A stretch of 64,000 bases of DNA, taken from the IMG/VR virus record IMGVR_UViG_3300042402_003388, positions 1-64,000 of that record. One strand, written 5' to 3'. The stretch is from a virus. Shown here in pieces: positions 1 through 64,000 of the stretch. How positions within the stretch are numbered: the first letter of the stretch is position 1; the number at the start of each line of letters is the position of its first letter. The notes beneath the pieces were generated by a model. The model saw only the letters and a list, made by a program, of their open reading frames with translations. It did no database searches and was not told where the DNA came from. The position numbers and the translations under genes are program-made.

Positions 1-180
1 ACGCTCTAAATCTCATAACATTATCCGTCGGTTCTATATTTCCTAATGCCGAATTCTTAACCCGTCACAAGAATATTTACACAAGTAAATTTTGTGTAAA
101 TTGTAAAGAATATTGTGAAGGTATAGTTCCTTACGTATACTAACAATTATTTGTTTTATTAAATAAAATAATTTATATTT
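1..180. other. Left-edge intergenic stretch with a 9-bp inverted repeat
   Basis: No complete gene is seen here. TTTACACAA at 76-84 and TTGTGTAAA at 92-100 form a perfect inverted repeat with a 7-nt spacer, about 75 nt upstream of the host-type promoter of the first gene. It could be an operator or an RNA hairpin, and no T-run follows it. Confidence 0.4.
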
Positions 181-181
181 G
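150..181 (+). promoter_or_regulatory. Host-type promoter of first gene
   Basis: TTTG at 150-153, a 20-nt spacer, then TATATTTG at 174-181 match the Bacteroidota consensus TTTG-N19/20-TAnnTTTG. The ATG at 187 lies 5 nt after the -7 box, so the mRNA would be nearly leaderless. Confidence 0.6.
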
Positions 182-186
182 TGGAT

Positions 187-561
187 ATGACTACAATCCA
201 ACAAATAGAATTCTTTTTAAAGACCCTTTACCCTGGGTTGGAATTTCATTTGCATCCACAATGGAAAAATCATAGTGAAATGGATTTACCTCACACTTGG
301 ACCTATAGTGTTGAAGCTTTAAATGTTAGTCCTTACCTTATTTACGACCCACAAACCTTTAATCCTGTAGTAAAATTGACAAATGGTAGTATTTTTGACT
401 ATGTAACCGTAGGAGAAATGTTATTATCCTTCGCACCTACCCTATTTGATAAACTTGACTCTATTTTTTACTTAAGAGACACAGGAGAAATCCTTGATTT
501 ATACCGTAAAGAATACGTTAAGGACAATTTACACAAGTCTAGATTAGTTAATTACGCATAA
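187..561 (+). CDS. Hypothetical phage protein, 124 aa
   Basis: The family is not recognised. An upstream in-frame GTG (181) overlaps the -7 box, so ATG 187 is preferred. The N-terminal pattern, a short helix followed by LYPGLEFHLHPQW, resembles the start of the 78-residue protein at 3922 (LYPELDMEI), so the two may be distant paralogues. No signal peptide or membrane segment is visible. It is followed after 17 nt by a gene with its own late-type box. Confidence 0.7.
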   Translation: MTTIQQIEFFLKTLYPGLEFHLHPQWKNHSEMDLPHTWTYSVEALNVSPYLIYDPQTFNPVVKLTNGSIFDYVTVGEMLLSFAPTLFDKLDSIFYLRDTGEILDLYRKEYVKDNLHKSRLVNYA

Positions 562-567
562 CCTGAG

Positions 568-574
568 TATTTAT
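568..574 (+). promoter_or_regulatory. Late-type TATTTAT box
   Basis: TATTTAT ends 4 nt before ATG 579, which implies a leaderless transcript if this is a -7-like element. Confidence 0.55.
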
Positions 575-578
575 CAGT

Positions 579-1415
579 ATGAATTACGACATAAACAACA
601 TTGTTAAACAAGTTATTACTGAAATTCACCTCAACGACTACTCTGATGAAGACTTTATTGAAGTTTTTATTAATAAGTTTAGACCTTGGGTTAAGAAAAA
701 ACACGGTGATGATATTGGTGGATATCCTATGTCATTAATTATTAAGACGTATTTTGAAGAATTTTGTAAAGATTTTAATTTGTACGCTAGAGGATATGGT
801 GGTCCAGCCGCTAAAATGGCTTCTGCAGGTAGAGATATTGTTGAAAAAGGTCTTCACAAACTACCATCTTTAGGTAAAAAAGAACAATTTACTGAAAAAT
901 ATAAGAAAGGTATTGAAATTTTGGTTAGAAATCTGGATTTGCCTGATTTTATTACGATTAAATTTGAAGAAGAAAGACCTTATTTAGTTTATGGGTCTAT
1001 TGATGTTGATTTTGATAAATTTATAAATTCAGATATTTCTCTTGAAACATATCGTACGGTAAACCAAATTGGAAGTATTTTAAGAAATAATTTTGAACAC
1101 TTTTTAGGGGCGTCTTATGGTAATCCATCCCACGGTTTCTTAGATTTTAGATTTAGCAGTAGCCCAAATATGATTGGAGAAGAAAGTTGGATTAAAACTG
1201 TTCTTAACAAAGTAATAAAGAAAGAAATTAAAAAAATCCCTGGAGGTTCTCAAATACACTCAATCAAATACGAACGTAATTCATTCACGATTAGACTTAA
1301 ATTAGTTTTTAAAAGTAGTTGTGGGTGGTCTACACAACGAGAAGTAACCGATAAAGCAAGAACACTTGTAAGAGAATTGGGTTACAGTCCTGAAATACTT
1401 AAGGTAGACAATTAA
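579..1415 (+). CDS. Hypothetical protein with tag-like N-terminus, 278 aa
   Basis: The function is not recognised. The first 15 residues (NNIVKQVITE) follow the pattern of the tagged proteins in this window, with a helical basic stretch ending in hydrophobic-x-Glu, so it may be packaged in the head and processed. The rest is soluble, mixed alpha/beta and Lys/Glu-rich, with Gly-rich residues near 72-80 and a C-terminal beta-rich part. The next gene starts 1 nt after the stop, suggesting co-transcription. Confidence 0.75.
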   Translation: MNYDINNIVKQVITEIHLNDYSDEDFIEVFINKFRPWVKKKHGDDIGGYPMSLIIKTYFEEFCKDFNLYARGYGGPAAKMASAGRDIVEKGLHKLPSLGKKEQFTEKYKKGIEILVRNLDLPDFITIKFEEERPYLVYGSIDVDFDKFINSDISLETYRTVNQIGSILRNNFEHFLGASYGNPSHGFLDFRFSSSPNMIGEESWIKTVLNKVIKKEIKKIPGGSQIHSIKYERNSFTIRLKLVFKSSCGWSTQREVTDKARTLVRELGYSPEILKVDN

Positions 1416-1416
1416 T

Positions 1417-1797
1417 ATGGAATATAAAGTTACAAACGAACAGTTACTTAAAGTCTTTACTACAGTAATGGAACCTTATTCTAATTTAGACGAGGGAGAA
1501 AGAAGTTATGATTTTTGGGTTCAGGAAAAACATAGATATGTTGATTTAAATGTCTTTAATTATTATAAAGATATTGAAGAGGGATGGGAAGATGATTCTT
1601 GGATATTCCAAGCGCAATACGACAAAGGAGATGCTGGTGAAAACCTTGAACGTCCGATATTAAGATACTCAGAATGGGACTTTAGAAACATTATCATAAT
1701 GTTCGGGGATTATTTTGAACCATTATTAAAAGAATGGTTTAATACGGTTTACCCTGTTAAAATACCCATCAAATCGGTCACTAAAGAACAGGATTAG
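1417..1797 (+). CDS. Hypothetical acidic protein, 126 aa
   Basis: Not recognised. It is acidic and rich in Trp and Tyr (for example EEGWEDDSWIF), with no signal or membrane segment. It starts 1 nt after the upstream stop and is probably translated from the same late mRNA. The following gene has its own late box that overlaps this stop codon. Confidence 0.7.
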   Translation: MEYKVTNEQLLKVFTTVMEPYSNLDEGERSYDFWVQEKHRYVDLNVFNYYKDIEEGWEDDSWIFQAQYDKGDAGENLERPILRYSEWDFRNIIIMFGDYFEPLLKEWFNTVYPVKIPIKSVTKEQD

Positions 1798-1804
1798 TAT
1801 TTAT
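1798..1804 (+). promoter_or_regulatory. Late-type TATTTAT box
   Basis: TATTTAT followed by TAAAC, about 39 nt upstream of ATG 1844. Confidence 0.45.
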
Positions 1805-1843
1805 TAAACTAATAAATGAATTATTATTATAAAAACGGAAATT

Positions 1844-2029
1844 ATGAACCAAGAACTAAAAGCCCAAACTTACGGAAATTTACTAAACGAACATAGAAAA
1901 CTTTCAAATCAGATTTCAGATATTAAATCAGAGAATTTTGAACTGAGCCCTGAACAAACTCAAAAGGTTAGAATGTTGGAAAACAAACAAGTTGAGGTTA
2001 TGGCAAAGATTAGACAATTATTCGAATAA
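1844..2029 (+). CDS. Small coiled-coil protein, 61 aa
   Basis: A short, highly helical protein with heptad-like spacing of Leu/Ile/Met through its length (LLNEHRKLSNQISDIK ... VEVMAKIRQLFE), likely a coiled-coil dimer. The family is not recognised. A strong terminator follows directly, so it is the last gene of a small late unit. Confidence 0.7.
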   Translation: MNQELKAQTYGNLLNEHRKLSNQISDIKSENFELSPEQTQKVRMLENKQVEVMAKIRQLFE

Positions 2030-2032
2030 AAA

Positions 2033-2058
2033 ATCCCCACATTTAAGTGGGGTTTTTT
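2033..2058 (+). terminator. Rho-independent terminator
   Basis: CCCCAC/GTGGGG stem (2035-2040, 2047-2052) followed by six T. Confidence 0.85.
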
Positions 2059-2069
2059 GTTTCTAAAGA

Positions 2070-2076
2070 TATTTAT
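2070..2076 (+). promoter_or_regulatory. Late-type TATTTAT box
   Basis: ATATTTATAATAAA, 17 nt upstream of ATG 2094 and directly after a terminator, so it begins a new unit. Confidence 0.55.
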
Positions 2077-2093
2077 AATAAAAATTAAAAATT

Positions 2094-2378
2094 ATGGCAA
2101 AGAAAATAGTAAGACTTAACGAGAGAGAATTGACTCAGTTAATCAAAAGTGTAATACAAGAACAAGGTCCGACAGACCCGACAATGGCGACAGGTGCCGA
2201 TTCTCAAAAATGTCAAAAACAAACATCACAACCAAACTGTTCAGAATTTGAACCTGCAAGAACTACAGGTGGTAGAATTTTCAATACTGAAGGTAGAGTT
2301 GTTATGATGGTTAAAGACGAAAAGGGATGTCCTCAACTTTGTAGAGTTAACGATAAAGAACTTTATAAATTATCGTAA
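2094..2378 (+). CDS. Tagged probable internal virion protein, 94 aa
   Basis: The N-terminus has the LNERELTQLIKSVIQE tag, the same design as the LTESDL proteins at 3286 and 11193. By analogy with T4 capsid-targeting sequences, cleavage would follow E23. The mature part (about 71 residues) has three Cys (KCQK, PNCSEF, GCPQLC) and no recognised fold. It overlaps no neighbour and the next gene starts 1 nt later, so the two tagged proteins are probably made together. Confidence 0.75.
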   Translation: MAKKIVRLNERELTQLIKSVIQEQGPTDPTMATGADSQKCQKQTSQPNCSEFEPARTTGGRIFNTEGRVVMMVKDEKGCPQLCRVNDKELYKLS

Positions 2379-2379
2379 T

Positions 2380-2769
2380 ATGAATTCAGTTATTAATGAA
2401 ATTAATGAAATGAAGTACCTTCTTGGTTATAAAAGAGGTATGGTGATTTCTGAACAATCCCAAAAAAAAGAAACTGAAGATAATTTAGGTGACATTTACT
2501 ATCAAAGATGTGAAGGTGGTGAAGCTCTTATTGACCCACAAAGTTATGTTTTAACTGACACGGTATCTGAAGATGGTAAACCTGTGATTAAATTCATTAA
2601 GGAACCAAGAATAGGTAAAGATGTATTCAATAACGGTGAAAGTGATAGTATTGGAACTTGTTTAGGAGGAGATATCCCTATGATTAATAGATGTTGGTCA
2701 GTATTAGACTATAATGGACAGAAACAAGCCAATTGGGAAGTTGATTGTTCAACAGGAAAAGAAAAATAA
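2380..2769 (+). CDS. Tagged probable internal virion protein, 129 aa
   Basis: The N-terminus (INEINEMKYLLGYKRGMVISE, then Q) belongs to the second tag type, I-x-E-I-x-R/M...L-M/L...E, shared with 16205, 33952, 35737 and 60278. The remainder is hydrophilic with Cys pairs (RCEGGEAL, GTCLGG, NRCWSVLDY, VDCSTG) and is not assigned to a family. It is translated directly after the other tagged gene and is followed by a bidirectional terminator. Confidence 0.75.
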   Translation: MNSVINEINEMKYLLGYKRGMVISEQSQKKETEDNLGDIYYQRCEGGEALIDPQSYVLTDTVSEDGKPVIKFIKEPRIGKDVFNNGESDSIGTCLGGDIPMINRCWSVLDYNGQKQANWEVDCSTGKEK

Positions 2770-2771
2770 TA

Positions 2772-2800
2772 AAAAAACCCTCAGTAATGAGGGTTTTTTG
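2772..2800 (+). terminator. Bidirectional terminator
   Basis: CCCTCA/TGAGGG stem flanked by A- and T-runs, between convergent genes. Confidence 0.8.
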
Positions 2801-2802
2801 TT

Positions 2803-3201
2803 TTAGTGATACATTTGTAGGATTACCTCAAATTCACCGTTATATCGGTCAATAAAGACCATAAATTGTGGTTTTTCTAACGTATTTTGACCAATATACT
2901 CATTTACACCACCTAATCGATTAGAAGTTGATTTGTAAACCACTTTAGTATTGTAGTAGTCAGGATTATCTAACTTATCATAAACTTCTTTTGTGACCCA
3001 TACTACAGAATCAGGATTAACCCCACACTCACTGATACAATCATTCAACAAGATTTTCTCATCAGGTGTTAGTAATTCCATTACTTCAGGTCTCATACCA
3101 CCTGCATAACGTAAATTTTTTGAAGTTTGGTTGTAGAACACTTGAGCAAATCCAAATTGTACTACAAAAAGGAAGACGATTACTGAGATAATTTTTTTCA
3201 T
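2803..3201 (-). CDS. Secreted protein with Sec signal peptide, 132 aa
   Basis: Residues 1-20 form a clear Bacteroidota-type signal peptide (basic MKK, hydrophobic core, cleavage after FGFA before Q), so the product is exported to the periplasm or beyond. The mature part of about 112 residues is not recognised. It is encoded against the flanking late genes and shares a terminator with them. The start codon is the only one that includes the signal peptide. Confidence 0.75.
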   Translation of the reverse strand: MKKIISVIVFLFVVQFGFAQVFYNQTSKNLRYAGGMRPEVMELLTPDEKILLNDCISECGVNPDSVVWVTKEVYDKLDNPDYYNTKVVYKSTSNRLGGVNEYIGQNTLEKPQFMVFIDRYNGEFEVILQMYH

Positions 3202-3259
3202 ATAGGACTTATTTATTTATACAATACGAAGATACTACTTTTTTTTCTAAAAACCAAAA

Positions 3260-3266
3260 TATTTAT
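3260..3266 (+). promoter_or_regulatory. Late-type TATTTAT box
   Basis: ATATTTATTACT, 19 nt upstream of ATG 3286. Confidence 0.55.
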
Positions 3267-3285
3267 TACTATAAACAGAAATTTA

Positions 3286-3885
3286 ATGAAAAAAATTATA
3301 AAATTAACCGAATCCGACTTAGTTAGGATAGTTAAAAAAGTTATCAGTGAAAATGCCTTACCTAAATTTGATTATATCTTTAGAAGAAATGATGGAGTTA
3401 ACGAACCTACAGTAGCCCAAGATTTATATTTTATCTCTAATGGAAGTGGGTTTGATGTTTGGATGAAAGAATATAAGAAAGACGGTTCAATTGGTCGAGT
3501 TGTTGATACAGGTAAAACATTACCTACATTAGATGATTTAGGGATTGTCTACAACGAGGCTAATCGGAATTTCAAAAACACTGATGGAGGTCTTAACGGA
3601 AACGATGTTGCAAGGTTAATTACCCCTTCAATGGAAAGGGCTAAAGGTAATTGGATATTTTTTGTCAATAGTGACGGAGTTCCAACTAAAGCAAGAATGA
3701 CAATTGCTCAGGACACCCCAATAAAAGGTATGTTAGATAAAAATGGTGAAGGTCACCCATTAAGAGATGGTGAAATTATTACGGGTAGTGATTATTTTAT
3801 TAAGGTAAAACCGTCGAGAAAAGACGAGTATGGTAAAGGTATTTCAATCTCTATTGAGGATATGGAACCTTCTAAAAAAGCGTAA
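3286..3885 (+). CDS. Tagged (LTESDL) probable internal virion protein, 199 aa
   Basis: It starts with MKKIIKLTESDLVRIVKKVI and then SE, nearly identical over 22 residues to the start of the unrelated 337-aa protein at 11193. A shared tag on different bodies points to a targeting peptide, with predicted cleavage after E22. The body (residues 23-199) is soluble and beta-rich, with no recognised domain. It stands alone between a late box and the next short gene. Confidence 0.8.
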   Translation: MKKIIKLTESDLVRIVKKVISENALPKFDYIFRRNDGVNEPTVAQDLYFISNGSGFDVWMKEYKKDGSIGRVVDTGKTLPTLDDLGIVYNEANRNFKNTDGGLNGNDVARLITPSMERAKGNWIFFVNSDGVPTKARMTIAQDTPIKGMLDKNGEGHPLRDGEIITGSDYFIKVKPSRKDEYGKGISISIEDMEPSKKA

Positions 3886-3905
3886 TCTTTATTATTCCAC
3901 AATAA

Positions 3906-3912
3906 CATTTAT
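3906..3912 (+). promoter_or_regulatory. Variant late box (CATTTAT)
   Basis: CATTTATTATT, 9 nt upstream of ATG 3922. Confidence 0.35.
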
Positions 3913-3921
3913 TATTTGACT

Positions 3922-4158
3922 ATGAATAAACCCTTAGTCGAAAAAATTTTTAAATCTCTATATCCTGAATTGGATATGGAGATTATTTCTTTTGAGGTAT
4001 TACCAAGAAATCAACTTAACGAACAACAAGAATGGATTGAAGACACTCCCGCAATATTTGTTGGTGTTAATATGAAATCGTGGCCAAGTCAGGCAATTGA
4101 TGTTAGTGAAAAGTTGAGTTTATATACGGGATATGAATTTAATGTCTTTAGGAATTAA
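3922..4158 (+). CDS. Hypothetical protein, 78 aa
   Basis: Not recognised. The start is placed at ATG 3922 rather than an in-frame TTG six bases upstream. The N-terminal EKIFKSLYPELDMEI resembles the first gene of the window (FFLKTLYPGLEF). It is small and soluble and lacks a signal or membrane segment. Confidence 0.65.
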   Translation: MNKPLVEKIFKSLYPELDMEIISFEVLPRNQLNEQQEWIEDTPAIFVGVNMKSWPSQAIDVSEKLSLYTGYEFNVFRN

Positions 4159-4176
4159 AATTTCATAAAAAACAGA

Positions 4177-4183
4177 TATTTAT
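4177..4183 (+). promoter_or_regulatory. Late-type TATTTAT box
   Basis: ATATTTATAACT, 58 nt upstream of ATG 4242. The leader between them contains CTAGT repeats (CTAGTTCTAGCTTTCTAGTGCAACTAG) that could form hairpins. Confidence 0.45.
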
Positions 4184-4241
4184 AACTAGTTCTAGCTTTC
4201 TAGTGCAACTAGTTTACTAGAATTTTTAAATTATTATTATA

Positions 4242-6038
4242 ATGAAATTATTAAATTTATTAAGTAAAAATATTATACTGGAGGTTTCTGAAAAAGTGAA
4301 AAACCAACTGTATGCCAAATTTAGTGCCGACACTACGGATAGCCGTGAAGAGATAATTTCAAATATTGATTTATTTGATAGATACAAACAAGGTTTACCT
4401 GCAGAAAAAAGAGATATTATGAAATACTCTTATGAGGATTTAAAAAACCTCATCCAATCTAAACAAACTGCTAAAGGTTTAGATGATATTTTCACAGAGT
4501 TTAAGAAAAAAGAGAAAGGTATTGAGAATAATAACCTTAAAAGATACATTAAGAAATTTTTAGAGATTCAATCAGAATTACCTAAAGACAAACAAAACAT
4601 ATCTAAGTTTAGTTTTTTAAATTTGGTTAAAATTATTGACGATTTATATCCGAGATTAATTGTTAAAAAAATGTTAGAGAAATACTCTAAAGAGAATCCT
4701 AACCTAACCCAAGACCAAATACTTTATTATATTGATTCTTATACCACTAATTTCGACCAAATTCCATTTAATGTAAAAGGAGTTGACAAGATGAAATTTA
4801 GCGAATTAGAACACCTTTTAGACGGTTTACAAGGTAAAAAAGGTCCATCAGGTGAGAAAAAAGAAGATTTAGGTAATATTGATTTAAAATATGATGAAAA
4901 TAATTTAAAAATATTTGCACCAAAGACTAAAGACCAATGTATTAGATTACGAAATGGTAGAGGATGGTGTACAAGTCGTGAAGGTAGTGGGAATATGTAC
5001 TACAATTACAGATTAGGACACGAGAGAACTCTTTATTATGTTATTGATGAAGATAAAGACTTTGATGATTTAAACTTCGCCACGGTCATCCTTGTTGACC
5101 CTAATGGAAGAAAATCAATGGCCGACAAGTCAAACTCAGGAAAATACGGTGGTAGTACAAATCTACCTTGGAGTGAGATTGTGTCTAAAGTTCCAAAATT
5201 AAAAGATTTGGAGTATGTTTTCGAACCACAACCACTTACACAAGAAGAAAGACAATTAATTAATACTGTTAGAAACGCAAGAGTTGGTGACAACCCTATG
5301 GAATCATTTAACACCCCTCAGGAAGTTGAGATGTGGTTAGAGTATAACAGTCCAAGATTAAGTGATATTCAATATTCTAACATAACTCCAGACCTTAAAA
5401 AGAAATACATCGCTTTAGGTATGGACTTATCGTCTAATATGATTAAGTCATCTGAACCTGAAGTATTAAGATACTATATTTCTAAAAAAATTGATAGACT
5501 TAAAAACACAAGTGTTAACAATTTAAGTAGAGAAGATATTGCTTTACTTAACACACCAATATTGAAAAAAGTTAAAGAAGAATTTAAACCAAAATTTGCA
5601 AAAGATTTAACCACAGGTGGTGGTACTAAAATTGAAATTGAATACCCTAACGGTAATGCGTCTAAATTTGTAGCTTTATATGGATTTGATGAATTATTTG
5701 ATAGTTTACCTGAAAATATAACTAACTTCCTATTCAATAATAAATCTAATGATGATTTTAATTTAGAATTACCAAAAACAATTTCAAGATTTAAAAACTT
5801 GGAAGCGTTATTATTGATGAAGTGTGTTAGTTCAGTCCCTGAGGAAATTGGTGAGTTAAAAAATCTTTCTTTCTTAGCTTTACCTGATAATCCTAATTTG
5901 AGTAGTTTACCATCTTCAATTTTAGATTTACCTAACTTAATGTTTGTGAATTTGAAAGGTTCTGAACCATCATTACCTGAAGGATTTAACAATTCATTTA
6001 ATAATGAGGGGTCAGGATTCTACACTAAGAAATTCTAA
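4242..6038 (+). CDS. Large tagged protein with WCTS domain and leucine-rich repeats, 598 aa
   Basis: The N-terminus (LLSKNIILE, then V) looks like a short processing tag. Residues about 20-210 are helical and charged. A central domain near 240-310 contains GRGWCTSREGSGNMYYNYRLG and a following Tyr-rich strand; the same W-C-T-S/A module is in the 376-aa protein at 13971. Residues about 500-590 are leucine-rich repeats (FKNLEALLLMKC, PEEIGELKNLSFLAL, SSILDLPNLMFVNL) suited to protein binding. The enzymatic role is unknown. It could be an injected host-interacting protein, given the tag plus LRR. It converges with the next gene with a 4-bp overlap. Confidence 0.8.
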   Translation: MKLLNLLSKNIILEVSEKVKNQLYAKFSADTTDSREEIISNIDLFDRYKQGLPAEKRDIMKYSYEDLKNLIQSKQTAKGLDDIFTEFKKKEKGIENNNLKRYIKKFLEIQSELPKDKQNISKFSFLNLVKIIDDLYPRLIVKKMLEKYSKENPNLTQDQILYYIDSYTTNFDQIPFNVKGVDKMKFSELEHLLDGLQGKKGPSGEKKEDLGNIDLKYDENNLKIFAPKTKDQCIRLRNGRGWCTSREGSGNMYYNYRLGHERTLYYVIDEDKDFDDLNFATVILVDPNGRKSMADKSNSGKYGGSTNLPWSEIVSKVPKLKDLEYVFEPQPLTQEERQLINTVRNARVGDNPMESFNTPQEVEMWLEYNSPRLSDIQYSNITPDLKKKYIALGMDLSSNMIKSSEPEVLRYYISKKIDRLKNTSVNNLSREDIALLNTPILKKVKEEFKPKFAKDLTTGGGTKIEIEYPNGNASKFVALYGFDELFDSLPENITNFLFNNKSNDDFNLELPKTISRFKNLEALLLMKCVSSVPEEIGELKNLSFLALPDNPNLSSLPSSILDLPNLMFVNLKGSEPSLPEGFNNSFNNEGSGFYTKKF

Positions 6039-6304
6039 AGAACATCCAAAGAATTAACTAATGTTAGTTCTTCATTGTATCCCATATATTTCCAACCCTC
6101 ATTAACCAACATATTTAAACCTGTTGGGAAAATGTCTATTGAGTCATCTACATCAGTAGCAAGTACTTTAGAATGAATTACTATTTTTTTAGTGTTGGTG
6201 GAATATGTTACAGACTCAATCACAACCTTACTACCCTTTCCGAACATTAGTTCGAGGTCTTCCTTTTGGATTACGTTAATAAGATGTTCAAGCATTCTTT
6301 TCAT
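6035..6304 (-). CDS. Hypothetical protein, 89 aa
   Basis: Not recognised. It is a small soluble alpha/beta protein on the minus strand whose stop overlaps the end of the LRR gene. The start could be Met1 (6304) or Met4 (6295). No clear promoter box was identified upstream. Confidence 0.6.
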   Translation of the reverse strand: MKRMLEHLINVIQKEDLELMFGKGSKVVIESVTYSTNTKKIVIHSKVLATDVDDSIDIFPTGLNMLVNEGWKYMGYNEELTLVNSLDVL

Positions 6305-6337
6305 ATTGATAATTATAACTATAATTAAATTTAAGTG

Positions 6338-6344
6338 TATTTAT
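6338..6344 (+). promoter_or_regulatory. Late-type TATTTAT box
   Basis: GTATTTATAACTATG: the box ends 4 nt before ATG 6349, a leaderless arrangement. Confidence 0.6.
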
Positions 6345-6348
6345 AACT

Positions 6349-6657
6349 ATGAGACTTATTATAACTGAGGAAGAGAAAAATGACATTATAAGTAAGTATA
6401 ATGGAAATACTGATGAAAGACTTTTAAATTATCTTAAAAGACATTTCCCTATCCATAGACGTGAGATTGACTTTGGGGATAGACCTTTTGTTCATAGAGT
6501 GATAATGATTGATGATAGAGGTAGAAACTTAGATGATAATAAAAAATATTTGGTTAGTAAAATTTACAATGAGATTGAAGACGAATTTCCAAATTTAGAT
6601 ATTAACATTGCAAGAAGAACCATAAAATACTATATTGACGTTAATCGATTTGAATAA
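6349..6657 (+). CDS. Small protein with ITE-type N-terminal tag, 102 aa
   Basis: MRLIITEEEKNDIISKY matches the third tag type, ITE/ITK-x-x-(E/D)K-x-x-I, also at 7250, 31551 and 32314. The remainder is basic/acidic mixed and helical, with no known domain. The late box is 4 nt from the ATG. Confidence 0.7.
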   Translation: MRLIITEEEKNDIISKYNGNTDERLLNYLKRHFPIHRREIDFGDRPFVHRVIMIDDRGRNLDDNKKYLVSKIYNEIEDEFPNLDINIARRTIKYYIDVNRFE

Positions 6658-6664
6658 ACTTGAA

Positions 6665-6671
6665 TATTTAT
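6665..6671 (+). promoter_or_regulatory. Late-type TATTTAT box
   Basis: ATATTTATAGTAATAA, 16 nt upstream of ATG 6688. Confidence 0.55.
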
Positions 6672-6687
6672 AGTAATAATATAAAAA

Positions 6688-7236
6688 ATGGATATTAGAA
6701 AAATTATTAGAAAGGTTTTACTTGAACAGGGACAACCTCAAACAGAAAATCCTAAAACTGATGAATCCCAATACTATATGAATTGGAGAGGTGTTTATGA
6801 TATCCCTAAAACATATGGAGGTAAACCTGTTATTGTTGGAAGGACTATTAAAACCATACCGAATGTTAATGATTATAATATTGGTTGGTTTGAAGATGCC
6901 TGTAAAAAATATTTGGAGTTGCCTAATAATAAATACCCCAATTTAGAATCTTGTATTATCGCACAAAAACAAGCGTTATTAGGTCAAATGGAAATTGGTG
7001 GTGTGACGGATTTTGAGTGGAATGGTCAAAGATATTCCGCGTGTGTTAGACGAAATAATACAAAACAATATAGTGAATTTTCAGGCTATTATGGGTCCCA
7101 TCAGGGAAGTAGTTGTTACGCTCCCGAATTTTATTGGGATATTAAGGAGAAAAAAATATCTAAAGACAATAAAAAATCAAGTCCTGGATTTACTAAGTCA
7201 ACGTCTTTAACTGTCACAGGTCCTGACTTTAAATAA
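6688..7236 (+). CDS. Tagged probable internal virion protein, 182 aa
   Basis: MDIRKIIRKVLLE followed by Q is a short version of the first tag type. The body has Cys/Trp/Tyr-rich segments (WFEDACKKYLEL, NLESCIIAQKQALL, GQRYSACVRR, GSSCYAPEFYWDI); the four Cys suggest disulfides or a metal site. Function unknown. It is co-oriented with and 13 nt from the next tagged gene. Confidence 0.75.
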   Translation: MDIRKIIRKVLLEQGQPQTENPKTDESQYYMNWRGVYDIPKTYGGKPVIVGRTIKTIPNVNDYNIGWFEDACKKYLELPNNKYPNLESCIIAQKQALLGQMEIGGVTDFEWNGQRYSACVRRNNTKQYSEFSGYYGSHQGSSCYAPEFYWDIKEKKISKDNKKSSPGFTKSTSLTVTGPDFK

Positions 7237-7249
7237 AAAAATAATAAAT

Positions 7250-7945
7250 ATGAAAAATAGTTTAGCATTAGTTATTACAGAAAACGATAAAAGTCACATT
7301 AGAAACATATATGGTTCTAAAAATTCTTTATTAAATGAACAGACGTTCACTCCACCAGCCGAGTTAAATAGTACTGAAAAGATAATTGAATTCCAAAGGT
7401 ATATGAATTCCGAAGACCCAACGTGGTATAAAGGAGGAACTTTACCTAATGAGGATATGGGTACTTATGGACCTGCGACTGATGGAGTGTGGAGTACTCA
7501 TAAAGACGCTTACCTGATTAGATTAAATTCTAGTTTAAATAACGGGTCAACTCAGGGTGAGACACCTAAAAAAGTTGAGGAAGGTTGGTATTATTATAAA
7601 GACGGGAACCAAATGGGACCTGTTAAATTGCAAGACTTAAAAGGACAACTTGATGATAAAACATACGTTTGGAATGGTAAAGTAACTTCAGGGTGGGTTA
7701 AATCAAATGATAAGAGTGTACAATCCCAACTTGGGGATATTGTAGGACCTCCTAAATTTACACCACCTTCAGAACCTAAAAAAACATCTGAGGCTGACGC
7801 TTTATTGAGAGATAAACAAACAAACAGTTATTACGATTTACAAAAAGCTATTCCGACAATAACTCCAGCAAAGACTGAAACCACAACAACTACAACTACT
7901 GTTGCACCACCACCGACCGAAAATAATACCGAAACACCTCAATAA
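7250..7945 (+). CDS. Tagged protein with GYF_2-like domain, 231 aa
   Basis: The N-terminus LALVITENDKSHIRNIYG is the ITE tag type, with a second candidate cut site after LLNE (about residue 30). Residues about 115-160 (GWYYYKDGNQMGPVKLQDLK ... GWVKS) match the GYF_2 (DUF4339) pattern, a small peptide-binding or membrane-associated module. A preceding stretch with GPATDGVWSTHKDAYLIRLN recalls peptidoglycan-binding repeats. The C-terminus is a Thr/Pro/Glu-rich linker. A virion or cell-wall role is an inference. Confidence 0.75.
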   Translation: MKNSLALVITENDKSHIRNIYGSKNSLLNEQTFTPPAELNSTEKIIEFQRYMNSEDPTWYKGGTLPNEDMGTYGPATDGVWSTHKDAYLIRLNSSLNNGSTQGETPKKVEEGWYYYKDGNQMGPVKLQDLKGQLDDKTYVWNGKVTSGWVKSNDKSVQSQLGDIVGPPKFTPPSEPKKTSEADALLRDKQTNSYYDLQKAIPTITPAKTETTTTTTTVAPPPTENNTETPQ

Positions 7946-7994
7946 TAATTGATTTGTTAGTTTTTATCTATTATGTTTAGATAAAAATGTAATT

Positions 7995-8213
7995 ATGGTC
8001 TATTTGAATTTTATTTTAACGGTATTGTGTTTAATTTTATTAACTTTTTTAGTCGGAATCATCTATTTTTGGAAAAAAATCGGTAAAAAATTGGTAAATA
8101 AGGTGAATAATAACCCATTTATTGGTAACTCCCCTAATATTGGAGACCCTAAACAAATGGCGGAATCGATGAAAATAATTGGTAGTTTATTTAAAAATCT
8201 ACCTAAAAGATAA
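7995..8213 (+). CDS. Small single-pass membrane protein, 72 aa
   Basis: Residues 3-27 are one strong transmembrane helix, followed by a basic stretch (KKIGKKLVNKV) and a soluble tail. It could be a holin accessory or virion membrane protein. No specific family is recognised. It is followed directly by a strong bidirectional terminator. Confidence 0.7.
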   Translation: MVYLNFILTVLCLILLTFLVGIIYFWKKIGKKLVNKVNNNPFIGNSPNIGDPKQMAESMKIIGSLFKNLPKR

Positions 8214-8242
8214 CAAAAAACCCCCTTTCGGGGGTTTTTTTA
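8214..8242 (+). terminator. Bidirectional terminator
   Basis: CCCCC-TTTC-GGGGG hairpin flanked by A6 and T7, between convergent genes. Confidence 0.85.
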
Positions 8243-8836
8243 TTTAATGTCAGCAGATTCTATCAGTGTGTAAGTGAAACTATTACCGTGAATGTCTCTA
8301 GCCTTTTTACAAATAGACATAAAAGAATCAAAATCTTTCACATTTGCAAATACTTGACATCCTTCAGACCAGTTTTCAACAAATGTTGACGTACCCGTTG
8401 CAGAACTACGGTGAATGTTAATTCCGAATATACCTTCTTGAATTACGTTCTCATCGTATTGCATATCTTTATCTTTATCTCGGTATACTTTAACGTTTTT
8501 AGCTTGTCTTAACGCTTCGTACTTTCCTTGGTGTAAACCGATAGTATGTGAACCACGATACTGACCTTCAACTAATCTTGCAACACCGTTAGCGTTGTGG
8601 TATTCTAACATCGCCTTTTTTCCTGGGTCAGTTGTGATTTTCCATTGATGGAATTTCCATACCCCACCCTCTTTGTAAGATACTGTCATAGTATCGTCAA
8701 ATACGTTTGTGACTTTATCACCCGTTGCCGAGTTTCTAACCCCGACAATATTAACGTCAAAGTCTTTTGTGCCCTCAAACCAAACATAACCTTTTGATTT
8801 TACTGCGGATTCAATTTGTTCTCTTGTGTAACTCAT
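8240..8836 (-). CDS. YkuD-like (L,D-transpeptidase-fold) cell-wall protein, 198 aa
   Basis: The C-terminal half carries NIHRSS, then about 12 residues on WSEGCQVF, which matches the His...Ser-x-Gly-Cys signature of YkuD/L,D-transpeptidase domains (catalytic Cys in SEGC). No signal peptide is present, so release through a holin or packaging in the virion would be needed. In phages such proteins are plausible peptidoglycan-acting lysis factors. It is preceded on its strand by a late box 13 nt from the ATG. Confidence 0.65.
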   Translation of the reverse strand: MSYTREQIESAVKSKGYVWFEGTKDFDVNIVGVRNSATGDKVTNVFDDTMTVSYKEGGVWKFHQWKITTDPGKKAMLEYHNANGVARLVEGQYRGSHTIGLHQGKYEALRQAKNVKVYRDKDKDMQYDENVIQEGIFGINIHRSSATGTSTFVENWSEGCQVFANVKDFDSFMSICKKARDIHGNSFTYTLIESADIK

Positions 8837-8849
8837 AACTTTTTTTAAT

Positions 8850-8856
8850 ATAAATA
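8850..8856 (-). promoter_or_regulatory. Late-type TATTTAT box (minus strand)
   Basis: ATATTTATATT read on the minus strand, 13 nt before the start at 8836. Confidence 0.5.
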
Positions 8857-8865
8857 TGAGTTAGT

Positions 8866-8900
8866 AAAAAAAAGAACCCCCACCTTTTGAGTGGGGGTTT
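8866..8900 (-). terminator. Terminator of minus-strand gene
   Basis: CCCCCAC/GTGGGGG stem followed on the minus strand by TTCTTTTTTTT. Confidence 0.8.
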
Positions 8901-8922
8901 GAAACCTTGTTATTATTTTTAA

Positions 8923-9711
8923 TTAGAATTTTGTACCACAGTTAGGACAAAATTTATGAGAATCTTTTTTTCTTTTTGAACCACATTCGGTACAGTAAAC
9001 TTTCAAATCTTTTGGTTCGTAAGGTTTGACTGAATCAGGAAGAATTTTCCAAACTGATTTTGATACTGTCCAAGAATTAAAATCTTTGTCGACAGTTGAG
9101 AATGATTGATTACTACTTCCACCCTTCTCGATTCTACCAGTTTCTAAACTTTTAGATTTTTTTAACCTTGGTACTGAACTTCTTATGTTTGGACCTGTAA
9201 AGGTGTTAGATGAATTAGAGAAATAAGACATTGAAACATTTGAAGAATAGTTAGTTGATGTTTGACCTAACCCTGTTGTGGTAAAGGTATTGGTACTATA
9301 GTGTAGTGGTTGAGATGGTGGGTAATTAGTAATCCATACAGGATTTGACATAATTGGTTTGATGTACTCCTCGTAGAATTCTATCGAGACATCACCATTG
9401 TTTGCAATGGCATTCAATACTTCATTGGATGACCCGTCAACTTCGTAAGTTTCAAATTTAAATTTTTTAGCATCGTCTAAATACCTTTCAAGAAAAACTC
9501 TTTGACCAGGTTTAATTACAAGACCACCACCTGAAAGATAGTTTCCGTTAATTTTAATTTTTGCTAACACTGTTGATTGGGATGGGTTGAATAATTCAAT
9601 TTCAAATTCTTCCCCATTTTTAAGATAGACTGATTGTCCAAATTGTTTAAGACGTTGTCTGTCTTTTGTAATGAACGCGCAAGGCGTTGCAGTTTTTGTT
9701 TGATAATACAT
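8923..9711 (-). CDS. Beta-rich protein with C-terminal zinc ribbon, 262 aa
   Basis: Residues 1-110 look like a beta-sandwich (EEFEIELFNP, TVLAKIKING, GLVIKPGQRVFLERYLD). A low-complexity Ser/Asn/Thr linker spans about 135-215. The last 25 residues are a zinc ribbon with two CxxC pairs (YCTECG ... FCPNCGTKF). Virion surface or host-interaction roles fit, but no family is assigned. It ends at a dedicated terminator. Confidence 0.7.
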   Translation of the reverse strand: MYYQTKTATPCAFITKDRQRLKQFGQSVYLKNGEEFEIELFNPSQSTVLAKIKINGNYLSGGGLVIKPGQRVFLERYLDDAKKFKFETYEVDGSSNEVLNAIANNGDVSIEFYEEYIKPIMSNPVWITNYPPSQPLHYSTNTFTTTGLGQTSTNYSSNVSMSYFSNSSNTFTGPNIRSSVPRLKKSKSLETGRIEKGGSSNQSFSTVDKDFNSWTVSKSVWKILPDSVKPYEPKDLKVYCTECGSKRKKDSHKFCPNCGTKF

Positions 9712-9835
9712 TTTTTCCTTATTTTAATTTTTATGTTTATTGAACCCCACTTTGTTGGTATTCCTCCAACTCAACCGTTATAAAAAACGGGTGGACCTCA
9801 GTAACAAGGTTTCACTATTAAATATATTATTGTTA

Positions 9836-9842
9836 TATTTAT
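9836..9842 (+). promoter_or_regulatory. Late-type TATTTAT box
   Basis: ATATTTATTGTAAAC, about 60 nt upstream of the likely start at 9904. Confidence 0.4.
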
Positions 9843-9903
9843 TGTAAACAACTTTTCAAAAGTTCTCGAAAGAGATAAATCTTTAGATATTATTTTATGG
9901 ACG

Positions 9904-10158
9904 GTGACAGTTATAGGGAAGAAAAACATAAAGAGAAAATTGGCGATGCTGAGTCTGATACTGGCAACGTTCTTCAATCCGTTAGGGTTCGACGCTCTGT
10001 TCGCGTTAATAATGAAATGGACAGGGTCTTATTGGACTACGGATTTAATTTTCTATTGCCTTTCGGCGTTGTTCTTTGGATTGTATTTTTGGTTATCACC
10101 AACGTCTAAAAGAGGGTACTATAACCTAAAAAGGAAGTTAAGGAGTTTTATTAAATAA
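9904..10158 (+). CDS. Small two-helix membrane protein, 84 aa
   Basis: Two hydrophobic segments (about 14-36 and 45-63) with a short loop and basic termini give a holin-like or envelope-inserted layout. The start is assigned to GTG 9904. An overlapping ATG ORF at 9897 in another frame (70 aa, Arg-rich) looks like the shadow. It converges with and overlaps the next gene by 21 nt. Confidence 0.65.
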   Translation: MTVIGKKNIKRKLAMLSLILATFFNPLGFDALFALIMKWTGSYWTTDLIFYCLSALFFGLYFWLSPTSKRGYYNLKRKLRSFIK

Positions 10159-10719
10159 CGAACTTAACTTAATTAATGATTCGGTTACAGGTTCTTTTGT
10201 TTGTGAACTTTTTTTAATCAAATCTTCAACTGTTTCATCAGGTACAATTAAATCTTGGTCATCTAATAATTCGCGAGGTACCCAAGGAACATCTTTACCA
10301 TTAATTTTGTCAACTTGTACCATATAATAGGCGAGGGTTTCTCTATCAACTATATATTTTCCCGTAGAAACTGTATGAAGAGAACCGTCTTCACAATATT
10401 CTGACGCCCATTTACCTATCGTTAATAATTCTTCGTCACTCAAATTTGGATAATCAACAATTAAATCAACGAATAAAGTGATGTGAACTGCATCATTATC
10501 CACATCTTCCATATCATAATCTAAAATATAGAAGTCAAATTCGTACTCATTCCCACTGGCTTTAAAAATTAACCAACCTTTAGAATTTTTTTGTATAAAA
10601 GATTTTAACTCATCGCTACCTTTACTTAGTTCACGTAATTTGTCAAAACCCCCAAAATACTTGGCGGCGTTAAATATATTACCTTGTTTTTTTATGAAAT
10701 CGATGATATTATTAGACAT
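10138..10719 (-). CDS. Hypothetical protein, 193 aa
   Basis: Not recognised. The start is at 10719, because the minus-strand TATTTAT box ends exactly 4 nt before this ATG; a longer frame to 10785 would run through the divergent promoter. The body is acidic (DYDMEDVDNDAV) and soluble. It is divergent from the metalloprotease-like gene at 10757. Confidence 0.7.
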   Translation of the reverse strand: MSNNIIDFIKKQGNIFNAAKYFGGFDKLRELSKGSDELKSFIQKNSKGWLIFKASGNEYEFDFYILDYDMEDVDNDAVHITLFVDLIVDYPNLSDEELLTIGKWASEYCEDGSLHTVSTGKYIVDRETLAYYMVQVDKINGKDVPWVPRELLDDQDLIVPDETVEDLIKKSSQTKEPVTESLIKLSSLFNKTP

Positions 10720-10723
10720 ATCA

Positions 10724-10730
10724 ATAAATA
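10724..10730 (-). promoter_or_regulatory. Late-type TATTTAT box (minus strand)
   Basis: TATTTATTGATATG on the minus strand, with a 4-nt gap to the start at 10719. It is back to back with a plus-strand box 15 nt away. Confidence 0.6.
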
Positions 10731-10744
10731 TAGTAATTTCTTGG

Positions 10745-10751
10745 TATTTAT
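10745..10751 (+). promoter_or_regulatory. Late-type TATTTAT box
   Basis: GTATTTATATAGTATG: 5-nt gap to ATG 10757. Confidence 0.6.
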
Positions 10752-10756
10752 ATAGT

Positions 10757-11152
10757 ATGAAGGTCAAAATTAAACATAATAACAATATTAATCAGGAAGA
10801 ACTTCCCTTACTTGAAGATTTTTTTAAGTTTTTAAATAAAGAACTTACATTAAATGATGATATTATTATTGATTTTAATAGTGACAAGGACGAAAATATG
10901 ACCACAGGTGTTAGAATGAAAAAACACCACATTAAGGTATTAAAGAATGGTAGAATGTTCATTGATGTTCTAAGAACTTTAGCCCACGAATGGGTTCACG
11001 AGTACCAACATCAAAAAATGGGATTAACTGATTCTATGAAAAAATTAAAAATAGGTGGTTGGTCCGAGAATCACGCAAATGCGGTTGCGGGTATTCTAAT
11101 TAAGAAATTCGCTAAAAGCCATAAAGAGATTGAAGATAAATTATACGAATAA
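10757..11152 (+). CDS. HExxH zinc metallopeptidase-like protein, 131 aa
   Basis: The motif TLAHEWVHEYQHQKMG contains HEWVH (HExxH zinc-binding and catalytic), and downstream SENHANAVAG can supply the third ligand. Its size and layout fit small SprT/ImmA-like metallopeptidase domains. Substrate unknown. ATG 10757 is chosen because the late box lies just upstream; a longer frame starting at 10640 crosses the divergent gene. Confidence 0.7.
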   Translation: MKVKIKHNNNINQEELPLLEDFFKFLNKELTLNDDIIIDFNSDKDENMTTGVRMKKHHIKVLKNGRMFIDVLRTLAHEWVHEYQHQKMGLTDSMKKLKIGGWSENHANAVAGILIKKFAKSHKEIEDKLYE

Positions 11153-11170
11153 CATTCGGTAGTAAACAAG

Positions 11171-11177
11171 TATTTAT
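11171..11177 (+). promoter_or_regulatory. Late-type TATTTAT box
   Basis: GTATTTATAAAC, 15 nt upstream of ATG 11193. Confidence 0.55.
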
Positions 11178-11192
11178 AAACAACAGTATATT

Positions 11193-12206
11193 ATGAAAAA
11201 AATTATAAAATTAACCGAATCTGACTTAAGAAGAATTGTTACTCGAGTTATTAAAGAACACGATGACAATTTAACTCACGCAGGAGAATATTTTGCTCTT
11301 GGTGGTTTTTATTTTTATGTCGATAACGGTAGAATGTGTTTAGCGGATAAATCGACGGGAGAGTTAAGTCCTAATATGTCGGTTGAGTTTCCATCAACAA
11401 ATGAAATTTCAGCCGAGTGGACTCAAAAGACACAAGAAGTTGATGATGAAAATATTAAAGGAAAAGAGTTGTCAGGACTTAATTTTGACGAGAGAATGAA
11501 AAATGCGATTAACTACGGTAAGTACATTTATGGTAAAAACGAAGCAATTGCGAATTTTGGAAGTATGTTACCAATCGTATTTTATTCTCAAAAATATATG
11601 GCCCCAACTTTGGGAGGTTTTGTTGTTGGAACTGAATTCCCTGACGGTGTTGAAGGTAGGTTAAATACCATTGATGCGAAACCTGGAAATAAAATATTTT
11701 TCCAACAATCGGCATTTAAACACGGTAAGGATTATGGTATCAGACTTGAGGTTTCAATGCACGGACAACCAATATCGTTAAAAGATTTTGGGCTTAACCA
11801 AAATATGTTAAAATTGCCAAAGACATATAATATTGGTGATTTTTTCGCGGAAAATAGTGATACTCCTCACAATTTACATACCGCATCATTTATTGATACT
11901 ATTAAAAAACATATTGCAGATGGTGGTAAAATTAATCGACTTATGATTAACGCATCGACATCTAAAGTACCTGCAGGGCATATTGATAATGACGGGACTA
12001 AACCAAAGTGGTCGGATACTATGGACTACGATGATTTAGTTGTCGGAAACAATGACGATGGAACAGGTAATCTACAGTTGTGTAAGGCTAAAGCTTATAA
12101 AACGTATAATGAGTTAAAAAATGCAATTCCTGAATTGAATAGTGCTCCTTATGTGTTGAAAGCTGCAGGCCCACTAGGTGAATACGTTCACATAAAATTC
12201 GAATAA
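11193..12206 (+). CDS. Tagged (LTESDL) probable internal virion protein, 337 aa
   Basis: It begins MKKIIKLTESDLRRIVTRVI and then KE, differing from the tag at 3286 at only five of 22 positions, while the bodies are unrelated. Predicted processing is after E22. The body of about 315 residues is a soluble mixed fold without a recognised domain (for example YFALGGFYFYVDNGRMCLADK). It could be an internal head protein or injected effector. Confidence 0.8.
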   Translation: MKKIIKLTESDLRRIVTRVIKEHDDNLTHAGEYFALGGFYFYVDNGRMCLADKSTGELSPNMSVEFPSTNEISAEWTQKTQEVDDENIKGKELSGLNFDERMKNAINYGKYIYGKNEAIANFGSMLPIVFYSQKYMAPTLGGFVVGTEFPDGVEGRLNTIDAKPGNKIFFQQSAFKHGKDYGIRLEVSMHGQPISLKDFGLNQNMLKLPKTYNIGDFFAENSDTPHNLHTASFIDTIKKHIADGGKINRLMINASTSKVPAGHIDNDGTKPKWSDTMDYDDLVVGNNDDGTGNLQLCKAKAYKTYNELKNAIPELNSAPYVLKAAGPLGEYVHIKFE

Positions 12207-12218
12207 TACAATTAGAAA

Positions 12219-12350
12219 ATGGCAAAGGCTAAAGGCAATTCATCTAATGGTATGAAAGTTTCCTTCGGTAAAAAGGGGAAAGGTAAGTACCAAAAAAAAC
12301 GTAACAAACACGACAAATCTGAGAAAAACTACAGAGGACAAGGAAGATGA
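12219..12350 (+). CDS. Small very basic protein, 43 aa
   Basis: A short ORF, MAKAKGNSSNGMKVSFGKKG then a Lys/Arg-rich tail (KGKYQKKRNKHDKSEKNYRGQGR). No hydrophobic core is seen, so it is likely a nucleic-acid-binding peptide. It follows the tagged gene by 12 nt and ends inside the 5' arm of a terminator. Confidence 0.65.
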   Translation: MAKAKGNSSNGMKVSFGKKGKGKYQKKRNKHDKSEKNYRGQGR

Positions 12351-12368
12351 AAATCTTCCTTTTTTTTT
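12342..12368 (+). terminator. Terminator overlapping a stop codon
   Basis: GGAAGAT-GAAA-ATCTTCC followed by T9; the preceding gene's TGA lies in the hairpin. Confidence 0.85.
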
Positions 12369-12376
12369 CTTTAAAA

Positions 12377-12408
12377 TTTGACTGTTGTTTAAAAAGTTGT
12401 TATCTTTG
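12377..12408 (+). promoter_or_regulatory. Host-type promoter of tRNA-like gene
   Basis: TTTG (12377-12380), N20, TATCTTTG (12401-12408). Confidence 0.7.
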
Positions 12409-12415
12409 TATTGTT

Positions 12416-12427
12416 GTTCTTTGAAAC
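12416..12427 (+). promoter_or_regulatory. boxA-like element
   Basis: GTTCTTTGAAAC, followed by ATATTGG, lies between the -7 box and the tRNA-like gene. The same element precedes five other stable-RNA units. Confidence 0.55.
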
Positions 12428-12432
12428 ATATT

Positions 12433-12505
12433 GGTAGTGGTAGCTCAGAAGGTAGAGCATCCGTTCGAACAACGGTGTGCCATTGGTTCGATTCCAGTCC
12501 CTACC
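12433..12505 (+). tRNA. tRNA-like gene, probably Phe(GAA), atypical
   Basis: The D arm (GCTC...GAGC) and T arm (ATTGG-TTCGATT-CCAGT) are canonical. The anticodon stem CCGT/ACGG leaves loop TCGAACA, reading GAA, but position 33 is C instead of the near-universal U. The acceptor pairing GGTAG/CTACC has one mismatch and an extra base before the D arm. It may be a defective or specialised tRNA; a normal tRNA-Phe occurs at 50793. Confidence 0.6.
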
Positions 12506-12516
12506 ACAAAAAAAGA

Positions 12517-12548
12517 TTTGACATTTTAAAATAATGTTAGTATCTTTG
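12517..12548 (+). promoter_or_regulatory. Host-type promoter of ncRNA
   Basis: TTTG (12517-12520), N20, TATCTTTG (12541-12548). Confidence 0.65.
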
Positions 12549-12858
12549 AAGTATTGAACAGAGGGATTTTCTTTCAAGGGTTTTCAGTCACTACACCCGC
12601 AGATTTTGTTACACCTCTCTAAACTAAAAAACAAAACGAACGCAAAGTGATAAGGTTTATAGGTCGGAAATACCTTAACTACAACCTAGTGTACACTAAA
12701 ATAAGTTTAAAGTCGCCAGGTTTTTTCCTAACTTTAACCCTTTAAAAAAAGTTGTGGATGTTCAACCCACACAGGTCCAAGGAGTCCTAAGTAAAAATTC
12801 TTAAAAATCCCTGACGGGGGGTGTACAAAGGGGGACGACGGTCTCCCTTTTTTTTTTG
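12549..12858 (+). ncRNA. Candidate structured non-coding RNA, about 300 nt
   Basis: A host-type promoter and a strong terminator bracket a stretch without a credible ORF. Visible helices are AGAGG/CCTCT near 12561-12620, TAAGGT/ACCTTA around 12651-12679, TGTGG/CCACA near 12752-12770, and the terminator. It does not show tmRNA, RNase P or 6S signatures that I recognise. Confidence 0.55.
12827..12858 (+). terminator. Strong terminator of ncRNA
   Basis: A 10-bp stem AAAGGGGGAC/GTCTCCCTTT with a GACG loop and a T-run. Confidence 0.85.
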
Positions 12859-12869
12859 TTTTTTTCAGG

Positions 12870-12876
12870 TATTTAT
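12870..12876 (+). promoter_or_regulatory. Late-type TATTTAT box
   Basis: GTATTTATAGG, 20 nt upstream of ATG 12897. CTACCAAGATAT in the leader is part of a short repeated motif. Confidence 0.5.
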
Positions 12877-12896
12877 AGGTATAAAACTACCAAGAT

Positions 12897-13169
12897 ATGA
12901 AAAAAATTATTGACTGGGTCTCAGGACTTTTTAAAGACGAAAACGGAACACCTTCATCTAAAAGATTTGTAGGTATTGTATGTGCATTAACACTATGTAT
13001 TACTATGTATGTGAACAGTTATTCTCACGGGGATATTAAACCTGCGGATTCTTTAGTTAACGCAGTTGCATTATTGGCGTTTGGTTGTTTAGGTTTATCT
13101 TCTGCGGATAAATTTATTGCAATGAAAAAAGATGTTGCAAACGCAACTAAAGAAGAGGAAACTAATTAA
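12897..13169 (+). CDS. Holin-like membrane protein, 90 aa
   Basis: A short amphipathic N-terminus (MKKIIDWVSGLFKDENG, then TPSSKRFVG) is followed by two transmembrane helices (about 25-43 and 52-70) and a charged tail. The layout resembles the small holin-like proteins common in Bacteroidota phages, which would permeabilise the inner membrane at lysis. Assignment rests on topology only. Confidence 0.65.
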   Translation: MKKIIDWVSGLFKDENGTPSSKRFVGIVCALTLCITMYVNSYSHGDIKPADSLVNAVALLAFGCLGLSSADKFIAMKKDVANATKEEETN

Positions 13170-13189
13170 TATATTTCTTCTAAAAAAAT

Positions 13190-13221
13190 TAAAACCCCCT
13201 TTGATTCATTGGGGGTTTTTT
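13190..13221 (+). terminator. Terminator
   Basis: CCCCC/GGGGG stem with a T6 tail. Confidence 0.8.
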
Positions 13222-13235
13222 GTTATAATTGGGTT

Positions 13236-13649
13236 ATGGAACTTTTAAACACTCACCCAATTAAAAAATCCGATTTAGGTTTTCACGGAAACTTATTTGG
13301 AGGAAAACTTTTAGCTTGGATTGACGCCGCAGCTGCGGGTTATTCAATGCAATTATGTGACTCACCAAGAATGGTCACAGTATCTATCGATAAATGTTTT
13401 TTTGAGAAGCCAGCTAAAGAAGGGCAACTTTTAAAAATTTATGGATACCCAAGTAAATTAGGTAATACGTCAGTTAGTTTATATATGGAGGCGAGAGCTC
13501 ATAATGTGTACACAGGTAATCAGGCGGTTGTTTTAAAAACACACATCAGATTCGTTAGAATTGACGAGGAAGGTAACCCAATTCCAATCAACGAAAAAGG
13601 TAGAAGTAGAATCGCTAAATTAATTGAAGAAAATAAATTTGGCGAATAA
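13236..13649 (+). CDS. Acyl-CoA thioesterase, hotdog fold (YciA-like), 137 aa
   Basis: HGNLFGGKLLAWIDAAAAGY near residues 17-36 is the hotdog-helix signature of acyl-CoA thioesterases, with matching downstream strands (MVTVSIDKCFFEKPAKEGQL, SVSLYMEARA). Length fits single-domain YciA/BFIT-type enzymes, which hydrolyse acyl-CoA to free acid and CoA. ATG 13236 is preferred to an upstream in-frame ATG inside the terminator. It is a metabolic gene unusual for a phage and may adjust host lipid pools. Confidence 0.85.
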   Translation: MELLNTHPIKKSDLGFHGNLFGGKLLAWIDAAAAGYSMQLCDSPRMVTVSIDKCFFEKPAKEGQLLKIYGYPSKLGNTSVSLYMEARAHNVYTGNQAVVLKTHIRFVRIDEEGNPIPINEKGRSRIAKLIEENKFGE

Positions 13650-13673
13650 AAAAATTTATTATATCTTAGCCGT

Positions 13674-13820
13674 ATGAACTCAAAATTGATGAAAATAGGA
13701 TTAACAACTGTCGGACTAAGTTTAGTCGGATTAATAGTTGGTTTGTCATTAGTTATGCTAATGTCTTGTGTTTATATTGCTAAGTGGGTTTTCTTAAAGA
13801 TTTGGGGGGTATTTTTTTAA
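13674..13820 (+). CDS. Small membrane protein, 48 aa
   Basis: Residues about 7-32 form one long hydrophobic segment and a second, shorter one follows near the C-terminus (AKWVFLKIWGVFF). The upstream TTATATCTTAG is a weak match to the host -7 box. The gene ends just before a terminator. Function unknown. Confidence 0.6.
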   Translation: MNSKLMKIGLTTVGLSLVGLIVGLSLVMLMSCVYIAKWVFLKIWGVFF

Positions 13821-13823
13821 AGT

Positions 13824-13852
13824 AAAAAGGGGAGTAGCGAATTCCCCTTTTT
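13824..13852 (+). terminator. Terminator
   Basis: GGGGA/TCCCC stem with flanking A and T runs. Confidence 0.75.
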
Positions 13853-13970
13853 GTTTGTTACCACAACGGTAACGGTCCTAAAAGTCCCCAATTTAATGAG
13901 GAGGCTTGTTTATTAATAAATAGTTTTTTATACTTGAATATACGATTTAACAAATAATATTATAATAAAG

Positions 13971-15101
13971 ATGTCGAGAATTGATGAATTAAAAAAACAA
14001 AACCCTTCATTTGGGGTTAACCTTATTGAGGTGATAAACAATTTAGTGGATAAGCCAAAATACACTGAAATGTTAGTAAATCTTATAAAATATAAGTACG
14101 ATAAACAGTCCACATCCTTAAAAGATGTAACTCACGAATTAGTAAACGAATATAAGATTCCTGAATCTAAATTGGAAGGGATGTCGTATTTTGAATTACA
14201 AAATTATCTTAGAGTGATTGGGGATTATATTGGTCATCAGAATTATTCTACCGTAACTAAGTTTATCGAGATGAATGAACGAAAGTTAATTGAAAATTCA
14301 GATTTAACTTCATATAAAACGTTTCAAGAGTTAGAATTACAAATGTCTTTGGCCGATTTGAAATTGGTTGACAAAGAAATGGAAAAACAAATTGAAAAGT
14401 TGTTTGAAGATGATGAATGGTTAGTATTGAAACCTTTATCTTATCTATCGTCTAAAAAATATGGGGCATCAACTAAATGGTGTACCGCATCTGATAGAGA
14501 ACCTGATTATTATTATCGATACGTAAAAAGAGGTATCTTAATCTACGTAATTAATAAAAAAACAGGTGATAAAGTTGCGGGGTTCAAAAACATTGATTCG
14601 TCATACGAAAGAGAAACCTCTTTTTGGGATATTGTAGACCAAAGAGTGGATTCGTTAGACACAGGATTACCTAATCACATTATGGATATCTTTAAGGAAC
14701 AATTCCATAACGTTAAAATAACAAATTGGAACAGTTTAACTGATGACGAACGAAATAGACAACTATTGTGGTTGGAGAATGAATATTATGGTCAAAAAAA
14801 ATCCTCAGATAGATTAATGCCAAGAGCGGTAGGGATGGATGTTGAAAGACCTATGAGAGTTTTAGAAAATATTCTAGTTGATGTAACAAATGAGGAGATA
14901 GATAGGTCAATTGGTGAAATGGTTATGGAAGAACCTATGGGGGAAATGATGATGGAAGAATCTATGGGTTATGAGGTAGAAGAGACCATCACCAGACAAC
15001 TTAATAATCTACTTGAGGATTTGGCCGAAAGAGATTATCAAGAAAACGGTGGGAGAGTTGTCCAAATGTATCCTGATGAATCACCTCGAGAATCAAGATA
15101 A
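13971..15101 (+). CDS. WCTA-domain protein, 376 aa
   Basis: Residues about 150-215 carry YGASTKWCTASDREPDYYYR followed by a hydrophobic strand (GILIYVIN), the same module as in the 598-aa LRR protein at 4242. Upstream is a helical region. The C-terminus has imperfect repeats of MVMEEPMGE/MMMEESMG, a Met/Glu-rich low-complexity tail. The module is shared by two proteins here and may be an enzyme or binding domain with an essential Trp-Cys, but I cannot name it. Confidence 0.7.
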   Translation: MSRIDELKKQNPSFGVNLIEVINNLVDKPKYTEMLVNLIKYKYDKQSTSLKDVTHELVNEYKIPESKLEGMSYFELQNYLRVIGDYIGHQNYSTVTKFIEMNERKLIENSDLTSYKTFQELELQMSLADLKLVDKEMEKQIEKLFEDDEWLVLKPLSYLSSKKYGASTKWCTASDREPDYYYRYVKRGILIYVINKKTGDKVAGFKNIDSSYERETSFWDIVDQRVDSLDTGLPNHIMDIFKEQFHNVKITNWNSLTDDERNRQLLWLENEYYGQKKSSDRLMPRAVGMDVERPMRVLENILVDVTNEEIDRSIGEMVMEEPMGEMMMEESMGYEVEETITRQLNNLLEDLAERDYQENGGRVVQMYPDESPRESR

Positions 15102-15103
15102 AT

Positions 15104-15130
15104 AAAAAACCCCCAATTAAGGGGGTTTTT
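15104..15130 (+). terminator. Bidirectional terminator
   Basis: CCCCC-AATTAA-GGGGG between convergent genes. Confidence 0.8.
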
Positions 15131-15136
15131 ATATTT

Positions 15137-15502
15137 TTACCAAGTTCTACACGCCCAATAACGTGGTTTCCATCTAGGCCCTGGGTTATCACATCTCATT
15201 CTGGCTCTAAAACTTTTTCTTCTTTCAGGGTTATTTTTTTTAATGACCATTCGTTTACCTTTAGCGGATTTACCACCAAACCCAAAGTTAACTTTGACAA
15301 CATTTCCTTTATCGTTTTTAACGTATACTTTAAATTTTTTAACGTCACCTTGCATTATTTTACCTAACTGTACTTTTCTTCCTTTGTACTCGGCTTCTGT
15401 AATTGTTGTTTGTTCTACCGAACCAAACTCATCTTCATAAATGAATTTGTTAGTACTGAATTCTTCTCGTAAAATTTGTTTTATTAAACTTTCTAAGTCC
15501 AT
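15137..15502 (-). CDS. Tagged small basic protein with conserved-looking Cys/Trp tail, 121 aa
   Basis: The start at 15502 follows a late box on the minus strand by 15 nt. MDLESLIKQILREE is tag-like. The C-terminus is strongly basic and ends RMRCDNPGPRWKPRYWACRT then W, a compact Cys/Trp/Arg motif that I believe recurs at the C-terminus of other phage proteins. It may bind metal or nucleic acid inside the head. Function not established. Confidence 0.7.
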   Translation of the reverse strand: MDLESLIKQILREEFSTNKFIYEDEFGSVEQTTITEAEYKGRKVQLGKIMQGDVKKFKVYVKNDKGNVVKVNFGFGGKSAKGKRMVIKKNNPERRKSFRARMRCDNPGPRWKPRYWACRTW

Positions 15503-15517
15503 AGTTGTTGTTTTAAA

Positions 15518-15524
15518 ATAAATA
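15518..15524 (-). promoter_or_regulatory. Late-type TATTTAT box (minus strand)
   Basis: ATATTTATTTTAA on the minus strand, 15 nt before start 15502. Confidence 0.5.
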
Positions 15525-15533
15525 TCTGATTTA

Positions 15534-15565
15534 TTTGATTTAATCACAATAAAAGATTACATTTG
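15534..15565 (+). promoter_or_regulatory. Host-type promoter
   Basis: TTTG (15534-15537), N20, TACATTTG (15558-15565), upstream of the kinase-like gene. Confidence 0.6.
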
Positions 15566-15582
15566 TGTTTAAATATATTAGG

Positions 15583-15987
15583 ATGGAGAATAAAATTTTA
15601 TACATTGTTAGAGGAATACCTGGTAGTGGTAAAACTACATTTGCAAAAACATTAGGAGGAGTTCATTTTGAGGCCGACCAATATTTTATGGTTGATGGGG
15701 AATATAAATTTGACTTTACGAAGTTAAAAAACGCCCACACTTGGTGTCAAAATGAAGTTAGTAATGCTATGATTCTAAATCACACCGCCAATTTAAATAA
15801 CACCATCGTAGTATCCAATACATTTACCCAAGAGTGGGAAATGGAACCGTATGTTGAAATGGCCAAGGAATGGGGGTATACTGTTTTTACCATTGTGGTT
15901 GAAAATAGACACGGTGGTAAAAATGTCCACGGAGTTCCTGATGATAAATTAGAGATAATGCGTAATAGATTCGAAATTAAATTATGA
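15583..15987 (+). CDS. P-loop kinase-like ATPase, 134 aa
   Basis: The Walker A motif GIPGSGKTTFAKTL lies near the N-terminus, followed by an acidic FEADQYF and a strand-terminal TIVVSNTFTQEWEMEPY. This layout matches small P-loop polynucleotide-kinase or zeta-toxin-like kinases (AAA_33/N4BP2-like). A role in nucleic-acid end phosphorylation would fit the RNA ligase at 56966, but the substrate is inferred. ATG 15583 is used; the GTG at 15565 overlaps the promoter. The stop overlaps the next start by 4 nt. Confidence 0.75.
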   Translation: MENKILYIVRGIPGSGKTTFAKTLGGVHFEADQYFMVDGEYKFDFTKLKNAHTWCQNEVSNAMILNHTANLNNTIVVSNTFTQEWEMEPYVEMAKEWGYTVFTIVVENRHGGKNVHGVPDDKLEIMRNRFEIKL

Positions 15988-16202
15988 TAAAAGCACTTAA
16001 AATATTATTAACCGCAGGGATTGTTGTCGGTAGAATATACTTAATCTTTAAAGTTATTGAAGGTCTAATGATTAGTAAACAACATCCTGAATATTCATTA
16101 GATAATATACAGTGGTATTTGTATGTTTTACTATTGGATTTGTATATTGTTAAGATTATGGATAATTCTGACTCCGAAGATATTTATTCTAAAAAAGAGT
16201 AA
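15984..16202 (+). CDS. Small membrane protein, 72 aa
   Basis: Two hydrophobic segments (about 5-28 and 43-57) suggest an inner-membrane protein. It is translationally coupled to the P-loop gene by an ATGA overlap. Not recognised. Confidence 0.65.
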   Translation: MIKALKILLTAGIVVGRIYLIFKVIEGLMISKQHPEYSLDNIQWYLYVLLLDLYIVKIMDNSDSEDIYSKKE

Positions 16203-16204
16203 GT

Positions 16205-16993
16205 ATGGATAATAATAAAAAAATATTAGAGGAGATAAAAAGATTCCAGCAACTATCAAATATACAAGAATCTTCAATTAAAGAAGGGTTCATTGATGAT
16301 ATTATTGATTTAGGTTCTAAAGCCGTTGATACTGTATCTAAAACCGATTTAGTTAAAAAAATTAAATCATATATGTCAGATGATAAAAATGACAAGGAGG
16401 ATAATAGTGTGTTAAAAAAAATAAAAGATATTTTTAAAGGTACTGATTCGGAAGACGATATTGAAGATTTAGAGTTAGATAATATTAGTGAAAAAGGTCA
16501 AAAATTATTGGACAATGAAGTTTTCCAAGAAAAATTAGAAGAAATTTCAAAAGCGATAGACATTGACAAAAGTTCAATTATTAAGTTAATGAAACACGAA
16601 TCAGGTTTAGACCCTAAAATCAAAAATAGTATTGGTTGTGTTGGATTAATTCAATTCTGCCCTGGAGGAGGTTCAACTAAAACCGTAAATGGTAAAACAT
16701 ATACTTTAGACGAACTTGGGGACAACCTAAGTGTTCAGATGGACGCTATTAAAGATTTTTGGGTTAAAGGATATGAAAATGGTAAGATACAAAGTCCTGA
16801 GGATTTATACATTTATAATTTCTTCCCTGTTGCCGCTGGAAAACCAGATGATTTTGTGTTAAAAAGTAGTGGATTATCGGCAAAAACAGTTGCGAGAGCT
16901 AACCCAGTGTTTAATAGAGTGTTAGGCCAAGAGAATGACCAATTAACTGTTGGGGACCTCAAAAATTATTATAGAAAAACTGGAATGGTCTAA
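16205..16993 (+). CDS. Tagged lytic transglycosylase-like protein, 262 aa
   Basis: Residues 1-22 (ILEEIKRFQQLSNIQE, then S) are the second tag type, implying packaging in the virion and cleavage. Residues about 25-120 are a charged linker. Residues about 125-240 resemble an SLT-type lysozyme fold: IKLMKHESGLDPKIKNS with catalytic-type Glu in HESG, then GCVGLIQFCPGG, comparable to the G-x-x-GLMQ motif of Slt enzymes. This could locally open peptidoglycan during entry. A hairpin at the stop (ATGGTCTA/TAGACCAT) may terminate transcription. Confidence 0.75.
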   Translation: MDNNKKILEEIKRFQQLSNIQESSIKEGFIDDIIDLGSKAVDTVSKTDLVKKIKSYMSDDKNDKEDNSVLKKIKDIFKGTDSEDDIEDLELDNISEKGQKLLDNEVFQEKLEEISKAIDIDKSSIIKLMKHESGLDPKIKNSIGCVGLIQFCPGGGSTKTVNGKTYTLDELGDNLSVQMDAIKDFWVKGYENGKIQSPEDLYIYNFFPVAAGKPDDFVLKSSGLSAKTVARANPVFNRVLGQENDQLTVGDLKNYYRKTGMV

Positions 16994-17177
16994 AATTAGA
17001 CCATTAAAAATTTTTGTACGACATCAATAGAATAAATAACTACTCTAGTTGTTGTAAGATATGTTTTATATATAATACTTCTCATAATTTTTACACCTAT
17101 AATTACTTGTAAAGTAAGAATTTTCCCGTTTTTAGAAATAGTTTACTAATTTAAGGTAATAATCCGTATAAATAAAA

Positions 17178-17184
17178 TATTTAT
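17178..17184 (+). promoter_or_regulatory. Late-type TATTTAT box
   Basis: ATATTTATTAGG, 29 nt before ATG 17214. The leader holds TTACCAAGATATTAAAC, repeated exactly at 32211. Confidence 0.5.
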
Positions 17185-17213
17185 TAGGAAATAAATTACC
17201 AAGATATTAAACT

Positions 17214-19115
17214 ATGAAAAAACTCTTAGCGGTTGCCTCATTTCTATTAATGAGTGCAATCGGATTCTCTCAAACGTGTCCTACCCCGACCACAACAGGG
17301 GTCTTCGTTACGTTAGATTCAAACTACCAATTGGCACCGTCGGCGGCTGGTTTTACTAACGTAGGATTGTGTTTCTACAATAACACTACAACCCTAATCA
17401 CCGCGGCTCAATTCAGAGTATACTACGACAAACTTGCATTTTCAGGTGTTGACACAGTTACCTCATTAAACACATCGTATTCTCAGTATTTACAATATGT
17501 GGATAACCCCGCAAACGGATATGTAACAATTACATTATCTTATACGGGTAGTTTATCAACTTTTGAGATTCCTGACGGAGCGTTTGTACAATTAAAATTA
17601 CAACATATTACAGGATTCTCATCATTAACATCTGTTGGTAATATGTCGTTTAGTGGTGTAAACACATACCCTTCTATCTCTACAAGACAAGACGGTACTG
17701 ATAATACATTAACCTTACAAAACTTTGGTGGGGTTATGTTACCTCAGACATTTTCTTTTACAGGTACATTTACAAACGTTACAGGTACAGGGGCCAAAGA
17801 CTTAACAGTTGGTCTTGAGAAAAAACTTAGACCTAGTGGGTCTTGGACACCAGTAACAAGTACATTAACTAATACCTCAGGTGTCTTCGCATTTAACGAT
17901 ATTGCGGTCGATACTACAGGTTACGATGTTCGTATTAAAATTGTTGGAGATACTATGTCGGTAGGTAACGTTATCTCTACGGCAGATGCACAAAAAGTTA
18001 ATGACTATGTATTAGGTACTCAAACCCCAACAGGATTTGATTATTACGCGGCTGATGTTAACGGTGATAATAATATAACAATATCGGATGCTTATGGTGT
18101 ATTTGGTAGAATCTCAGGAAGATTCTCAGTTTGGCCAAACAGTGTTAAAGACGTTAAATTCTTTACATCCGCAGAATACACAACAATTAATGGTTCATCT
18201 ACGAATTACTTGTCATCAATTCCTGGTACTACAAACTTCACATTTAATATTATTGCGGGGGCACCTTCACCTACATTCTACGTGTTAGTTCCTGGTGACG
18301 CTAACGGTACAGGTTATCATATGGCTCGTGTTACACCAATTGAAGTGTTAATAAACCCACAACCTGGTGTTGAATCTCAAATTTATAATGTGATTGACAA
18401 TAGAGTTGAGTATGATTTCCCAACGACTTCGATTGAAGTTAATGTACCAAGATTATCAGTACAAGAAGGTAATTTAGTTAATATACCTGTAAAAGTTTTT
18501 ACAAGTGGTACTGACTTAGGTTCATTACAGTTTGGGTTAAAATATAATGATACATTATTGGAATTCAAAGGTATTGATTCTAAATCATCGGCTTCAAGTT
18601 GGTTAACATACTTAAATACTAACGATAACATTATTACTTGGGGTGGTTATGATAATAGTAATCATTTAAAACCTATACGTAACAACGATGAGGTGGTTAC
18701 TTTAAAATTTATAGCTAAACAACCACAAAATTTATGGGATGAAAGTCCTCTTTGGACTACAGATAAATTTGCTGGGGATAACCAATGTAAAGATTTGGAA
18801 ATAACCCCAACAAATGGAATTGTTCAAGTTTATAAAATGGTAAATGGACATATGACAGATGTTAATGGTATGATTGTTTACCCAAATCCGACTGAAGATT
18901 ACGTTACGGTTAAATTCGAAGTTAAAGAATATGGTAATGTTAGACTTTCGGTATACGGTGTTGATGGTAAGGAATATAAAGTAATGGTTAACGATAAAAT
19001 GCCTCAGGGCGATTATCAATACAGTACTAACTTAGGTTATCTACCTTCAGGTGTTTATATGGCGGTTCTTAAAAGAAGTGACATACAACTTACAAGTAAA
19101 ATTATTTTAAAATAA
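17214..19115 (+). CDS. T9SS-secreted cohesin/dockerin surface protein, 633 aa
   Basis: A signal peptide (1-19, cleavage GFS/Q) is followed by a cohesin-like beta-sandwich (about 28-165). Next come a second beta domain (180-245) and a dockerin-like Ca-binding pair (250-303, DVNGDNNITISDAYGVFGRI), then a further module with FFTSAEYTTI. A second cohesin-type domain spans about 408-540, and the C-terminal PNPTEDYVTVKFE...GVYMAVLK region (553-633) is typical of the type A sorting domain of type IX secretion. The product is predicted to cross the outer membrane via the host T9SS and be surface-attached or released. It heads a seven-gene envelope operon. Confidence 0.85.
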   Translation: MKKLLAVASFLLMSAIGFSQTCPTPTTTGVFVTLDSNYQLAPSAAGFTNVGLCFYNNTTTLITAAQFRVYYDKLAFSGVDTVTSLNTSYSQYLQYVDNPANGYVTITLSYTGSLSTFEIPDGAFVQLKLQHITGFSSLTSVGNMSFSGVNTYPSISTRQDGTDNTLTLQNFGGVMLPQTFSFTGTFTNVTGTGAKDLTVGLEKKLRPSGSWTPVTSTLTNTSGVFAFNDIAVDTTGYDVRIKIVGDTMSVGNVISTADAQKVNDYVLGTQTPTGFDYYAADVNGDNNITISDAYGVFGRISGRFSVWPNSVKDVKFFTSAEYTTINGSSTNYLSSIPGTTNFTFNIIAGAPSPTFYVLVPGDANGTGYHMARVTPIEVLINPQPGVESQIYNVIDNRVEYDFPTTSIEVNVPRLSVQEGNLVNIPVKVFTSGTDLGSLQFGLKYNDTLLEFKGIDSKSSASSWLTYLNTNDNIITWGGYDNSNHLKPIRNNDEVVTLKFIAKQPQNLWDESPLWTTDKFAGDNQCKDLEITPTNGIVQVYKMVNGHMTDVNGMIVYPNPTEDYVTVKFEVKEYGNVRLSVYGVDGKEYKVMVNDKMPQGDYQYSTNLGYLPSGVYMAVLKRSDIQLTSKIILK

Positions 19116-19120
19116 AAAAT

Positions 19121-19141
19121 GAGGTCACAAATTGTGACCTC
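19121..19141 (+). repeat. Near-perfect 10-bp inverted repeat without T-run
   Basis: GAGGTCACAA-A-TTGTGACCTC lies directly after the T9SS protein gene, but CTTAGCC follows instead of a T-run. It may be an attenuator or an RNA-stability hairpin. The arms recur in the terminator at 41264. Confidence 0.6.
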
Positions 19142-19183
19142 TTAGCCTTTAAACAATAAACTAAATTAAAACAAACAAATATT

Positions 19184-19522
19184 ATGTCAGAGGAAACAAA
19201 CGTACCTGAATCAGATGGAACTTGGTCAGGGTTAAAGAAAACAATCATCGGAACACTAACTACAGTAATTGCTGGAGGTGGGGTATGGGTATCAACAATG
19301 TTATTTGGAGGTCATTCAGAAGAAAAAGAAGAACCTAAAACTGAACAAACTGCGGCACCCGCACCAGTTATAGTTAACGTACAACAAAATCAAGAAAATA
19401 AACAAAAAGTTGAAAACGGTGGTGGTACTAACACAATCATTAAAGAACGTGTTATTGAAAAACCTGCGGCTCAGACAACTGAACCTGCTAAACCTGTTAA
19501 AAAAGAAGAGGAATCTTGGTAA
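19184..19522 (+). CDS. Single-pass membrane protein with Pro/Ala/Lys/Glu tail, 112 aa
   Basis: An N-terminal hydrophilic 15 residues, one transmembrane segment (about 18-42, IIGTLTTVIAGGGVWVSTML), then a long charged, Pro/Ala-rich extension, perhaps spanning the periplasm like a TonB-type linker. The stop codon overlaps the start of the CsgG-like gene (TAATG), so they are coupled. No family assigned. Confidence 0.7.
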   Translation: MSEETNVPESDGTWSGLKKTIIGTLTTVIAGGGVWVSTMLFGGHSEEKEEPKTEQTAAPAPVIVNVQQNQENKQKVENGGGTNTIIKERVIEKPAAQTTEPAKPVKKEEESW

Positions 19523-20238
19523 TGAAAAAGTTATTGTACACCCTACTACCCATAATATTACTTTCTTGTAAAGTTAGTGGTCAAATAGGAACGGTTAAAA
19601 CCGAACAGTATCAAGCGGATTTTGAAAAAAAACAATCCATATCTGTTGTGTCGGATTATACAGATACAATTGTAATTCCTATTCAGGTTCTTAAAATCGG
19701 AATCAATGAGGAATTATACTCTATGTACCCTGAACTTAAAGATAAAAGAGTCGGTTTAGGGGTGGCAAATATCGTTTTAGAATACTTGGAATCTACTGAT
19801 AGATTTAAATTTACTGAAGATAAAGAGGAAATTAAACAGAAAATGATTGCACAAGACAAAGCTTCTGATAAAGGAATTTCAAGTAACAAAATAGAGGTTA
19901 AGGGTAATGTAATCTTAGCCAAATATTTTGTTTATATCGAAGTGTATGACTTTTCAGTTTCTGAAGATGAGGTCGTTAAAGCGACTGATGGTGCTAAAAC
20001 AACTCAAACAACTCGTTTAGGGTTACAAGTTAGATTTGTGGATGCTGAGACAGGTGAAATCTACACAGGTAGTGGTTTAGGTGAAGCGTCAACGGTTAAA
20101 ACATCATCATTGTTGTCAGATGTTGAAGACATTAAATTTAATCAATCAACAATAGGTATTTCGACAAAAAAGGCTCTTGAAACGGCATCGTCAAGAGTTG
20201 TGTCAAAATTAATAAAAAAGGGTGTCTTTAAATCTTAA
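19522..20238 (+). CDS. CsgG-like outer-membrane secretion lipoprotein, 238 aa
   Basis: The lipoprotein signal has lipobox LLSC (Cys16). The mature part fits the CsgG family: VGLGVANIVLEYLESTDRFKF early, then FVDAETGEIYTGSGLGEA, and a C-terminal STIGISTKKALETASSRVVS. CsgG forms a nonameric outer-membrane channel that exports curli subunits, and length agrees (about 240-270 in the family). Neighbours are a membrane protein, an outer-membrane barrel and secreted proteins, consistent with an envelope secretion or surface-display module. Confidence 0.8.
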   Translation: MKKLLYTLLPIILLSCKVSGQIGTVKTEQYQADFEKKQSISVVSDYTDTIVIPIQVLKIGINEELYSMYPELKDKRVGLGVANIVLEYLESTDRFKFTEDKEEIKQKMIAQDKASDKGISSNKIEVKGNVILAKYFVYIEVYDFSVSEDEVVKATDGAKTTQTTRLGLQVRFVDAETGEIYTGSGLGEASTVKTSSLLSDVEDIKFNQSTIGISTKKALETASSRVVSKLIKKGVFKS

Positions 20239-20243
20239 AAAAA

Positions 20244-20591
20244 ATGAGTTTAAAAAATTTATTAATGGGTGAAACCAAACTTGTAAAAGTAGAAGATAAA
20301 AATCGTTTCTATTATATGTTACAACAAATGCAATCAAACCGTTGGAGAATTACCGCAGTAGTGTTGGGATTATTTTTCTTCATAATCTTAGGAATCAACG
20401 CGGGTATATTCTTTGGAATGACTGTAGGTGAGGATTGGAAAGAAATGTTATTAATTTTATTAGGTGCCTTTGTTGGTAACTTAAATAAAGTTGTTGACTA
20501 TTGGTTTAACTCTGAAGATAGAGATAAAATGTTAATTCAAAAAGTGGACGAAGAAGACGGAGTTTCTTTATCTAACACAACTGAAATCTAA
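20244..20591 (+). CDS. Two-helix inner-membrane protein, 115 aa
   Basis: Two transmembrane helices (about 36-59 and 67-88) are flanked by charged ends. The second helix and its continuation LILLGAFVGNLNKVVDYWFN resemble phage holin-like membrane proteins. It lies 5 nt after the CsgG-like gene in the same operon. The role is inferred from topology only. Confidence 0.65.
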   Translation: MSLKNLLMGETKLVKVEDKNRFYYMLQQMQSNRWRITAVVLGLFFFIILGINAGIFFGMTVGEDWKEMLLILLGAFVGNLNKVVDYWFNSEDRDKMLIQKVDEEDGVSLSNTTEI

Positions 20592-20592
20592 G

Positions 20593-22188
20593 ATGAACAT
20601 TAAGAAAATTTTATTAACACTAAGTTTTCTGTTCACAACATTAATGGTATTTGGACAGGGGTTTTCGTATACATATACGGACCCCTGTACTAATAAAATT
20701 AAAGAACTTTTCATTAATAACCCTAATGGAAATATTGCCTTAATGTATTATGGTCAGGTGCAAAGTTTTACCCCAACTCAATTACAATCAGGTGCCTTGG
20801 AGCAATGGATTACTCAAATTAATTCATCAAATCCTTCAGGACCTTGTAGTGGTGTTGCGTTATACCAAAATACGACAATGAATGCAATTATAGCTGCAAA
20901 TAATATTGCGGTACTAACTAATGTCCTATCGGCATTAAGTGACATATCATCAATGGGAGGAGCCAATATTGGGGGTATTGTTGAAGCTAAGGAAAAATCT
21001 AATTCCGAAGACGGTAAAACAAAACCTAAAGAAGGTCAATCAACCAACGGAGGGACAACTCAAAATAACTCTCAAAATACAGGTTCTCAGGGGTCTAATC
21101 CCCAAACAACCAACGGAACAACCAACGGAAATCCAATCCAAAATGGTGGTTCTAACGGTCAAACAACCTCAAATTCGGGGTCATCGACCATTAACAATCA
21201 AACACAAAATAATGGTACCACAAATAACAATGGAGGAGGTTCAGTTACTTCTGGAGGAAATCAAACGAACTCGCAATCACAAACAAGTAATGGAACTAAC
21301 CAAAACTCTGGAGGAGGTAATTCAGGTCAAGGAACAACAACATCAACAACAGGAGGAAACACTACAAATACAGGTAACTCACCTCAAGGAGGAGGTCAAA
21401 CGACTCAATCATCTGTAACAACGTCTAATGGTGGGGGTTCCCAAGGTTCAGGAGGAAATACTACTAACAATGGAAATGAAAAACCAAATGAGGATAAGTT
21501 AAATGATATGACTAAAACCTCATCATCTAATTCATCTCAAGTTAAATCTAAAGTTGCCAATGCAAAACAAGGTGGAATTTTATTAACGGGTGATATTGTT
21601 GCGATTAGCAGTGCGTCGGGTGAAGAGGCTCAACAGTTTAGGGTTAATATGAGTTTAACAAAATCAAATACGGATAACACATTTGTTAGAGGTGCTTTAC
21701 TTAATTTTACCAGTTCTATTAACAATTCAAATATTACCTTTTTTGCGGGATACCGAAGAAAAAACTTAACATCGATTATAGCCAATTCATCGATGTTAAA
21801 CTTTGAAAAAGATTTTTTCAATACAACCTCAATAATGGAATCTTATAAATATAAAAATATTACAGGTACTTTAGGGGTTAATTACACCACAGGTAATTTA
21901 GGTTCCGCGAGATTCCAAAGTTTATCCGCATTAGGGGGATTAATTGGTACTTTTAAAGTTACAAAAAAAATAAATAACACAACTATGTTAGTATTTGTAT
22001 ATTCACCATATGTATATTATTATGAAGGGTTGTGGTACGAATCAGGATGGTTGGCGGTACCATTCACTGCGTTTGATTATCGAATAAGTAGTAAATTTAA
22101 ATTAAATTTAAGTTTCAGTGGGGTTCAACAAGTCAAAGACGCCACATTAAATTACCAAGTATTACTTGGGGCTAAAGCTTTATTATAA
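20593..22188 (+). CDS. Outer-membrane barrel protein with Gln/Asn/Gly/Ser/Thr-rich region, 531 aa
   Basis: A signal peptide (1-21, VFG/Q) precedes a globular N-domain to about 120. A roughly 190-residue low-complexity segment (about 135-320) dominated by Gly, Asn, Gln, Ser and Thr follows. The C-terminal ~190 residues show alternating hydrophobic strands with aromatic ends (ITFFAGYRRKNL, GTLGVNYTTG, LVFVYSPYVYYYEG), typical of an outer-membrane beta-barrel. The composition of the middle resembles curli-like or prion-like polar sequences, notable beside a CsgG homologue. Confidence 0.75.
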   Translation: MNIKKILLTLSFLFTTLMVFGQGFSYTYTDPCTNKIKELFINNPNGNIALMYYGQVQSFTPTQLQSGALEQWITQINSSNPSGPCSGVALYQNTTMNAIIAANNIAVLTNVLSALSDISSMGGANIGGIVEAKEKSNSEDGKTKPKEGQSTNGGTTQNNSQNTGSQGSNPQTTNGTTNGNPIQNGGSNGQTTSNSGSSTINNQTQNNGTTNNNGGGSVTSGGNQTNSQSQTSNGTNQNSGGGNSGQGTTTSTTGGNTTNTGNSPQGGGQTTQSSVTTSNGGGSQGSGGNTTNNGNEKPNEDKLNDMTKTSSSNSSQVKSKVANAKQGGILLTGDIVAISSASGEEAQQFRVNMSLTKSNTDNTFVRGALLNFTSSINNSNITFFAGYRRKNLTSIIANSSMLNFEKDFFNTTSIMESYKYKNITGTLGVNYTTGNLGSARFQSLSALGGLIGTFKVTKKINNTTMLVFVYSPYVYYYEGLWYESGWLAVPFTAFDYRISSKFKLNLSFSGVQQVKDATLNYQVLLGAKALL

Positions 22189-22189
22189 A

Positions 22190-22642
22190 ATGAAAACATT
22201 ATTATTAATTACATTGGCAACTTTAATGTCAATAACATCTTACTCTCAGTCGTGTTTTACTGTTAAAAGTGTTCAAACTAAAGACAGTATTCAAGGGATT
22301 AGCCCTAAACGATTCACATTGGGGGTAAAACAAATAACTGAAGAGGTATTATCTGAAAAATATTCTATATGTGAAGACGGGAAACCTGTTTCAGTTGTGA
22401 TTGAAAGTATTGAGGCTCCTACTACAGGTATCTCAATAGGTCCGTTCGAGAAAAAAAGAAAGGTTACTATAGTAACATTAAAAGTGACTATCGACAATAA
22501 AGATTACATTGGTGTTGGGGAGAGTAAAATTGATGTCAAATCAACTTTTATTGAATTACAAGATGAAAATATACCATTTGAAAAATCTTCATTTTCGGCA
22601 GGTTTGAAAAAGGCTTTAATTAATGCGGTTAATAAAATCTAA
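22190..22642 (+). CDS. Secreted small protein of envelope operon, 150 aa
   Basis: A signal peptide (1-19, SYS/Q), then a mature domain of about 130 residues with alternating strands (PVSVVIESIEAP, KVTIVTLKVTIDNKDYIGVGES) and a final helix. The layout is reminiscent of small periplasmic partners of CsgG systems, but similarity to CsgE/CsgF is not clear by eye. The start at 22190 is 1 nt after the upstream stop, and the 3' end overlaps the lectin gene by 20 nt. Confidence 0.7.
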   Translation: MKTLLLITLATLMSITSYSQSCFTVKSVQTKDSIQGISPKRFTLGVKQITEEVLSEKYSICEDGKPVSVVIESIEAPTTGISIGPFEKKRKVTIVTLKVTIDNKDYIGVGESKIDVKSTFIELQDENIPFEKSSFSAGLKKALINAVNKI

Positions 22643-24320
22643 GGTTAGAAACATAATATTTGTTTTGGTTTTGTTCTTCACAAATGTTGTTGTGGGGCAA
22701 AATTTTACTTATTCGGGGTATATCTACAATTCAAATGGGGTTGGGGCTTCAAATGTCCCTGTGAGATTATATAAAAGAACGACTCCATCATTAAACGGAT
22801 TTACATCCCAAACCAACTATAATGGACACTCATATTATCGTTCAACAGGTTCAATGTTTTGGTTAGACGCAAAAACCGCTTGTGAAAATATGAACGGTCA
22901 TTTAGCGACAATCTCAGATGTTTCCGAGAGAAATTTTCTTTTTAACACTTGGCCTTCAGGGTGGATAGGATATTATCAAGATAAAACAGGTCCCTTTTTT
23001 TCAGAACCTTTAGGTGGGTGGAGATGGACCGAAAATTATGTAACCGCAACTCAAACTAATAATTACGATGTTAGTAGTTATAGTTCAGGTAGTGTTTTAA
23101 CTGATTTAAAAAATTCAAAAAATATTACATTATATAATTCGCCAGTCCTTACTACAGGTGGTGGAAAATACCTAACATTTAATGGTGTTAATACCTATGG
23201 GATTACACCAAGTTTAACAAGTCATTTCACAAATTCAAACGTAATCACATTAGTACTATGGGTGTACCCAACAGGAAATGGTGTTATATTAAGTGAATTA
23301 GGAATCCCATCACCATCTTCAGGATGGCACGAATCTGTGGTCGAGATTACTGGTGGTAATACATTAAGATGTGGTTTTTGGAATGGTACGGGAATTACTC
23401 AAATATCTACAAGTATTACGTTAAATCAGTGGTGTATGATAGCATTAACCTATAATGGGTCGACAATGACAGGATATAGAAATGGAGTGTCTTTTGGTAG
23501 TACAACATTTAGTAGATTTAGTCCTCATTTAAATGGTGGTGGAGACCAAATTTTTGCGTTAGGATTAACTGATGCGACTAATATGGGTCACGGTGGATAT
23601 GGTTCTTTCAGATTAGGTGCGTTCCAAGTGTATAATACTTCTTTAACTTCAGATGAAATAAATAGAAATTATATGTCATTATCTTACAGGTTTGGTATAA
23701 ATCCATATCTATCGTGGAATGGTGGAGAACCGAATAATTCAGGAACTGAGGATTACGCTCAATTTGTTGGAGGTGGTCTATGGAACGACTTACCTAATAA
23801 TGTTTCGTTACCTTATGTACTTGAATTTGATTATATCGTTACCTTTACTCCTTGGGTATTATTTAAAACCGTGTATACGGATTTTACAGGTAAATACACA
23901 ATTAATGAATCCACCAACCCATCAGTTGAGTGGTATATTCAATTAGACGCTCCTACCACAATTACAGGTCTACAAAATATTGATGCAATAGCGGCGTCCA
24001 CAAAGGCAATAAGTAGGTCCTTCACTTCTTTAGATTATTATAAGTACGATGTTAATAATGATGGTAATATTACGGTATCTGACGAGTATTATATTTTTAT
24101 GAAAAAGAATGGAAGGTTTTCAAGTTGGGGTCCCTCTTTACCGAGCGTTAGATTATTTACTTCATCCCAATTTTCAATAATTAATTCGTCGACTAATGAC
24201 TTAAGAAGTACTTATCCTGGTGTTCAAAGTATAACTATATCAACACCAACCAATGGAGGTAGTTCAAATTATTATTTAATTAATACGGGGTATTCTAATA
24301 GTACTATTTTAGGGTATTAA
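22623..24320 (+). CDS. Secreted lectin with nested domains and dockerin-like module, 565 aa
   Basis: A signal peptide (about 8-25) precedes a beta-sandwich start (FTYSGYIYNSNGVGASNVPV) that is interrupted at about residue 65 and resumes near 405 (YTDFTGKYTINE). Within it is a C-type lectin domain split into an N-half (WLDAKTACENMNGHLATISD) and a C-half (WNGGEPNNSGTEDYAQFVGG, WNDLP). Between those halves lies a LamG/concanavalin-like domain (about 160-350). A dockerin-like Ca-binding segment (472-499, DVNNDGNITVSDEYYIF) and a short tail follow, matching the module order of the 633-aa protein. No T9SS sorting domain is present. Confidence 0.8.
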   Translation: MRLIKSKVRNIIFVLVLFFTNVVVGQNFTYSGYIYNSNGVGASNVPVRLYKRTTPSLNGFTSQTNYNGHSYYRSTGSMFWLDAKTACENMNGHLATISDVSERNFLFNTWPSGWIGYYQDKTGPFFSEPLGGWRWTENYVTATQTNNYDVSSYSSGSVLTDLKNSKNITLYNSPVLTTGGGKYLTFNGVNTYGITPSLTSHFTNSNVITLVLWVYPTGNGVILSELGIPSPSSGWHESVVEITGGNTLRCGFWNGTGITQISTSITLNQWCMIALTYNGSTMTGYRNGVSFGSTTFSRFSPHLNGGGDQIFALGLTDATNMGHGGYGSFRLGAFQVYNTSLTSDEINRNYMSLSYRFGINPYLSWNGGEPNNSGTEDYAQFVGGGLWNDLPNNVSLPYVLEFDYIVTFTPWVLFKTVYTDFTGKYTINESTNPSVEWYIQLDAPTTITGLQNIDAIAASTKAISRSFTSLDYYKYDVNNDGNITVSDEYYIFMKKNGRFSSWGPSLPSVRLFTSSQFSIINSSTNDLRSTYPGVQSITISTPTNGGSSNYYLINTGYSNSTILGY

Positions 24321-24352
24321 TATACTATCTAAGATATATGTTGTTTTTCAAA

Positions 24353-24359
24353 TATTTAT
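24353..24359 (+). promoter_or_regulatory. Late-type TATTTAT box
   Basis: ATATTTATAGTAAA, 31 nt upstream of ATG 24391. Confidence 0.5.
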
Positions 24360-24390
24360 AGTAAATAAACTATTATAAAATATTAAAACA

Positions 24391-25212
24391 ATGTTATTAA
24401 AAAAAGGTTCTAAAGGTGAAGACGTAAAAAAATTACAATCAAAATTAGGTCTTGTCGCTGATGGAGATTTCGGTCCTGGTACTGAAACAAAAGTTAAAGA
24501 ATGGCAAGCGGCAAACGGTTTAACTGCAGATGGTATCGTAGGTGACGGTACTTGGGGTAAAATGTTTGCGGGAGAAGTCATTAAAGAAGACGTGGTAATC
24601 CCAACGGGAGGACCATTAAAATTAGAAAAATTAAAAGGTCATATTCCTGACGCGGTAATCGCTCAAATTCCTGAGACTGCTGCTAAATTCAATATTACAA
24701 CACCATTAAGATTAGCCCATTTCTTGGCACAATGTGGTCACGAATCAGGAGGTTTTAAGGCGGTTAGTGAGAATGTAAACTATTCTGCAGATGGTCTTAA
24801 AAAAATATTTGGGAAGTACTTCCCTGGTAATTTGGCAGAGTCTTACGCAAGACAACCTGAAAAAATTGCATCTCGTGTTTACGGGGGTAGAATGGGTAAC
24901 GGTGACGAAGCGTCAAAAGAAGGGTTTAAATTCCGTGGAAGAGGCTACATCCAATTAACTGGAAAATCAAACTATACAAACTTTGCCAAGTTTATTGGTG
25001 AGGATACTGTGGCAAATCCTGATTTGGTTGCAACTAAATACCCATTAGCATCTGCGGCGTTTTTCTTTGACTCAAATAAACTTTGGTCTATTTGTGATAA
25101 AGGTGCTGACGAAGCGACAGTAACTGCGGTGACTAAAAGAGTGAATGGTGGGACTATTGGATTAGTCGATAGATTAAAACATTTTAAAGAATATTATTCA
25201 CTTTTAGCATAA
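24391..25212 (+). CDS. Endolysin: peptidoglycan-binding plus GH19 domain, 273 aa
   Basis: Residues 1-65 are a PG_binding_1 domain (GSKGEDVKKLQSKLG, DGDFGPGTETKVKEWQ). Residues about 85-273 are a glycoside hydrolase 19 lysozyme/chitinase-type catalytic domain with GHESGGFKAVSENVNYSADG (catalytic Glu pair) and FRGRGYIQLTGKSNY. It cleaves peptidoglycan glycan strands at lysis. No signal peptide, so a holin is needed; the small membrane proteins at 12897 and 49980 are candidates. Confidence 0.9.
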   Translation: MLLKKGSKGEDVKKLQSKLGLVADGDFGPGTETKVKEWQAANGLTADGIVGDGTWGKMFAGEVIKEDVVIPTGGPLKLEKLKGHIPDAVIAQIPETAAKFNITTPLRLAHFLAQCGHESGGFKAVSENVNYSADGLKKIFGKYFPGNLAESYARQPEKIASRVYGGRMGNGDEASKEGFKFRGRGYIQLTGKSNYTNFAKFIGEDTVANPDLVATKYPLASAAFFFDSNKLWSICDKGADEATVTAVTKRVNGGTIGLVDRLKHFKEYYSLLA

Positions 25213-25239
25213 ATCGTCATTGATTTAAAAAAAATTGTT

Positions 25240-25247
25240 TATATTTG
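25240..25247 (+). promoter_or_regulatory. Host-type -7 box
   Basis: TATATTTG, 24 nt before ATG 25272; the -33 element is weak. Confidence 0.4.
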
Positions 25248-25271
25248 CATTACACGATTAATAAGAAAAGT

Positions 25272-25499
25272 ATGATTGAAGATTTCAAAAAAGATTATGA
25301 TTGGGTAATCAACGTATTACAGTCTTGTACTAAACAAGGTCAATTAGACACTACTGAAAAATGTTATGGACAGTTTAAAGATAAGTGGTCAAGTTTTTTT
25401 AAATCAAACGATAGTCAAATAGATAAACTCACATTTGAATATGATGAAAAGTTTCAAATTATTTTGACTCATAAAAGAAACACATTGGGGTGGAACTAA
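25272..25499 (+). CDS. Small hypothetical protein, 75 aa
   Basis: Soluble, helical, with two Cys (QSCTKQ, EKCYGQ) and a C-terminal beta strand (FQIILTHKRNTLGWN). ATG 25272 is chosen over an in-frame TTG inside the promoter. Its stop codon lies in the loop of a terminator hairpin. Not recognised. Confidence 0.7.
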   Translation: MIEDFKKDYDWVINVLQSCTKQGQLDTTEKCYGQFKDKWSSFFKSNDSQIDKLTFEYDEKFQIILTHKRNTLGWN

Positions 25500-25514
25500 A
25501 CCACCCCATTTTTT
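25486..25514 (+). terminator. Terminator overlapping gene end
   Basis: TGGGGTGG/CCACCCCA followed by six T. Confidence 0.85.
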
Positions 25515-25519
25515 AAAAT

Positions 25520-25954
25520 ATGGAACAGACACAAATAGAATATAAAAGTGAATTTTTACCTGATGTAACCATTGTTGTGGTATTCAGTAACGACCCATTA
25601 TATCCGCAAGTTAAAGAGTATTTCGAGGAATATGGTTACGGTTTTATGGTACCAAATAAAAATTTGGTTATTATTGACGGTGATGTTTTAATGGATGAAG
25701 GTAATGAAGGGGTTTTGAAATTTATTGAGGCTCACGAAGTATCTCATATACTTTTAGACCATTCAGGTCCTAGAGATGAAAGAGAAGAGCTTGAAGCGGA
25801 TTTAGGGGCTTACCTTATTTTACAATATTATGGGTATGAAAAACCTATCGAATTATTATTAAAACACTTTAAAGAGCGACACGGTATGGAGTTTAATGAA
25901 GACTTATTACCTGAAATATCAAAAAAATTGGGTCTAACAGACTCTGAAGATTGA
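25520..25954 (+). CDS. ImmA/IrrE-like HExxH metallopeptidase, 144 aa
   Basis: FIEAHEVSHILLDH contains HEVSH (HExxH), and EREELEADLGAYLIL supplies the downstream Glu/Asp typical of ImmA/IrrE-type zinc peptidases. It is single-domain, without a signal peptide. Family members cut repressors or small proteins; the target here is unknown. It starts a few bases after the previous terminator with no obvious own box. Confidence 0.75.
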   Translation: MEQTQIEYKSEFLPDVTIVVVFSNDPLYPQVKEYFEEYGYGFMVPNKNLVIIDGDVLMDEGNEGVLKFIEAHEVSHILLDHSGPRDEREELEADLGAYLILQYYGYEKPIELLLKHFKERHGMEFNEDLLPEISKKLGLTDSED

Positions 25955-25973
25955 TTTTTTTAAATATTTGTTA

Positions 25974-25980
25974 TATTTAT
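25974..25980 (+). promoter_or_regulatory. Late-type TATTTAT box, no ORF directly after
   Basis: TATTTATTAAAAC precedes a short non-coding stretch that ends in the terminator at 26025, so it could drive a roughly 70-nt RNA. Confidence 0.3.
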
Positions 25981-26024
25981 TAAAACATCCGCCCTTCTTT
26001 GGGTGTCTATATATATCCTGTATC

Positions 26025-26056
26025 AAAAGACCTGAGAGAAATCTTAGGTCTTTTTT
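26025..26056 (+). terminator. Terminator
   Basis: AAAAGACCT/AGGTCTTTT stem with T6. Its left arm is part of a 21-nt sequence repeated at 41387. Confidence 0.75.
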
Positions 26057-26085
26057 GTTTTATTAAAAATTAATCACTATCTTTG
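26054..26085 (+). promoter_or_regulatory. Host-type promoter
   Basis: TTTG (26054-26057), N20, TATCTTTG (26078-26085); ATG 26101 follows by 15 nt. Confidence 0.65.
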
Positions 26086-26100
26086 TAAAAAATTAAAATT

Positions 26101-26736
26101 ATGAAAGTAGGATTTGCGGATAGTTTTGGAGACAGTCTTAAAAGAATGATACAACACCAAACTTGGTGGTATAAAACATATGAATTATTTAGGTATGACC
26201 TACCAAGATTCTTTAAGAATGTTTGGACGTTTAGAAAGGCATTATGGAAACATTATTGGTTTGACCATCACGGAACGTTAATGTTTCTTGAGATTGGATT
26301 AACTAATATCTCAGATACTGTTGAAAAGTACGGTAATGAGGTCGATGGTCCCCGTTTAAAGAAGGTTGCAGCGATGCGTAGAGCAATTGAGTTAATCAGA
26401 AACTACAATCAAGACAAGTACATTGAGATGGCGGAAAAAGAGATTGGTGAATTAGTGATTCACGATTGGGAATTTGAACCTGTTGAGGATAAACCAGGGT
26501 ACAGTCGTTTAATCGATAAAGATACTGACGAAGAAAGAATTCACAATCGTAAAGTATTTGACAGAGCACACGAGATTGAGGAACAAGAATGGAATGAACT
26601 TTTTAAAATCTTAAAAGGTCAGGATTATAAAGAATATCGTGAATTATACGACTCTCAAACAGAAGAAGAGAAAAAAGAACGAGAACTTTGGAACGAATGG
26701 TTCGATGGTTCTGGAATAAAAGGTTGGTGGGATTAG
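26101..26736 (+). CDS. Conserved-looking phage hypothetical protein, 211 aa
   Basis: Rich in Trp, Lys and Glu. The N-terminal third (WWYKTYELFRYDLPRFFKNV ... RKALWKHYWFDHHG) is an aromatic-basic region reminiscent of hypothetical proteins in T4-like phages. A helical middle and a very charged C-terminus ending GIKGWWD follow. Expression from a host-type promoter suggests early or middle timing. Function unknown. Confidence 0.7.
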   Translation: MKVGFADSFGDSLKRMIQHQTWWYKTYELFRYDLPRFFKNVWTFRKALWKHYWFDHHGTLMFLEIGLTNISDTVEKYGNEVDGPRLKKVAAMRRAIELIRNYNQDKYIEMAEKEIGELVIHDWEFEPVEDKPGYSRLIDKDTDEERIHNRKVFDRAHEIEEQEWNELFKILKGQDYKEYRELYDSQTEEEKKERELWNEWFDGSGIKGWWD

Positions 26737-26746
26737 AAATTATTAT

Positions 26747-26754
26747 TATCTTTG
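26747..26754 (+). promoter_or_regulatory. Host-type -7 box, leaderless
   Basis: TATCTTTG ends 4 nt before ATG 26759; a TTGG lies 19 nt upstream. Confidence 0.6.
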
Positions 26755-26758
26755 TACT

Positions 26759-27475
26759 ATGAAAATTACATTTATATCAGATACACACACAAAACACAAA
26801 CACATAACTCAGGATTTACCTGGTGGTGATTTGTTAATCCACGCAGGAGATATGTCTTCTATGGGTTATGAACACGAAATTAGAGAATTTTGTAAATGGT
26901 TCGATAGTATTGATAACTACGACCACAAAATCTTTATTGCGGGTAATCACGATTGGGGTTTCCAAAACAATGCTGAGAAATCAATGGAGATTGTTAACTC
27001 ATACAAAACCGTTGACTATCTACAAGATGATTGGATGATTGTTGGAGATGGTGACCCTCATTCTGCGGATGTAAAAACCGCCAAAGTCTACGGTAGTCCT
27101 TGGCAGCCTGAGTTTTATAATTGGGCGTTCAACCTACCAAAAAATGGTTCTGAGTTATTAGAGAAATGGAATGCAATCCCTGAGGATACGGATATCTTAA
27201 TTACTCACGGTCCTGCGTGGGGATTCTTGGATGATGTTGAAGGTAGAAGAGGAGACCATTTAGGTTGTGAATTATTAGCAGAGAGAATTAAAACTATCAA
27301 ACCAAAAATTCACGTTTGTGGTCACATCCACACTGGATACGGCCACTACTTTGATGGACACACTCATTATTTCAACGCGTCGGTATTGAACGAAAGATAC
27401 CTTTACGCACATACCCCTTGGAATATCGATTGGGACCCAATCACAAATAAAGTTACTTTTTTGGGTAATGATTAA
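26759..27475 (+). CDS. Calcineurin-like metallophosphoesterase, 238 aa
   Basis: All core motifs are visible: ISDTHTKH, HAGDMSSMG, AGNHDWG, LITHGPAWG and CGHIHTGYG, giving a dinuclear metal site. Length fits single-domain phosphoesterases. The substrate may be a nucleotide, cyclic phosphate or RNA end; a second, unrelated member is at 55913. It is leaderless behind a host-type -7 box and closes with a terminator. Confidence 0.85.
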   Translation: MKITFISDTHTKHKHITQDLPGGDLLIHAGDMSSMGYEHEIREFCKWFDSIDNYDHKIFIAGNHDWGFQNNAEKSMEIVNSYKTVDYLQDDWMIVGDGDPHSADVKTAKVYGSPWQPEFYNWAFNLPKNGSELLEKWNAIPEDTDILITHGPAWGFLDDVEGRRGDHLGCELLAERIKTIKPKIHVCGHIHTGYGHYFDGHTHYFNASVLNERYLYAHTPWNIDWDPITNKVTFLGND

Positions 27476-27502
27476 AAGAGCCACCTTCGGGTGGTTTTTT
27501 TA
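27474..27502 (+). terminator. Terminator
   Basis: CCACC-TTCG-GGTGG followed by T7. Confidence 0.85.
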
Positions 27503-27511
27503 TTTCCAAAG

Positions 27512-27518
27512 TATTTAT
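27512..27518 (+). promoter_or_regulatory. Late-type TATTTAT box
   Basis: GTATTTATTTGTATG: 4-nt gap to ATG 27523. Confidence 0.6.
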
Positions 27519-27522
27519 TTGT

Positions 27523-28110
27523 ATGAGAAGATTTGAAAATGAATTACCTGTATCGGTATTAAAAATGATTATCAAAGAAATTGATAAAGAATCCGCAGAA
27601 AAAAATATTGATTGGACTTACGACGACGTTTATGATGATAATGTTTTAAACTTAATTGATTCTTCTCTTAAGAAATTTGGTATTACTGACATTGATTGGG
27701 AAGACTATGGATTTTTTTGGAAATTATACCAAGACAACCATAACTTTAACGGGGATGGGGATATTACAATCCCAAGAATGATGGAATTTCCTGTCACGAT
27801 TAGAGTTGATGTAAGTAAACAGACTACTGAAAAATATTTACACAGTATTAATACATATTCTAAAGATTATGTTAGCGGGTTTATTTATAATGACCCTGAT
27901 GGGTTTGATTATTATACTGGTGAGTTTATTGATGAAGATATCTATGATTCTGACACAGGAGATTGGGAAATTACTCATATTGGGAAAGCAACATTAGTAG
28001 AATCAAAGAGACCTAAAAAAGTTTTGACAGAATCTCAAAATAGAGAATTACAAGACTTACTAATAATGAAAAAAACAATAGAACAAAGAATTAAGACCCT
28101 TTCTTCCTAA
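27523..28110 (+). CDS. Hypothetical acidic protein, 195 aa
   Basis: Not recognised. It is Asp/Tyr-rich in the centre (DPDGFDYYTGEFIDEDIYDS). The C-terminus (KRPKKVLTESQNRELQDLLI) contains the LTES string seen in the N-terminal tags but here internal. It is leaderless behind a late box and converges with a small minus-strand gene, overlapping by 20 nt. Confidence 0.65.
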   Translation: MRRFENELPVSVLKMIIKEIDKESAEKNIDWTYDDVYDDNVLNLIDSSLKKFGITDIDWEDYGFFWKLYQDNHNFNGDGDITIPRMMEFPVTIRVDVSKQTTEKYLHSINTYSKDYVSGFIYNDPDGFDYYTGEFIDEDIYDSDTGDWEITHIGKATLVESKRPKKVLTESQNRELQDLLIMKKTIEQRIKTLSS

Positions 28111-28324
28111 CGGTTTTCTTTTCCGCAGCAATATGGTCTTTTAAGGTCTTTTTCTTATCAGGGGTTTCGTGAACGTAACCCTTTTTATATTTAACCTCAA
28201 CCTCAACAGGACCTGTTGTAGTTCTATTTAAATCGTACTTCCATATTGAAATTGTAAATTCATCTTCATAAATTCTTTCAAATTTAGTTGGTCTGTCTCC
28301 TTTAATGTTATTTGGTTTACTCAT
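28091..28324 (-). CDS. Small basic hypothetical protein, 77 aa
   Basis: Lys-rich with a short beta segment (FERIYEDEFTISIWKYDL) and a basic tail (EKKTVRKKGS). A late box on the minus strand lies 11 nt before the start. Not recognised. Confidence 0.6.
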   Translation of the reverse strand: MSKPNNIKGDRPTKFERIYEDEFTISIWKYDLNRTTTGPVEVEVKYKKGYVHETPDKKKTLKDHIAAEKKTVRKKGS

Positions 28325-28335
28325 AGGACAAAGTT

Positions 28336-28342
28336 ATAAATA
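28336..28342 (-). promoter_or_regulatory. Late-type TATTTAT box (minus strand)
   Basis: ATATTTATAACTTTG on the minus strand, 11 nt before start 28324. Confidence 0.45.
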
Positions 28343-28344
28343 TT

Positions 28345-28376
28345 TTTGTAAAATAAAAAATAAAATTGTATTTTTG
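28345..28376 (+). promoter_or_regulatory. Host-type promoter, leaderless
   Basis: TTTG (28345-28348), N20, TATTTTTG (28369-28376), 4-nt gap to ATG 28381. Confidence 0.65.
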
Positions 28377-28380
28377 TACT

Positions 28381-28839
28381 ATGAAAAAAATAATATTATT
28401 CCTTTTAGTTTTAATTAGTGTTCCGTCTTACGGACAATACTCAGGATTAACGGTAATCCCTGAGGATAGAAGTGTAATTTGTTCATTCGAGAATATCAAT
28501 GACGATAACTTTGGATTTTATATTGGGGCCTTTTATAAAATTGGTGCAACATCTAATCCGTATATCTATCGAACCCCTTACGCATATTTTAATAGAATAG
28601 GTATTAACTACGGATTTTTAAAGTGTGGGTTAGTTGTTGGTGCTGGTGTTAAGACTGATTTAACTATAGGTCCTGACCCTGTTTTTTATCCTGATGTTAT
28701 GGTTAAACTACAACCAATAAAACTTTTAACCCGTAATAAAGACATATGGGATATATCTGTTACTGTTGGAGTTACTGACATACCGTATATTGGTTTTGGA
28801 ATTTCTATACCTTATCGGTACGGAACCTACTATCGATAG
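28381..28839 (+). CDS. Secreted, probable small outer-membrane barrel protein, 152 aa
   Basis: A signal peptide (1-18, SYG/Q) is followed by repeated short amphipathic strands (FGFYIGAFYKIG, AYFNRIGINYGFL, CGLVVGAGVKTD, IPYIGFGISIPYRYG), typical of an eight-stranded outer-membrane barrel. A host-type leaderless promoter suggests early expression. A possible role is altering the cell surface, for example superinfection exclusion. Confidence 0.7.
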   Translation: MKKIILFLLVLISVPSYGQYSGLTVIPEDRSVICSFENINDDNFGFYIGAFYKIGATSNPYIYRTPYAYFNRIGINYGFLKCGLVVGAGVKTDLTIGPDPVFYPDVMVKLQPIKLLTRNKDIWDISVTVGVTDIPYIGFGISIPYRYGTYYR

Positions 28840-28846
28840 TATTTAT
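28840..28846 (+). promoter_or_regulatory. Late-type TATTTAT box
   Basis: GTATTTATTGTTATG: 4-nt gap to ATG 28851; the box overlaps the upstream stop. Confidence 0.55.
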
Positions 28847-28850
28847 TGTT

Positions 28851-29843
28851 ATGAACAATAACCCAAATTTATATAATATAGTCAATAGAGTAATTAAAGA
28901 TAAGGTTTTCCAATACGAGGGACCTTTTGTTAGTGGAGCCCCTGATTTCAAGATTAAGTGTTCATTTAAAATTGAATTAGTGGGTGACGTTGAGTTACTT
29001 CATATGGGGGAACCTAGAAATCACGTTGGGGTTAAAGTTTATATTACTGAATTTACTCCACATCAGTTTTCGGACTTATTAGATAAATGTGATACTCGAA
29101 ATAAGTGTTGGGATAGGTCCTACCATTTTACAAGAGAACTTACTCAATACATTTGGAGAGTATTACAACATTTTAGTATAAATGATGACCCTAGTATTGA
29201 ATCAATCGAATATATAGGTAAAAAATATGACCCATTAGAAACACACCCTGAAATGATTAAAGAAACTAAATCAGAAAAAAGAAACGTAGTTAGAAAAGTT
29301 GTTGAAGATATTGTTAGAGTATTTAAAACCCGAGGAGAGGGGGATTATTTATTGCCTGAGGATATTAGTGAAGAAATTACGTATAACTTTCATAATTTAA
29401 AAACAGAATTTAATCTTGAGTTAACCATTATTAAATCGGATGAAATCGAGGATTACGAACTTGATGGTGGTTATTATGATGATGAGGACACTATGGAGAT
29501 TGAAATTATCTACAATGAAAATGCGTTTCCACAAAAAATGTATGATTTAGTTGGTAGTTTAAATGAAACTGTTAGACACGAATTACAACATTTAATACAG
29601 TCGGAAAGGGGTGATTACAAACCAAGTAACCCGACTAACAATCCTAAGAAATATTATGTACAACCACACGAGTTAGATGCTCAGGTTGCGGGTCTTAAAC
29701 GAATTTCTAAAATAAGAAAACAACCATTTGAACAAAGTGCACGAGAATGGTTTGCAAAAAATAAATCTAAACATACCTTAGATGATAAACATCAAGAGAA
29801 GGTAATTCAAAGAATCTTACAGTACTATAAGGATGGCAAATAA
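28851..29843 (+). CDS. Protein with C-terminal HExxH metallopeptidase-like domain, 330 aa
   Basis: Residues 1-150 are a mixed alpha/beta domain. After a linker, residues about 150-330 contain ETVRHELQHLIQSERG (HELQH, HExxH type) and HELDAQVAGLKRI as a likely third ligand region. This is the third HExxH protein in the window. Target unknown. The start codon of the next gene lies 11 nt inside this one. Confidence 0.7.
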   Translation: MNNNPNLYNIVNRVIKDKVFQYEGPFVSGAPDFKIKCSFKIELVGDVELLHMGEPRNHVGVKVYITEFTPHQFSDLLDKCDTRNKCWDRSYHFTRELTQYIWRVLQHFSINDDPSIESIEYIGKKYDPLETHPEMIKETKSEKRNVVRKVVEDIVRVFKTRGEGDYLLPEDISEEITYNFHNLKTEFNLELTIIKSDEIEDYELDGGYYDDEDTMEIEIIYNENAFPQKMYDLVGSLNETVRHELQHLIQSERGDYKPSNPTNNPKKYYVQPHELDAQVAGLKRISKIRKQPFEQSAREWFAKNKSKHTLDDKHQEKVIQRILQYYKDGK

Positions 29844-30954
29844 AGTATTAAGGAGAGTCGTAACTGAATATCTTAAAAGATTGGCTGAACCCAGAGTTAA
29901 AAAACTAACAGGGATAGATATTGATATCTCATTATGGGGTGTTAATAGTTATAATGAACTTTCGGGTACTCAAGGTAAAGTTTTTATAGATTTTGACCCT
30001 ATGGTTAATCGAAATACAAAAGAGGGTAAAATTATTGGTAAAGTAATAACCACATATGCCGAAGACGCTCTAAAGTTTGTTGGTCAGGAAAAGTATTATA
30101 AAGTTTATATTAACCAAAGAACTTTAGACCCTTTGGATGAACAGGTTGAAGAAGATGTTGAGGAACCCGTCAATAGTAACGAATATAAATTACTCGAGAG
30201 ATTATTATCCCATAAGGAGTATGAAGATAATGGGATTGTTTTTAAATTCGCCAATTTCACACACAAAAAAAATGTATTATCGGTTACAGTTAATTGTGAA
30301 GTACCTGAAAATAGGGGTTGGAATGAGTATATGCTTGAATTCTTTGCATATAATGTGATAAATGAAAAAATTAAGTTTATCGACCCAACAGGTTTGATGG
30401 ATGTTAAATTAGATAGGGTTTATGTTAATGGTATCCCGATTAAAAAAAATGATTATTACCTACCTACTAAGTTAGAAGATAAATTAGAAAATATTTTTAA
30501 AAAACTACCTGATTTTGGTATTTCTTATAATGACTTTGGTGTTTTATTTAATGTAAAATATGAGGGTATGTATGACCTATATAATGATGATTATCAAATT
30601 GTGGTTAACTGTGGGTTTACGATTGATAAGATTATTTTAAAAAAATACGATTCAAATAAAAAAATAGTAATTACTTCGGTACCTCAGGATTTGGCAGAAT
30701 CTTTATATACTTTATTAATGGAAAGTACTGACACCGAACTAGAAGAACTTAGGTATCATATCGAAGGTCTCACATATAGAGAAGTTTTTGTTGACGCATT
30801 TAGTCTAAATGAGACTGAAGAAAATTATTTGGCAGTTTATTTAATACCTCAAAAAATATGTGGTAAAAAAATAGAAGCTTATTCTGGTGGTGATATGGAT
30901 GAAAATGATATTGAAGAATACTTCAGAAAATTAGTCTCTAAATCTATTAACTAA
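29833..30954 (+). CDS. Hypothetical protein, 373 aa
   Basis: Not recognised. A helical N-terminus (LRRVVTEYLKRLAEPRVKKL) with VVTE is tag-like but weak. The body is mixed alpha/beta with two similar-looking halves (IVFKFANFTHKKNVLSVTVN and GVLFNVKYEGMYD...QIVVN), which could be an internal duplication. It is translationally coupled to the metallopeptidase-like gene and converges with the next gene. Confidence 0.65.
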   Translation: MANKVLRRVVTEYLKRLAEPRVKKLTGIDIDISLWGVNSYNELSGTQGKVFIDFDPMVNRNTKEGKIIGKVITTYAEDALKFVGQEKYYKVYINQRTLDPLDEQVEEDVEEPVNSNEYKLLERLLSHKEYEDNGIVFKFANFTHKKNVLSVTVNCEVPENRGWNEYMLEFFAYNVINEKIKFIDPTGLMDVKLDRVYVNGIPIKKNDYYLPTKLEDKLENIFKKLPDFGISYNDFGVLFNVKYEGMYDLYNDDYQIVVNCGFTIDKIILKKYDSNKKIVITSVPQDLAESLYTLLMESTDTELEELRYHIEGLTYREVFVDAFSLNETEENYLAVYLIPQKICGKKIEAYSGGDMDENDIEEYFRKLVSKSIN

Positions 30955-31551
30955 TTTTGTAATCAACTCTCTTAAGGTATTACCCGAAATCGCCGTTAAT
31001 CCAAACGACATTAATCTAATTACAATTTCTTTAACCTCTGGTTTAGTAACACCAGTTTGAGACATATCCCACAATATAGGTAAGATAGGGATGATAAATG
31101 CGTAACTCATAATATTAGTTACACTTGATAAAGTCATATTAAGACTTTGAATAAAATTAAGAAATACTTTCTTTAATTTAGAACCTTTTGATAAAACTCT
31201 GTTAAACTCATCAACAATACCTTCATCCTTAATAACTTTAAGTAATTCGTTTATAACACTTTTACTTTCACCATAAAGGATTGCCGTAGTTGCACATAAT
31301 ATAGATGCAATTTGAAAGTCGTTTAAATTGAAATCTCCGTTTTGAATGAATTCATTTAAAGGGGCCATTACACCACCTACACCTGCACCCCATATTAATA
31401 ACATCTTTAAGTTAATCCCAACGTCCTGTTGAGTCTTTTCAATAACCATTGTTGCAAACTCTTTTAAATCCTCTAAAACATTGTTTAATGAGTTTTTAGA
31501 CGATTCTAATAGAATTGTTCGATATTGATTCTCTGTTATTAATACTTTCAT
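30931..31551 (-). CDS. Tagged membrane protein, 206 aa
   Basis: MKVLITENQYRTILLE, then S, combines the ITE tag type with a LLE cut site. Hydrophobic segments near 50-75, 90-110 and 150-175 suggest membrane insertion after processing. It could be a pore-forming ejection protein. The start at 31551 is set by the late box; a longer frame would cross the divergent promoter. Confidence 0.7.
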   Translation of the reverse strand: MKVLITENQYRTILLESSKNSLNNVLEDLKEFATMVIEKTQQDVGINLKMLLIWGAGVGGVMAPLNEFIQNGDFNLNDFQIASILCATTAILYGESKSVINELLKVIKDEGIVDEFNRVLSKGSKLKKVFLNFIQSLNMTLSSVTNIMSYAFIIPILPILWDMSQTGVTKPEVKEIVIRLMSFGLTAISGNTLRELITKLVNRFRD

Positions 31552-31557
31552 ACAACA

Positions 31558-31564
31558 ATAAATA
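31558..31564 (-). promoter_or_regulatory. Late-type TATTTAT box (minus strand)
   Basis: TATTTATTG on the minus strand, 6 nt before start 31551; divergent partner at 31574. Confidence 0.55.
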
Positions 31565-31573
31565 TAATGAATA

Positions 31574-31580
31574 TATTTAT
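31574..31580 (+). promoter_or_regulatory. Late-type TATTTAT box
   Basis: ATATTTATTATT, 14 nt upstream of ATG 31595. Confidence 0.5.
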
Positions 31581-31594
31581 TATTAAAAAAAGAT

Positions 31595-32176
31595 ATGATA
31601 AATCCCGAGTTACAAGTTGATGATAAAGTAATGTTACTACATATGGAAGGTGAGATGATGTCACCTGGTAGTAAAGGTACCGTCATTAAAGTAAGTAGAG
31701 ACCCTTTTGAAAAGGATGGTGTGATTTATAGTGTTAGATGGGAAGACGGTAGTCAATTATCTTTATTATCTGTAACAGATGCTTGGAAAAAATTAGAGCC
31801 GATTCAAGAAAACTCATTTGATAAAGCAAAATGGTTTATTGATAATAAAACTATTGTTGAGAATTTTAATACAAGATTTTTAGGTCAATACTTGGAAAAG
31901 GTAAGAGAGTCAGGAATAACTAATATGTTTGGGGCTTCACCATATCTTTATCTTGGTAAAGAACGAATTGAACACGAATTTAAATATAAAAATATTGGTG
32001 ATGAAGAGTCTTTTGATGAGGTTTTAGAATTGGCTGATAAATCTCAACACGAGATGGTTAAGGGTGTTATGAAAGTTCTCGAGAAAGAAGGTAAAGAAAT
32101 GGACATTAACCTAATAAACAGATATATTCAAAGGTACGCATCCCTGATGTTAAATTATTGGATTAAAATCCATTAA
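31595..32176 (+). CDS. Hypothetical protein with N-terminal SH3-like segment, 193 aa
   Basis: Residues 5-60 (VDDKVMLLHMEGEMMSPGSK, GTVIKVSRDPFEKDGVIYSV, RWEDGSQLSL) resemble a KOW/SH3-like beta-barrel for nucleic acid or protein binding. The remainder is helical and charged. Function unknown. About 135 nt of leader-like sequence without a gene follows. Confidence 0.65.
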   Translation: MINPELQVDDKVMLLHMEGEMMSPGSKGTVIKVSRDPFEKDGVIYSVRWEDGSQLSLLSVTDAWKKLEPIQENSFDKAKWFIDNKTIVENFNTRFLGQYLEKVRESGITNMFGASPYLYLGKERIEHEFKYKNIGDEESFDEVLELADKSQHEMVKGVMKVLEKEGKEMDINLINRYIQRYASLMLNYWIKIH

Positions 32177-32289
32177 AAGAAAGAATGGGAAGAGTAATGA
32201 AGAGAAATAAGTTACCAAGATATTAAACCAAAAACCCTTCCCCAATTCTTATATATCAAACATAACAAACATTAACTGAGAGGTCAATA

Positions 32290-32296
32290 TATTTAT
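32290..32296 (+). promoter_or_regulatory. Late-type TATTTAT box
   Basis: ATATTTATATAAA, 17 nt upstream of ATG 32314. Confidence 0.5.
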
Positions 32297-32313
32297 ATAA
32301 AAAAACAAAAACT

Positions 32314-32766
32314 ATGAGCGGATTATTTTTAGCAATAACAAAAGAAGAAAAAGAGAATATATTAGATAAACACAAAACCGTGTATGATGGTTACGCAACA
32401 AATAACCAACAATCTAATATGACTCCATTATATACCCAAGATTTTGCAAATGATAAAGATGGGGTACAGATTGACCATTTAGGTAATGTGTCAAAATACA
32501 ACAATAAAATGTATATGAAAGAATCTAAGAACGTTTGTGATGAGTGTGGATTATACGAAGAGGTTTGTGAATGTGGTCACGGTGAAGTTAAAGGTATTGG
32601 AGGTTCTGATGAGTTTGACTACGTTGAGGAAGAAGAATGTACTGAATGTGGTGAAATGGAAGAAATGGATTCAGAATACTTAGAGGATGACTCTATCGAA
32701 GACGACTTCAAAGAAAAATTACAAGAATCTTTAGATATGTTCAAAAGATTTAAAAAATATAATTAA
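32314..32766 (+). CDS. Tagged Cys-rich acidic protein, 150 aa
   Basis: MSGLFLAITKEEKENILDKH is the ITE/ITK tag type. The middle has CDECGLYEEVCECGHG and EECTECGE, two probable zinc-binding knots, in a very acidic context. The C-terminus is helical (KLQESLDMFKRFKKY). It may be an internal zinc-binding head protein. Not assigned to a family. Confidence 0.7.
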   Translation: MSGLFLAITKEEKENILDKHKTVYDGYATNNQQSNMTPLYTQDFANDKDGVQIDHLGNVSKYNNKMYMKESKNVCDECGLYEEVCECGHGEVKGIGGSDEFDYVEEEECTECGEMEEMDSEYLEDDSIEDDFKEKLQESLDMFKRFKKYN

Positions 32767-32817
32767 AAGTGGATTTTTAATTTTTTTGAGATATTTTATT
32801 GTTATAAATAATATTTT

Positions 32818-33114
32818 ATGGAAATAGTAGAAATTATATCATACTACGTTAATCATTCAATAGACACTATTGAAGTAAAGTTTAGACTTAATGAAGATAA
32901 TAACGATGAGATTCGTGTTGATGAAATAGAATTAAGTGAATCGGATGATTTTGGTTATAATCTGATAATGGAAGATTTAGATTTTTATGACGAAGACGAC
33001 GAAGATGATGTTGAGAACTTAGATGACGGTGTTGATGAAGATGAATTATTGGCATTCCTAAATGAATACTATATGATATATCCTGAAAGATTACCAACTA
33101 AAGACTTATACTAA
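32818..33114 (+). CDS. Very acidic protein, 98 aa
   Basis: A beta-rich N-terminus is followed by an Asp/Glu run (FYDEDDEDDVENLDDGVDED). Such acidic proteins can act as DNA mimics or scaffold/chaperone pieces, but nothing specific is visible. A variant box TATTTTATTG precedes it. Confidence 0.6.
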   Translation: MEIVEIISYYVNHSIDTIEVKFRLNEDNNDEIRVDEIELSESDDFGYNLIMEDLDFYDEDDEDDVENLDDGVDEDELLAFLNEYYMIYPERLPTKDLY

Positions 33115-33115
33115 A

Positions 33116-33147
33116 ATAAAAAACCCTCAGGAATGAGGGTTTTTTTA
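33116..33147 (+). terminator. Bidirectional terminator
   Basis: CCCTCA-GGAA-TGAGGG with A and T runs, between convergent genes. Confidence 0.8.
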
Positions 33148-33651
33148 TGGGCCAATTCTCGTTAAATGTAAGGTTACTGAAATATCGGGGCCAATTTGGG
33201 CGTATCCCCACTGACCTGTGGACCTTAAGGTTATACTCTCCGCTTGGTCATCAATAATTTTAAATACTCGTCTACTCCCATCACAATTAAAATCTAAATA
33301 ACCTAAATCATAATTTGAATAATGATTAATTACCGAATAGAAATATTGTTTGGTCCAAATGTATTGACCAGTATTTGTCGGTATTGGTTTCATTGATATC
33401 ACGGAATAATCCAAATGCCATTTAGTAAACCCAACACGAATACTATCCATAGGAAATCTTTCCAAAGGATTTATGTACATAGTTCCAGGTTGGTAAATGG
33501 TGTCATCAGGGGTTACCGCGTTGTCCACTTTTTCAAACGTAATCTTATCAATTACGTATTCGCCGCTTAAACTTAATAACGTAGGTTGTTCGTATTTCTC
33601 ACAAGAAATTAACAATCCAAAAATCCCGAATAATAGTAATAAATTTTTCAT
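33145..33651 (-). CDS. Lipoprotein, 168 aa
   Basis: MKNLLLLFGIFGLLISC is a lipoprotein signal with Cys17 after LLIS. The mature domain is beta-rich and resembles small lipocalin-like Bacteroidota lipoproteins (SGEYVIDKITFEKVD, SITLRSTGQWGYAQIG). The start at 33651 is supported by a host-type -7 box on the minus strand 4 nt upstream. It is probably displayed in the envelope early in infection. Confidence 0.7.
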   Translation of the reverse strand: MKNLLLLFGIFGLLISCEKYEQPTLLSLSGEYVIDKITFEKVDNAVTPDDTIYQPGTMYINPLERFPMDSIRVGFTKWHLDYSVISMKPIPTNTGQYIWTKQYFYSVINHYSNYDLGYLDFNCDGSRRVFKIIDDQAESITLRSTGQWGYAQIGPDISVTLHLTRIGP

Positions 33652-33655
33652 ACGA

Positions 33656-33687
33656 CAAATGTATTGATTTTTTTCCACAAAAACAAA
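33656..33687 (-). promoter_or_regulatory. Host-type promoter (minus strand), leaderless
   Basis: TTTG (33687-33684), N20, TACATTTG (33663-33656), 4-nt gap to start 33651. Confidence 0.65.
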
Positions 33688-33688
33688 A

Positions 33689-33695
33689 TATTTAT
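33689..33695 (+). promoter_or_regulatory. Late-type TATTTAT box
   Basis: ATATTTATAAATAATT, 8 nt upstream of ATG 33704; it nearly overlaps the divergent -33 element. Confidence 0.5.
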
Positions 33696-33703
33696 AAATA
33701 ATT

Positions 33704-33940
33704 ATGAGGATAGACGTTGATTATTTAATACGTTTGATGGAAAAATACACCACATCAAATGAAAAAACCGAAATTGAGGAGGACGAAGCGGACTCTGGAG
33801 GTTCTACGGGTGGTGGTAACGTAACTACTTGGTCAGGTATTGTTGGGTCTAAATTAACTAGAGGTCCTGCAAATCCAATTTCAAATGAGAAAAGACCTGA
33901 TAGGGTTAAACGAGATGGTCCTGCAAATCAATTATTCTAA
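33704..33940 (+). CDS. Small protein with RGPAN repeats, 78 aa
   Basis: An N-terminal helix (DYLIRLMEKYTT) and an acidic-Gly linker precede a C-terminal half with TTWSGIVGSKLTRGPANPI and a second KRDGPANQL copy. The repeated R/DGPAN motif may be a binding or structural element. Not recognised. 11 nt upstream of the next tagged gene. Confidence 0.6.
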   Translation: MRIDVDYLIRLMEKYTTSNEKTEIEEDEADSGGSTGGGNVTTWSGIVGSKLTRGPANPISNEKRPDRVKRDGPANQLF

Positions 33941-33951
33941 TATTTAAAAGT

Positions 33952-35664
33952 ATGGACAATAAAGAACAATCTTTAGATAGAATTAAATTATTGATGAAAT
34001 ACTCAGTAGGTAATACCCTATCTGAAAATATTACAGTATTACAGGGTAAGTTACTTAAAGAAGACTCTATGAGTGCCGAGAGAATGATTAATGCTCATAA
34101 TCGGGAAGTGTTAGGTGCCGATTGGGACAAACAAAAAAGTAATGACCCGTTTGCGGAAAGAAGACAAATCATTTCTATACCAGGTTTTAATAATCAAAAA
34201 ATTAACGTTGTTGAAGGAACTACTAATAATTTGTTCACGTCACAAGATGACTCAGGAACTTTATTTGCACATAGAGGTTTAAAAAAAGATAAATATGGTT
34301 GGTATGAGGTTAGAGATAATACTAAAGTATATTACCCCGAAAAAAGTTTTTGGGAAACCGTGGTTGGTTCGACTAAAAACTTTAAAACAGGTCCTACCGT
34401 TAGTAATCCTAATGGTGACTCTTACCACTTTATTTTAAATTTAGATGATAATGGGTGGTCTTATGCTACTATAGGGTATAAACAAGCTATAAATAAAGCC
34501 AGTAGAGGTTGGAAAATAACTCCTTGGTACTACAAAAGTGACGGTGACCAACAAATACCTTATGATGAATCTACAATAGACACTAGAGATTCTTTTGATA
34601 AGTTTTGGGATGAAAATGGAACCGCAATCCAAATTGTTGGAGGGATTGCTTTAGGTTTTTTAACCGCAGGTATTGGTAGTTTAATTACTGCTGCAATAAT
34701 CGCGGATGCGGGTATTATTGCCGCTGAGGGAGCGTTAATATTGTCAGAAGTCGCCACCGTAGTTAATGCGGTTAATACTGGTAGAAGATGGGCGTTTGCA
34801 TTAGAAGTAATAACTGAGGCGGCGGTTAATATCCCTATCGGTATTTACGAGGAAGGTAGACAAGAAGGTAGTGGTACTATGTCTTTTGTATTTGCGGCAT
34901 TACCGTTTATAAAAGTTTTACCAGGGTTTAGTAGAGTTTTCAATACGTCTATAAACTTCACGCAAAAAGAAATTGATGAAATTACTACCGCTTTAGATAC
35001 TTTCACCAATGACCCATCGGTATTCAAAACTATGTCAAAAAAATCTCAACAAGTTTTTGAAGAGGTTGTTAAAGGTGTTAACAAGAACCCTGAAGGTTTT
35101 GGAAAATTAGCTGAGGCCGCTTTAGCTGAAAAAATGTCGAAAGCGTCTGGAGATAAACAGTTTTCGAATAAAGTTATAAATTGGACCGCAATTATGGGCA
35201 GAACCACTTATAGAACTGTAAAACATATTGCAACCACTGGAGGTAAAGAACTTGGTTTAGTTATTGGTTTAGAAAAAATGACTGATAAAGTTAGAGAGTC
35301 TTGGGATAAATTATTATTATCTTACGAGAAGAAAAACGGTAAAGAAATGCCTGAGGAGGAGATTAAACGAATCTCAACGGAAGTTCAAAAGTTACCAACT
35401 GAAGAAGAACAAGTTAAGTATATTGAAGATTTAGCACAATCTATTGATAGGGGTAATAAAGTAACTTCAGATAGTCCTATAATATCTAAAGCAACTGAAG
35501 AACTTAATATCGAAAATACTGCACATATTAAATCAGTTGGGATTGATACTATGGCAGCAAAATATAAAAACTATAATTTTTCAAAAAAATCTGAAACAAC
35601 ACAACCTGTTAAAGATACAATACCAACAACAGATAGTGGAAACCCTTTCGATAGAAGTAATTAG
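33952..35664 (+). CDS. Large tagged membrane-active virion protein, 570 aa
   Basis: Tag type two (SLDRIKLLMKYSVGNTLSE, then N). Residues about 225-300 are long, Ala/Gly/Ile-rich hydrophobic helices (IVGGIALGFLTAGIGSLITA, AIIADAGIIAAEGALILSEV) that could form a membrane channel; helical regions follow. Size, tag and hydrophobic helices fit an internal ejection protein. It is first of four large co-directional genes (33952-39533) that may form one head/ejection block. Confidence 0.7.
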   Translation: MDNKEQSLDRIKLLMKYSVGNTLSENITVLQGKLLKEDSMSAERMINAHNREVLGADWDKQKSNDPFAERRQIISIPGFNNQKINVVEGTTNNLFTSQDDSGTLFAHRGLKKDKYGWYEVRDNTKVYYPEKSFWETVVGSTKNFKTGPTVSNPNGDSYHFILNLDDNGWSYATIGYKQAINKASRGWKITPWYYKSDGDQQIPYDESTIDTRDSFDKFWDENGTAIQIVGGIALGFLTAGIGSLITAAIIADAGIIAAEGALILSEVATVVNAVNTGRRWAFALEVITEAAVNIPIGIYEEGRQEGSGTMSFVFAALPFIKVLPGFSRVFNTSINFTQKEIDEITTALDTFTNDPSVFKTMSKKSQQVFEEVVKGVNKNPEGFGKLAEAALAEKMSKASGDKQFSNKVINWTAIMGRTTYRTVKHIATTGGKELGLVIGLEKMTDKVRESWDKLLLSYEKKNGKEMPEEEIKRISTEVQKLPTEEEQVKYIEDLAQSIDRGNKVTSDSPIISKATEELNIENTAHIKSVGIDTMAAKYKNYNFSKKSETTQPVKDTIPTTDSGNPFDRSN

Positions 35665-35709
35665 TAATTGTTAATATCTAAACTATATAAACATTTTAAA
35701 CAACCCAAC

Positions 35710-35716
35710 TATTTAT
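35710..35716 (+). promoter_or_regulatory. Late-type TATTTAT box
   Basis: CTATTTATAATTAA, 20 nt upstream of ATG 35737. Confidence 0.5.
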
Positions 35717-35736
35717 AATTAAAAAATAATATTAAT

Positions 35737-37197
35737 ATGGAGAATAAGAAATTAATTAACGAAATAACCCGAATTCAAGAGATGATGGGGGTCAATATCA
35801 TAACTGAAAGTGGTCTTAGTAAATTTGTTGATAAACAAGTTGCAAGATTTTTTGATGAATTATTACCAGGTGTAGAAAAATTAGCCAAAACAGGTACCAA
35901 AGAACTTGATAATGAAATTATGCAAGATGTTGCGACTAAATTTAATCAAGAGTTAGAGAGTAAATCGGGTATGCCGTACTCTAAAAAATTAAAATCTTTA
36001 AATATTAATAATTTAGATGACTTGGTTAAAAGTGCTGAAAAGTTCTCAGAAAAACAATTTAAAGAAATTAGTTCATATATCCTTACAAAATCTTTGAAAG
36101 AGATTGAATCTACGGGTAAATTATCAAGTCTTATAGATGATAATATTCTAAAAGGAGATACTCTTAAACCCATTAGAGATATATTAGAGGTACCAGTTCC
36201 CGATAAAATAGAGGACATAGAAGGTGTTAAAACGTATCTTGATGATTTAAAAAAGGTAAGAAACGATATTGAAGTTAACGGATATAACCTATCAAATGAA
36301 GGGAAACAAAAATTAATTTCAGATTATGATGCAAAAATATCAGAAGTTGAAGGTAAGATTCAAAAAACAATTGAACCTGATTTAGGTAAAGGTGCTGCGG
36401 ATGCAGGTACGGATATGATTAATAACACTGCAGAAGAAGCTACAGAAGAAACTGACATTATTAAAGGAATGTCAGATATTTTAGATAATCTTGATAAAGG
36501 TAATGACGGTAAATACGTAATCGATAAGAAACGAATCACGGCATTATTAGAATCTAAAGGTGTTACAGGAAGTAAGGCTAAAAAAATTATTAGTATTATT
36601 GAACGAGCTTCGGTAAAATCTGATGCTGAAATGTTAAAAGTATTTGAGGATAGTGTTACTACTATATTGAAAAAAGAAGGTGCGAGTCCTGAGATTATAA
36701 GTAAATTTTTAACAAAATTTGACGCGGCTAAAGAGGCTTTTGGTAGATTAGGGTTTGCAGGTAAAGTTACATTTTGGATAGCAACTGATTTAATAGTTGC
36801 AAATACCGTACAAGGTCTTATGTATATGACCGCTCTTGACCAAACATTTCCAACAGTTTATGGTATCTTTCAAATTTTAGGTTTCCATTTGGCACCTGGT
36901 ATTAATACAATAAGACAGTCGTTTGTTGATAGTGCGGAAGAAATTAAAAAAGGGCCTGAACAAAATAATTCAAGTACTTCAGCACCTAATAACAGTGCAT
37001 CTACTGAAGCAACTAAAGATGACTTTAAAACTTGGTATGATAAAAAGTATCCTCAATATAGCAGTATGTTAACATCTTGGGAAGTTGATGGTTCAGATAA
37101 AAGTATAATCATAGCTAAAGGTAAAAAGAATGACGGTACTGAAGTAACTCAAAAATATAAAAAACTAACAGATGGGACTTATGAATTCCAAAAATAA
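35737..37197 (+). CDS. Tagged helical virion protein, 486 aa
   Basis: KLINEITRIQEMMGVNIITE, then S, is the clearest member of tag type two. The body is mostly helical with a coiled-coil-like middle and a hydrophobic patch near 345-385 (FAGKVTFWIATDLIVANTVQ). The last 70 residues form a small basic beta domain. Likely an internal head or ejection protein. Its 3' end overlaps the next gene by 26 nt. Confidence 0.7.
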   Translation: MENKKLINEITRIQEMMGVNIITESGLSKFVDKQVARFFDELLPGVEKLAKTGTKELDNEIMQDVATKFNQELESKSGMPYSKKLKSLNINNLDDLVKSAEKFSEKQFKEISSYILTKSLKEIESTGKLSSLIDDNILKGDTLKPIRDILEVPVPDKIEDIEGVKTYLDDLKKVRNDIEVNGYNLSNEGKQKLISDYDAKISEVEGKIQKTIEPDLGKGAADAGTDMINNTAEEATEETDIIKGMSDILDNLDKGNDGKYVIDKKRITALLESKGVTGSKAKKIISIIERASVKSDAEMLKVFEDSVTTILKKEGASPEIISKFLTKFDAAKEAFGRLGFAGKVTFWIATDLIVANTVQGLMYMTALDQTFPTVYGIFQILGFHLAPGINTIRQSFVDSAEEIKKGPEQNNSSTSAPNNSASTEATKDDFKTWYDKKYPQYSSMLTSWEVDGSDKSIIIAKGKKNDGTEVTQKYKKLTDGTYEFQK

Positions 37198-38827
37198 TAA
37201 AAAGATTAACGTTAATACCATTATTAATAAATTATTTGAATACGAAAATCCAAATAATTTAAATGGTATGCGTAAAATATTGGCCGAGAATCCTTTTGAC
37301 CAAGGTAATAGTGGTGGTAACAATCCTTTTGAACAAGGTAATAGTGGCGGTAACAATCCTTTTGAACAAGGTAATAGTGGTGGTAATAACCAAAACAATA
37401 ACAACCAAAACAATAACAACCAAAACAATAACAACCAAAACAATAACAACCAAAACAATAACAACCAAAATAACAATAACAACCAAAACAATAACAATTC
37501 AACTATAAGTAATCAAACTACTTTTGAAGCTGCGATTGCCGCTGGATTTCCAAAATGTGTTGCAATTCAAAACGGTACTTTGAACAATCAAAAAGAGATG
37601 GTTGTTAACTATCAGAGTGTTACTTACACATTTAAAACTGATGGGACATACAAAAGAAGTGATAATACCTCTGGAACTTGGAAGTGTAATGGGGATACTG
37701 ATGTAACAATAACCGAATCAGGAGGAAGTAATAACAACCAACAAAGCGGAGGTGATTGGATGGCAGGGTTTCCTGAATGTGTTAAGTCATTTAAACAAAG
37801 TAATCCATATTTGTATACAAATGGTAAGGATAATAAAGGCGTTGAAGTTGAGATATTCTTCACAAAAGTTGCAAGACAAGGAGGAAATTACGCAGCCATC
37901 TCAAGACCTATTGGTTCGAGAGACGCATCTGAACAAGTTAAATTATCCTACAACTGTAATAATGGTTTAAAAATTACCGACATATACGGATTAGAATATA
38001 CTGTAGGTCCTGTAGGTATGAGTAATACTCAACAATCCAATTTAACTTCTGAACAATCAGAGACTTATAATATGGTTACCGAGACTAATAATTTTTTAGG
38101 TCTTAAAGTTATTATGGGTAATTACAGATTAAATACTGTCGAATTAACTCAAGCAACTGAGGCGGTTATTTCAGGTATTAATTCAAAATATAGAAGTAAT
38201 GGTTTTGGATACTATGCAACTTTCTTAGAAAATTTAATTGAGTTTTATTCGTCTATGGGGGAAAAGTATCAAAGATACGTTACAACCTTGAATGAAAATT
38301 TCACTCAAGTTAAAGGAGCTATGACAAACGCAACAAATGCGTTAGCTCAGACAAGTAATCAATCAAATTGGAATCCATTAACAAATCCACCTCAAAAAGA
38401 TATAATGAATTACACTGAGGTTAAATTTGATAAAGCACCATTTACAACACCATTTACTGCTTATGTGTTAAAAGGTCAAAATATGACTACTAACGCCACT
38501 GCAAACATTGATGCGAATCTTTCGAAATATATGGAAGGTAATAAATTAACCGCCGAATTCTGTAAAACAACTATCTCTAAATTATTGGAGTGTATCCAAT
38601 ATCAAGAAACAGGGTTATTTAAGAAGAAAGCGGAATCGGTTACAAGTTGTGAAGCGTTTGAGATTGGCGAATTAAAAGCAATGAAACAAGTTGTTGCGAA
38701 TTGTGCAAGAAAACGAATTATTACTGATAGAAATCAAATAAGTGCGTTGTCTGACGAAGGATTAGAAGATAGATACAGAGTGTCATTCGCGTCTATGAAG
38801 TCTATGGACCAACCACCATTACAATAA
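37172..38827 (+). CDS. Virion protein with Asn/Gln-rich repeat linker, 551 aa
   Basis: The N-terminus ends in GMRKILAE, then N, a tag-like cut site near residue 39. Next are three copies of NPF(D/E)QGNSGGN, then about 40 residues of alternating QNNNN. Two similar domains (FPKCVAIQNGTL..., FPECVKSFKQSN...) and a long helical C-domain with several Cys follow. The polar linker and DNA repeats suggest a flexible, length-variable spacer. ATG 37172 overlaps the preceding gene; 37181 is an alternative. Confidence 0.75.
   Translation: MGLMNSKNNKKINVNTIINKLFEYENPNNLNGMRKILAENPFDQGNSGGNNPFEQGNSGGNNPFEQGNSGGNNQNNNNQNNNNQNNNNQNNNNQNNNNQNNNNNQNNNNSTISNQTTFEAAIAAGFPKCVAIQNGTLNNQKEMVVNYQSVTYTFKTDGTYKRSDNTSGTWKCNGDTDVTITESGGSNNNQQSGGDWMAGFPECVKSFKQSNPYLYTNGKDNKGVEVEIFFTKVARQGGNYAAISRPIGSRDASEQVKLSYNCNNGLKITDIYGLEYTVGPVGMSNTQQSNLTSEQSETYNMVTETNNFLGLKVIMGNYRLNTVELTQATEAVISGINSKYRSNGFGYYATFLENLIEFYSSMGEKYQRYVTTLNENFTQVKGAMTNATNALAQTSNQSNWNPLTNPPQKDIMNYTEVKFDKAPFTTPFTAYVLKGQNMTTNATANIDANLSKYMEGNKLTAEFCKTTISKLLECIQYQETGLFKKKAESVTSCEAFEIGELKAMKQVVANCARKRIITDRNQISALSDEGLEDRYRVSFASMKSMDQPPLQ
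37300..37498 (+). repeat. In-frame tandem repeats (33-bp and 15-bp units)
   Basis: Three near-identical 33-bp units encode NPFEQGNSGGN-type repeats (about 37290-37390). About six 15-bp units of the form AACCAAAACAATAAC follow (about 37388-37498), encoding an Asn/Gln run. All are in frame, so copy-number change would alter linker length without breaking the gene. Confidence 0.85.
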
Positions 38828-38843
38828 AAAAACAAATAAAGAT

Positions 38844-39533
38844 ATGAGTCTTAAAAACAATATAAGAAAACAATTAATCGAAACTAAAGAAAGTAAAAAT
38901 CGATTGTTAGGTGAATCTAAGATAATTCAAACAAGATTCTTAATGATTGCTGAATCTTCTAAGATTAAAACTAAAAAACAGTTAGACGAAACTTTTGTTA
39001 ATCTTCTTTCTGAGATGATTTACTTACATAAACAAGGTTTTGATAGTAATTTAATTAAAGAGAACGCTGAAAGTGTTTTCACCGTTTTAGGTAACTTATT
39101 TGGTGGAAGTACTAATGCAGTAGTTGAATTATTTAAAGAAAAAGGAGTTAGATGGATATTAGAAAAATTAGGAATTGAGGATAACAATTTCCTTAAGAAT
39201 TTCTTAATTACCGCTTTAGGTAATACGGATTTAAAAGATGTCCCTAAATTATTTTCAGATTGTGAGTTTTTAACAGAAAAAATATCAGAGTCTATCCCTG
39301 AGGCGTACCTAAGACAATTAGAGTATGAAAAAGGTATGGGTGGTGATTTTATGGACTTCGTTAGAAATTCATTATATGATGTGATTAAAAGTAGTGACTT
39401 TGGAGACAAAGTTAAAGAAAAGATTTCAGGTATTGTTTGTCCATTAGTGGACAAAATGTCTGAAAAATTCGGCAATCAATTAGATTCAATGAAATCTTCT
39501 TTGATTCCCGCTGACTCGGATACTCAATCGTAA
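38844..39533 (+). CDS. Tagged helical protein, 229 aa
   Basis: MSLKNNIRKQLIE, then T, is the short first-type tag, with a second candidate FLMIAES near 35. The rest is helical with a Gly-rich segment (VFTVLGNLFGGSTNAVVELF), and residues 190-225 are amphipathic. It may be a head core or internal protein. Function not established. It ends before the ClpP terminator. Confidence 0.7.
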   Translation: MSLKNNIRKQLIETKESKNRLLGESKIIQTRFLMIAESSKIKTKKQLDETFVNLLSEMIYLHKQGFDSNLIKENAESVFTVLGNLFGGSTNAVVELFKEKGVRWILEKLGIEDNNFLKNFLITALGNTDLKDVPKLFSDCEFLTEKISESIPEAYLRQLEYEKGMGGDFMDFVRNSLYDVIKSSDFGDKVKEKISGIVCPLVDKMSEKFGNQLDSMKSSLIPADSDTQS

Positions 39534-39585
39534 TTGATTGTTTATTATAAATAGATAAAAAAAAGGAGGGTAATTTTTCCTGTGG

Positions 39586-39614
39586 AAAAGGAGGTCATTT
39601 GACCTCCTTTTTTC
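39586..39614 (+). terminator. Bidirectional terminator
   Basis: AAAAGGAGGTCA/GACCTCCTTTT between convergent genes. Confidence 0.85.
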
Positions 39615-39617
39615 ATT

Positions 39618-40292
39618 TTACCCCTTCTTAGATTTTACGATTTCATCAATGATACCGTAATTAAGTGCCTCTTGTGAAGATAACCATAAGTCACGACTTG
39701 CATCTTTCATTACCTGTTTTGCCGTTTTATCACAGTAACTACCAAGTAATTCAAATAGAGTCTCGTTGATTTTTTTCCATTCTTTCATATCGATTTCCGC
39801 ATCTTGGATATTTCCACGGAATCCCCCTGAAGATTGGTGTAACATTGTTCTTGAGAAACGTAATGAAGAACGTTTTCCTTTAGTACCTGCACCTAACAAT
39901 ACTGAACCCATTGACGCCGCCATACCTGTGTTTACTGTACGGATATCACATTTAATGTAATCCATTACGTCAACCATACTTAGACCTGATTTAACCGACC
40001 CACCTGGACTGTCAATGTGCATTGTGATGTCTGTACTGTCAGCAGAATCCAAGAACATTAACTGAGCTTGAACAATAGTTGACATATTATCATTAACCTC
40101 ACCCGCAACCCATAAGATACGGTCTCTCATTAATCTTGAGAAGATGTCAATTTGAGTTGCTCTCATTTCTCTTTCCTCCAAAATGTATGGAGTCATTGAA
40201 TTCTCAATTTGTTTTGAGTAGTAATCCAAATGACTTGATGGTTTATACAAGTGTTTCGTGTAATACGATTTAAATTCTTTTGCGTTATCCAT
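39618..40292 (-). CDS. clpP: ClpP protease subunit
   Basis: A 224-aa serine protease of the ClpP family. The catalytic triad is visible: Ser127 in GMAASMGS, His152 in MLHQ, Asp201 in SRDLWLS; HIDSPGGS (93-100) is the substrate-binding strand. ClpP forms tetradecamers and needs an AAA+ partner; the C-terminus of a Clp ATPase lies at the right edge of this window. In phages, ClpP-like proteases may serve prohead maturation or turnover of tagged proteins; here the tmRNA makes the latter attractive. N-terminal 40 residues extend beyond the usual start. Confidence 0.92.
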   Translation of the reverse strand: MDNAKEFKSYYTKHLYKPSSHLDYYSKQIENSMTPYILEEREMRATQIDIFSRLMRDRILWVAGEVNDNMSTIVQAQLMFLDSADSTDITMHIDSPGGSVKSGLSMVDVMDYIKCDIRTVNTGMAASMGSVLLGAGTKGKRSSLRFSRTMLHQSSGGFRGNIQDAEIDMKEWKKINETLFELLGSYCDKTAKQVMKDASRDLWLSSQEALNYGIIDEIVKSKKG

Positions 40293-40311
40293 AGTTAAAT
40301 TTTAAATTTAG

Positions 40312-40391
40312 TATCAGAGGAGGGACTCGAACCCTCACGCCGTAGCATATGCTCCTAAGGCATACGTGTCTACCAATTCCACCACTCTGAT
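40312..40391 (-). tRNA. tRNA-Leu(TAG)
   Basis: Acceptor ATCAGAG/CTCTGAT, loop CTTAGGA, long variable arm. CCA not encoded. Confidence 0.9.
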
Positions 40392-40612
40392 ATTTGGCCC
40401 CACCTGAGATTACGGTGAGTAGATATTCCTAGTTTTTCCTATTGAAAAACCCTGCGTGTCTTACCACTTAAAACGTCAAACATACTCGGTGGATTTGTTA
40501 CGTCCAGGCTCCGACGAACCCCCTCTCTAAAGTCGTGGAAGGCGACAACTATAACATCTTGAAAGAACGTTACCAAACTTTCAGAGTATCTCTTACTCTT
40601 AGTACTCGGGGC
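40392..40612 (-). other. Spacer between the two tRNA-Leu genes
   Basis: About 220 nt without a convincing gene, presumably part of the same precursor transcript. A hairpin TTTTTC/GAAAAA is visible near 40432-40450, and a variant GTTCTTTCAAG lies near 40555-40570. Confidence 0.4.
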
Positions 40613-40688
40613 GGGAATCGAACCCGCACGGACCTTACGGTCCATCAGATTTTAAGTCTGACGTGTCTACCTATTCCACCACCCGAGC
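40613..40688 (-). tRNA. tRNA-Leu(TAA)
   Basis: Acceptor GCTCGGG/CCCGAGT (G-T end pair), loop CTTAAAA, long variable arm. It starts immediately after a boxA-like element. Confidence 0.9.
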
Positions 40689-40700
40689 GTTTCAAAGAAC
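40689..40700 (-). promoter_or_regulatory. boxA-like element (minus strand)
   Basis: GTTCTTTGAAAC directly abuts the 5' end of tRNA-Leu(TAA). Confidence 0.55.
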
Positions 40701-40707
40701 TATGGTA

Positions 40708-40739
40708 CAAATGTACGAAAGAAATTTCAATTAATCAAA
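40708..40739 (-). promoter_or_regulatory. Host-type promoter of tRNA-Leu pair
   Basis: TTTG (40739-40736), N20, TACATTTG (40715-40708), inside the 3' end of the HNH gene. Confidence 0.65.
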
Positions 40740-41228
40740 TCCCATCGAACTTTTATATTCAATCCACACACGTTCAATTGAATTATTTAGAACATCTGAG
40801 AATAAGGATGGTTCATATGGTTTTGCCCTCATATTCAAACCCGCTTCTTGTGGTGTTCTGTCTGCTTTGTATAAATTACACTTATGACAACAAGTTACCA
40901 AGTTACTCCAAGTATTCTTACCACCCTTTGATTTTGGTATAACGTGGTCTAACGTTAATTGTTTTGTTGAACCACAATAAACACATTCTCCATTATCTCT
41001 TCTGTAAATTCTATTTCTGTTAACCCTAATATTCCTAACTCTGTATTTTACATACTTCAATAGACGAATGATTAATGGACGAACAAAATTTTGATAACCT
41101 GCATAGATAGGGTTGTCGGAACTCTTTAAGATTTCCGCTTTACCTTTAAACACTAACTTAAAACCTCTTTGAGGTGAAGTTACGTTTATTGGGGTATAAT
41201 CCGAATTTAATACTAATACTCTATCCAT
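40731..41228 (-). CDS. HNH endonuclease, 165 aa
   Basis: The C-terminal half has CVYCG, LDHVIPKSKGG, WSNLVTCCHKCN and DRTPQEAGL, i.e. two CxxC zinc pairs around an HNH core (the His in LDHVIP). The N-terminus (MDRVLVLNSDYTPINVTSP) is that of the standalone HNH proteins common in Bacteroidota genomes. It may be a phage DNA-processing nuclease or a homing enzyme; no intron is seen nearby. It is upstream of and oriented with the tRNA-Leu pair. Confidence 0.9.
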   Translation of the reverse strand: MDRVLVLNSDYTPINVTSPQRGFKLVFKGKAEILKSSDNPIYAGYQNFVRPLIIRLLKYVKYRVRNIRVNRNRIYRRDNGECVYCGSTKQLTLDHVIPKSKGGKNTWSNLVTCCHKCNLYKADRTPQEAGLNMRAKPYEPSLFSDVLNNSIERVWIEYKSSMGFD

Positions 41229-41263
41229 AACTGTGCAAATTTAATACATTTTTTTTATAAAAC

Positions 41264-41297
41264 AAAAAAAGGTCACAATTTCTTGTGACCTTTCTTT
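41264..41297 (+). terminator. Hairpin with A/T-runs
   Basis: GGTCACAA/TTGTGACC with A7 before and TTTCTTTT after; it can act on either strand and shares its arms with the hairpin at 19121. Confidence 0.65.
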
Positions 41298-41458
41298 TAT
41301 ACGTTTTTAGTTTAACTAATCTTATTTTTGTTTATCTAAACCGCGTAAGGTCACTATACCATTGCCACATAACGATGTGATAATGTTATCCTGTATCAAA
41401 AGACCTGTGTTGTTATACGTTTTCATAAATTACGGTTTTCTTTCTTATAAATATGTTC

Positions 41459-42283
41459 CTATTCTGAAACCGCCCTACCTTTTAAAGATTTCCAATCTTG
41501 TTCAGGACGAACTTCTAAATTAGTTTTCCAAGCCGACTCTAATACGTTCATATTACAACCTACTTCTTTAGCCATAGTAATTAACGCATTTATATCCTTT
41601 GGGAAACAAGTTCCACCAAAACCTAATTTACCATCAGGACCTGGAACGTGTAAATGGGAATCCCCAATTCTACCATCGGAAGCAAACCCGTAAAGAGCGT
41701 CTTCCCAATTAACACCAATTAATTGACTTAATCTATAATATTCATTCATCAGACTAACTTTTGCCGCGAAGAATGTGTTATTCATATATTTCACAAACTC
41801 AGCAGTTTTGGAATCAGTGTGAATGATGTGTCTATTCATAAATCGGTCGTTGAATAATTCCTCAACTTGTTTAGTTAACGATGGTTCACCTCCTAAAATA
41901 ATTCTTGCCTGTGTTAACATATCTAACTTGGCAGTTCTCTCAGTTAAAAACTCAGGTGAAAATATAATGTTATGACCGTATTTTTTAATTAAAGAGTCGG
42001 TAGTACCTGGTAATACGGTTGATTTGATAATGAAAATAGTATTTTCATTGTAAATAATGTTACCGAAAAAGTCTTCAATAAATGAAATATCTTGAGACCC
42101 ATCACTGAACATTGGGGTTGGTAAACATACAAAAATAAATTCTTGTTCCATTACTTCTTCTAATGTGTGAGTAGCCTTTAACGGATTAATGTCGTAAACT
42201 TTAACATCTGATGTTGGGCTAAATGCGAATGCAATAGTTTCCCCAACAAAACCATTACCTATTACTCCTACTGTTTTTTTCAT
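41459..42283 (-). CDS. UDP-glucose/GDP-mannose dehydrogenase family protein, 274 aa
   Basis: A Rossmann NAD-binding start (VGVIGNGFVGETIAFAF) is followed by LPTPMFSDGSQD, the ISPEFL-equivalent FSPEFLTERTA, and the catalytic-Cys motif GFGGTCFPKDI. Family enzymes oxidise nucleotide sugars to uronic acids. It is shorter than typical (about 390-450 aa) and lacks the C-terminal nucleotide-sugar domain, so activity may be altered. Neighbours on the other strand are glycosyl- and methyltransferases. Confidence 0.85.
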   Translation of the reverse strand: MKKTVGVIGNGFVGETIAFAFSPTSDVKVYDINPLKATHTLEEVMEQEFIFVCLPTPMFSDGSQDISFIEDFFGNIIYNENTIFIIKSTVLPGTTDSLIKKYGHNIIFSPEFLTERTAKLDMLTQARIILGGEPSLTKQVEELFNDRFMNRHIIHTDSKTAEFVKYMNNTFFAAKVSLMNEYYRLSQLIGVNWEDALYGFASDGRIGDSHLHVPGPDGKLGFGGTCFPKDINALITMAKEVGCNMNVLESAWKTNLEVRPEQDWKSLKGRAVSE

Positions 42284-42336
42284 ATTATTTATTTAAAAAT
42301 TATTATACATATAATTATAATAAGAAAAATAATTAA

Positions 42337-42822
42337 ATGAATAGTGAAGTAAATTACGAATCTTTTGGGGGGTGGGCCATCTCAAGAAAACTGTTTGAAT
42401 GGATTTTAAACCATTTACCGAAAGGAAGTACAATACTTGAACTAGGTAGTGGTAATGGTACTAAAGAGTTAGTTAAATTCTACAATGTGTATAGTGTGGA
42501 ACATAACATTGAATGGGTTAATTTGGTTCCCGAATCTACGTATATTTACGCCCCTTTAATTAATGGATGGTATGATGTTGAAATTTTAAAACAAGAATTA
42601 CCGACTCACTATGATTTACTACTTATCGACGGTCCAATAGGTAAAAATAGGGTTAATATTATTAATCATTACAAAATGTTTAAAACTGATATACCTATAA
42701 TTATTGATGATACTAATCGTGAAGATGATAATAACCTTTCAATATTTTTAAGAAAAACCCTAAATAAAAAAGCATCACTATCTGTGACCTGTGAAGATAA
42801 AATATTTACAATTATTTACTAA
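42337..42822 (+). CDS. SAM-dependent methyltransferase-like protein, 161 aa
   Basis: The motif TILELGSGNGTKEL is a class I methyltransferase motif I, followed by VYSVEHNIEW (acidic ribose-binding position) and YDLLLIDGPIG (motif IV-like). Substrate unknown, plausibly sugar or peptide in the adjacent glycan cluster. The stop overlaps the next ATG by 1 nt. Confidence 0.75.
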   Translation: MNSEVNYESFGGWAISRKLFEWILNHLPKGSTILELGSGNGTKELVKFYNVYSVEHNIEWVNLVPESTYIYAPLINGWYDVEILKQELPTHYDLLLIDGPIGKNRVNIINHYKMFKTDIPIIIDDTNREDDNNLSIFLRKTLNKKASLSVTCEDKIFTIIY

Positions 42823-43526
42823 TGGAGGAAAATGAAAAATACGACTTTTGTATTGTTATTACGACATATGAAAGAGAGGATATGTTAAAACAGTTACTGA
42901 AAGATATTTTTGAATACACTGAATATAAAATGTATGTGGTCGTTTTTGATGATGGAAGTAAACACCCTTATGACTTAAGTGAGTATGACGTAAAATATGT
43001 TAAATATGTAAAAAATAATGGGTTAAAGAATCTTTGGAGAGTGATAAGCGACACTTTTAAATTTTGTAAAAATATAGACGCTAAGTATTATTTCTATTTT
43101 CAGGATGATTTGCGTCTGAAAAAAAACTTTTTCCAAGAAAGTATTAGAATTTTTGAAAATATCCCTGACGAGAATAAAATTAGTTTAGGGACATTAATGA
43201 TTGACACCCAAAGAAACATACCTAAATGGACGGGAGTTTATCCAATTGAGTATGACGAATATTATAAAACACAATGGTGTGAGTTAGTTTTTATGTGTGA
43301 ATACAAGTTTTTCGAATCTTTAGAATTTAAACTTAACCCAATACCTATGTCAAGATGGGATAAAAATCCTAATAATAGTAGCGGTGTTGGTCAACAAATT
43401 AGTGTTAGATTATTTGAAAAAGGTTTAAATATGTATCACGTAATTAATACATTAACCACTCACGGTGACCACGAGTCTGTAATATTACCCGAACTTAGAA
43501 AAAATGAAAAATTAATTGCAATATAA
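42822..43526 (+). CDS. Family 2-like glycosyltransferase, 234 aa
   Basis: A GT-A N-terminus FCIVITTYEREDMLKQLLKD, then VVVFDDGS and FYFQDDLRLKK, the latter replacing the usual DxD with QDD. A single domain without membrane segments. It is part of a three-gene run with a methyltransferase and a longer glycosyltransferase, perhaps glycosylating phage structural proteins, DNA or host glycans. Confidence 0.75.
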   Translation: MEENEKYDFCIVITTYEREDMLKQLLKDIFEYTEYKMYVVVFDDGSKHPYDLSEYDVKYVKYVKNNGLKNLWRVISDTFKFCKNIDAKYYFYFQDDLRLKKNFFQESIRIFENIPDENKISLGTLMIDTQRNIPKWTGVYPIEYDEYYKTQWCELVFMCEYKFFESLEFKLNPIPMSRWDKNPNNSSGVGQQISVRLFEKGLNMYHVINTLTTHGDHESVILPELRKNEKLIAI

Positions 43527-43540
43527 AATTTAAAAATAAT

Positions 43541-45307
43541 ATGGATAAAATAATATATAATGTTGCAAGCTATAAAAGAGGAGATACTTTAATAAAAACT
43601 ATACAATCAATTTATAATCAATGTGATATTATCAACGTTGCACTTAATGATTATGATGAAATACCTGTTGAATTGTACGATAAAAAAATAAATTTATTTA
43701 TTACGGATAATGACAGAGGGGATGCGTATAAATTTTATAAATTAATGAATTCTGAGGGTTATTATTTCACAATTGATGATGATTTAATATACCCCGAAAA
43801 TTATACCGAATATATGGTTGATAAAGTTAATCAATATGGTAAAAAATCGATAATTACACAACACTCAAGAAGTTTTAATTCATTTCCTATTAATAATTTT
43901 TATGGTCGTAATACCTTAGTTAATCATTTTAAACAACTACAAACTAACGATATTAAAGTTCAATTTGGAGGTACTGGTGTTATGTGTTTTCACACTGATT
44001 TATTTAAAGTACCTATTGAATATTTTGATAGACCAAATATGGCTGATGTGTGGATTGGTAAATACGCAAAAGAAAATGATATTGATATTATATGCGTCAA
44101 ACATAATAGCGGGTTTGTAGTACAACAAAATTTTGAGGACTCAATATATACCTCCGATTCCAAAAATGATACAATTCAGACAATTTTGACTAACGACTGT
44201 TATATGGATAAGGAAGTGTCGATAATCATACCTACATTTGATAATGTTGAATATATTCAAGAATGTTTAGATTCCGTAGTATCCTCGTGTTCTATGATTA
44301 ATAACTTTGAAATATTGGTAGGTATCGACTATTGTCCAAAAACTTTAAAATTTATAATGGAAAATAGTTTTGACTATCGAATAAGATTTTATTTTTTTAA
44401 TGACAATGTCGGTCCGTATATCATTAAAAATTCATTATCAAGAATTTCTAAATCGGATAATATAATTTTTTTTGATTCTGATGATGTTATGGATAAAGAT
44501 ATGGTTAGTGAGGTTTTGTTAGGACTTAAAACTTCAGAATGTGTTAAACCAATGTTTCATAATTTTACTAATTATATTGATTATGACGACCCAAAATATA
44601 ACTTAGAAACTAAGTTATTTGGTGAAGGGGTATTCGGAATTAAAAAAAATATTTTTTTAAATTTTAACGGGTTTGAAGGGTGGAGATGTGCCGCGGATTC
44701 TGACTTTATGGTTAGAATTCAAAAAAATGGAGTAACATTTAATTGGGCTAAAAAATTATTGTTTTACCGAAGAATACACGATAAAGGTTTAACAACGATT
44801 CCTGAAACTAATTATGGGTCTAAATTACGTAAACATTATATTGAGTTAACAAATTCAAAAACAAATTTTGGGCCACTGGATGAAATGAAGATTTCGGATT
44901 TTACAAGAATTTATACTAAAACAGAAATAACTAAAATTAGTTATCGTAATATTATACCGACCAAACCTGTAATTGAGACTCCACAACATAGTACTGAGGA
45001 TACTTTAAAACAAGTTTATTCTAAAAGTACGGTTATCGATAATAAAGTTAAACCAATTAATACTGAGGATAAAATTCTATCTAAATCAATTGAAAAGTCG
45101 GATAATAGTACAGTAGAAGATATTCGTAAAAATGTTTTATCATTATTGTCTGATAAAAAAGTTGTTAAAAAAATTGATAAGGATTTGATTGACCAAAAAA
45201 GACAAAATAGTAGAGATGTTGTAATACCGTATACAATTCAACCTGTTAAAAAGACCAGTAGAACGAGTGGGATTAACACAAAAAGAGGGGGAGGATTTAA
45301 TTTTTAA
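43541..45307 (+). CDS. Two-domain glycosyltransferase with basic tail, 588 aa
   Basis: Residues 1-215 form one GT-A-like domain (IIYNVASYKRGDTLIKTIQS, FTIDDDLIYPENY). Residues about 225-450 form a second, clearer family 2 domain (VSIIIPTFDNVEYIQECLDS, NIIFFDSDDVMDKDMV with DSDD). The last ~110 residues are low-complexity and basic, ending KRGGGFNF. It could make a disaccharide in two steps. Substrates unknown. Confidence 0.8.
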   Translation: MDKIIYNVASYKRGDTLIKTIQSIYNQCDIINVALNDYDEIPVELYDKKINLFITDNDRGDAYKFYKLMNSEGYYFTIDDDLIYPENYTEYMVDKVNQYGKKSIITQHSRSFNSFPINNFYGRNTLVNHFKQLQTNDIKVQFGGTGVMCFHTDLFKVPIEYFDRPNMADVWIGKYAKENDIDIICVKHNSGFVVQQNFEDSIYTSDSKNDTIQTILTNDCYMDKEVSIIIPTFDNVEYIQECLDSVVSSCSMINNFEILVGIDYCPKTLKFIMENSFDYRIRFYFFNDNVGPYIIKNSLSRISKSDNIIFFDSDDVMDKDMVSEVLLGLKTSECVKPMFHNFTNYIDYDDPKYNLETKLFGEGVFGIKKNIFLNFNGFEGWRCAADSDFMVRIQKNGVTFNWAKKLLFYRRIHDKGLTTIPETNYGSKLRKHYIELTNSKTNFGPLDEMKISDFTRIYTKTEITKISYRNIIPTKPVIETPQHSTEDTLKQVYSKSTVIDNKVKPINTEDKILSKSIEKSDNSTVEDIRKNVLSLLSDKKVVKKIDKDLIDQKRQNSRDVVIPYTIQPVKKTSRTSGINTKRGGGFNF

Positions 45308-45315
45308 AAATAAAA

Positions 45316-45346
45316 TTTGACTTTTTACGTTACATACGTATATTTA
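45316..45346 (+). promoter_or_regulatory. Host-type promoter of tRNA array 1 leader
   Basis: TTTG (45316-45319), N19, TATATTTA (45339-45346, last base off consensus); the leader ORF starts 24 nt downstream. Confidence 0.6.
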
Positions 45347-45369
45347 ATTAAAAACAAGTAAAACTGCAA

Positions 45370-45444
45370 ATGAAAACAACACATATCATACTAATAGGCG
45401 GGACAGATAGAACTGAAGCGACTACTCCAATGGAGATGGTGTGA
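45370..45444 (+). CDS. Leader peptide 1 of tRNA array, 24 aa
   Basis: MKTTHIILI then GGTDRTEATTPMEMV. Residues 10-23 use Gly, Thr, Asp, Arg, Glu, Ala, Pro and Met; the tRNAs of the array that follows are Glu, Ala, Met, Gly, Asp, Arg and Thr. Its last codons (45431-45439, TGGAGATGG) can pair with CCATCTCCA at 45472-45480, the left arm of the terminator that follows. The arrangement is that of a transcription-attenuation leader such as thrL or trpL. Translation is not proven. Confidence 0.65.
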   Translation: MKTTHIILIGGTDRTEATTPMEMV

Positions 45445-45497
45445 TATTCCTATACTATGAATTCACTGAACCCATCTCCAAAAGAGATGGGTTTTTT
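45431..45497 (+). terminator. Attenuator: terminator with competing antiterminator
   Basis: The terminator is CCCATCTC (45471-45478)/GAGATGGG (45484-45491) plus T6. The antiterminator is TGGAGATGG (45431-45439)/CCATCTCCA (45472-45480), 9 bp. The two folds exclude each other, and the antiterminator strand lies in the last codons of the leader ORF. Confidence 0.75.
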
Positions 45498-45520
45498 GTT
45501 TTTAGATTGTTAAACATTTT

Positions 45521-45537
45521 GTTCTTTGAAATATTGG
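45521..45537 (+). promoter_or_regulatory. boxA-like element before array 1
   Basis: GTTCTTTGAAATATTGG, between the attenuator and tRNA-Glu. TATCTTTG at 45541 with TTTG at 45518 could also be a second promoter. Confidence 0.5.
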
Positions 45538-45564
45538 TTGTATCTTTGTAAAAGATTTAAAAAT

Positions 45565-45636
45565 GGTCCCTTCGTCTATCGGTTAGGACATATCCCTTTC
45601 ACGGATAAAAGACGGGTTCGATTCCCGTAGGGACTA
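45565..45636 (+). tRNA. tRNA-Glu(TTC)
   Basis: Loop CTTTCAC; T arm ACGGG-TTCGATT-CCCGT; first gene of array 1. Confidence 0.9.
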
Positions 45637-45657
45637 CAAAACTTAAAAAATATTATT

Positions 45658-45921
45658 ATGCCAGAATTTAACACTTATGTTGATGTAGACGTTTACGAAT
45701 TTATTGATGAATGTTCAAAAAGTGAAATTAATGAGTTAATTGACGATTTAATTGATAGGGGTTACTTAAACAAAAATAGTAAAGGGGTTGGTAAACCACC
45801 GAAATATTCATTAATTGAGGAAACTCATAGAGATTATTGTGATGTTTTGGCGAATTCTTACCATAGAATGAGTAAGGAAGACGAAGAAACAATCGCGAAT
45901 ATTGCTAAAAAATATTCGTAA
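45658..45921 (+). CDS. Small acidic hypothetical protein, 87 aa
   Basis: A protein-coding gene inside the tRNA array. The N-terminal half is helical and acidic (VYEFIDECSKSEINELIDDL); GKPPKYSLIEE resembles winged-helix or anti-activator surfaces, but no family is assigned. It lies between tRNA-Glu and tRNA-Ala, so it is probably on the same transcript. Confidence 0.7.
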   Translation: MPEFNTYVDVDVYEFIDECSKSEINELIDDLIDRGYLNKNSKGVGKPPKYSLIEETHRDYCDVLANSYHRMSKEDEETIANIAKKYS

Positions 45922-45928
45922 TAAAAAT

Positions 45929-46002
45929 GGGGGTGTATGTCTCAAGGCCGACGAGAATGATTTGCAATCAATCTGGGGTGAGTTCGATTCTCACCATCTC
46001 CA
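45929..46002 (+). tRNA. tRNA-Ala(TGC), divergent
   Basis: Acceptor GGGGGTG/CATCTCC, loop TTTGCAA, T arm intact. The D arm (TGTC...GACG) and anticodon stem (one A-A mismatch) deviate from consensus. Confidence 0.75.
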
Positions 46003-46005
46003 CAA

Positions 46006-46097
46006 TGTTATCATAGCTCAGTAGGATGAGGCCGCAATCGGATTCCTTTAAACAACGCGTGAGGGGCGGCTTTCACGATGTGGCTGAAGTGATAACA
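46006..46097 (+). ncRNA. tRNA-like element without T loop
   Basis: A perfect 8-bp closing helix TGTTATCA/TGATAACA and a tRNA-type D arm (TAGCTCAG...GAG) surround GCCGC/GCGGC and CTTCA/TGAAG helices. No GTTCGA T loop and no clear anticodon are present. It may be a decayed tRNA or a tRNA-mimicking RNA processed by RNase P. Confidence 0.55.
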
Positions 46098-46107
46098 AAT
46101 AATATAT

Positions 46108-46179
46108 CGCGGGATAGAGCAGTGGTAGCTCGCAAGGCTCATAACCTTGAGGTCGGGGGTTCGAATCCCTCTCCCGCAA
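46108..46179 (+). tRNA. Initiator tRNA-fMet(CAT)
   Basis: Position 1 C is opposite A72 (CGCGGGA/TCCCGCA), the hallmark of initiator tRNA. The D arm GAGCAGTGGTAGCTC is fMet-like. The loop CTCATAA reads CAT, but the anticodon stem is CAAGG/CCTTG rather than three G-C pairs. Confidence 0.8.
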
Positions 46180-46188
46180 CTAATATAT

Positions 46189-46262
46189 CGTGGGTTAGAC
46201 TGGAGGTGGTTCCAGCTTGGTCTCATAAGCCAAAGACGGGGGTTCGAGTCCCTCACCCGCAA
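46189..46262 (+). tRNA. Second tRNA-Met(CAT) with C1-A72 mismatch
   Basis: Acceptor CGTGGGT/ACCCGCA also has C1 opposite A72; loop CTCATAA. The D arm is unusual (GACTGG...CCAGC). It is preceded by the same TAATATATCG string as the initiator tRNA, suggesting duplication. Confidence 0.7.
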
Positions 46263-46340
46263 CAAAGTGTCTCGGTCCGCTCTGACGAAAGTTAACGACG
46301 AGGTCTCGGTAGACAGAACGCGTCTGATTCTACCCAAAAT
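46263..46340 (+). other. Spacer with a strong hairpin
   Basis: GGTAGA-CAGA-ACGCG-TCTG-AT-TCTACC forms a long hairpin near 46309-46335; TCTCGGT occurs twice. No gene is recognised. Confidence 0.4.
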
Positions 46341-46413
46341 GCGAGAGTAGCTCAGTTGGTAGAGCACAACCTTGCCAAGGTTGGGGTCGCGGGTTCGAAT
46401 CCCGTCTCTCGCT
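46341..46413 (+). tRNA. tRNA-Gly(GCC)
   Basis: Acceptor GCGAGAG/CTCTCGC, loop TTGCCAA. Confidence 0.92.
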
Positions 46414-46422
46414 CAATAATAA

Positions 46423-46495
46423 GCGGATATCGTATAATGGCTTATTACTTCAGCCTTCCAAGCTGAAGATGTGAGTTCGATTCTCACTATCCGCT
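46423..46495 (+). tRNA. tRNA-Gly(TCC)
   Basis: Acceptor GCGGATA/TATCCGC, loop CTTCCAA. Confidence 0.92.
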
Positions 46496-46500
46496 CAAAA

Positions 46501-46573
46501 GGTCCCGTGGTTGAATGGTTACAATTCCACCCTGTCACGGTGCGAGGTACGGGTTCGAATCCCGTCGGGACCG
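46501..46573 (+). tRNA. tRNA-Asp(GTC)
   Basis: Acceptor GGTCCCG/CGGGACC, loop CTGTCAC. Confidence 0.92.
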
Positions 46574-46581
46574 CAAACTTT

Positions 46582-46653
46582 GGTCTATTCGTTCATCGGC
46601 TAGGATGCTACCCTGTCACGGTAGTGAGGAGGGTTCGATTCCCTCATAGACCG
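46582..46653 (+). tRNA. tRNA-Asp(GTC), second copy
   Basis: Acceptor GGTCTAT/ATAGACC, loop CTGTCAC; diverged from the neighbouring Asp gene outside the anticodon loop. Confidence 0.92.
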
Positions 46654-46683
46654 CAAAAATAAATTAATTTATACTTATTGAGT

Positions 46684-46842
46684 ATGGATAAAGAAAAATG
46701 GGATTCTGATGAATGGCAAGGGCGTTCTAAAGACAGGGTCGAAAAAAACAATAAAGTTTTTGGATACTCTATATTACTTACAATACTTGGTACAGTAATT
46801 TGTTATTTATACGTCATAATATCCACTTATTTTAGATTTTGA
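46684..46842 (+). CDS. Small single-pass membrane protein, 52 aa
   Basis: A hydrophilic N-terminus (MDKEKWDSDEWQGRSKDRVE) is followed by one transmembrane helix (about 28-47) and a short tail. Found within the tRNA region; not recognised. Confidence 0.6.
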   Translation: MDKEKWDSDEWQGRSKDRVEKNNKVFGYSILLTILGTVICYLYVIISTYFRF

Positions 46843-46874
46843 TTTGTTATTTCGTAAAAAATTTACTAAATTTG
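46843..46874 (+). promoter_or_regulatory. Host-type promoter
   Basis: TTTG (46843-46846), N20, TAAATTTG (46867-46874). Confidence 0.6.
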
Positions 46875-46892
46875 TAGTGTAAATAAAATATT

Positions 46893-47069
46893 ATGTGGGT
46901 AATTGTAAAATTAATGGAAAGTCTTAATGGTGTTAAAGTTCCTGTCATTATCTTAGATGGACACTCAGAAATTTGGGAATTTGAAACTGAAGAAGAGGCG
47001 GTTAAAATGAGAGACATTTTTTCTAAAAACTCGGACTCAGGTCACGTTTACTTAGTTAAAAAAGTCTAA
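46893..47069 (+). CDS. Small hypothetical protein, 58 aa
   Basis: A compact beta-alpha-beta layout: WVIVKLMESLNGVKVPVIIL, then an acidic helix (FETEEEAVKMRDIF) and a final strand (GHVYLVKKV). Probably real: it has a host-type promoter and lies just upstream of tRNA-Arg. Function unknown. Confidence 0.65.
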   Translation: MWVIVKLMESLNGVKVPVIILDGHSEIWEFETEEEAVKMRDIFSKNSDSGHVYLVKKV

Positions 47070-47074
47070 CAAAT

Positions 47075-47148
47075 GGTTCCGTAGCTCAGCTGGATAGAGC
47101 AACTGCCTTCTAAGCAGTAGGTCACAGGTTCGAATCCTGTCGGGACTA
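47075..47148 (+). tRNA. tRNA-Arg(TCT)
   Basis: Loop CTTCTAA; acceptor GGTTCCG/CGGGACT. Confidence 0.9.
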
Positions 47149-47163
47149 CTAAATTAAAAAATT

Positions 47164-47418
47164 ATGGTTGATATTAATCAAGATATTGTATTTGAGGAAG
47201 AACATAATGAGTTTATTAAAAGTGAGTTATTCTGTCAAATGATGAAAGAAAAAATAGAACATTCTGCGTATCATAAATTTGATGGTATTGCACCTGAAGG
47301 ATTTACGTTGGTACCAAATGAGGTGTTAGAAGAACTTAAGGACTTTGACAATTGGAAGGAGTTTAAATACGATTTAGAATGGATTAAGAAAAATTCTATA
47401 AAGTATTTGGTAGTTTAA
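47164..47418 (+). CDS. Hypothetical protein, 84 aa
   Basis: Small, acidic, helical, with a conserved-looking turn FDGIAPEGFTLVPNEVLEEL. Sits between tRNA-Arg and a lipoprotein gene. Not recognised. Confidence 0.7.
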   Translation: MVDINQDIVFEEEHNEFIKSELFCQMMKEKIEHSAYHKFDGIAPEGFTLVPNEVLEELKDFDNWKEFKYDLEWIKKNSIKYLVV

Positions 47419-47435
47419 CTTATAAAAAATAATAT

Positions 47436-47714
47436 ATGAAAAAATTTGCACCATACGTATTAGTACTTATTTGGTTTTTAGTTATTGGGTTATTGGCGTT
47501 CTTATTGACAGGATGTAAAAATAAGAATAAAATAGAACCTGGTGATAAAGTAGTTAAATGTGTAATTGATAGTGTTTCAACTGAAGGACCTCGTTCAACT
47601 ATTGAACCGTATGTAAGATATTATTACTATACCAAATGTGGTGAAAGACTTATTACCAATCGAGATGACATTTACAAAATTGGGGACACGATAACTTACG
47701 TATATAAAAAATAA
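47436..47714 (+). CDS. Lipoprotein, 92 aa
   Basis: The N-terminal hydrophobic segment ends in LLTGC, a lipobox (Cys27), so the product is membrane-anchored. The mature part is a small beta domain (PGDKVVKCVIDSV, RYYYYTKCGERLI) with two more Cys. It may modify the host envelope; function unknown. Confidence 0.7.
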   Translation: MKKFAPYVLVLIWFLVIGLLAFLLTGCKNKNKIEPGDKVVKCVIDSVSTEGPRSTIEPYVRYYYYTKCGERLITNRDDIYKIGDTITYVYKK

Positions 47715-47719
47715 AATAA

Positions 47720-47792
47720 GCCTCCTTAGCTCAGCTGGTAGAGCACTTCACTTGTAATGAAGGGGTCGTAGGTTCGAATCCTACAGGAGGCT
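47720..47792 (+). tRNA. tRNA-Thr(TGT)
   Basis: Acceptor GCCTCCT/AGGAGGC, loop CTTGTAA. Confidence 0.92.
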
Positions 47793-47798
47793 CAAATT

Positions 47799-47872
47799 GG
47801 TCCTTTAGCTCAGTTGGTTAGAGCAGCTCACTCATAATGAGAAGGTCACAGGTTCAAGTCCTGTATGGACCA
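47799..47872 (+). tRNA. tRNA-Met(CAT), elongator type
   Basis: Acceptor GGTCCTT/ATGGACC, loop CTCATAA, fully paired position 1-72. Confidence 0.85.
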
Positions 47873-47893
47873 CAAATATCTAAAAACACAAAT

Positions 47894-48061
47894 ATGCAAC
47901 TTATATTCAATATTATCGCAACAATTGTATTCCTAATCTTTGGGATTATATGGAGTAAGAAAACGTTCACAGACATTATAGCCAAAATAATTTGTCTTGG
48001 TTTATCCATTTTAGGAATTATTCTAATTTTGATACAATGCGGGTATATTATTAAAAAATAG
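47894..48061 (+). CDS. Small two-helix membrane protein, 55 aa
   Basis: Two hydrophobic helices (about 3-20 and 28-50) joined by a basic loop (SKKTFTD). ATG 47894 is chosen because earlier in-frame starts lie within tRNA-Met. Not recognised. Confidence 0.6.
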   Translation: MQLIFNIIATIVFLIFGIIWSKKTFTDIIAKIICLGLSILGIILILIQCGYIIKK

Positions 48062-48064
48062 TCA

Positions 48065-48072
48065 TATATTTG
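48065..48072 (+). promoter_or_regulatory. Host-type -7 box, leaderless
   Basis: TATATTTG ends 4 nt before ATG 48077; a -33 match is weak. Confidence 0.5.
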
Positions 48073-48076
48073 TACT

Positions 48077-48352
48077 ATGAAAAGTTACCTGATTATTAGA
48101 GAGGATTATTTTAATGAAAAAGGAATTGGTAACAATACTCATTTCTGTATTAAAGAATCTAAAAAATTTTTATGGTTTGAATGGTGGTCGTACGTGAAAT
48201 ACAAAGAATGTTACGAAAGTGGTTCATATAACACTGTTTTAAAGTTCACTAATTTATATGAAGCAGAAAAATTTGTTAATGAAGTTTTGTTAAAAAACGG
48301 ACCAAGACAAAAATGGTCATCTATGACCCTAAAAGAAATAAAAGAAAAATGA
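48077..48352 (+). CDS. Hypothetical protein, 91 aa
   Basis: Aromatic-rich centre (KKFLWFEWWSYVKYKECYES) and charged C-terminus. Leaderless behind a host-type -7 box; overlaps the next gene by 4 nt (ATGA), so they are coupled. Not recognised. Confidence 0.7.
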   Translation: MKSYLIIREDYFNEKGIGNNTHFCIKESKKFLWFEWWSYVKYKECYESGSYNTVLKFTNLYEAEKFVNEVLLKNGPRQKWSSMTLKEIKEK

Positions 48353-48936
48353 AAACGATATTTTTAGACCACGATGGAGTAATCTGTTTATCCACAGAGT
48401 GGGGTGGTCGTTACAAGAAACAAAAAAAATGGGGAGAACTTAAAATGTCTATGGGGATGAATGAAATCCCTATTGAATTTAGATTTGACAATTTTAATAA
48501 GAAGGCAATCAAAATTCTGAATTCAATTATTGAAGAAACTGGTGCTGAGATAGTAGTTTCATCTGATTGGAAACGATGGGCAACTGTTGAGGAAATGGGA
48601 CAATACTACGAATCTCAAGGGATTATCAAAAAACCAATCTCATTTACTCCAAACTTAAGTGAATGTAATAACTATGATGGTTCATTTCCTTGGAATAGAG
48701 ATTGGGATTTAGAACAAACTCGTACATTAGAAATTAACCAATATTTGAAGGACCATCCTGAGGTGACAGAATGGGTTGCAATCGATGACCTTAATATGGG
48801 AAAAGAGGGGATGTCATATTCAATTAAATGGGTTCACGATTGGGGTTTAGATAATTTTGTACTAACACCAAAAGGTAATGAAGGGTTAAAACAATCAGGA
48901 ATTAAAGAAAAAGTTTTATCTTTTTTAATAAAATAA
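48349..48936 (+). CDS. HAD-like hydrolase (SAK-type), 195 aa
   Basis: IFLDHDGVICL is HAD motif I with DxD as DHDGV; GAEIVVSSDWKRW supplies motif II, and VAIDDLN the late acidic motif. The pattern with SSDWKR is that of the HAD domains found in Swiss-army-knife RNA repair proteins. A role trimming 3' phosphates in tRNA repair with the RNA ligase is plausible but inferred. Confidence 0.8.
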   Translation: MKTIFLDHDGVICLSTEWGGRYKKQKKWGELKMSMGMNEIPIEFRFDNFNKKAIKILNSIIEETGAEIVVSSDWKRWATVEEMGQYYESQGIIKKPISFTPNLSECNNYDGSFPWNRDWDLEQTRTLEINQYLKDHPEVTEWVAIDDLNMGKEGMSYSIKWVHDWGLDNFVLTPKGNEGLKQSGIKEKVLSFLIK

Positions 48937-48943
48937 AAAAATA

Positions 48944-48974
48944 TTTGACAATTACGGAATTTTTCGTAACTTTG
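48944..48974 (+). promoter_or_regulatory. Host-type promoter of tRNA array 2 leader
   Basis: TTTG (48944-48947, within TTTGACA), N19, TAACTTTG (48967-48974). Confidence 0.75.
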
Positions 48975-49019
48975 TAGTAATTATAGAAACAGGTAGAAAT
49001 ACCACAACAAATAGAAAAA

Positions 49020-49130
49020 ATGAAAAACACTAATAAACATATGAACGTCGTGATTTGGAAACAACAATTTAGTAATTGTTCGTATCCGCGTATTTCGCAT
49101 ACAAGTTCAGTTGATGAAGGTTTAGTGTAA
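49020..49130 (+). CDS. Leader peptide 2 of tRNA array, 36 aa
   Basis: MKNTNKH, then MNVVIWKQQFSNCSYPRISH, then TSSVDEGLV. Residues 8-27 contain exactly 14 amino acids (M N V I W K Q F S C Y P R H), the same 14 as the tRNAs encoded from 49237 to 52375, and none of Ala, Asp, Glu, Gly, Leu or Thr. AGTTCAG (49104-49110, codons 29-31) can pair with the terminator's left arm. Codons include rare-residue Trp and Cys. It is proposed as a ribosome-stalling sensor; translation is not proven. Confidence 0.65.
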   Translation: MKNTNKHMNVVIWKQQFSNCSYPRISHTSSVDEGLV

Positions 49131-49195
49131 TGTAAATAAAATAACATACAACAAATATCTCAAGTCCTGAACTCAAAAAGTTCAGGATTTTTTTT
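49104..49195 (+). terminator. Attenuator: terminator with competing antiterminator
   Basis: The terminator is CCTGAACT (49166-49173)/AGTTCAGG (49179-49186) plus a long T-run. The antiterminator is AGTTCAG (49104-49110)/CTGAACT (49167-49173). A pause-type hairpin AACAATT/AATTGTT lies inside the ORF at 49063-49080. Confidence 0.75.
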
Positions 49196-49206
49196 TGTTA
49201 TAAAGT

Positions 49207-49223
49207 GTTCTTTGACATATTGG
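49207..49223 (+). promoter_or_regulatory. boxA-like element before array 2
   Basis: GTTCTTTGACATATTGG, between the attenuator and tRNA-Pro. Confidence 0.6.
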
Positions 49224-49236
49224 TAAGAAAAGTAAA

Positions 49237-49308
49237 CGGGGTGTAGTCTCGAGGAGAGACGCGTGTTTTGGGAACACGAGGCGGCAGGTTCGACTCCTGT
49301 CACCCCGA
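49237..49308 (+). tRNA. tRNA-Pro(TGG)
   Basis: Acceptor CGGGGTG/CACCCCG, loop TTTGGGA. Confidence 0.92.
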
Positions 49309-49314
49309 CTATAT

Positions 49315-49388
49315 TGTCACATAGCTCAGTTGGTTAGAGCGTTCGCCTGATACGCGAAAGGTCGATGGTTCGAGTCCATCTGTGACAA
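49315..49388 (+). tRNA. tRNA-Ile(GAT)
   Basis: Acceptor TGTCACA/TGTGACA, loop CTGATAC. Confidence 0.92.
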
Positions 49389-49394
49389 CTTAAT

Positions 49395-49469
49395 GTCTTC
49401 GTAGCTCAGTTGGTTTAGAGCACCTCACTTTTAATGAGGGAGTCACAGGTTCGAGTCCTGTCGGGGACA
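49395..49469 (+). tRNA. tRNA-Lys(TTT)
   Basis: Acceptor GTCTTCG/CGGGGAC, loop CTTTTAA. Confidence 0.92.
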
Positions 49470-49475
49470 CAATAT

Positions 49476-49547
49476 GGTCGGTTGGCCGAGTGGCTTAGGC
49501 GATAGTCTGCAAAACTATCTACACAGGTTCGATTCCTGTACCGACCT
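49476..49547 (+). tRNA. tRNA-Cys(GCA)
   Basis: Acceptor GGTCGGT/ACCGACC, loop CTGCAAA. Confidence 0.92.
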
Positions 49548-49552
49548 CAAAT

Positions 49553-49626
49553 ACGTCTGTAGCTCAGTTGGTAGAGCACTGGTCTCCAAAACCAGGTGTC
49601 GGTGGTTCGAATCCATCCAGGCGTGC
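49553..49626 (+). tRNA. tRNA-Trp(CCA)
   Basis: Acceptor ACGTCTG/CAGGCGT, loop CTCCAAA. Confidence 0.92.
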
Positions 49627-49629
49627 AAT

Positions 49630-49703
49630 GACTCAGTAGCTCAGGGGTTTAGAGCAGTTGACTGTTAATCAACGGGTCGTAGGTTCGATTCCTACCTGGG
49701 TCG
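49630..49703 (+). tRNA. tRNA-Asn(GTT)
   Basis: Acceptor GACTCAG/CTGGGTC, loop CTGTTAA. Confidence 0.92.
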
Positions 49704-49712
49704 CAATAGGTT

Positions 49713-49801
49713 GATTAGGGAATGATTGTACTGATAGTTCGAGAGTGAATACTGACTAGTACAATCGGAGTTTGCAGGTATTCACCCGAGTAATGCTAAT
49801 C
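49713..49801 (+). ncRNA. Pseudoknotted RNA element inside tRNA array
   Basis: An outer helix GATTAG (49713)/CTAATC (49796) encloses two interleaved helices: GATTGTACT (49724-49732)/AGTACAATC (49758-49766), 9 bp, and GTGAATAC (49745-49752)/GTATTCAC (49778-49785), 8 bp. Order a-b-a'-b' is an H-type pseudoknot. No ORF is seen. It lies between tRNA-Asn and tRNA-Tyr. Confidence 0.75.
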
Positions 49802-49803
49802 GT

Positions 49804-49838
49804 AAAAACAGATGTCCACTGAACCATCTTCTGTTTTC
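49804..49838 (+). terminator. Terminator-like hairpin within array
   Basis: AAAACA-GATG/CATC-TTC-TGTTTT with a short T-run; it could end or attenuate transcription before tRNA-Tyr. Confidence 0.45.
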
Positions 49839-49845
49839 CTAAATT

Positions 49846-49926
49846 GGGAGTGTTGAGCAACGGTTGCTTAGCTGACTGTAAATCAGTGGTCTTACGACAT
49901 TGGGGGTTCGAATCCCTCCACTCCCA
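49846..49926 (+). tRNA. tRNA-Tyr(GTA)
   Basis: Acceptor GGGAGTG/CACTCCC, loop CTGTAAA, long variable arm. Confidence 0.92.
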
Positions 49927-49929
49927 CAA

Positions 49930-49962
49930 AATAAAAAAGGGGATATAAATCCCCTCTTTTTC
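49930..49962 (-). terminator. Terminator (minus strand, weaker on plus)
   Basis: GGGGAT/ATCCCC followed on the minus strand by T6; serves the holin-like gene and perhaps also ends array 2a. Confidence 0.7.
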
Positions 49963-49979
49963 GATTAGGTCGTTATCAA

Positions 49980-50144
49980 TTATTTCTGTTTAGCAATAAT
50001 TGACCATACACCACCAACTAATGTAACTGCAGCTCCGATAAGTTCTTGAACTGTTGAATCAGTTGCAAGACCTTTCATAATCAGGATACCACCCACAAAA
50101 GTAAGTGCGTGTCTAACGATACCTTGGATTTGTTCTTTAGTCAT
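49980..50144 (-). CDS. Small holin-like membrane protein, 54 aa
   Basis: MTKEQIQGIVRHALTFVGGI with one or two hydrophobic segments (about 10-25 and 34-50) separated by a short polar turn (GLATDSTVQEL), and a basic end. The pattern resembles the Pam3-gp28-type putative phage holins. It would act with the GH19 endolysin. The start at 50144 follows a late box on the minus strand. Confidence 0.7.
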   Translation of the reverse strand: MTKEQIQGIVRHALTFVGGILIMKGLATDSTVQELIGAAVTLVGGVWSIIAKQK

Positions 50145-50175
50145 TATAAATTTGATTAAAGGTTTATGCCAGACT

Positions 50176-50182
50176 ATAAATA
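50176..50182 (-). promoter_or_regulatory. Late-type TATTTAT box (minus strand)
   Basis: ATATTTATAGTC on the minus strand, 31 nt before start 50144. Confidence 0.45.
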
Positions 50183-50200
50183 TTGGAAAAACGGTCAAAC

Positions 50201-50271
50201 TGTCCTTTCGTCTAATGGCAGGACACGTGGTTTTGGTCCACGCGGTGGAGGTTCGAATCCTCCAGGGACAA
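50201..50271 (+). tRNA. tRNA-Gln(TTG)
   Basis: Acceptor TGTCCTT/AGGGACA, loop TTTTGGT. Confidence 0.9.
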
Positions 50272-50274
50272 CAA

Positions 50275-50320
50275 GGGGTTAGGTGGAAACCCAAGAGTAG
50301 GTGATGAGTCTACGTCCACC
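50275..50320 (+). ncRNA. Small pseudoknot between tRNAs
   Basis: GGGTT (50276-50280)/AACCC (50288-50292) and GGTGG (50282-50286)/CCACC (50316-50320) interleave as a pseudoknot; the long connecting loop holds a GTAG/CTAC hairpin. Confidence 0.55.
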
Positions 50321-50325
50321 AAAAT

Positions 50326-50397
50326 ACCGATGTAGCTCAGTGGTAGAGCACTTCTTTCATACGGAAGGTGTCGGAAGTTCAATTCTTCCCATCGGTA
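50326..50397 (+). tRNA. tRNA with CAT anticodon (Met or lysidine-type Ile2)
   Basis: Acceptor ACCGATG/CATCGGT, loop TTCATAC. The CAT anticodon may be Met, or Ile after C34 modification; sequence alone does not decide. Confidence 0.85.
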
Positions 50398-50403
50398 CTT
50401 AAC

Positions 50404-50478
50404 AGTTCCTTAGCTCAGTTGGTTTAGAGCACTTCTTTTACACGGAAGGGGTCGTAGGTTCGAATCCTACAGGGACTA
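50404..50478 (+). tRNA. tRNA-Val(TAC)
   Basis: Acceptor AGTTCCT/AGGGACT, loop TTTACAC. Confidence 0.9.
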
Positions 50479-50485
50479 CAAAATG

Positions 50486-50522
50486 CCAAACTCGGTAGTA
50501 AAACACGTCCAAACTCGGTAGT
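50486..50522 (+). promoter_or_regulatory. Two 14-bp direct repeats, candidate operator
   Basis: CCAAACTCGGTAGT at 50486-50499 and 50509-50522 (23-bp period, about two helical turns), just upstream of a host-type promoter. Confidence 0.6.
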
Positions 50523-50533
50523 TTTAAAAAAAG

Positions 50534-50565
50534 TTTGGTGAATTGAAAAATGTTTCATACCTTTG
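50534..50565 (+). promoter_or_regulatory. Host-type promoter of third tRNA unit
   Basis: TTTG (50534-50537), N20, TACCTTTG (50558-50565). The transcript would begin near a 10-bp hairpin GGGGGGTAGG/CCTACCCCCC (50580-50616). Confidence 0.7.
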
Positions 50566-50633
50566 TATTCACAAACAACGGGGGGTAGGAGTTAGTAAGT
50601 CGGTGGCCTACCCCCCCTGAGACAAGATAGAAA

Positions 50634-50645
50634 GTTCTTTGAATT
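50634..50645 (+). promoter_or_regulatory. boxA-like element
   Basis: GTTCTTTGAATT, downstream of the promoter and hairpin and before the Phe unit. Confidence 0.5.
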
Positions 50646-50653
50646 AAAATACT

Positions 50654-50786
50654 GATAATGGTTTTCCCCACTCAACGGATGTCGACAATCCAGAATGGAA
50701 TCGGAATTCAGCACCCCCTGCCGAGGCCTCGTAAAACTACGATTAAGCAGTTAAGATTGGAGCGAGATGGGTACTCCAACATTATC
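50654..50786 (+). ncRNA. Structured RNA element upstream of tRNA-Phe
   Basis: GATAATG (50654-50660) pairs with CATTATC (50780-50786), closing a domain with hairpins TTGGAG/CTCCAA (50757-50779), TCGTA/TACGA (near 50728-50742) and the palindrome CGAGGCCTCG. No ORF is seen. Confidence 0.55.
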
Positions 50787-50792
50787 ATACTT

Positions 50793-50865
50793 GGAACGGT
50801 AGCTCAGTTGGTAGAGCACTTGCCTGAAGAGCAAGGTGTCGGCGGTTCGATTCCGCCCCGTTCCA
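50793..50865 (+). tRNA. tRNA-Phe(GAA)
   Basis: Acceptor GGAACGG/CCGTTCC, loop CTGAAGA. Confidence 0.92.
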
Positions 50866-51014
50866 CGGAGTCCTGAAATAACAGGAAACCCCCACTCCCA
50901 TATGGCAGCCAGTCCATTAACCTGGTGAAGTGGGGTAATAGTCGAGTGGGCGTAATGAGGGATGGTACCCGAGTCCCCAAGACCAATAGTCCCAGACACT
51001 TGTGGGTTCTATGG
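50866..51014 (+). other. Structured spacer in tRNA array
   Basis: No ORF. Hairpins TCCTG/CAGGA and CCAG/CTGG, plus alternative long pairings of CCCCCACTC with GTGGGG (50936) or GAGTGGG (50944), suggest a switching RNA or processing spacer. Confidence 0.4.
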
Positions 51015-51073
51015 AGTCGTAAGGTTGTCTAATCCGTCTTGAACGGTATTCGGTTCGAGTCCGACCTTGACTA
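51015..51073 (+). ncRNA. tRNA-like element lacking a D arm
   Basis: A T arm (TCGG-TTCGAGT-CCGA) and a short anticodon-like hairpin (CCG-TCTTGAA-CGG, possible TTG) are present. AGTC...AAGG pairs with CCTTGACT with a 2-nt bulge; no D arm is visible. Either a tRNA pseudogene or a tRNA mimic. Confidence 0.45.
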
Positions 51074-51079
51074 CAAAAT

Positions 51080-51181
51080 AGTCAGGAGTCCATTGGTTGG
51101 AGTCACCTCCCCAAGGTTGAGTAACAGTAAGGCTGACTCTTTATGGCAAAGACGGAACAGGTTCGAATCCTGTCCTGACTA
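51080..51181 (+). ncRNA. Extended tRNA-like element, 102 nt
   Basis: A perfect acceptor AGTCAGG/CCTGACT and T arm ACAGG-TTCGAAT-CCTGT, and a D-like hairpin TCC-ATTGGTT-GGA. Where the anticodon and variable regions belong there is an enlarged segment with loop TCCCCAA and extra hairpins (GAGT/ACTC, CTTT/AAAG). It should be recognised by tRNA end-processing enzymes; decoding ability is doubtful. Confidence 0.6.
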
Positions 51182-51397
51182 CACGAGTCGAGTAGTATAC
51201 GACTAGTTTGCTCCCGAATGATGAGAAGTGGTGTTACAACCATAGGGACCTGAGCCGATTACTTGAGTCTAAGTCGGTTGGTTAGTGTACCAGTAACAGG
51301 AGTAAGTTAACACACAAGTTCTAACCCCTCACGAAATTGGTGAGTTGCCGCTGAAATTCGGTATTGGGGACAGTCAAAAATGATTGAACGACTATAT
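51182..51397 (+). other. Structured spacer before tRNA-His
   Basis: About 215 nt without a gene. Hairpins AGTCG/CGACT (51184-51202), CTCAC/GTGAG (near 51328-51345) and CCGATT/AAGTCGG (near 51260-51282) are visible. Function unknown. Confidence 0.4.
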
Positions 51398-51471
51398 GGT
51401 GGTTATAGCTCAGTTGGTAGAGCACTTGATTGTGGTTCAAGGTGTCACGGGTTCGATTCCCGTTAATCACC
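51398..51471 (+). tRNA. tRNA-His(GTG)
   Basis: Acceptor GTGGTTA/TAATCAC with encoded G-1 (51398) opposite C73, the His identity pair; loop TTGTGGT. Confidence 0.92.
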
Positions 51472-51477
51472 CAAAAA

Positions 51478-51565
51478 GGAGGAATGGCAGAGTGGTCGAT
51501 TGCACTAGTCTTGAAAACTAGCGTACCGAAAGGTACCGTAGGTTCGAATCCTACTTCCTCCGCCA
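51478..51565 (+). tRNA. tRNA-Ser(TGA) with encoded CCA
   Basis: Acceptor GGAGGAA/TTCCTCC, loop CTTGAAA, variable arm TACCGAAAGGTA. Discriminator G is followed by CCA, the only tRNA in the window with an encoded CCA. Confidence 0.92.
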
Positions 51566-51976
51566 AAGACCCCACGATTAACGGAAGTATCCGACCGTTA
51601 CGGAGTGTGAACCTGACTTGAAGGCTTCAAGGCTATGGGGGAGGCAACACAAACAAACAAGGATTCCCCATTATGGATTAAGGGGGTAAGGGGCTTTAAT
51701 TAGTCGTAATACAATCCACAAGTTGTAAGAATACTGAACAATCTTACAATACACACTCAGCTTCCGAGTGAGACTCGCCACGTAACTTTGGGGGTAGGGT
51801 GAAGATGTTCTGAGGGTAACCCTGAAATATGGGTGAGAGTAGAAACCCACCGTGGACGGTTACTATGGGCTAACGAATCTTAGTCATATCGGTGAGGGAT
51901 ACTAATGACGCCAGACTATATTAAAAACTAAAAGGTTCTCCTCAAAGGCGGAGGGACGATTCAGGACCTTTTTTAA
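51566..51976 (+). ncRNA. Large structured non-coding RNA, about 410 nt
   Basis: No credible ORF. Helices seen are CCCCA/TGGGG (51570/51636) enclosing TAACGG/CCGTTA (51579-51600) and CTTGAA/TTCAAG (51617-51631); TTGTAAGA/TCTTACAA (51723-51749); CACTC/GAGTG (51754-51770); AGGG/CCCT (51813-51823); TGGGT/ACCCA (51830-51849); and a terminator at the end. Its position next to tRNAs in a phage recalls the GOLLD/ROOL classes, but it is shorter and I see no known signature. Confidence 0.65.
51930..51976 (+). terminator. Terminator of large ncRNA
   Basis: AAAAGGT-T-CT ... AG-G-ACCTTTT with an inner CCTC/GAGG hairpin and T6. Confidence 0.75.
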
Positions 51977-52002
51977 TCCTACACTTAAAAAATCTAAAAT
52001 AT

Positions 52003-52206
52003 ATGACAGACAAATTACAAGAGTTGTTAGAAACATCTCAAATCGGTGAGCCCGAAATTGTTGACTTATTAAACTCAATGTACAAATTGGTTGAAACTAA
52101 ATTATTTACACAGGATGAGTTCAATGTTGTGTTAGATAGGTTAGGAATCAAACAAGAAGGGAATTCCTTCATTTTTAATGAAGATATGGTTTATACCTTC
52201 AATTAA
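52003..52206 (+). CDS. Small acidic protein, 67 aa
   Basis: Helical N-terminus and short C-terminal strands (QEGNSFIFNEDMVYTF). It lies between the large ncRNA and tRNA-Arg, and no own promoter is evident. Not recognised. Confidence 0.65.
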   Translation: MTDKLQELLETSQIGEPEIVDLLNSMYKLVETKLFTQDEFNVVLDRLGIKQEGNSFIFNEDMVYTFN

Positions 52207-52212
52207 AAGTAT

Positions 52213-52284
52213 AGTCCCTTGGTGTAACGGATAGCACGAAACACTACGGATGTTTTAGTGGGGGTTCGAATCCCTCAGGGACTA
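52213..52284 (+). tRNA. tRNA-Arg(ACG)
   Basis: Acceptor AGTCCCT/AGGGACT, loop CTACGGA; A34 presumably deaminated to inosine by host TadA. Confidence 0.9.
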
Positions 52285-52289
52285 CTATT

Positions 52290-52375
52290 GGAAGATTACC
52301 CAAGTTGGTGAAGGGGCTTGTTTGCTAAACAAGTAGGACTGTAAGGTCGCGAGGGTTCGAGCCCCTCATCTTCCG
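52290..52375 (+). tRNA. tRNA-Ser(GCT)
   Basis: Acceptor GGAAGAT/ATCTTCC, loop TTGCTAA, long variable arm; last tRNA of the array. Confidence 0.92.
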
Positions 52376-52379
52376 CACA

Positions 52380-52922
52380 TTATCTTAATTGATTATATAC
52401 CGATAACGACTTATTAATGAATACCTTTCTGTCTGATTTTTGATAACAGTCGGATGCGAAATATCCATCAGCGTCATACCTATCAATATGGAATCTTGTA
52501 TCACCAATAGTTTCAATAGACACTATAAAGTTATGACTATCGATATACCCAACCCTAATAATGTTACCAATCAATCTATTAGAGTTATCTTTATTTGATT
52601 GACCAAAACTTATAAAATCAGCGTCAATATCTTTAATATTATCCCATAGTTCAGGATGTAGTAATGTGTCGTCATCATTTGAGTATACATAACCATCCTT
52701 AATCATATCAATAGCGTAATTTCGTTGTGCGTGGCCTGCGGTACTTCTCGGATTTCTATGTAAATACGTCTCACAATTATCAGGAATTAACTTTTTGTCG
52801 GGTAGTTCGTCAAAATCAAAAACAACTATCCATCGATAATTTTCTTTTGGGATGTTTATACTTTCAGAGATTAAATGTAAATTCTCAGGTCTACTACAAG
52901 GTGTTATGATATTTAATTTCAT
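52380..52922 (-). CDS. Glycosyltransferase-like (GT-A) protein, 180 aa
   Basis: MKLNIITPCSRPENLHLISE is a GT-A start; WIVVFDFDELPD and YVYSNDDDTLLHPELW provide the acidic nucleotide-sugar site. Short single domain. It is co-oriented and overlapping with two methyltransferases, so it is probably part of a small glycan-modification operon on the minus strand. Confidence 0.75.
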   Translation of the reverse strand: MKLNIITPCSRPENLHLISESINIPKENYRWIVVFDFDELPDKKLIPDNCETYLHRNPRSTAGHAQRNYAIDMIKDGYVYSNDDDTLLHPELWDNIKDIDADFISFGQSNKDNSNRLIGNIIRVGYIDSHNFIVSIETIGDTRFHIDRYDADGYFASDCYQKSDRKVFINKSLSVYNQLR

Positions 52923-53506
52923 TTTAACTTATCTAATTTTTTAATCCAACTTGTGTCTTGGAATATTTTATCAGGTTCACCTAATTTTTCGTGGATTGCA
53001 TTTACAACTCCTTGCCATACTGAATGATAATCGTGTCCACAAATAAAACCTGATTTATTAATTATAGGTTGGTAATTTTCAATATCAGTTTTAACTTGGT
53101 CGTACGTATGTAAACCATCAATGTAAACTAAATCTACCTTTAGGTCTTTTAATTCTTTAATAGCTTCGTCTGAAATTTTACGGATATGAGTAACATTATT
53201 ATATTTCGACATTCTTGAGTTAAACGTATCATATACTTTAGTTAAATCCATATATTGACAGGTCACATCATTTTTGTCGTAATCGTTGAAGAACGGGTCA
53301 ATTGCAATTACTTTTTTAAACTTATTTGCGAATAATTCTGTAGATTCACCAGCGTATGAACCGATTTCAATCATCACCATTTCTTTAGTGTCTGAAAACG
53401 TGTTAACATATTCGATTAAATCTTCTAATCCTTGACGATATTTCTCGTCTCTCATTACATATAATTTATCTTTGTGTAAATTTTTTTTGTCTAAATTTTC
53501 TACCAT
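52919..53506 (-). CDS. Class I SAM methyltransferase (Methyltransf_24-like), 195 aa
   Basis: MVMIEIGSYAGESTELFANK (motif I), VIAIDPFFNDYD and DLVYIDGLHTYDQVKTDIEN fit the Methyltransf_24/CmcI-like group, which often methylates sugars or small molecules; GHDYHSVWQGVVNAI follows. Overlaps the glycosyltransferase by 4 nt and the next methyltransferase by 7 nt. Confidence 0.8.
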   Translation of the reverse strand: MVENLDKKNLHKDKLYVMRDEKYRQGLEDLIEYVNTFSDTKEMVMIEIGSYAGESTELFANKFKKVIAIDPFFNDYDKNDVTCQYMDLTKVYDTFNSRMSKYNNVTHIRKISDEAIKELKDLKVDLVYIDGLHTYDQVKTDIENYQPIINKSGFICGHDYHSVWQGVVNAIHEKLGEPDKIFQDTSWIKKLDKLK

Positions 53507-54123
53507 TTTTTTTGATTTAATAAGTTAGTATGTGGGTGAACAGACCCATTAGTGTAGTTATGGAAATCATTAATAATTCTATCAGGGTGTGATTCTAAAA
53601 ATTTAGAATTCTTTAAGAATATCCCCACATAATCTGACCAAATGTCCGATTCCTTATTACTGGTATATTGTTCCAATAGTGTTGAGTCGTGACCATTTCG
53701 GTTACCCCATTTAATTAACGACTGACCACTATCAGGAAAAAATCTCCAACTGTCAATTGGGTATTGGTGGAAGTCCCCATTAGACGGTGCGTTTAAATAA
53801 AAAACTCCTGAAGGTTTTAGTACTCTCATAATCTCCAAATACGATAACCAAAAGAAATCAATGTGTTCAAAACAAGATGAACTAATAACAAAATCAAACG
53901 TATTATCTTCAAAGGGTAATACATATGGGTCTGTCAATACTACATCGACTCCTGGACCCTCAGACAGGTCAACACCGACATACTTAGAGTTTTGAGGGTT
54001 TAAAGAACGAATGTTGAACCCTCCAATATATGAACCAATTTCTAAAATTGTCATCTCTTCTTTGTTTGGGTAAACATATTTGTTGAAAAATCTATAAGCG
54101 TTTTGTTCTGCGGTTTTGTGCAT
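53500..54123 (-). CDS. Class I SAM methyltransferase (Methyltransf_11-like), 207 aa
   Basis: MTILEIGSYIGGFN (motif I), YVGVDLSEGPGVDVV, LPFEDNTFDFVISSSCFEHI (motif IV) and LKPSGVFYLNAPS (motif V/VI) match Methyltransf_11. First gene of the three-gene minus-strand operon; no strong promoter box is seen in the A/T-rich upstream region. Confidence 0.8.
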   Translation of the reverse strand: MHKTAEQNAYRFFNKYVYPNKEEMTILEIGSYIGGFNIRSLNPQNSKYVGVDLSEGPGVDVVLTDPYVLPFEDNTFDFVISSSCFEHIDFFWLSYLEIMRVLKPSGVFYLNAPSNGDFHQYPIDSWRFFPDSGQSLIKWGNRNGHDSTLLEQYTSNKESDIWSDYVGIFLKNSKFLESHPDRIINDFHNYTNGSVHPHTNLLNQKKW

Positions 54124-54195
54124 AATATTTTTTTAAATAAATGTAATATCTTTGGATAATATATCAATAGTCATTCATTTTTGAGTAATCAATTT

Positions 54196-54226
54196 TTTGT
54201 CAGTCTAAATTTTTTTTGTATCTTTG
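54196..54226 (+). promoter_or_regulatory. Host-type promoter, leaderless
   Basis: TTTG (54196-54199), N19, TATCTTTG (54219-54226), 4-nt gap to ATG 54231. Confidence 0.65.
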
Positions 54227-54230
54227 TCTT

Positions 54231-54731
54231 ATGAAAAATCAACTACCATACTGTAAGACATCTGATGCGATTAAAGGTTATGATAATTCTTCTATCGCAA
54301 AATCTGAAACTAATGATTGTGTTGTGAGAGCGATAGCTTCGGCTTTTGACATTGAGTATGATAAAGCTCACAAATTTGTCGCCGATAAATTTGGACGTAA
54401 ACCAAGACAAGGAACTTTTGGGTTTATCCTTGGAATGAATAAATTTGCTAAAGACCGTACTCGTATTGGTCGTAAATGTTGTAAAGAGATGGGTAGACCT
54501 GTTGAACACTCATCTTTCAGCACCCTTGAGTATACCGTTACCGTAAAAGGTGAGAAAGTTAATCGTCAAATGACTGTAGGTACCTTCATTAAAAAATACC
54601 CAAAAGGAACTTATGTTTTGTGTGTTAGTAGACACGCGTTTACAATTAAAGACGGTGTTGTAATCGGTAATACAGATGACGCCACTAAAAAAAGAAAAAT
54701 TGTAAACTTCGCTTGGAAAGTCGGTAGTTAA
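54231..54731 (+). CDS. Papain-fold-like cysteine peptidase candidate, 166 aa
   Basis: NDCVVRAIASAFDIEYDKAH places a Cys at the start of a helix, and VLCVSRHAFTIKDGVVIGN places a His on a strand with a following Asn/Asp, the Cys...His...Asp order of C39/papain-like peptidases. The region between is basic. Catalysis is inferred. Starts leaderless behind a host-type promoter. Confidence 0.65.
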   Translation: MKNQLPYCKTSDAIKGYDNSSIAKSETNDCVVRAIASAFDIEYDKAHKFVADKFGRKPRQGTFGFILGMNKFAKDRTRIGRKCCKEMGRPVEHSSFSTLEYTVTVKGEKVNRQMTVGTFIKKYPKGTYVLCVSRHAFTIKDGVVIGNTDDATKKRKIVNFAWKVGS

Positions 54732-54735
54732 TCCC

Positions 54736-54743
54736 TATATTTG
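54736..54743 (+). promoter_or_regulatory. Host-type -7 box, leaderless
   Basis: TATATTTG ends 4 nt before ATG 54748. Confidence 0.5.
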
Positions 54744-54747
54744 TATG

Positions 54748-55188
54748 ATGAAGAGAATTAGTAAAAAAAATTATAGTATGAAACAAAGAATATATTTGGA
54801 CGATGTAAGAACTCCTGTTGAGAAAGACCAATGGGTTGTGGTTCGTTCTTACGATGAATTTGTGGAAAAAGTAACTGAGATTGGTTTAGACAATATTGGG
54901 TTAATTTCTTTGGACCACGATTTAGGTGACACCGCAATGGCCGAGTGGCATAAAAACGTTTACCACAATTACGAATTGAATTACGACAACATCACCGAAA
55001 AGACTGGAATGGATTGTACTAAATGGTTAGTTGAACAGTGGATGAACGGACAACCTGTAGTTGATGTTGTTATTCACTCAGCAAATGCTATCGGTAGTGC
55101 GAATATGATGGGGTACATCAACAACTACCGACACATTAATCGTTTACCTCAAAATTGTATCAGAGTACAAATCGAACACACAGTATAA
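54748..55188 (+). CDS. Cyclic-phosphate-processing receiver-like protein, 146 aa
   Basis: IYLDDVRTPVEKDQWVVVRS, GLISLDHDLGDT and VDVVIHSANAIGSANMMGYI match the cREC-type domain, a receiver-like fold with acidic residues and a conserved HS-N. In other genomes it travels with RNA-repair or conflict systems. Second ATG (54748) chosen by the 4-nt spacing to the -7 box; 54745 and 54778 are alternatives. Confidence 0.7.
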   Translation: MKRISKKNYSMKQRIYLDDVRTPVEKDQWVVVRSYDEFVEKVTEIGLDNIGLISLDHDLGDTAMAEWHKNVYHNYELNYDNITEKTGMDCTKWLVEQWMNGQPVVDVVIHSANAIGSANMMGYINNYRHINRLPQNCIRVQIEHTV

Positions 55189-55189
55189 T

Positions 55190-55423
55190 ATGGAAAAATT
55201 AAAGTATAAAATAAATGCGTTTCTTGAAGTACTTTGGATGATATTACTTCCGTTAGTAATCGCTAACGGAATATTTTATCTCCTTGGTAGTTTTATTGCT
55301 TGGGACTTTAACCCATTTAATTGGTGGGCGTTTACAAGTACTTTTGGTAGAGTTTTAATGGTAATTGTTGAGGTTGCCATATTAGTTAACATTCCTACTT
55401 GGTGGGAGCAATTCGATAAATAA
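55190..55423 (+). CDS. Small two-helix membrane protein, 77 aa
   Basis: Two transmembrane segments (about 12-35 and 50-68) with Trp-rich interfaces. Starts 1 nt after the upstream stop and overlaps the next ATG by 1 nt (TAATG). Not recognised. Confidence 0.7.
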   Translation: MEKLKYKINAFLEVLWMILLPLVIANGIFYLLGSFIAWDFNPFNWWAFTSTFGRVLMVIVEVAILVNIPTWWEQFDK

Positions 55424-55920
55424 TGAATATTTTTATTCTTGATTATGACGTTAAAAAATGTGCACAATATCACGTAGATAAGCACGTTGTTAAAATGATA
55501 TTAGAGACCGCTCAGTTATTGTGTGGAGTTCATCACTTAACCCCCCAAGTCACCACCCAAGTCCCATACAAGTTGTCTCATAAGAATCACCCTTGTTCAA
55601 TTTGGACAAGAGAGTCATTATCAAATTACTTGTACTTGTGTGAGTTGGGTTTGGAGTTATGTAAGGAATATACTTACCGATATGGAAAAAGACATAAATC
55701 TCAGGATGTAATTGAGTGGTGTTTGATTAACAAACCAAACATTCCTGATATCGGATTTACAGAACCTGCTATGGCGATGCCTGACGAATATAAAGTCAAA
55801 TCTGTGGTTGAATCCTATAGAAATTATTATATGGGTGCGAAATCAGGATTTGCGGTTTGGAAAAATAGAGAAAAACCTGAATGGTTTAAAGAAAAAGTAT
55901 TAGATTTACAATATGATTAA
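55423..55920 (+). CDS. Conserved-looking phage hypothetical protein, 165 aa
   Basis: MNIFILDYDVKKCAQYHVDK, HVVKMILETAQLLC, HPCSIWTRESLSNYLYL and EYTYRYGKRHKS are strings I associate with a family widespread in large phages but without an established function. His/Cys-rich positions could bind metal. Overlaps the phosphoesterase gene by 8 nt. Confidence 0.75.
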   Translation: MNIFILDYDVKKCAQYHVDKHVVKMILETAQLLCGVHHLTPQVTTQVPYKLSHKNHPCSIWTRESLSNYLYLCELGLELCKEYTYRYGKRHKSQDVIEWCLINKPNIPDIGFTEPAMAMPDEYKVKSVVESYRNYYMGAKSGFAVWKNREKPEWFKEKVLDLQYD

Positions 55921-56572
55921 GATAGATAACAATTTTAAAGGTAATGTGTGGATTTTTTCGGACCCACATTACAATCACAAAAATATATGTCGTGGTACGA
56001 CAAACTGGCGTATGCCAGACGGTTCAATCCCAATCTCGCAAACTCGTGATTTTGAATCATTGGACAAAATGAACGCGTCAATCGTTAACAACATTAACGA
56101 AAATGTAATGCAAGACGATATCTTGATTTGTCTTGGAGATTGGAGTTTTGGTGGATTTGAATCTATCAAAGAATTTTGGGACCGAATCGTTTGTAAAAAC
56201 ATTCACCTTATTCTTGGCAACCACGACCACCATATTGAAAACAACCGACAAGGATGCCAGGGTTATTTCTTGAGTGTTAGTCACTATAACACTTTGAAAA
56301 TTGCCGAACACACATTTCGTTTGATGCACTACCCAATTAGTTCTTGGGACGGTTTAAATAAAGGGGTTATGCACCTTCACGGGCACTGTCACTTACCGAC
56401 TAGTTTGAGATTTGGTAAAGGACAACGTATGGATGTGGGGATGGACGGACACCCTGAGTTCCGACCTTACAATATTATGAGAGAAGTAGTTCCATTATTA
56501 CGTCACAGAGATAAAGTGTCTGAAATGGATAACGACCATCACACAGATGAACTAAAGGGGGTTGTAGGATAA
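55913..56572 (+). CDS. Metallophosphoesterase, 219 aa
   Basis: IFSDPHYNHKNI (D-x-H), LICLGDWSFGG (GD), LILGNHDHH (GNHD) and HLHGHCHLP (GHCH) are the calcineurin-like motifs. Unlike the enzyme at 26759 it has the NHKNI pattern of a phage/bacterial phosphoesterase subgroup. Substrate unknown; RNA-end or nucleotide turnover would fit the adjacent RNA ligase. Confidence 0.85.
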   Translation: MIKIDNNFKGNVWIFSDPHYNHKNICRGTTNWRMPDGSIPISQTRDFESLDKMNASIVNNINENVMQDDILICLGDWSFGGFESIKEFWDRIVCKNIHLILGNHDHHIENNRQGCQGYFLSVSHYNTLKIAEHTFRLMHYPISSWDGLNKGVMHLHGHCHLPTSLRFGKGQRMDVGMDGHPEFRPYNIMREVVPLLRHRDKVSEMDNDHHTDELKGVVG

Positions 56573-56790
56573 TGGCTTGTAAAGAATGTCCTTGGGTTGT
56601 GAGGAATAAACATAATGATATGATTGTGGGGGTCTCCAAAAGATTGGACAAACCCCACAACTGTCATATGAAAAATGGTGGAAAAGAACTTTGGAATATA
56701 AACGAAAAAACTAAATGTGATGGGAGGAAAGAATACGAGAAAGACCGTGATTCACGAGGAACTCAACGAGAAACAACAGAAAATGTATGA
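56572..56790 (+). CDS. Small Cys-rich zinc-binding protein, 72 aa
   Basis: CKECPWVVRN, then HNCHMKNG and KCDGRKEY give a CxxC...CH...C arrangement. It starts at the last base of the phosphoesterase stop. The 3' third overlaps the next gene in another frame. Confidence 0.65.
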   Translation: MACKECPWVVRNKHNDMIVGVSKRLDKPHNCHMKNGGKELWNINEKTKCDGRKEYEKDRDSRGTQRETTENV

Positions 56791-56938
56791 TGAGTGGTTA
56801 TCACACATTAAAGCGATTTATGGTGAATATGGACATTTCACTTGGAAAATAAGTCCAACAGGTATTGGTAGTGGTATTGTGGTTTATAGTCACCATACCA
56901 GAACAGAATTGGATTTAACCGACGTTGATAGTTGGTAA
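56720..56938 (+). CDS. Small hypothetical protein, 72 aa
   Basis: A helical N-terminus (NEKQQKMYDEWLSHIKAIYG) is followed by a beta hairpin (GHFTWKISPTGIGSGIVVYS). Overlaps the zinc protein by about 70 nt out of frame. Not recognised. Confidence 0.6.
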   Translation: MGGKNTRKTVIHEELNEKQQKMYDEWLSHIKAIYGEYGHFTWKISPTGIGSGIVVYSHHTRTELDLTDVDSW

Positions 56939-56953
56939 TTAAAAAAAAAGTAT

Positions 56954-56961
56954 TACCTTTG
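56954..56961 (+). promoter_or_regulatory. Host-type -7 box, leaderless
   Basis: TACCTTTG ends 4 nt before ATG 56966. Confidence 0.55.
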
Positions 56962-56965
56962 TAGA

Positions 56966-58048
56966 ATGTTAGAAAGATTGAACAAATATTATGAGGATGA
57001 GTTGGTGCAAAAACAAGTGCACCCTACACTTCCTTTGACTATATGGAACTACACTCCAAAAGTTCAATACGGTGAAGGTAATAACCAATATAAATTTTGG
57101 GATGAAATCACAAAACAATGTCGTGGATTGGTCACCGACAATGAAGGTAATGTAGTTGCAAGACCATTTAAGAAATTCTTTAACATAGAAGAAAAACAAC
57201 ATACTCCAACTGAAGAGTTTGATGTCTATGAAAAAATGGATGGTTCTTTAGGTATCCTATTCAACTATAAAGGTGAGTGGATTCTTGCAACTCGAGGTTC
57301 TTTTACTTCTGACCAATCAGTTAAAGGTACTGAGTTACTTCAGAAATACGATTATGACAGATTGAATCCTGATTACACTTATTTGTTTGAGATAATATAT
57401 CCTGAGAATAGGATAGTTTGTACTTACGATTTTGAGGATTTGGTGTTGTTAGGAATGATACATACTCAAAGTGGTTATGAAGTTAATATCCACTCAGGTA
57501 ATGATGAGGACGTTAGATTCAAAAATCTTTTGAATAACTTGGGATTCAATATCGTTAGGAAGTATGATGGTATATCGGACTACACTTACTTAAAACACGC
57601 AATTGCCGACAATAAAGAGGGATTTGTTGTTCGATTCACTAATGGAGATAGAATGAAGATAAAAGGGGAGGAATACCTTCGTCTTCATAAGATAATGACT
57701 AACCTATCCACTACAGGTGTTTGGGAAGTATTGAGTACTGGTGGTAAAATGGAGGATTACTTGAAGGATGTTCCTGATGAGTTCTACAAAAAAGTTAAAA
57801 TGTACGTTCAAGATTTAAATTATAACTTCTATCGTTATTCTGAATATGCTGGTAAAGTACACGATTATTTTAGATACGGTAAGTATGGTGATAGGGAAGT
57901 TGAACCAACTAAAAAAGAATTTGCGGAACATTTGGTTAATTGTGAGGTACACCCTAAAGTAAAATCTATCTGTTTTGCAATGTGGGATAGAAAACCATAT
58001 GACCATATTATATGGAATCTAGTTAAACCTAAGTTTGAAAAGCTTTAA
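56966..58048 (+). CDS. RNA ligase, T4 Rnl1-like, 360 aa
   Basis: Nucleotidyltransferase motifs in order: K90 in YEKMDGSLG (motif I, adenylated lysine), LFEIIYPENRIV (motif IIIa), KEGFVVRF (motif IV) and DRMKIKGEEYL (motif V). CRGLVTDNEGNVVARPFKKF upstream is typical of Rnl1. Rnl1 seals tRNA broken by host anticodon nucleases. With about 30 tRNAs, a HAD hydrolase and a P-loop kinase in the window, an RNA-repair role is likely. Confidence 0.88.
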   Translation: MLERLNKYYEDELVQKQVHPTLPLTIWNYTPKVQYGEGNNQYKFWDEITKQCRGLVTDNEGNVVARPFKKFFNIEEKQHTPTEEFDVYEKMDGSLGILFNYKGEWILATRGSFTSDQSVKGTELLQKYDYDRLNPDYTYLFEIIYPENRIVCTYDFEDLVLLGMIHTQSGYEVNIHSGNDEDVRFKNLLNNLGFNIVRKYDGISDYTYLKHAIADNKEGFVVRFTNGDRMKIKGEEYLRLHKIMTNLSTTGVWEVLSTGGKMEDYLKDVPDEFYKKVKMYVQDLNYNFYRYSEYAGKVHDYFRYGKYGDREVEPTKKEFAEHLVNCEVHPKVKSICFAMWDRKPYDHIIWNLVKPKFEKL

Positions 58049-58076
58049 AATACGACATTATGTCGTATTTTTTTTT
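58047..58076 (+). terminator. Terminator
   Basis: ATACGAC-ATTAT-GTCGTAT followed by T8. Confidence 0.85.
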
Positions 58077-58085
58077 ATATTAGAA

Positions 58086-58092
58086 TATTTAT
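58086..58092 (+). promoter_or_regulatory. Late-type TATTTAT box
   Basis: ATATTTATTAAAC, 27 nt upstream of ATG 58120. Confidence 0.5.
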
Positions 58093-58119
58093 TAAACATA
58101 AAACAAAAATTATCAATTG

Positions 58120-58725
58120 ATGTCGAGTGAAGTAATCGTAGCATTTATTACGGGGGTATTAGGACCCGTAGTTCTTTTATACTTGAAGAGTAAGTTAGAA
58201 AAGAAAAAGGAAAAACCTGATATGGTAAAAGAAGCCTTAGAAGTTAGTGAATTAGTTAGCTCAAAAATTGACCATATTCGTGAGGAATTTAAACCTGATA
58301 GAGTTTGGGTCGCCCAATTCCATAATGGAGGTCATTTTTATCCTACGGGGAAATCAATGGCTAAATTCAGTATTATCTACGAAACTGTTAGTCAAGGTGC
58401 AACATCAATCCAAAGTAATTTCCAAAATATACCAGTTAATTTATTTAGTAAATCTATAAATCAGTTATTAGAAAACGATGTAATTGAAATACCTGACTTC
58501 AAAGACGAGTCAATCGCCACTTATGGTTTAAAATATATTGCGGAAGAATCAGGATGTAAATCAGGTTATTTATTTGCAATTCACACCATTGATGATAAAT
58601 TCATTGGAATCTTAGGGTTGGATTATACAAAAAGAAAAACAAAACTTGATATGGAATCTATTAATCACCTTTTAGTTCACGCAACATCTATGGGTGGTGT
58701 ACTAATGGGCCACTTAAATAAGTAA
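58120..58725 (+). CDS. Membrane-anchored GAF-like protein, 201 aa
   Basis: One N-terminal transmembrane helix (about 4-22), then a basic coiled region, and residues about 60-195 resembling a GAF/PAS sensor fold (RVWVAQFHNGGHFYPTGKSM ... GYLFAIHTIDDKFIGILGLD). It may sense a ligand or nucleotide at the membrane. Tail-to-tail with the DnaJ-like gene, 0 nt apart. Confidence 0.7.
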   Translation: MSSEVIVAFITGVLGPVVLLYLKSKLEKKKEKPDMVKEALEVSELVSSKIDHIREEFKPDRVWVAQFHNGGHFYPTGKSMAKFSIIYETVSQGATSIQSNFQNIPVNLFSKSINQLLENDVIEIPDFKDESIATYGLKYIAEESGCKSGYLFAIHTIDDKFIGILGLDYTKRKTKLDMESINHLLVHATSMGGVLMGHLNK

Positions 58726-59505
58726 TTACATAAATTCGGATAGACTATCAAAAAATCCTGAATAAAGAATTCTCCCATTACCGTAAACAAGTTGTTCACT
58801 CACTTCTTCATCACTAATTTCTAATAGTTGTGTAGTATCCGCAAATTTACTATTAATAGACTCGCTTTGACCCTCATCAACCCCTGTCGAATCAACCGAC
58901 AATAAAAATGTTTTTTTAGAGTTAAATTCGGGGTCCAAAGTATTATTCCTCAATAATTTTTGTTCTAATGTAGTTTTAAGTTGGGTATCATATGAAATAT
59001 AATATCCAATGTCATACGGAACGTAATCTTCTGTATCATTATATCCTTGGCCATCACAATAATTACATTCTTCGTTACCCTCACCACTACAATTATTACA
59101 TTCGACTTTACCACCACCTTGACATTCGTGACAAGAATCCCCCTCTTCATCTTCTCCTGAACCATCACATTCGTCACAATCTACTTCACCTAAACCGTCA
59201 CACGATGTACACTCGTAGTTACCATCCCCCATACAATATTCACAATCAATAGTTTGTTCATTACTTCCAAATTCTACTGTAGAAAATACAAAAAGATTAT
59301 TATCAAGTTGAGACATCATTTCTCTGGGGTCTTCATTATTTGATATTTTTTTGGTAATAAAAACTAATTTAACCAATTCAATTGGAGTTAACATACTTTT
59401 AAATGGTAACGATTTGTTAGTTAAGATTTCTTTATATATTCCTTCTAACGTAATGTTTTTTTGAATGAATGGTTGAACGGCTTTTGCAAATGCGATTAGT
59501 TTCAT
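58726..59505 (-). CDS. DnaJ-type zinc-finger protein, 259 aa
   Basis: The centre contains at least six CxxC-x-G-x-G repeats (CEYCMGDG, CTSCDGLG, CDECDGSG, CHECQGGG, CNNCSGEG, CNYCDGQG), the DnaJ cysteine-rich domain but with extra repeats. No J domain is present. It may act as a folding or assembly factor. Late box on the minus strand 18 nt upstream. Confidence 0.85.
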   Translation of the reverse strand: MKLIAFAKAVQPFIQKNITLEGIYKEILTNKSLPFKSMLTPIELVKLVFITKKISNNEDPREMMSQLDNNLFVFSTVEFGSNEQTIDCEYCMGDGNYECTSCDGLGEVDCDECDGSGEDEEGDSCHECQGGGKVECNNCSGEGNEECNYCDGQGYNDTEDYVPYDIGYYISYDTQLKTTLEQKLLRNNTLDPEFNSKKTFLLSVDSTGVDEGQSESINSKFADTTQLLEISDEEVSEQLVYGNGRILYSGFFDSLSEFM

Positions 59506-59523
59506 CGTTGTTTTAATTTAATT

Positions 59524-59530
59524 ATAAATA
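59524..59530 (-). promoter_or_regulatory. Late-type TATTTAT box (minus strand)
   Basis: GTATTTATAATTAA on the minus strand; back to back with 59535. Confidence 0.5.
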
Positions 59531-59534
59531 CCAG

Positions 59535-59541
59535 TATTTAT
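59535..59541 (+). promoter_or_regulatory. Late-type TATTTAT box
   Basis: GTATTTATAACATATG: 5-nt gap to ATG 59547. Confidence 0.6.
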
Positions 59542-59546
59542 AACAT

Positions 59547-60260
59547 ATGGTAGCAGGTTTAGAAAAAATACTTAAACACTTTATAAATGGAAAAGAATAT
59601 TCTCCAGGTTTGATTGTTAATATTATCAGTGTTGAATCTGATATGTACGACAATGTCAGAGTTGTGTTTGATGTTGATAACGTTGGAGATGTTCCATATA
59701 ATCTATTAATAGTCGGTGTTAACTTAAGGAGTGAAGTTGAAAAATTATCAGAATACATATCATTCGAACCTAACCATATTTATGTGAGTTACGTTGGTCA
59801 GAAAAAAGGTATTCAGGATGTATTTCATATACAAGGTTCTGAGGTTCCATTTAGTGAAATATTTTATTTAACGAAATCGTTCAAATCAGAATTACTACAT
59901 AACCTACAAGATATTACTCAATTACCTGTTGGATACCATCACGGAAAAAAAGAACATCTTAAAATATTTGGAAAGTTTATACCAAGAATAGGTGTTAGTG
60001 ATTTTAGAGATGAACTATTTTTAGATTTAACATTTAGAGTTAAGGATACTGAACCTAAAATAGAATATGATTTGCAACAATTAGAGGGAGACGTGGATGA
60101 AGAACTTATTCAAGAAGGATTTCCAGAATATAAACGTATTCGAGAGGCGTTATCAGAAACTTTCGATAAATGGCCAAGAAACTTTTACTTTGATGATTCG
60201 GGAATTGATTTACCGTATTGGATGGAAGAAGTCTTTAGAGTATCAATAAGTTTAGTTTAA
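59547..60260 (+). CDS. Hypothetical protein, 237 aa
   Basis: Soluble mixed alpha/beta protein with a C-terminal acidic-aromatic stretch (DKWPRNFYFDDSGIDLPYWM). Nearly leaderless behind a late box. Not recognised. Confidence 0.65.
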   Translation: MVAGLEKILKHFINGKEYSPGLIVNIISVESDMYDNVRVVFDVDNVGDVPYNLLIVGVNLRSEVEKLSEYISFEPNHIYVSYVGQKKGIQDVFHIQGSEVPFSEIFYLTKSFKSELLHNLQDITQLPVGYHHGKKEHLKIFGKFIPRIGVSDFRDELFLDLTFRVKDTEPKIEYDLQQLEGDVDEELIQEGFPEYKRIREALSETFDKWPRNFYFDDSGIDLPYWMEEVFRVSISLV

Positions 60261-60277
60261 AACAAATATTTAATAAT

Positions 60278-60865
60278 ATGAAACATAATTTAATAGAAGA
60301 AATTAAAAGAAATAGAGAATTAATGAATATCAATGAATCAGACATTGATGGTATTGATGAGTTAGTTTATAATCCTGCAACCAAAACAGGTGGTGAGATA
60401 GGTCACGGATATGACCACGGTACAAGAATTAACGGAATCACTTGGTCAGGACACGAAGACCATTTACATATTGGGTTTACCGATAGAGATGTTGCGATAA
60501 AGGTAATCGATAAAGCAGATAGTATGGGACTAAGAACAACTGAAAACCCTTACGCTAAAAAAGACCCAAATGGTAAGGTCGATAACGTACATACCACAGG
60601 TAGTTTTCATTATAAAACATTTCCAGGGGAACCTGAAGTAGGTGCTGGTGTTGATATTAGTGGTAATGAGGAAAAAATAGTAGAATTAATTATGTGGATT
60701 GAGGAGGAATACGCAAATGGTGATTATAAAATTAATTATAGAACAGATGATGACGCGAATCTGTTATCCAAAATAATGGATTATAAAGTTGGGGATACTA
60801 CACTCAAAGATTTGGTATCAAATGCCTCGACAGGAATTAAAGATTTTTTTTCAAAATTAGTATAA
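60278..60865 (+). CDS. Tagged protein with His-rich, peptidase-like core, 195 aa
   Basis: HNLIEEIKRNRELMNINE, then S, is tag type two. The middle has GYDHGTRINGITWSGHEDHL and HIGFT, then TTGSFHYKTFPGEPEVGAGV and DIS, recalling the H...D...H metal site of peptidoglycan LD/DD-peptidases (M15/MepA-like), though the match is loose. If correct it would be a second virion-borne wall enzyme beside 16205. Confidence 0.65.
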   Translation: MKHNLIEEIKRNRELMNINESDIDGIDELVYNPATKTGGEIGHGYDHGTRINGITWSGHEDHLHIGFTDRDVAIKVIDKADSMGLRTTENPYAKKDPNGKVDNVHTTGSFHYKTFPGEPEVGAGVDISGNEEKIVELIMWIEEEYANGDYKINYRTDDDANLLSKIMDYKVGDTTLKDLVSNASTGIKDFFSKLV

Positions 60866-60898
60866 CAAAAAAACCCTCCAATTGGAGGGTTTATTATT
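60866..60898 (+). terminator. Terminator, usable in both directions
   Basis: AAACCCTCC/GGAGGGTTT stem around a short AATT loop, between convergent genes. Confidence 0.75.
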
Positions 60899-60913
60899 TG
60901 GGCTCAGTAATAA

Positions 60914-61078
60914 TTATTTTACTGATGTAGTGTCAACTTTTGTTGAATCTACAACCATTTTAGTAGTGTCAGTTGAAACTGCAGTTGAATCAACACTAGT
61001 TCCTTCTGTTTTAGAAGCGTTACCACCACAAGATGATAAAATTGCTACTACTCCGATTGCGAAAAATACTTTTTTCAT
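60914..61078 (-). CDS. Small lipoprotein with Thr/Ser/Val-rich tail, 54 aa
   Basis: MKKVFFAIGVVAILSSC is a lipoprotein signal (Cys17), followed by GGNASKTEG and a tail of VDST/VDTT-type repeats. Very common style for short Bacteroidota lipoproteins; would be a surface or periplasmic peptide. Confidence 0.7.
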   Translation of the reverse strand: MKKVFFAIGVVAILSSCGGNASKTEGTSVDSTAVSTDTTKMVVDSTKVDTTSVK

Positions 61079-61165
61079 TGTCTGATTTTTGTTTTTAGTT
61101 AAGATTTATTGTTTAAATTAGAATATAAATATAGTTTATTAATTTAAATTTGTCAATGGGTTAAA

Positions 61166-61196
61166 AAATAAGGGACGATTAAATCCCTTATTTTTT
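61166..61196 (-). terminator. Terminator of tmRNA
   Basis: On the minus strand AAATAAGGGAT/CCCTTATTT followed by T-rich sequence, directly after the tmRNA 3' end. Confidence 0.8.
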
Positions 61197-61199
61197 TAA

Positions 61200-61585
61200 T
61201 GGTGGAGATGGAGAGATTCGAACTCTCGTCTTGTTCACTTTACATATAAGTGACTACACGTTTAGGTCAACATTTTCTAATGTTCCGAAATTCACAATTC
61301 CCTTATTTTATAGTGGTTCGGTTTACTGAGAACTAATCCTCCACTTGTTTCTTTTCAGATAGAAACCACACCTATAAAGACTTCTGTTCCTAGGTTATAA
61401 GTCCGCCGACCCGAATGTTTTTGTGCTTACGCTACAGAAACAAGCTCATCTTGTTTAACAAGACCTAATAGAGCCATTTTGTCTAAAACGTTGCCGTTTA
61501 CAGTTTTGAATCAGTTTTTACGGAATTAATTCAGTTCCGACGTGCCACCGATACGCAACAATGCCAATCGATTCCATTCATCCCC
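61200..61585 (-). ncRNA. ssrA: tmRNA (ssrA) with unusual tag
   Basis: On the minus strand the RNA starts GGGGATG and ends GAGAG-TTCGAAT-CTCTC-CATCTCC-A with encoded CCA, i.e. a tRNA-Ala-like acceptor/T arm closing 386 nt. The reading frame after TAGAC (61485-61481), where E. coli has TAGTC before the resume codon, is KMALLGLVKQDELVSVA then TAA (61480-61427). The usual ALAA end is replaced by VSVA. It rescues stalled ribosomes and tags the nascent chain for proteolysis. Preceded by a boxA-like element and a host-type promoter. Confidence 0.9.
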
Positions 61586-61588
61586 ATA

Positions 61589-61600
61589 TTTTCAAAGAAC
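61589..61600 (-). promoter_or_regulatory. boxA-like element of tmRNA
   Basis: GTTCTTTGAAAATATGG on the minus strand, immediately before the tmRNA 5' end. Confidence 0.55.
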
Positions 61601-61604
61601 ATTA

Positions 61605-61636
61605 CAAAGATACGATTTGTTTTTTAAATATCCAAA
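61605..61636 (-). promoter_or_regulatory. Host-type promoter of tmRNA
   Basis: TTTG (61636-61633), N20, TATCTTTG (61612-61605). Confidence 0.75.
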
Positions 61637-61645
61637 TGTTCGTTG

Positions 61646-61652
61646 TATTTAT
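61646..61652 (+). promoter_or_regulatory. Late-type TATTTAT box
   Basis: GTATTTATTGTTAAAG, 17 nt upstream of ATG 61670. Confidence 0.5.
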
Positions 61653-61669
61653 TGTTAAAGTAAATATAG

Positions 61670-62698
61670 ATGAAAATACTAAAAGAGTCAAACCCTGATT
61701 GGTTATATATGCAATTACATATGTTTAAGAGGGGATTAATTGATGGTAAAGGGTTAAACGATGAGTTAATATTCAATGTTAGAGATAACGGAATTATAAC
61801 TTTGAAGTTTGATAATGACGAACAATATTTTAGATTGTTTGACCTATCAGATGATGATATTTGGTTTTTAAATAATTTATACTCATCATATGGAAACTTA
61901 GAATTGTTTGACAGTTATAGAGCCGAGGAAGATTGGAACGAAGGGTACGTTTTCCCTTATTTTAATGACGAGAATAAAGAATTAATGGAGGAGATTAAAA
62001 GATTAATTGCTCCAAATCTAAACTTACAGGATGATGGTCAGGCGGTAGAATTTTGTAGATTACTCAATGACTTATTTAGTAAAAGAGTTGATTACATTAT
62101 TGGTGATTATGAGGTTGAGATGGACTCAGGGATGAAGAACTCTATGGAAAAGGAAATCACTAATGAATTGTGTGACATTTTTTTAGAAAACGGTATTCAT
62201 AATACTCAAGGGTGTTTTTATAAGTATATGACAACTGTTGACGCCATAATTAAATTGTATGATAAGTATGGTGATAAAAATAGTGATTTATTAACGTTAT
62301 TAGGTAAGGTCGGTCACGATAAATCGGTTGACGGTGATTATTGGAGTAATATGTACGAATATATGGGTACTAATGAATTTGATTCCGAATCGTTTAATAG
62401 AAGTACAAAATACCAATTAGAGTCTATCATATCCGATATGGAGGATGATGATAAATTTACTAATTTAGATGAGTATAAAAAAATTGTATCACAAATCACT
62501 AAAAAATTCAAGTATAATGTTTGGTACGGTAGACCAAAAGATGAAAATAAAATGATGTTCAAAGTCATAAGAATAAATCCTGAAAACAATAAAATTGAAA
62601 TTGAATATAAGAAAAAAGGTACTATGGATTTTAATAGAGGAAATTACGATTTAGAACAATTTAATAATTTTTTATATCATCCAGAGTTGTTTGATTAA
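61670..62698 (+). CDS. Hypothetical acidic protein, 342 aa
   Basis: MKILKES could be a minimal tag, then a soluble Asp/Glu/Tyr-rich protein. The last ~75 residues (KFKYNVWYGRPKDENKMMFK ... IEIEYKKKG) form a small beta-rich basic domain. Not recognised. Confidence 0.7.
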   Translation: MKILKESNPDWLYMQLHMFKRGLIDGKGLNDELIFNVRDNGIITLKFDNDEQYFRLFDLSDDDIWFLNNLYSSYGNLELFDSYRAEEDWNEGYVFPYFNDENKELMEEIKRLIAPNLNLQDDGQAVEFCRLLNDLFSKRVDYIIGDYEVEMDSGMKNSMEKEITNELCDIFLENGIHNTQGCFYKYMTTVDAIIKLYDKYGDKNSDLLTLLGKVGHDKSVDGDYWSNMYEYMGTNEFDSESFNRSTKYQLESIISDMEDDDKFTNLDEYKKIVSQITKKFKYNVWYGRPKDENKMMFKVIRINPENNKIEIEYKKKGTMDFNRGNYDLEQFNNFLYHPELFD

Positions 62699-62709
62699 AT
62701 TATTTTACT

Positions 62710-62717
62710 TATCTTTG
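62710..62717 (+). promoter_or_regulatory. Host-type -7 box
   Basis: TATCTTTG, 19 nt upstream of ATG 62737; a TTTG lies 16 nt further up. Confidence 0.5.
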
Positions 62718-62736
62718 TGTCTAATATACTAAAATT

Positions 62737-63567
62737 ATGGCAAGAGATTTGCAGTTACTTAAGGAGGTACTTTCAGTTCCTACCTACACATATCAAGAAG
62801 ATTTAATGGTTCAATTTATTGTTGATTGGTTGAAGTCTAATAATATTGAACACTACGTTGATGAACATTTAAATGTTTATGCGATAAAACAAACAGGTGA
62901 ACTACCTGAAGACTTTATGTTCCCTTGCGTTGTTGCACATACAGACACTGTTCACAAGTTAGACACTATTAACGTTAGAGAAGAAATGTTACCTAATTCT
63001 AATGGTGATTTAAAACTTTCGTTAAAAGCGTATAATGATAATGGATTACCAACAGGGATAGGTGGGGATGATAAATGTGGTGTATTTGCCTGTTTTGAAT
63101 TATTAAAAGAACTTCCAAATCTTAAAGCCGCGTTTTTTGTATCTGAAGAAACAGGTTGTCACGGTTCAAAAATGGCGGACCCAAGTTTTTTTACTAACGT
63201 TGGATACGCAATTCAATTCGACGCACCTGAAAATTGGATGGTAACTGAAACTTGTTATGGTGCAAGATTATTTGACAGGGAGGGTGAATTCTTTGAGAAA
63301 TGTAACAAAGTCATTACTGAAAGTATGAATGAGAAACGTGAATATATGATACACCCATACACAGACGTTTACGCATTAAAGACTAAGTTTGATTTCTCCT
63401 GTATTAACTTCTCAATTGGATATTATCGATACCATACTAATCAAGAATATGTTGTTGTCGAGGATACTTTTAACGGTATTGAAATGGGTAAACAAATGAT
63501 AGAGTTATTAGGTTATAAAAAATATACCCACGAACCCCAAAAATCATCAACATTTAGATATTGGTAA
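62737..63567 (+). CDS. M20/M42-type zinc aminopeptidase-like protein, 276 aa
   Basis: Metal-binding motifs in order: VVAHTDTVH, GIGGDDKCGVFACFELL, FFVSEETGCHGS and IQFDAP, then a C-terminal NFSIGYYRYHTNQEYVVVED. This is the di-zinc M20/M28/M42 exopeptidase plan without an inserted lid domain, so it is shorter than most. It likely trims peptides. Expressed from a host-type promoter and followed by a terminator. Confidence 0.85.
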   Translation: MARDLQLLKEVLSVPTYTYQEDLMVQFIVDWLKSNNIEHYVDEHLNVYAIKQTGELPEDFMFPCVVAHTDTVHKLDTINVREEMLPNSNGDLKLSLKAYNDNGLPTGIGGDDKCGVFACFELLKELPNLKAAFFVSEETGCHGSKMADPSFFTNVGYAIQFDAPENWMVTETCYGARLFDREGEFFEKCNKVITESMNEKREYMIHPYTDVYALKTKFDFSCINFSIGYYRYHTNQEYVVVEDTFNGIEMGKQMIELLGYKKYTHEPQKSSTFRYW

Positions 63568-63569
63568 AA

Positions 63570-63600
63570 TAAACCCCTTCAGAAACGGAGGGGTTTTTTA
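63570..63600 (+). terminator. Terminator
   Basis: AAACCCCTtc-agaaacg-GAGGGGTTT with T-run. Confidence 0.75.
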
Positions 63601-63609
63601 TTTTAAGTC

Positions 63610-63616
63610 TATTTAT
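63610..63616 (+). promoter_or_regulatory. Late-type TATTTAT box
   Basis: CTATTTATTAGTATG: 4-nt gap to ATG 63621. Confidence 0.6.
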
Positions 63617-63620
63617 TAGT

Positions 63621-63839
63621 ATGAAGTATTTTATACGATATACACTTTCTTGGGTTTCTCAAAATTTATCAATACCATTTTGGGTTGTTGGACATATTCA
63701 TTTAACTATGAACATATATGACGACATTTATGAAATATTGGCATCTTTAGGAATGAATATTATCGTTGGGTTAGGGTTTTATTTAGATTATATTGATTAT
63801 CAAAAAGATAAAATAAAGAATAAAAAAAAGGGGTTTTAA
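63621..63839 (+). CDS. Small membrane protein, 72 aa
   Basis: Two hydrophobic stretches (about 3-27 and 36-56) and a very basic tail (DKIKNKKKGF). Leaderless behind a late box. Converges with the Clp ATPase gene and overlaps its stop by 4 nt. Not recognised. Confidence 0.65.
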   Translation: MKYFIRYTLSWVSQNLSIPFWVVGHIHLTMNIYDDIYEILASLGMNIIVGLGFYLDYIDYQKDKIKNKKKGF

Positions 63840-64000
63840 ACCCCTTTTTTCTTTTTAGTTTGTACTGTTACATTTTCCCCATCCTCGGTAATAAGAACAT
63901 ATTTAACCTCTTCTTTAAGATTACCTTTAAGAACCTCCTCAGAGATATAATCTTCGACTTTATCCTGAATTGCTCTCTTCAAAGGACGAGCCCCATACAT
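63836..64000 (-). CDS. Clp-type AAA+ unfoldase, C-terminal fragment (runs off the window)
   Basis: The 54 codons visible read MYGARPLKRAIQDKVEDYIS, EEVLKGNLKEEVKYVL and a Lys-rich end. YGARPLKRAIQ is the sensor-2 motif (GAR) of the C-terminal small domain of ClpA/B/C-type AAA+ proteins, followed by the expected VED-x-(I/L)S-E-x-(V/L)-L-x-G. The gene continues beyond position 64000. It is the natural partner of the phage ClpP at 39618, though ClpB-type (no ClpP binding) cannot be excluded from the fragment. Confidence 0.85.
   Translation of the reverse strand: MYGARPLKRAIQDKVEDYISEEVLKGNLKEEVKYVLITEDGENVTVQTKKKKGV

Follow-up and report, generated by a model that had tools for sequence, protein, structure and literature searches.

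A phage scaffold protein with cohesin and type IX sorting domains, its putative partner lectin and a tentative surface apparatus of large Bacteroidota phages

Can a phage place a protein of its own on the surface of the cell that it infects by means of the host secretion machinery, and can that protein hold a lectin there? The question is raised by a gene at positions 17214-19115 (+ strand) of a 64,000-nucleotide stretch of viral DNA, here called the window, which is part of a 100,550-base viral record. The gene has an ATG start and an intact reading frame, and its product of 633 amino acids is referred to here as the scaffold. An earlier note on this DNA had described it as a protein with two cohesin-like domains, a dockerin-like segment and export signals, and had suggested that it could assemble with the adjacent lectin. 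The description of its parts is right provided that the first cohesin and the dockerin are called "like", because the Cohesin matches of the former are weak and the Dockerin_1 match of the latter is below the cut-off. The wider conserved block of genes, which includes a protein with a CsgG fold, goes beyond that account. We put forward tentatively, and with the balance of probability somewhat against it as a whole, a dedicated surface apparatus of large Bacteroidota phages, in which a cohesin scaffold exported by the type IX secretion system (T9SS) would dock an interchangeable lectin, with a CsgG-fold assembly of its own, and the infected cell would display an adhesin chosen by the phage. We know of no earlier viral cohesin-dockerin display system, and this apparatus would be the first.

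The signals for export are found at the two ends of the scaffold. Residues 1-19 (17214..17270, + strand) are a Sec signal peptide of the Bacteroidota type, MKKLLAVASFLLMSAIGFS, with cleavage predicted ahead of Gln20, and this residue is unchanged across 62 relatives in the family alignment, which bears out the signal peptide proposed earlier. The invariant Gln20 fits the Q-rule for signal peptides of Bacteroidetes (PMC5837995). Residues 555-633 (18876..19112, + strand) form a type A T9SS C-terminal sorting domain, also as proposed; Por_Secre_tail (Pfam PF18962) matches residues 555-631, at the very C-terminus, with 44.3 bits versus a cut-off of 27, and the NCBIfam type A model TIGR04183 matches with 30.6 versus a cut-off of 23. 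When domains were counted over 62 non-redundant relatives, this tail was present in all 62, and its key residues are retained in every one. Export of the scaffold through the T9SS is strongly implied by these features, and the predicted use of the host Sec and T9SS pathways is well supported by the invariant Q-rule signal peptide together with the universal tail.

A direct scan with the scaffold protein gave 21 viral relatives, and scanning with a profile raised this to 242 stretches of viral contigs that encode the family, which is spread among Bacteroidota phages on contigs of up to 434 kb. Among 50,697 phage records, it was found only in the Flavobacterium phage immuto species. When 84,980 prokaryotic genomes were scanned, the family was present on two contigs (loci L027 and L028), and the flanks of L027 are clearly those of a phage, with topoisomerase, PRPP synthetase and endolysin genes. 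Contamination by host DNA was rejected on the basis of these two contigs only and of the phage-like flanks of L027, and the scaffold is, as judged from this distribution, a phage protein family. The phage-like L027 contig, from a Bacteroidetes MAG, also encodes a second T9SS-tailed protein, of 288 residues (G015:C291:133097-133330).

The dN/dS values of the scaffold against its relatives lie between 0.04 and 0.11, which points to strong purifying selection. This bears on the view that the proteins are adhesins of the virion, with a signal peptide and a T9SS tail left over as remnants of a host origin. Phage particles commonly bear lectin and Ig domains, and the heads of the lectin discussed below vary as those of receptor-binding proteins do, both of which would suit such a view. 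Leftovers would decay, whereas Gln20 is invariant, the key tail residues are kept in 62/62 relatives and selection on the protein is strong; in addition, the nearest tail-like neighbour is merely a hub-like transglycosylase. A role on the virion is for these reasons very improbable.

Between its two ends, the scaffold consists of beta-sandwich domains and a dockerin-like module. Residues 24-180 (17283..17753, + strand) form an N-terminal cohesin-like beta-sandwich, recognized by strands in the model and by sub-threshold matches to Pfam Cohesin, with an E-value of 0.021 in the window copy and as low as 1.8e-4 in relatives, of which five out of seven tested gave such matches. Profile comparison with hhalign does not connect this domain with the second cohesin. 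It is probably a first cohesin, and not a proven one, because all its matches are sub-threshold and a profile relation to the second cohesin is lacking. It is followed by an Ig/transthyretin-like domain (residues 181-244; 17754..17945, + strand), with strands in the model and CarboxypepD_reg/Transthyretin matches in relatives. The second cohesin (residues 407-538; 18432..18827, + strand) is firm, given that Cohesin (PF00963) matches it with 42 bits versus a curated cut-off of 24.1, and the domain is found in 53 of the 62 relatives. Although the AlphaFold model of the scaffold is of low confidence (pLDDT 58), Foldseek matches it to PDB cohesins, among them 2vn5, with a TM-score of 0.64 by target length and a probability of 1.00. 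Of the two cohesin-like domains claimed earlier, one thus stands above threshold and the other is matched below it.

The dockerin-like module occupies residues 245-310 (17946..18143, + strand). Dockerin_1 (PF00404) covers residues 253-294 of the window copy with 19.1 bits, below the cut-off of 22.9, and gives a match at E<=0.01 in 22/62 relatives, while a PDB search matches the segment to the dockerin of cellulosomal ScaB (4uyp, E 6e-4). The calcium loop DVNGDNNITISD is intact at residues 281-292, and the first F-hand is degenerate. Type I dockerins have two calcium-binding F-hand loops, and here the calcium ligands are kept in the second F-hand only. The calcium-binding segment noted earlier has one intact loop, and we refer to this module and to its counterpart in the lectin as dockerin-like only, on account of the Pfam scores of the window copies and of the single intact loop. 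A conserved segment lies past the module (residues 311-403; 18144..18422, + strand), the first part of which is common to the lectin.

The secreted lectin is encoded at 22623..24320 (+ strand). It has a nested architecture, with a C-type lectin domain inside an Ig-like domain and a LamG domain interrupting the C-type lectin. Lectin_C is above its cut-off in the window protein and is found in 47/62 lectin relatives, and the EPN and WND motifs of the sugar site are readable in the window sequence. In relatives, LamG is missing or other heads stand in the same place; LamG occurs in 20 of the 62 lectins, and the other heads are GEVED, Ig_7 and PA14. The loci L075 and L082 have CsgG-like proteins that are 98% identical and scaffolds that are 93% identical, and their lectin heads are different. 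Lectin heads swap on a constant module. A diversity-generating retroelement acting on the lectin was considered and rejected, given that the 100.5 kb record holds no reverse transcriptase.

That constant module is the dockerin-like module of the lectin (24012..24305, + strand). The earlier note had placed a dockerin here, and its homology to the module of the scaffold is clear, with hhalign aligning the C-terminal module of the lectin to the middle of the scaffold at E 5e-35 over 167 columns, although the window copy has no Pfam dockerin hit. Dockerin_1 does match 13/62 lectin relatives. Of the two calcium loops, the second is retained in 59/62 lectins and 60/62 scaffolds, and the first is without its ligands. 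An Ig domain adjoins the module in both proteins. None of the 62 lectins carries a T9SS tail.

The occurrence of cohesins and modules was examined over 16 whole records, comprising viral contigs of 112-434 kb, the immuto genome and a single MAG. No cohesin protein other than the scaffold of the block was found in them, the scaffold scoring above threshold in 15 of the 16, and each record has exactly two copies of the dockerin-like module, one in the scaffold and the other in the lectin. The scaffold alone has a T9SS tail in 15 records, and the MAG has 13 tails. Immuto and three relatives encode the scaffold as two separate halves, one with the module and without T9SS tail and the other with the cohesin and the tail, and each half carries a signal peptide. 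The split gene lies at 11598-13422 in locus L003, and is also seen in L103, L105 and L107, with a gap of one base between the halves; in L103, the signal peptide of the second half does not end ahead of a glutamine. The presence of one cohesin protein and one free-standing module per genome, together with the fission in immuto, favours docking through the module, and this pattern, like the swapping of heads on an unchanging base, is consistent with a pairing of lectin and scaffold by cohesin-dockerin contact.

Several observations weigh on the other side. The module may not bind the cohesin, because its first F-hand is without calcium ligands and the window copy scores below the Pfam cut-off, and the module of the scaffold could itself occupy the cohesin of the scaffold. 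No specific signal came from a mirror-tree comparison of the cohesin with the lectin module, which tracks the T9SS tail more closely, with partial correlations from the distance matrices of 0.14 for the cohesin and 0.28 for the tail, which served as control. These data would suit a scaffold that is exported by the T9SS and in which the module is only a calcium-stabilized spacer, shared with the lectin through duplication, with no binding between the two proteins via the module and the lectin arriving at the surface or in the medium by a different path, for example through the CsgG-like channel. Duplication predicts the homology over 167 columns, and a spacer would agree with calcium ligands in only one of two F-hands, with an adjoining Ig domain in both proteins and with the unspecific mirror-tree. 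What a spacer does not account for is that a cohesin is found nowhere else in the 16 records while each of them has exactly one plausible partner beyond the scaffold itself, and that the dockerin half without T9SS tail persists in the fission group. We regard the spacer as rather unlikely, while leaving it a substantial share of probability.

The scaffold gene is the first of a block, in which scaffold, X, CsgG-like protein and barrel follow one another and are succeeded by lectin and Y, whichever of these two comes first. This arrangement is found in about 150 loci, some of the loci in these neighbourhood counts being overlapping stretches from one contig. In the window, X (19184..19522, + strand) is small and has a proline-rich tail and a single hydrophobic stretch that is likely transmembrane. 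It is followed by the CsgG-fold outer-membrane protein (19522..20238, + strand), by TM (20244..20591, + strand), a small protein whose two hydrophobic stretches are likely transmembrane and which is missing from about half of the block loci, by a secreted protein with a low-complexity linker (20593..22188, + strand), probably an outer-membrane beta-barrel as judged from its signal peptide and family alignment, and by Y (22166..22642, + strand), which is secreted, short and related to the CsgG-like protein. The signal peptides of scaffold, barrel, Y and lectin all end ahead of a glutamine, and the glutamine after the signal peptide is invariant in the CsgG-like family. Directly past the stop codon of the scaffold, at 19121-19141 of the window, lies a perfect palindrome, GAGGTCACAAATTGTGACCTC; an A-run precedes it on the + strand, and it is terminator-like on the minus strand. 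In L027, an additional secreted barrel-like protein, not seen in the window, is encoded between lectin and Y (14177-14998). Two more small Q-rule secreted proteins lie outside the block, at 2803-3201 (-) and 28366-28839 (+) of the window.

No other protein of the block is as conserved as the CsgG-like protein (240 residues), with relatives about 70-98% identical to the window copy. This copy has a lipobox that is missing from some relatives. Its model is of modest quality (pLDDT 62), with long strands at 135-195; the best PDB matches in Foldseek are CsgG 4uv2/4uv3 (E 1e-7, probability 1.00), and the best viral structure match, in BFVD, is a phage CsgG. From this model, a CsgG fold with long membrane hairpins is predicted. 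At the level of sequence, the protein has no match to Pfam CsgG (PF03783), and hhalign against CsgG of E. coli aligned only 25 columns. Y was considered as CsgE or CsgF and rejected, since it matches neither and is instead related to the CsgG-like family (hhalign E 1.6e-10). No credible match to the barrel or to Y came from searches of PHROGs, PDB and Pfam.

An endolysin with a peptidoglycan-binding domain and GH19 (24391..25212, + strand) is frequently found near the block. This raises the matter of lysis or egress, with endolysin, small membrane proteins and a CsgG-like pore opening the envelope late in infection and the surface proteins loosening or tethering the outer membrane. Endolysin genes are close to the block in many loci, the block has two small membrane proteins, and lysis has been proposed for the CsgG of phage Melnitz (PMC9004378). 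Nonetheless, the position and strand of the endolysin relative to the block vary between loci, TM is absent from about half of them, and lysis has no need of a protein exported by the T9SS and partnered by lectins whose specificity changes, all of which make a lysis module improbable.

The preferred reading, a phage-made surface scaffold that is exported via Sec and T9SS and displays the lectin with the aid of an accessory outer-membrane assembly, has in our judgement an even chance of being correct. The scaffold would be exported by host Sec, matured by signal peptidase I according to the Q-rule and carried over the outer membrane by the host T9SS, staying on the cell surface. The lectin, with its module and without a T9SS tail, would be held on it, most likely with its module bound by the scaffold cohesin. 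The CsgG-fold proteins and the barrel would be an accessory outer-membrane assembly that aids export or anchoring of the complex; that the CsgG-fold proteins are a channel or ring exporting or anchoring the lectin is conjecture. The path of the lectin over the outer membrane is left unexplained by this mechanism, which counts against it. The outcome would be a phage-specified, head-swappable carbohydrate-binding layer covering the infected cell, and infected cells may thus carry a virus-made binding coat. Such a layer would alter the adhesion targets of the cell or which other phages can adsorb, and a change of adhesion and superinfection exclusion come first among the ideas on its purpose because mutations in T9SS and gliding genes give phage resistance in Flavobacteria (PMC13288928).

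The same resistance would suit a scaffold acting as a decoy that saturates the T9SS, leaving the host unable to display its adhesins or the receptors of phages, for example SprB, since blocking of the T9SS would then give superinfection exclusion. For a decoy, the tail alone would suffice, and in the scaffold conservation is higher in the dockerin-like module and the cohesin than in the tail, making this extremely improbable.

Proteins with a T9SS sorting domain have been reported in Cryophage, where they were suggested to exploit the host system (PMC7468147), and phage T9SS sorting domains have been reported near BACON proteins in crAss-like contigs (PMC6949934). The novelty of the export claim is reduced because phage T9SS cargo was already reported for Cryophage (PMC7468147). 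Cryophage and the BACON contigs are like the scaffold in their phage-encoded sorting domain, and differ in their cargo, which is strain-variable (endoglucanase, GH39, a PA14 protein, BACON proteins), whereas the scaffold is a conserved cohesin/dockerin-like protein in a fixed multi-gene block. Phages of Porphyromonas gingivalis encode proteins with Bacteroidetes Q-rule signal peptides, as the block does, and these were proposed to modify the host envelope, the T9SS being unmentioned there (PMC10367356). Pelagimyophages and Melnitz carry CsgG/CsgF genes, for which sibling capture or lysis was proposed (PMC7029224, PMC9004378). Like the block, they have a conserved gene cluster in which the phage encodes an outer-membrane protein of CsgG fold; unlike them, the block has no detected sequence relation to Pfam CsgG and no CsgF or CsgE match, and it has a second CsgG-related protein and T9SS/lectin partners. 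The clostridial cellulosome is similar in having a cohesin on a surface-bound protein and a dockerin-like module on a partner, as reflected in the PDB and Foldseek matches. It differs in that the scaffold has one firm cohesin, a half-degenerate dockerin, a module on the scaffold too and no enzymes, is encoded in a phage genome, and would rely on the T9SS in place of S-layer or sortase anchoring. In the literature searched, no report of a phage cohesin-dockerin pair or of this block was found; phage T9SS cargo is already known, while the scaffold architecture and the conserved multi-gene block appear to be new.

The cultured Flavobacterium phage vB_FspM_immuto has the same block, with proteins annotated as 'cohesin domain-containing' and 'lectin C-type'. 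Unlike the window, its scaffold is in two genes and the lectin lies upstream, and the T9SS tail and CsgG fold are unannotated there. A paper on LMO8 phages makes no reference to it. Its host is Flavobacterium sp. LMO8, of a genus known to have the T9SS, and this cultured pair makes the idea testable. If the idea is true, widespread Bacteroidota phages re-dress their hosts during infection through the host T9SS with a modular lectin that is swappable between close relatives, and phage infection of Bacteroidota would be tied to how cells attach to particles and bind glycans and to superinfection exclusion. A natural cassette for display through the T9SS would have practical use as well.

The window further holds 29 tRNA genes in its 64 kb, of which 26 are clustered at 45565-52376; the cluster covers most amino acids and includes two adjoining tRNA-Asp genes with the same anticodon.

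Follow-up and report, generated by a model that had tools for sequence, protein, structure and literature searches.

A conserved module of CsgG-like, predicted outer-membrane barrel and lectin genes in phages of Bacteroidota

Gene content and spread of the module

The window analysed here is a stretch of 64,000 nucleotides (positions 1 to 64,000) of the IMG/VR virus record IMGVR_UViG_3300042402_003388. An operon at 19184-24320 had been predicted to encode a curli-like secretion module. Its six ORFs were all present, and they overlap or nearly abut, in agreement with the predicted tight operon with coupled starts. The stop codon of A112 is shared with the ATG of the CsgG-like gene (TAATG at 19520-19524), for which ATG 19522 was the best start, rather than TTG 19516. 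The 565-aa ORF starts 20 nt before the end of the 158-aa ORF. This operon is part of a module spanning 17214-24320, which also includes the gene of a cohesin protein with a type IX tail, lying in the operon or just upstream of it and missed by the original prediction. The features are listed below.

17214..19115, + strand: cohesin protein gene, 633 aa (Pfam PF18962 E=2e-11, PF00963 E=1e-10; TIGR04183)
19121..19141, no strand: perfect 9-bp inverted repeat GAGGTCACA...TGTGACCTC, between the cohesin gene and A112
19184..19522, + strand: A112, putative inner-membrane protein (ORF list, hydropathy)
19522..20238, + strand: CsgG-like protein, 238 aa (predicted fold, profile alignment, homologues)
20244..20591, + strand: IM115, putative inner-membrane protein (conservation, hydropathy)
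20593..22188, + strand: B531, predicted outer-membrane barrel protein, 531 aa (AlphaFold model; barrel part at about 21535-22185)
22190..22642, + strand: S158, secreted small CsgG-like paralogue (hhalign probability 92%, E=5e-7)
22623..24320, + strand: L565, secreted lectin (domain matches, comparison among relatives)
24391..25212, + strand: GH19 endolysin with peptidoglycan-binding domain, a frequent neighbour outside the core module

The inverted repeat may separate two transcription units. A scan for sigma-70-like promoters found 50 against 36.5 +/- 7.8 expected in shuffles, which is not clearly above expectation.

In 113 distinct loci with a CsgG-like gene, the recurring order was cohesin - A112 - (IM115) - CsgG-like - (IM115) - B531 - {S158, L565}, with median gaps of -7 to +18 nt between adjoining genes. 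The gene order is thus nearly invariant across about 113 distinct phage loci, far beyond chance. The nearest cultured relative was phage immuto, which infects Flavobacterium and carries the genes in nearly the same order, mostly annotated as hypothetical. A bacterial origin of the module was considered and rejected; the single match in genome contigs was a 254-kb metagenome-bin contig that is probably phage. No description of the module was found in the literature and libraries searched.

Two of the products are putative inner-membrane proteins. A112 had been described as a membrane protein spanning the periplasm, and a membrane segment was indeed detected, but it is only weakly hydrophobic. 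The protein consists of this single Gly/Thr-rich segment and a periplasmic part rich in Pro, Ala, Asn and Gln, with an invariant C-terminal Trp. Two hydrophobic segments occur in IM115, one of them strong and the other weaker. The protein is strongly conserved yet accessory, as its position varies and it is missing from immuto. Its matches to PHROGs were weak and nearly all to families of unknown function, and it was not assigned as a named holin.

The CsgG-like protein and the curli question

The call of a CsgG-like protein was borne out by the AlphaFold model, whose best PDB matches in Foldseek were all CsgG (E=2e-7 to 4uv2); VIA aligned 155 residues with 6lqh at 4.1 A (Z 12.0), and the fold recovered is that of the periplasmic domain of CsgG. 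PelC and LptE were also among the fold matches. The model, made as a monomer only, is moderate (pLDDT 62, pTM 0.58) and does not settle the hairpins or the oligomeric state. The family profile aligned colinearly, though weakly, with that of CsgG. The Pfam CsgG model matched only 2 of 27 homologues (best E=0.01) and nothing in the window record; the CsgG of pelagiphage HTVC008M scored 180 bits with it. Neither single sequences nor profiles of the family found a useful match among PDB sequences, and the protein is therefore assigned from its predicted fold together with the weak colinear alignment.

The protein had also been called an outer-membrane lipoprotein. Its N-terminus in the window does carry a lipobox (LLSC), yet only 45 of 99 distinct N-termini had one, and that of immuto did not. 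A CsgG pore for unfolded amyloid, which the original prediction had made dependent on channel-forming residues, was put in doubt. The TM1 membrane-hairpin signature GGxGxxYxG (GGVGARYFG) was absent from the 27 aligned homologues, in all of which the corresponding stretch (SVSEDE...) carried three to five acidic residues and no aromatics. Over the TM1 region there were 5-8 charged residues and 0 aromatics, versus 2-4 and 2-3, respectively, in curli-type CsgG. It is doubtful that this protein forms a CsgG-type pore, and we infer that it acts as an adaptor rather than a curli pore.

Other curli components were searched for in the window record and 12 relatives. CsgF (PF10614) gave no match, while the control, HTVC008M, matched at 5e-17; CsgE (PF10627) likewise gave none, and the E. 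coli control matched. The curlin repeat (PF07012) was not matched in the window record, and in the search that took in the relatives it exceeded the cut-off only in the control HTVC008M, with one sub-threshold match in a single relative. Two candidates for missing components were rejected: S158 as CsgE (hhalign E=0.33) and the N-terminus of B531 as CsgF, where the match (E=0.002) was driven by the signal peptide alone. Because Pfam matches are rare, the lipid anchor is not conserved, the hairpin signature is lost, and CsgF, CsgE and curlin are missing, the module is not curli in the strict sense. One part has distant kinship to the curli secretion pore; the whole block is not a curli system. 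What was kept of the earlier interpretation is an envelope or secretion module of the phage that combines a protein of CsgG fold with an outer-membrane barrel and lectins; the curli label was dropped.

Curli (type VIII) modules of pelagiphages and of the methylophage Melnitz are similar in that a phage operon encodes a CsgG-fold protein and secreted partners (PMC7029224, PMC9599517, PMC9004378). Their purposes are debated, with sibling capture, superinfection defence and lysis proposed (PMC7029224, PMC9599517, PMC9004378). Those modules, however, have bona fide CsgG and CsgF, and the pelagiphages also have curlin repeats, all of which are missing here. Conversely, the present module has a 12-strand barrel, a second CsgG-like protein, a type IX-tailed cohesin protein and lectins, and the hosts differ, being Bacteroidota.

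Barrel, paralogue and surface proteins

The barrel claimed for B531 was recovered in the AlphaFold model, in which the C-terminus forms 12 strands (pLDDT 82, pTM 0.72). It is preceded by a signal peptide, an N-terminal 'DPCT' domain with no recognised relative, and a low-complexity linker. The Gly/Asn/Gln/Ser/Thr-rich segment noted earlier is present, but it looks like a linker rather than amyloid, because it has almost no hydrophobic residues, no clear period and a variable length (about 50 to 380 aa among homologues). As an amyloid or curlin-like repeat it was rejected, for this lack of hydrophobic residues and for a best lag z of 2.6 among 44 lags. The nearest structures to the barrel were NanC/KdgM porins, NalP and FapF. 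B531 shares with type V autotransporters and FapF the layout of signal peptide, N-terminal domain, linker and C-terminal 12-strand barrel, but identity is only about 7-12%, without a family match. Pfam searches with 29 homologues hit no translocator family (best unrelated E=0.004), and PDB sequences gave no match. Judged from the models, B531 is a likelier outer-membrane channel than the CsgG-like protein.

S158 and L565, described before as two secreted proteins, both have signal peptides, but S158 turned out to be a paralogue of the CsgG-like protein. By its homology to that family (the hhalign match listed above), S158 is predicted to be a second CsgG-like domain; profile matches to ribosomal protein S1 covered a short stretch and were taken as chance. 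Pairwise identities of S158 correlated with those of the B531 barrel (r=0.90), whereas those of the CsgG-like protein and A112 correlated with S158 or B531 at r of only 0.33-0.44, all these values sharing a common phylogeny. The pairing of an outer-membrane barrel with a small periplasmic partner of CsgG/LptE-like fold is similar in arrangement and predicted fold to PelB-PelC and LptD-LptE, with the fold of S158 predicted from homology.

The cohesin protein has a signal peptide, a dockerin-like loop, a cohesin domain and a C-terminal type IX (Por) sorting domain of type A. TIGR04183 scored 30.6 bits against the NCBI cut-off of 23 and was above cut-off both in the window and in immuto. Among 24 homologues, the type IX tail (Pfam) was found in 22 and the cohesin domain in 18; the N-terminus was hydrophobic in 58 of 62 homologues by a simple hydropathy test. 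Phage-encoded type IX cargo is known from Cryophage, whose tailed proteins presumably use the host system and vary between variants (PMC7468147). There the cargo consists of an endoglucanase, a GH39 protein and a PA14 protein in variable islands (PMC7468147), whereas here one conserved cohesin gene heads a fixed envelope module.

L565 has C-type lectin and laminin-G-like domains followed by a C-terminal module of 98 aa that it has in common with the cohesin protein (E=6e-17); it has no type IX tail. Its middle was far less conserved than the CsgG-like protein (identical/union 0.21 vs 0.66), and in 53 of 133 close pairs, with CsgG-like proteins more than 85% identical, the lectin middles were less than 20% identical. 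By this comparison of sequences, the lectin region is exchanged among close relatives.

Possible roles of the module

We propose that the module spans the envelope and puts glycan-binding proteins on the surface of infected Bacteroidota cells, an explanation that we regard as plausible but just short of probable. A112 would be the inner-membrane anchor. In the periplasm, the CsgG-like protein and S158 would each form a collar, comparable to PelC with PelB or LptE with LptD; that of S158 would serve the barrel of B531, itself the exit through the outer membrane or an anchor in it. For the cohesin protein, the way out would be the host type IX system. L565, lacking the tail, would take the phage's own route and dock on the cohesin protein by means of the dockerin-like module that both contain, and the parts may form one complex. 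The benefit would probably lie in attachment to nearby cells or in hiding receptors that the infected cell itself bears. More tentatively, this could be a new phage machine, in which a dedicated trans-envelope apparatus (inner-membrane anchor, two CsgG-fold collars and autotransporter-like barrel) together with host type IX secretion coats infected cells with exchangeable lectins and reprograms the host surface.

The CsgG fold matches, the colinear profile, the resemblance of the B531 barrel to FapF of the Fap amyloid system and the curli modules already known in pelagiphages (PMC9599517, PMC7029224) would fit a true CsgG-type pore for an amyloid or unfolded substrate, in a curli system so diverged that its CsgF, CsgE and fibre genes went unrecognised. 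We consider this quite improbable, given the absence of CsgF, CsgE and curlin repeats from the window record and 12 relatives in searches where HTVC008M was positive for CsgF and curlin, the charged TM1 region and the low-complexity segment almost free of hydrophobic residues. Virion structure, with the lectins as receptor-binding tail parts, is highly improbable, even though phage receptor-binding proteins often contain lectin domains, because every component but A112 and IM115 has a signal peptide. Hydrophobic N-termini resembling signal peptides were found in 58-62 of 62 homologues for each of the five secreted proteins, one of these proteins carries a type IX tail, B531 is an integral barrel in its model, and the immuto module sits among replication and nucleotide genes.

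An outer-membrane lysis module is rather unlikely, although the gene of A112, with its one weak membrane segment, overlaps that of a lipoprotein in a layout resembling a two-part spanin, and a lytic role has been proposed for CsgG of phage Melnitz (PMC9004378). Either this pair or a barrel/CsgG complex would open the outer membrane, joined by a holin-like IM115 and by the GH19 endolysin. Of the 113 distinct loci, nearly half have such an endolysin gene no more than about 1.5 kb away, which can be on either side of the module and on either strand. A112 has no evident coiled coil, however, and the inconstant lipobox does not suit the outer-membrane partner of a spanin. Endolysin presence was independent of IM115 (19 of 36 loci with it, 15 of 26 without), and immuto, which lacks IM115, has its annotated endolysin about 6 kb from the module. 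The type IX-tailed cohesin protein and the exchangeable lectins would be superfluous for lysis, and the lectin exchange favours surface display over a lysis pore. Superinfection exclusion as the chief purpose, with surface lectins or the envelope complex masking or blocking phage receptors in the manner of surface-exclusion lipoproteins, overlaps with surface display and differs in purpose alone; in this role we judge it unlikely. Exchange of the lectin region fits pressure from rival phages, and the CsgG-like model has a weaker fold match to the surface-exclusion lipoprotein TraT (Z 7.0, 128 residues, 4.2 A), which may reflect just a common fold arrangement.

Against surface display stands the frequent nearness of the GH19 endolysin gene, for which display alone gives no reason.

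About 7 kb appears to be devoted to these envelope proteins in hundreds of contigs from Bacteroidota phages, the longest of about 430 kb. The proteins have no obvious replication role and are strongly conserved while their lectins are swapped. The module sets a non-curli class of CsgG-fold proteins apart from the reports of phage 'curli'. If surface display is true, infected cells would gain surface adhesins, and aggregation, superinfection and particle attachment in aquatic systems would be affected. The question of why phages carry CsgG-like genes would then become testable in culture, with immuto on Flavobacterium sp. LMO8.

Gene block and its phage genome

All ORFs of the original prediction, which had proposed a secretion module at 19184-24320, were present at their predicted positions. 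The preceding cohesin gene also belongs to the block (17214-24320), hereafter the module.

17214-19115 (+), cohesin protein, 633 aa
19184-19522 (+), A112, putative inner-membrane protein
19522-20238 (+), CsgG-like protein, 238 aa
20244-20591 (+), IM115, putative inner-membrane protein, accessory
20593-22188 (+), B531, barrel protein
22190-22642 (+), S158
22623-24320 (+), L565, lectin

ATG 19522 is the likeliest start of the CsgG-like gene, and it overlaps the A112 stop in TAATG. Between the cohesin gene and A112, the window has a perfect inverted repeat of 9 bp (19121-19141), so in this phage the cohesin gene may form a separate transcription unit; the median gap between these genes in other loci was 13 nt. 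A second perfect inverted repeat of 9 bp (16984-17005) lies on the other side of the cohesin gene. Both are among the terminator-like hairpins of 16900-25400, which were commoner than expected from shuffles (11 vs 4.0 ± 2.2). The adjoining SLT transglycosylase (16205-16993), which has no signal peptide and matches phage baseplate-hub and lytic tail families, is probably a virion lysin.

The phage record holding the window is 100.5 kb, and its host is probably a member of Bacteroidota. Enrichment of the octamer TANNTTTG, the Bacteroidota -7 promoter element, agrees with such a host (121 vs 96 ± 9 expected in 1-64000). The closest cultured phage carrying the module was Flavobacterium phage immuto, a 160-kb Immutovirus. 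Its gp13-gp19 contain these genes under the annotations hypothetical, C-type lectin or cohesin domain protein. Elsewhere in the window, 26 of the 29 tRNA genes are clustered at 45565-52376, cover most amino acids and show elevated GC content (maximum 0.45). At 28366-29843, a small secreted protein of 157 aa with barrel-like sequence adjoins an ORF of 330 aa containing HELQH, an HExxH-like motif; in L029 and L030, two relatives' loci, homologues of this pair occur together, upstream of the module by 2-3 kb.

Relatives found in IMG/VR scans numbered 217 and 245 for the CsgG-like protein, and 276 for S158. Gene order was almost constant across the loci of 113 distinct CsgG-like sequences: cohesin protein, A112, CsgG-like protein, B531, then S158 and L565, with genes adjacent or overlapping; in many loci IM115 lay before or after the CsgG-like gene. 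A single contig (254 kb, from a metagenome bin) matched in genome_contigs, so the module looks phage-specific. Module-bearing phages of about 100-160 kb were found alongside contigs of 434 kb (L126), 373 kb (L157) and 344 kb (L131). One relative's locus, L083, encodes an extra secreted barrel-like protein of 273 aa between L565 and S158 (9516-10337). Gaps from about 580 nt upwards occur at this place in other loci, and the second synteny class may therefore carry an additional small outer-membrane protein.

Comparison with curli secretion

Curli modules have been described before in phages, namely pelagiphages and Melnitz (PMC7029224, PMC9599517, PMC9004378). A survey of marine phage genomes ranked csgG among its most abundant 'virulence genes' (PMC7003362). 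In the AlphaFold model of the CsgG-like protein (27 homologues, pLDDT 62, pTM 0.58), the predicted fold was that of CsgG: the first 17 Foldseek matches were CsgG or curli-complex structures (best E=2e-7), which also ranked top by VIA (Z 12.0, 155 residues, 4.1 Å), above PelC, LptE and FlgT. When the protein's profile was aligned with CsgG from E. coli, pelagiphages and Bacteroidota, the match was colinear across the core, yet weak.

Family searches detected CsgG, CsgF and curlin repeats in the control pelagiphage HTVC008M, whereas neither CsgF, CsgE nor any curlin repeat above cut-off was found in the window record or 12 relatives. The model supports a CsgG fold, but the module is not a member of the curli systems. 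The region aligning to CsgG membrane hairpin 1 carried 5-8 charged residues (3-5 acidic) and no aromatic ones in 27/27 homologues, in contrast to 2-4 charged, 0-1 acidic and 2-3 aromatic residues and a GGVGARYFG-type motif in curli-type CsgG (n=5). This composition and the patchy lipobox (45/99 distinct N-termini) count against a curli pore. We infer that the CsgG-like protein is a putative periplasmic ring or collar without the CsgG-type barrel.

Partner proteins

By hhalign, S158 was a homologue of the CsgG-like family (probability 92%, E=5e-7, 113 columns). In B531, a signal peptide is followed by a conserved N-terminal domain (~110 aa), then by a Gly/Asn/Thr/Ser/Gln linker, and the barrel of ~205 aa forms the C-terminus. 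The linker, about 50-380 aa across homologues, almost lacks hydrophobic residues and showed no clear period. The barrel was modelled confidently with 12 strands (pLDDT 82, pTM 0.72), its fold being near the NanC and KdgM porins, the NalP translocator and FapF; PDB sequence and Pfam family searches found no sequence relatives.

Cohesin protein homologues had a type IX sorting tail (22/24), a cohesin domain (18/24) and a dockerin match (11/24), and NCBI TIGR04183 scored above its cut-off in the proteins of the window, immuto and L083. An earlier report of phage-encoded type IX cargo, in Cryophage, called it unique (PMC7468147). L565 homologues (n=25) contained C-type lectin (18/25), laminin-G-like (8/25) or, now and then, PA14, pentaxin or Ig-like domains. 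The window's L565 gave no match to a type IX tail; it has in common with the cohesin protein a module of 98 aa (E=6e-17) that includes an EF-hand/dockerin-like loop.

Conserved genes, variable lectins and possible role

The CsgG-like protein had a mean identity of 0.66 (union of aligned columns, 62 non-redundant complete loci), followed by A112 (0.51), the cohesin protein (0.44), S158 (0.43) and the barrel (0.40). For the middle of L565, which also varied in length (289 ± 161 aa), the value was 0.21. The correlations below all rest on one shared phylogeny and do not count as independent tests. Pairwise identities correlated between S158 and the barrel (r=0.90) and between the CsgG-like protein and the cohesin protein (r=0.78) or A112 (r=0.69); the L565 middle correlated with the envelope genes at 0.14-0.26. 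Among 133 pairs with CsgG-like identity >85%, 53 had L565 middles <20% identical. This pattern is that of a fixed apparatus whose binding domains are exchanged.

The module may act in lysis: close to half of the 113 distinct loci have a GH19 endolysin gene no more than ~1.5 kb away, in several arrangements. Endolysin presence was, however, independent of IM115, and lysis leaves the exchanged lectins unexplained. In its probable working, the module comes closer to an export or display system made of barrel and collar than to curli. No description of this gene combination was found in a literature library with few subscription journals. In such a system, the assembly would start from A112 in the inner membrane, pass via CsgG-fold collars to the barrel of B531, and export or anchor L565. 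The cohesin protein would be carried by the type IX system of the host and may hold L565 via their common 98-aa module. The phage may benefit by capture of neighbouring cells, receptor masking, or both.
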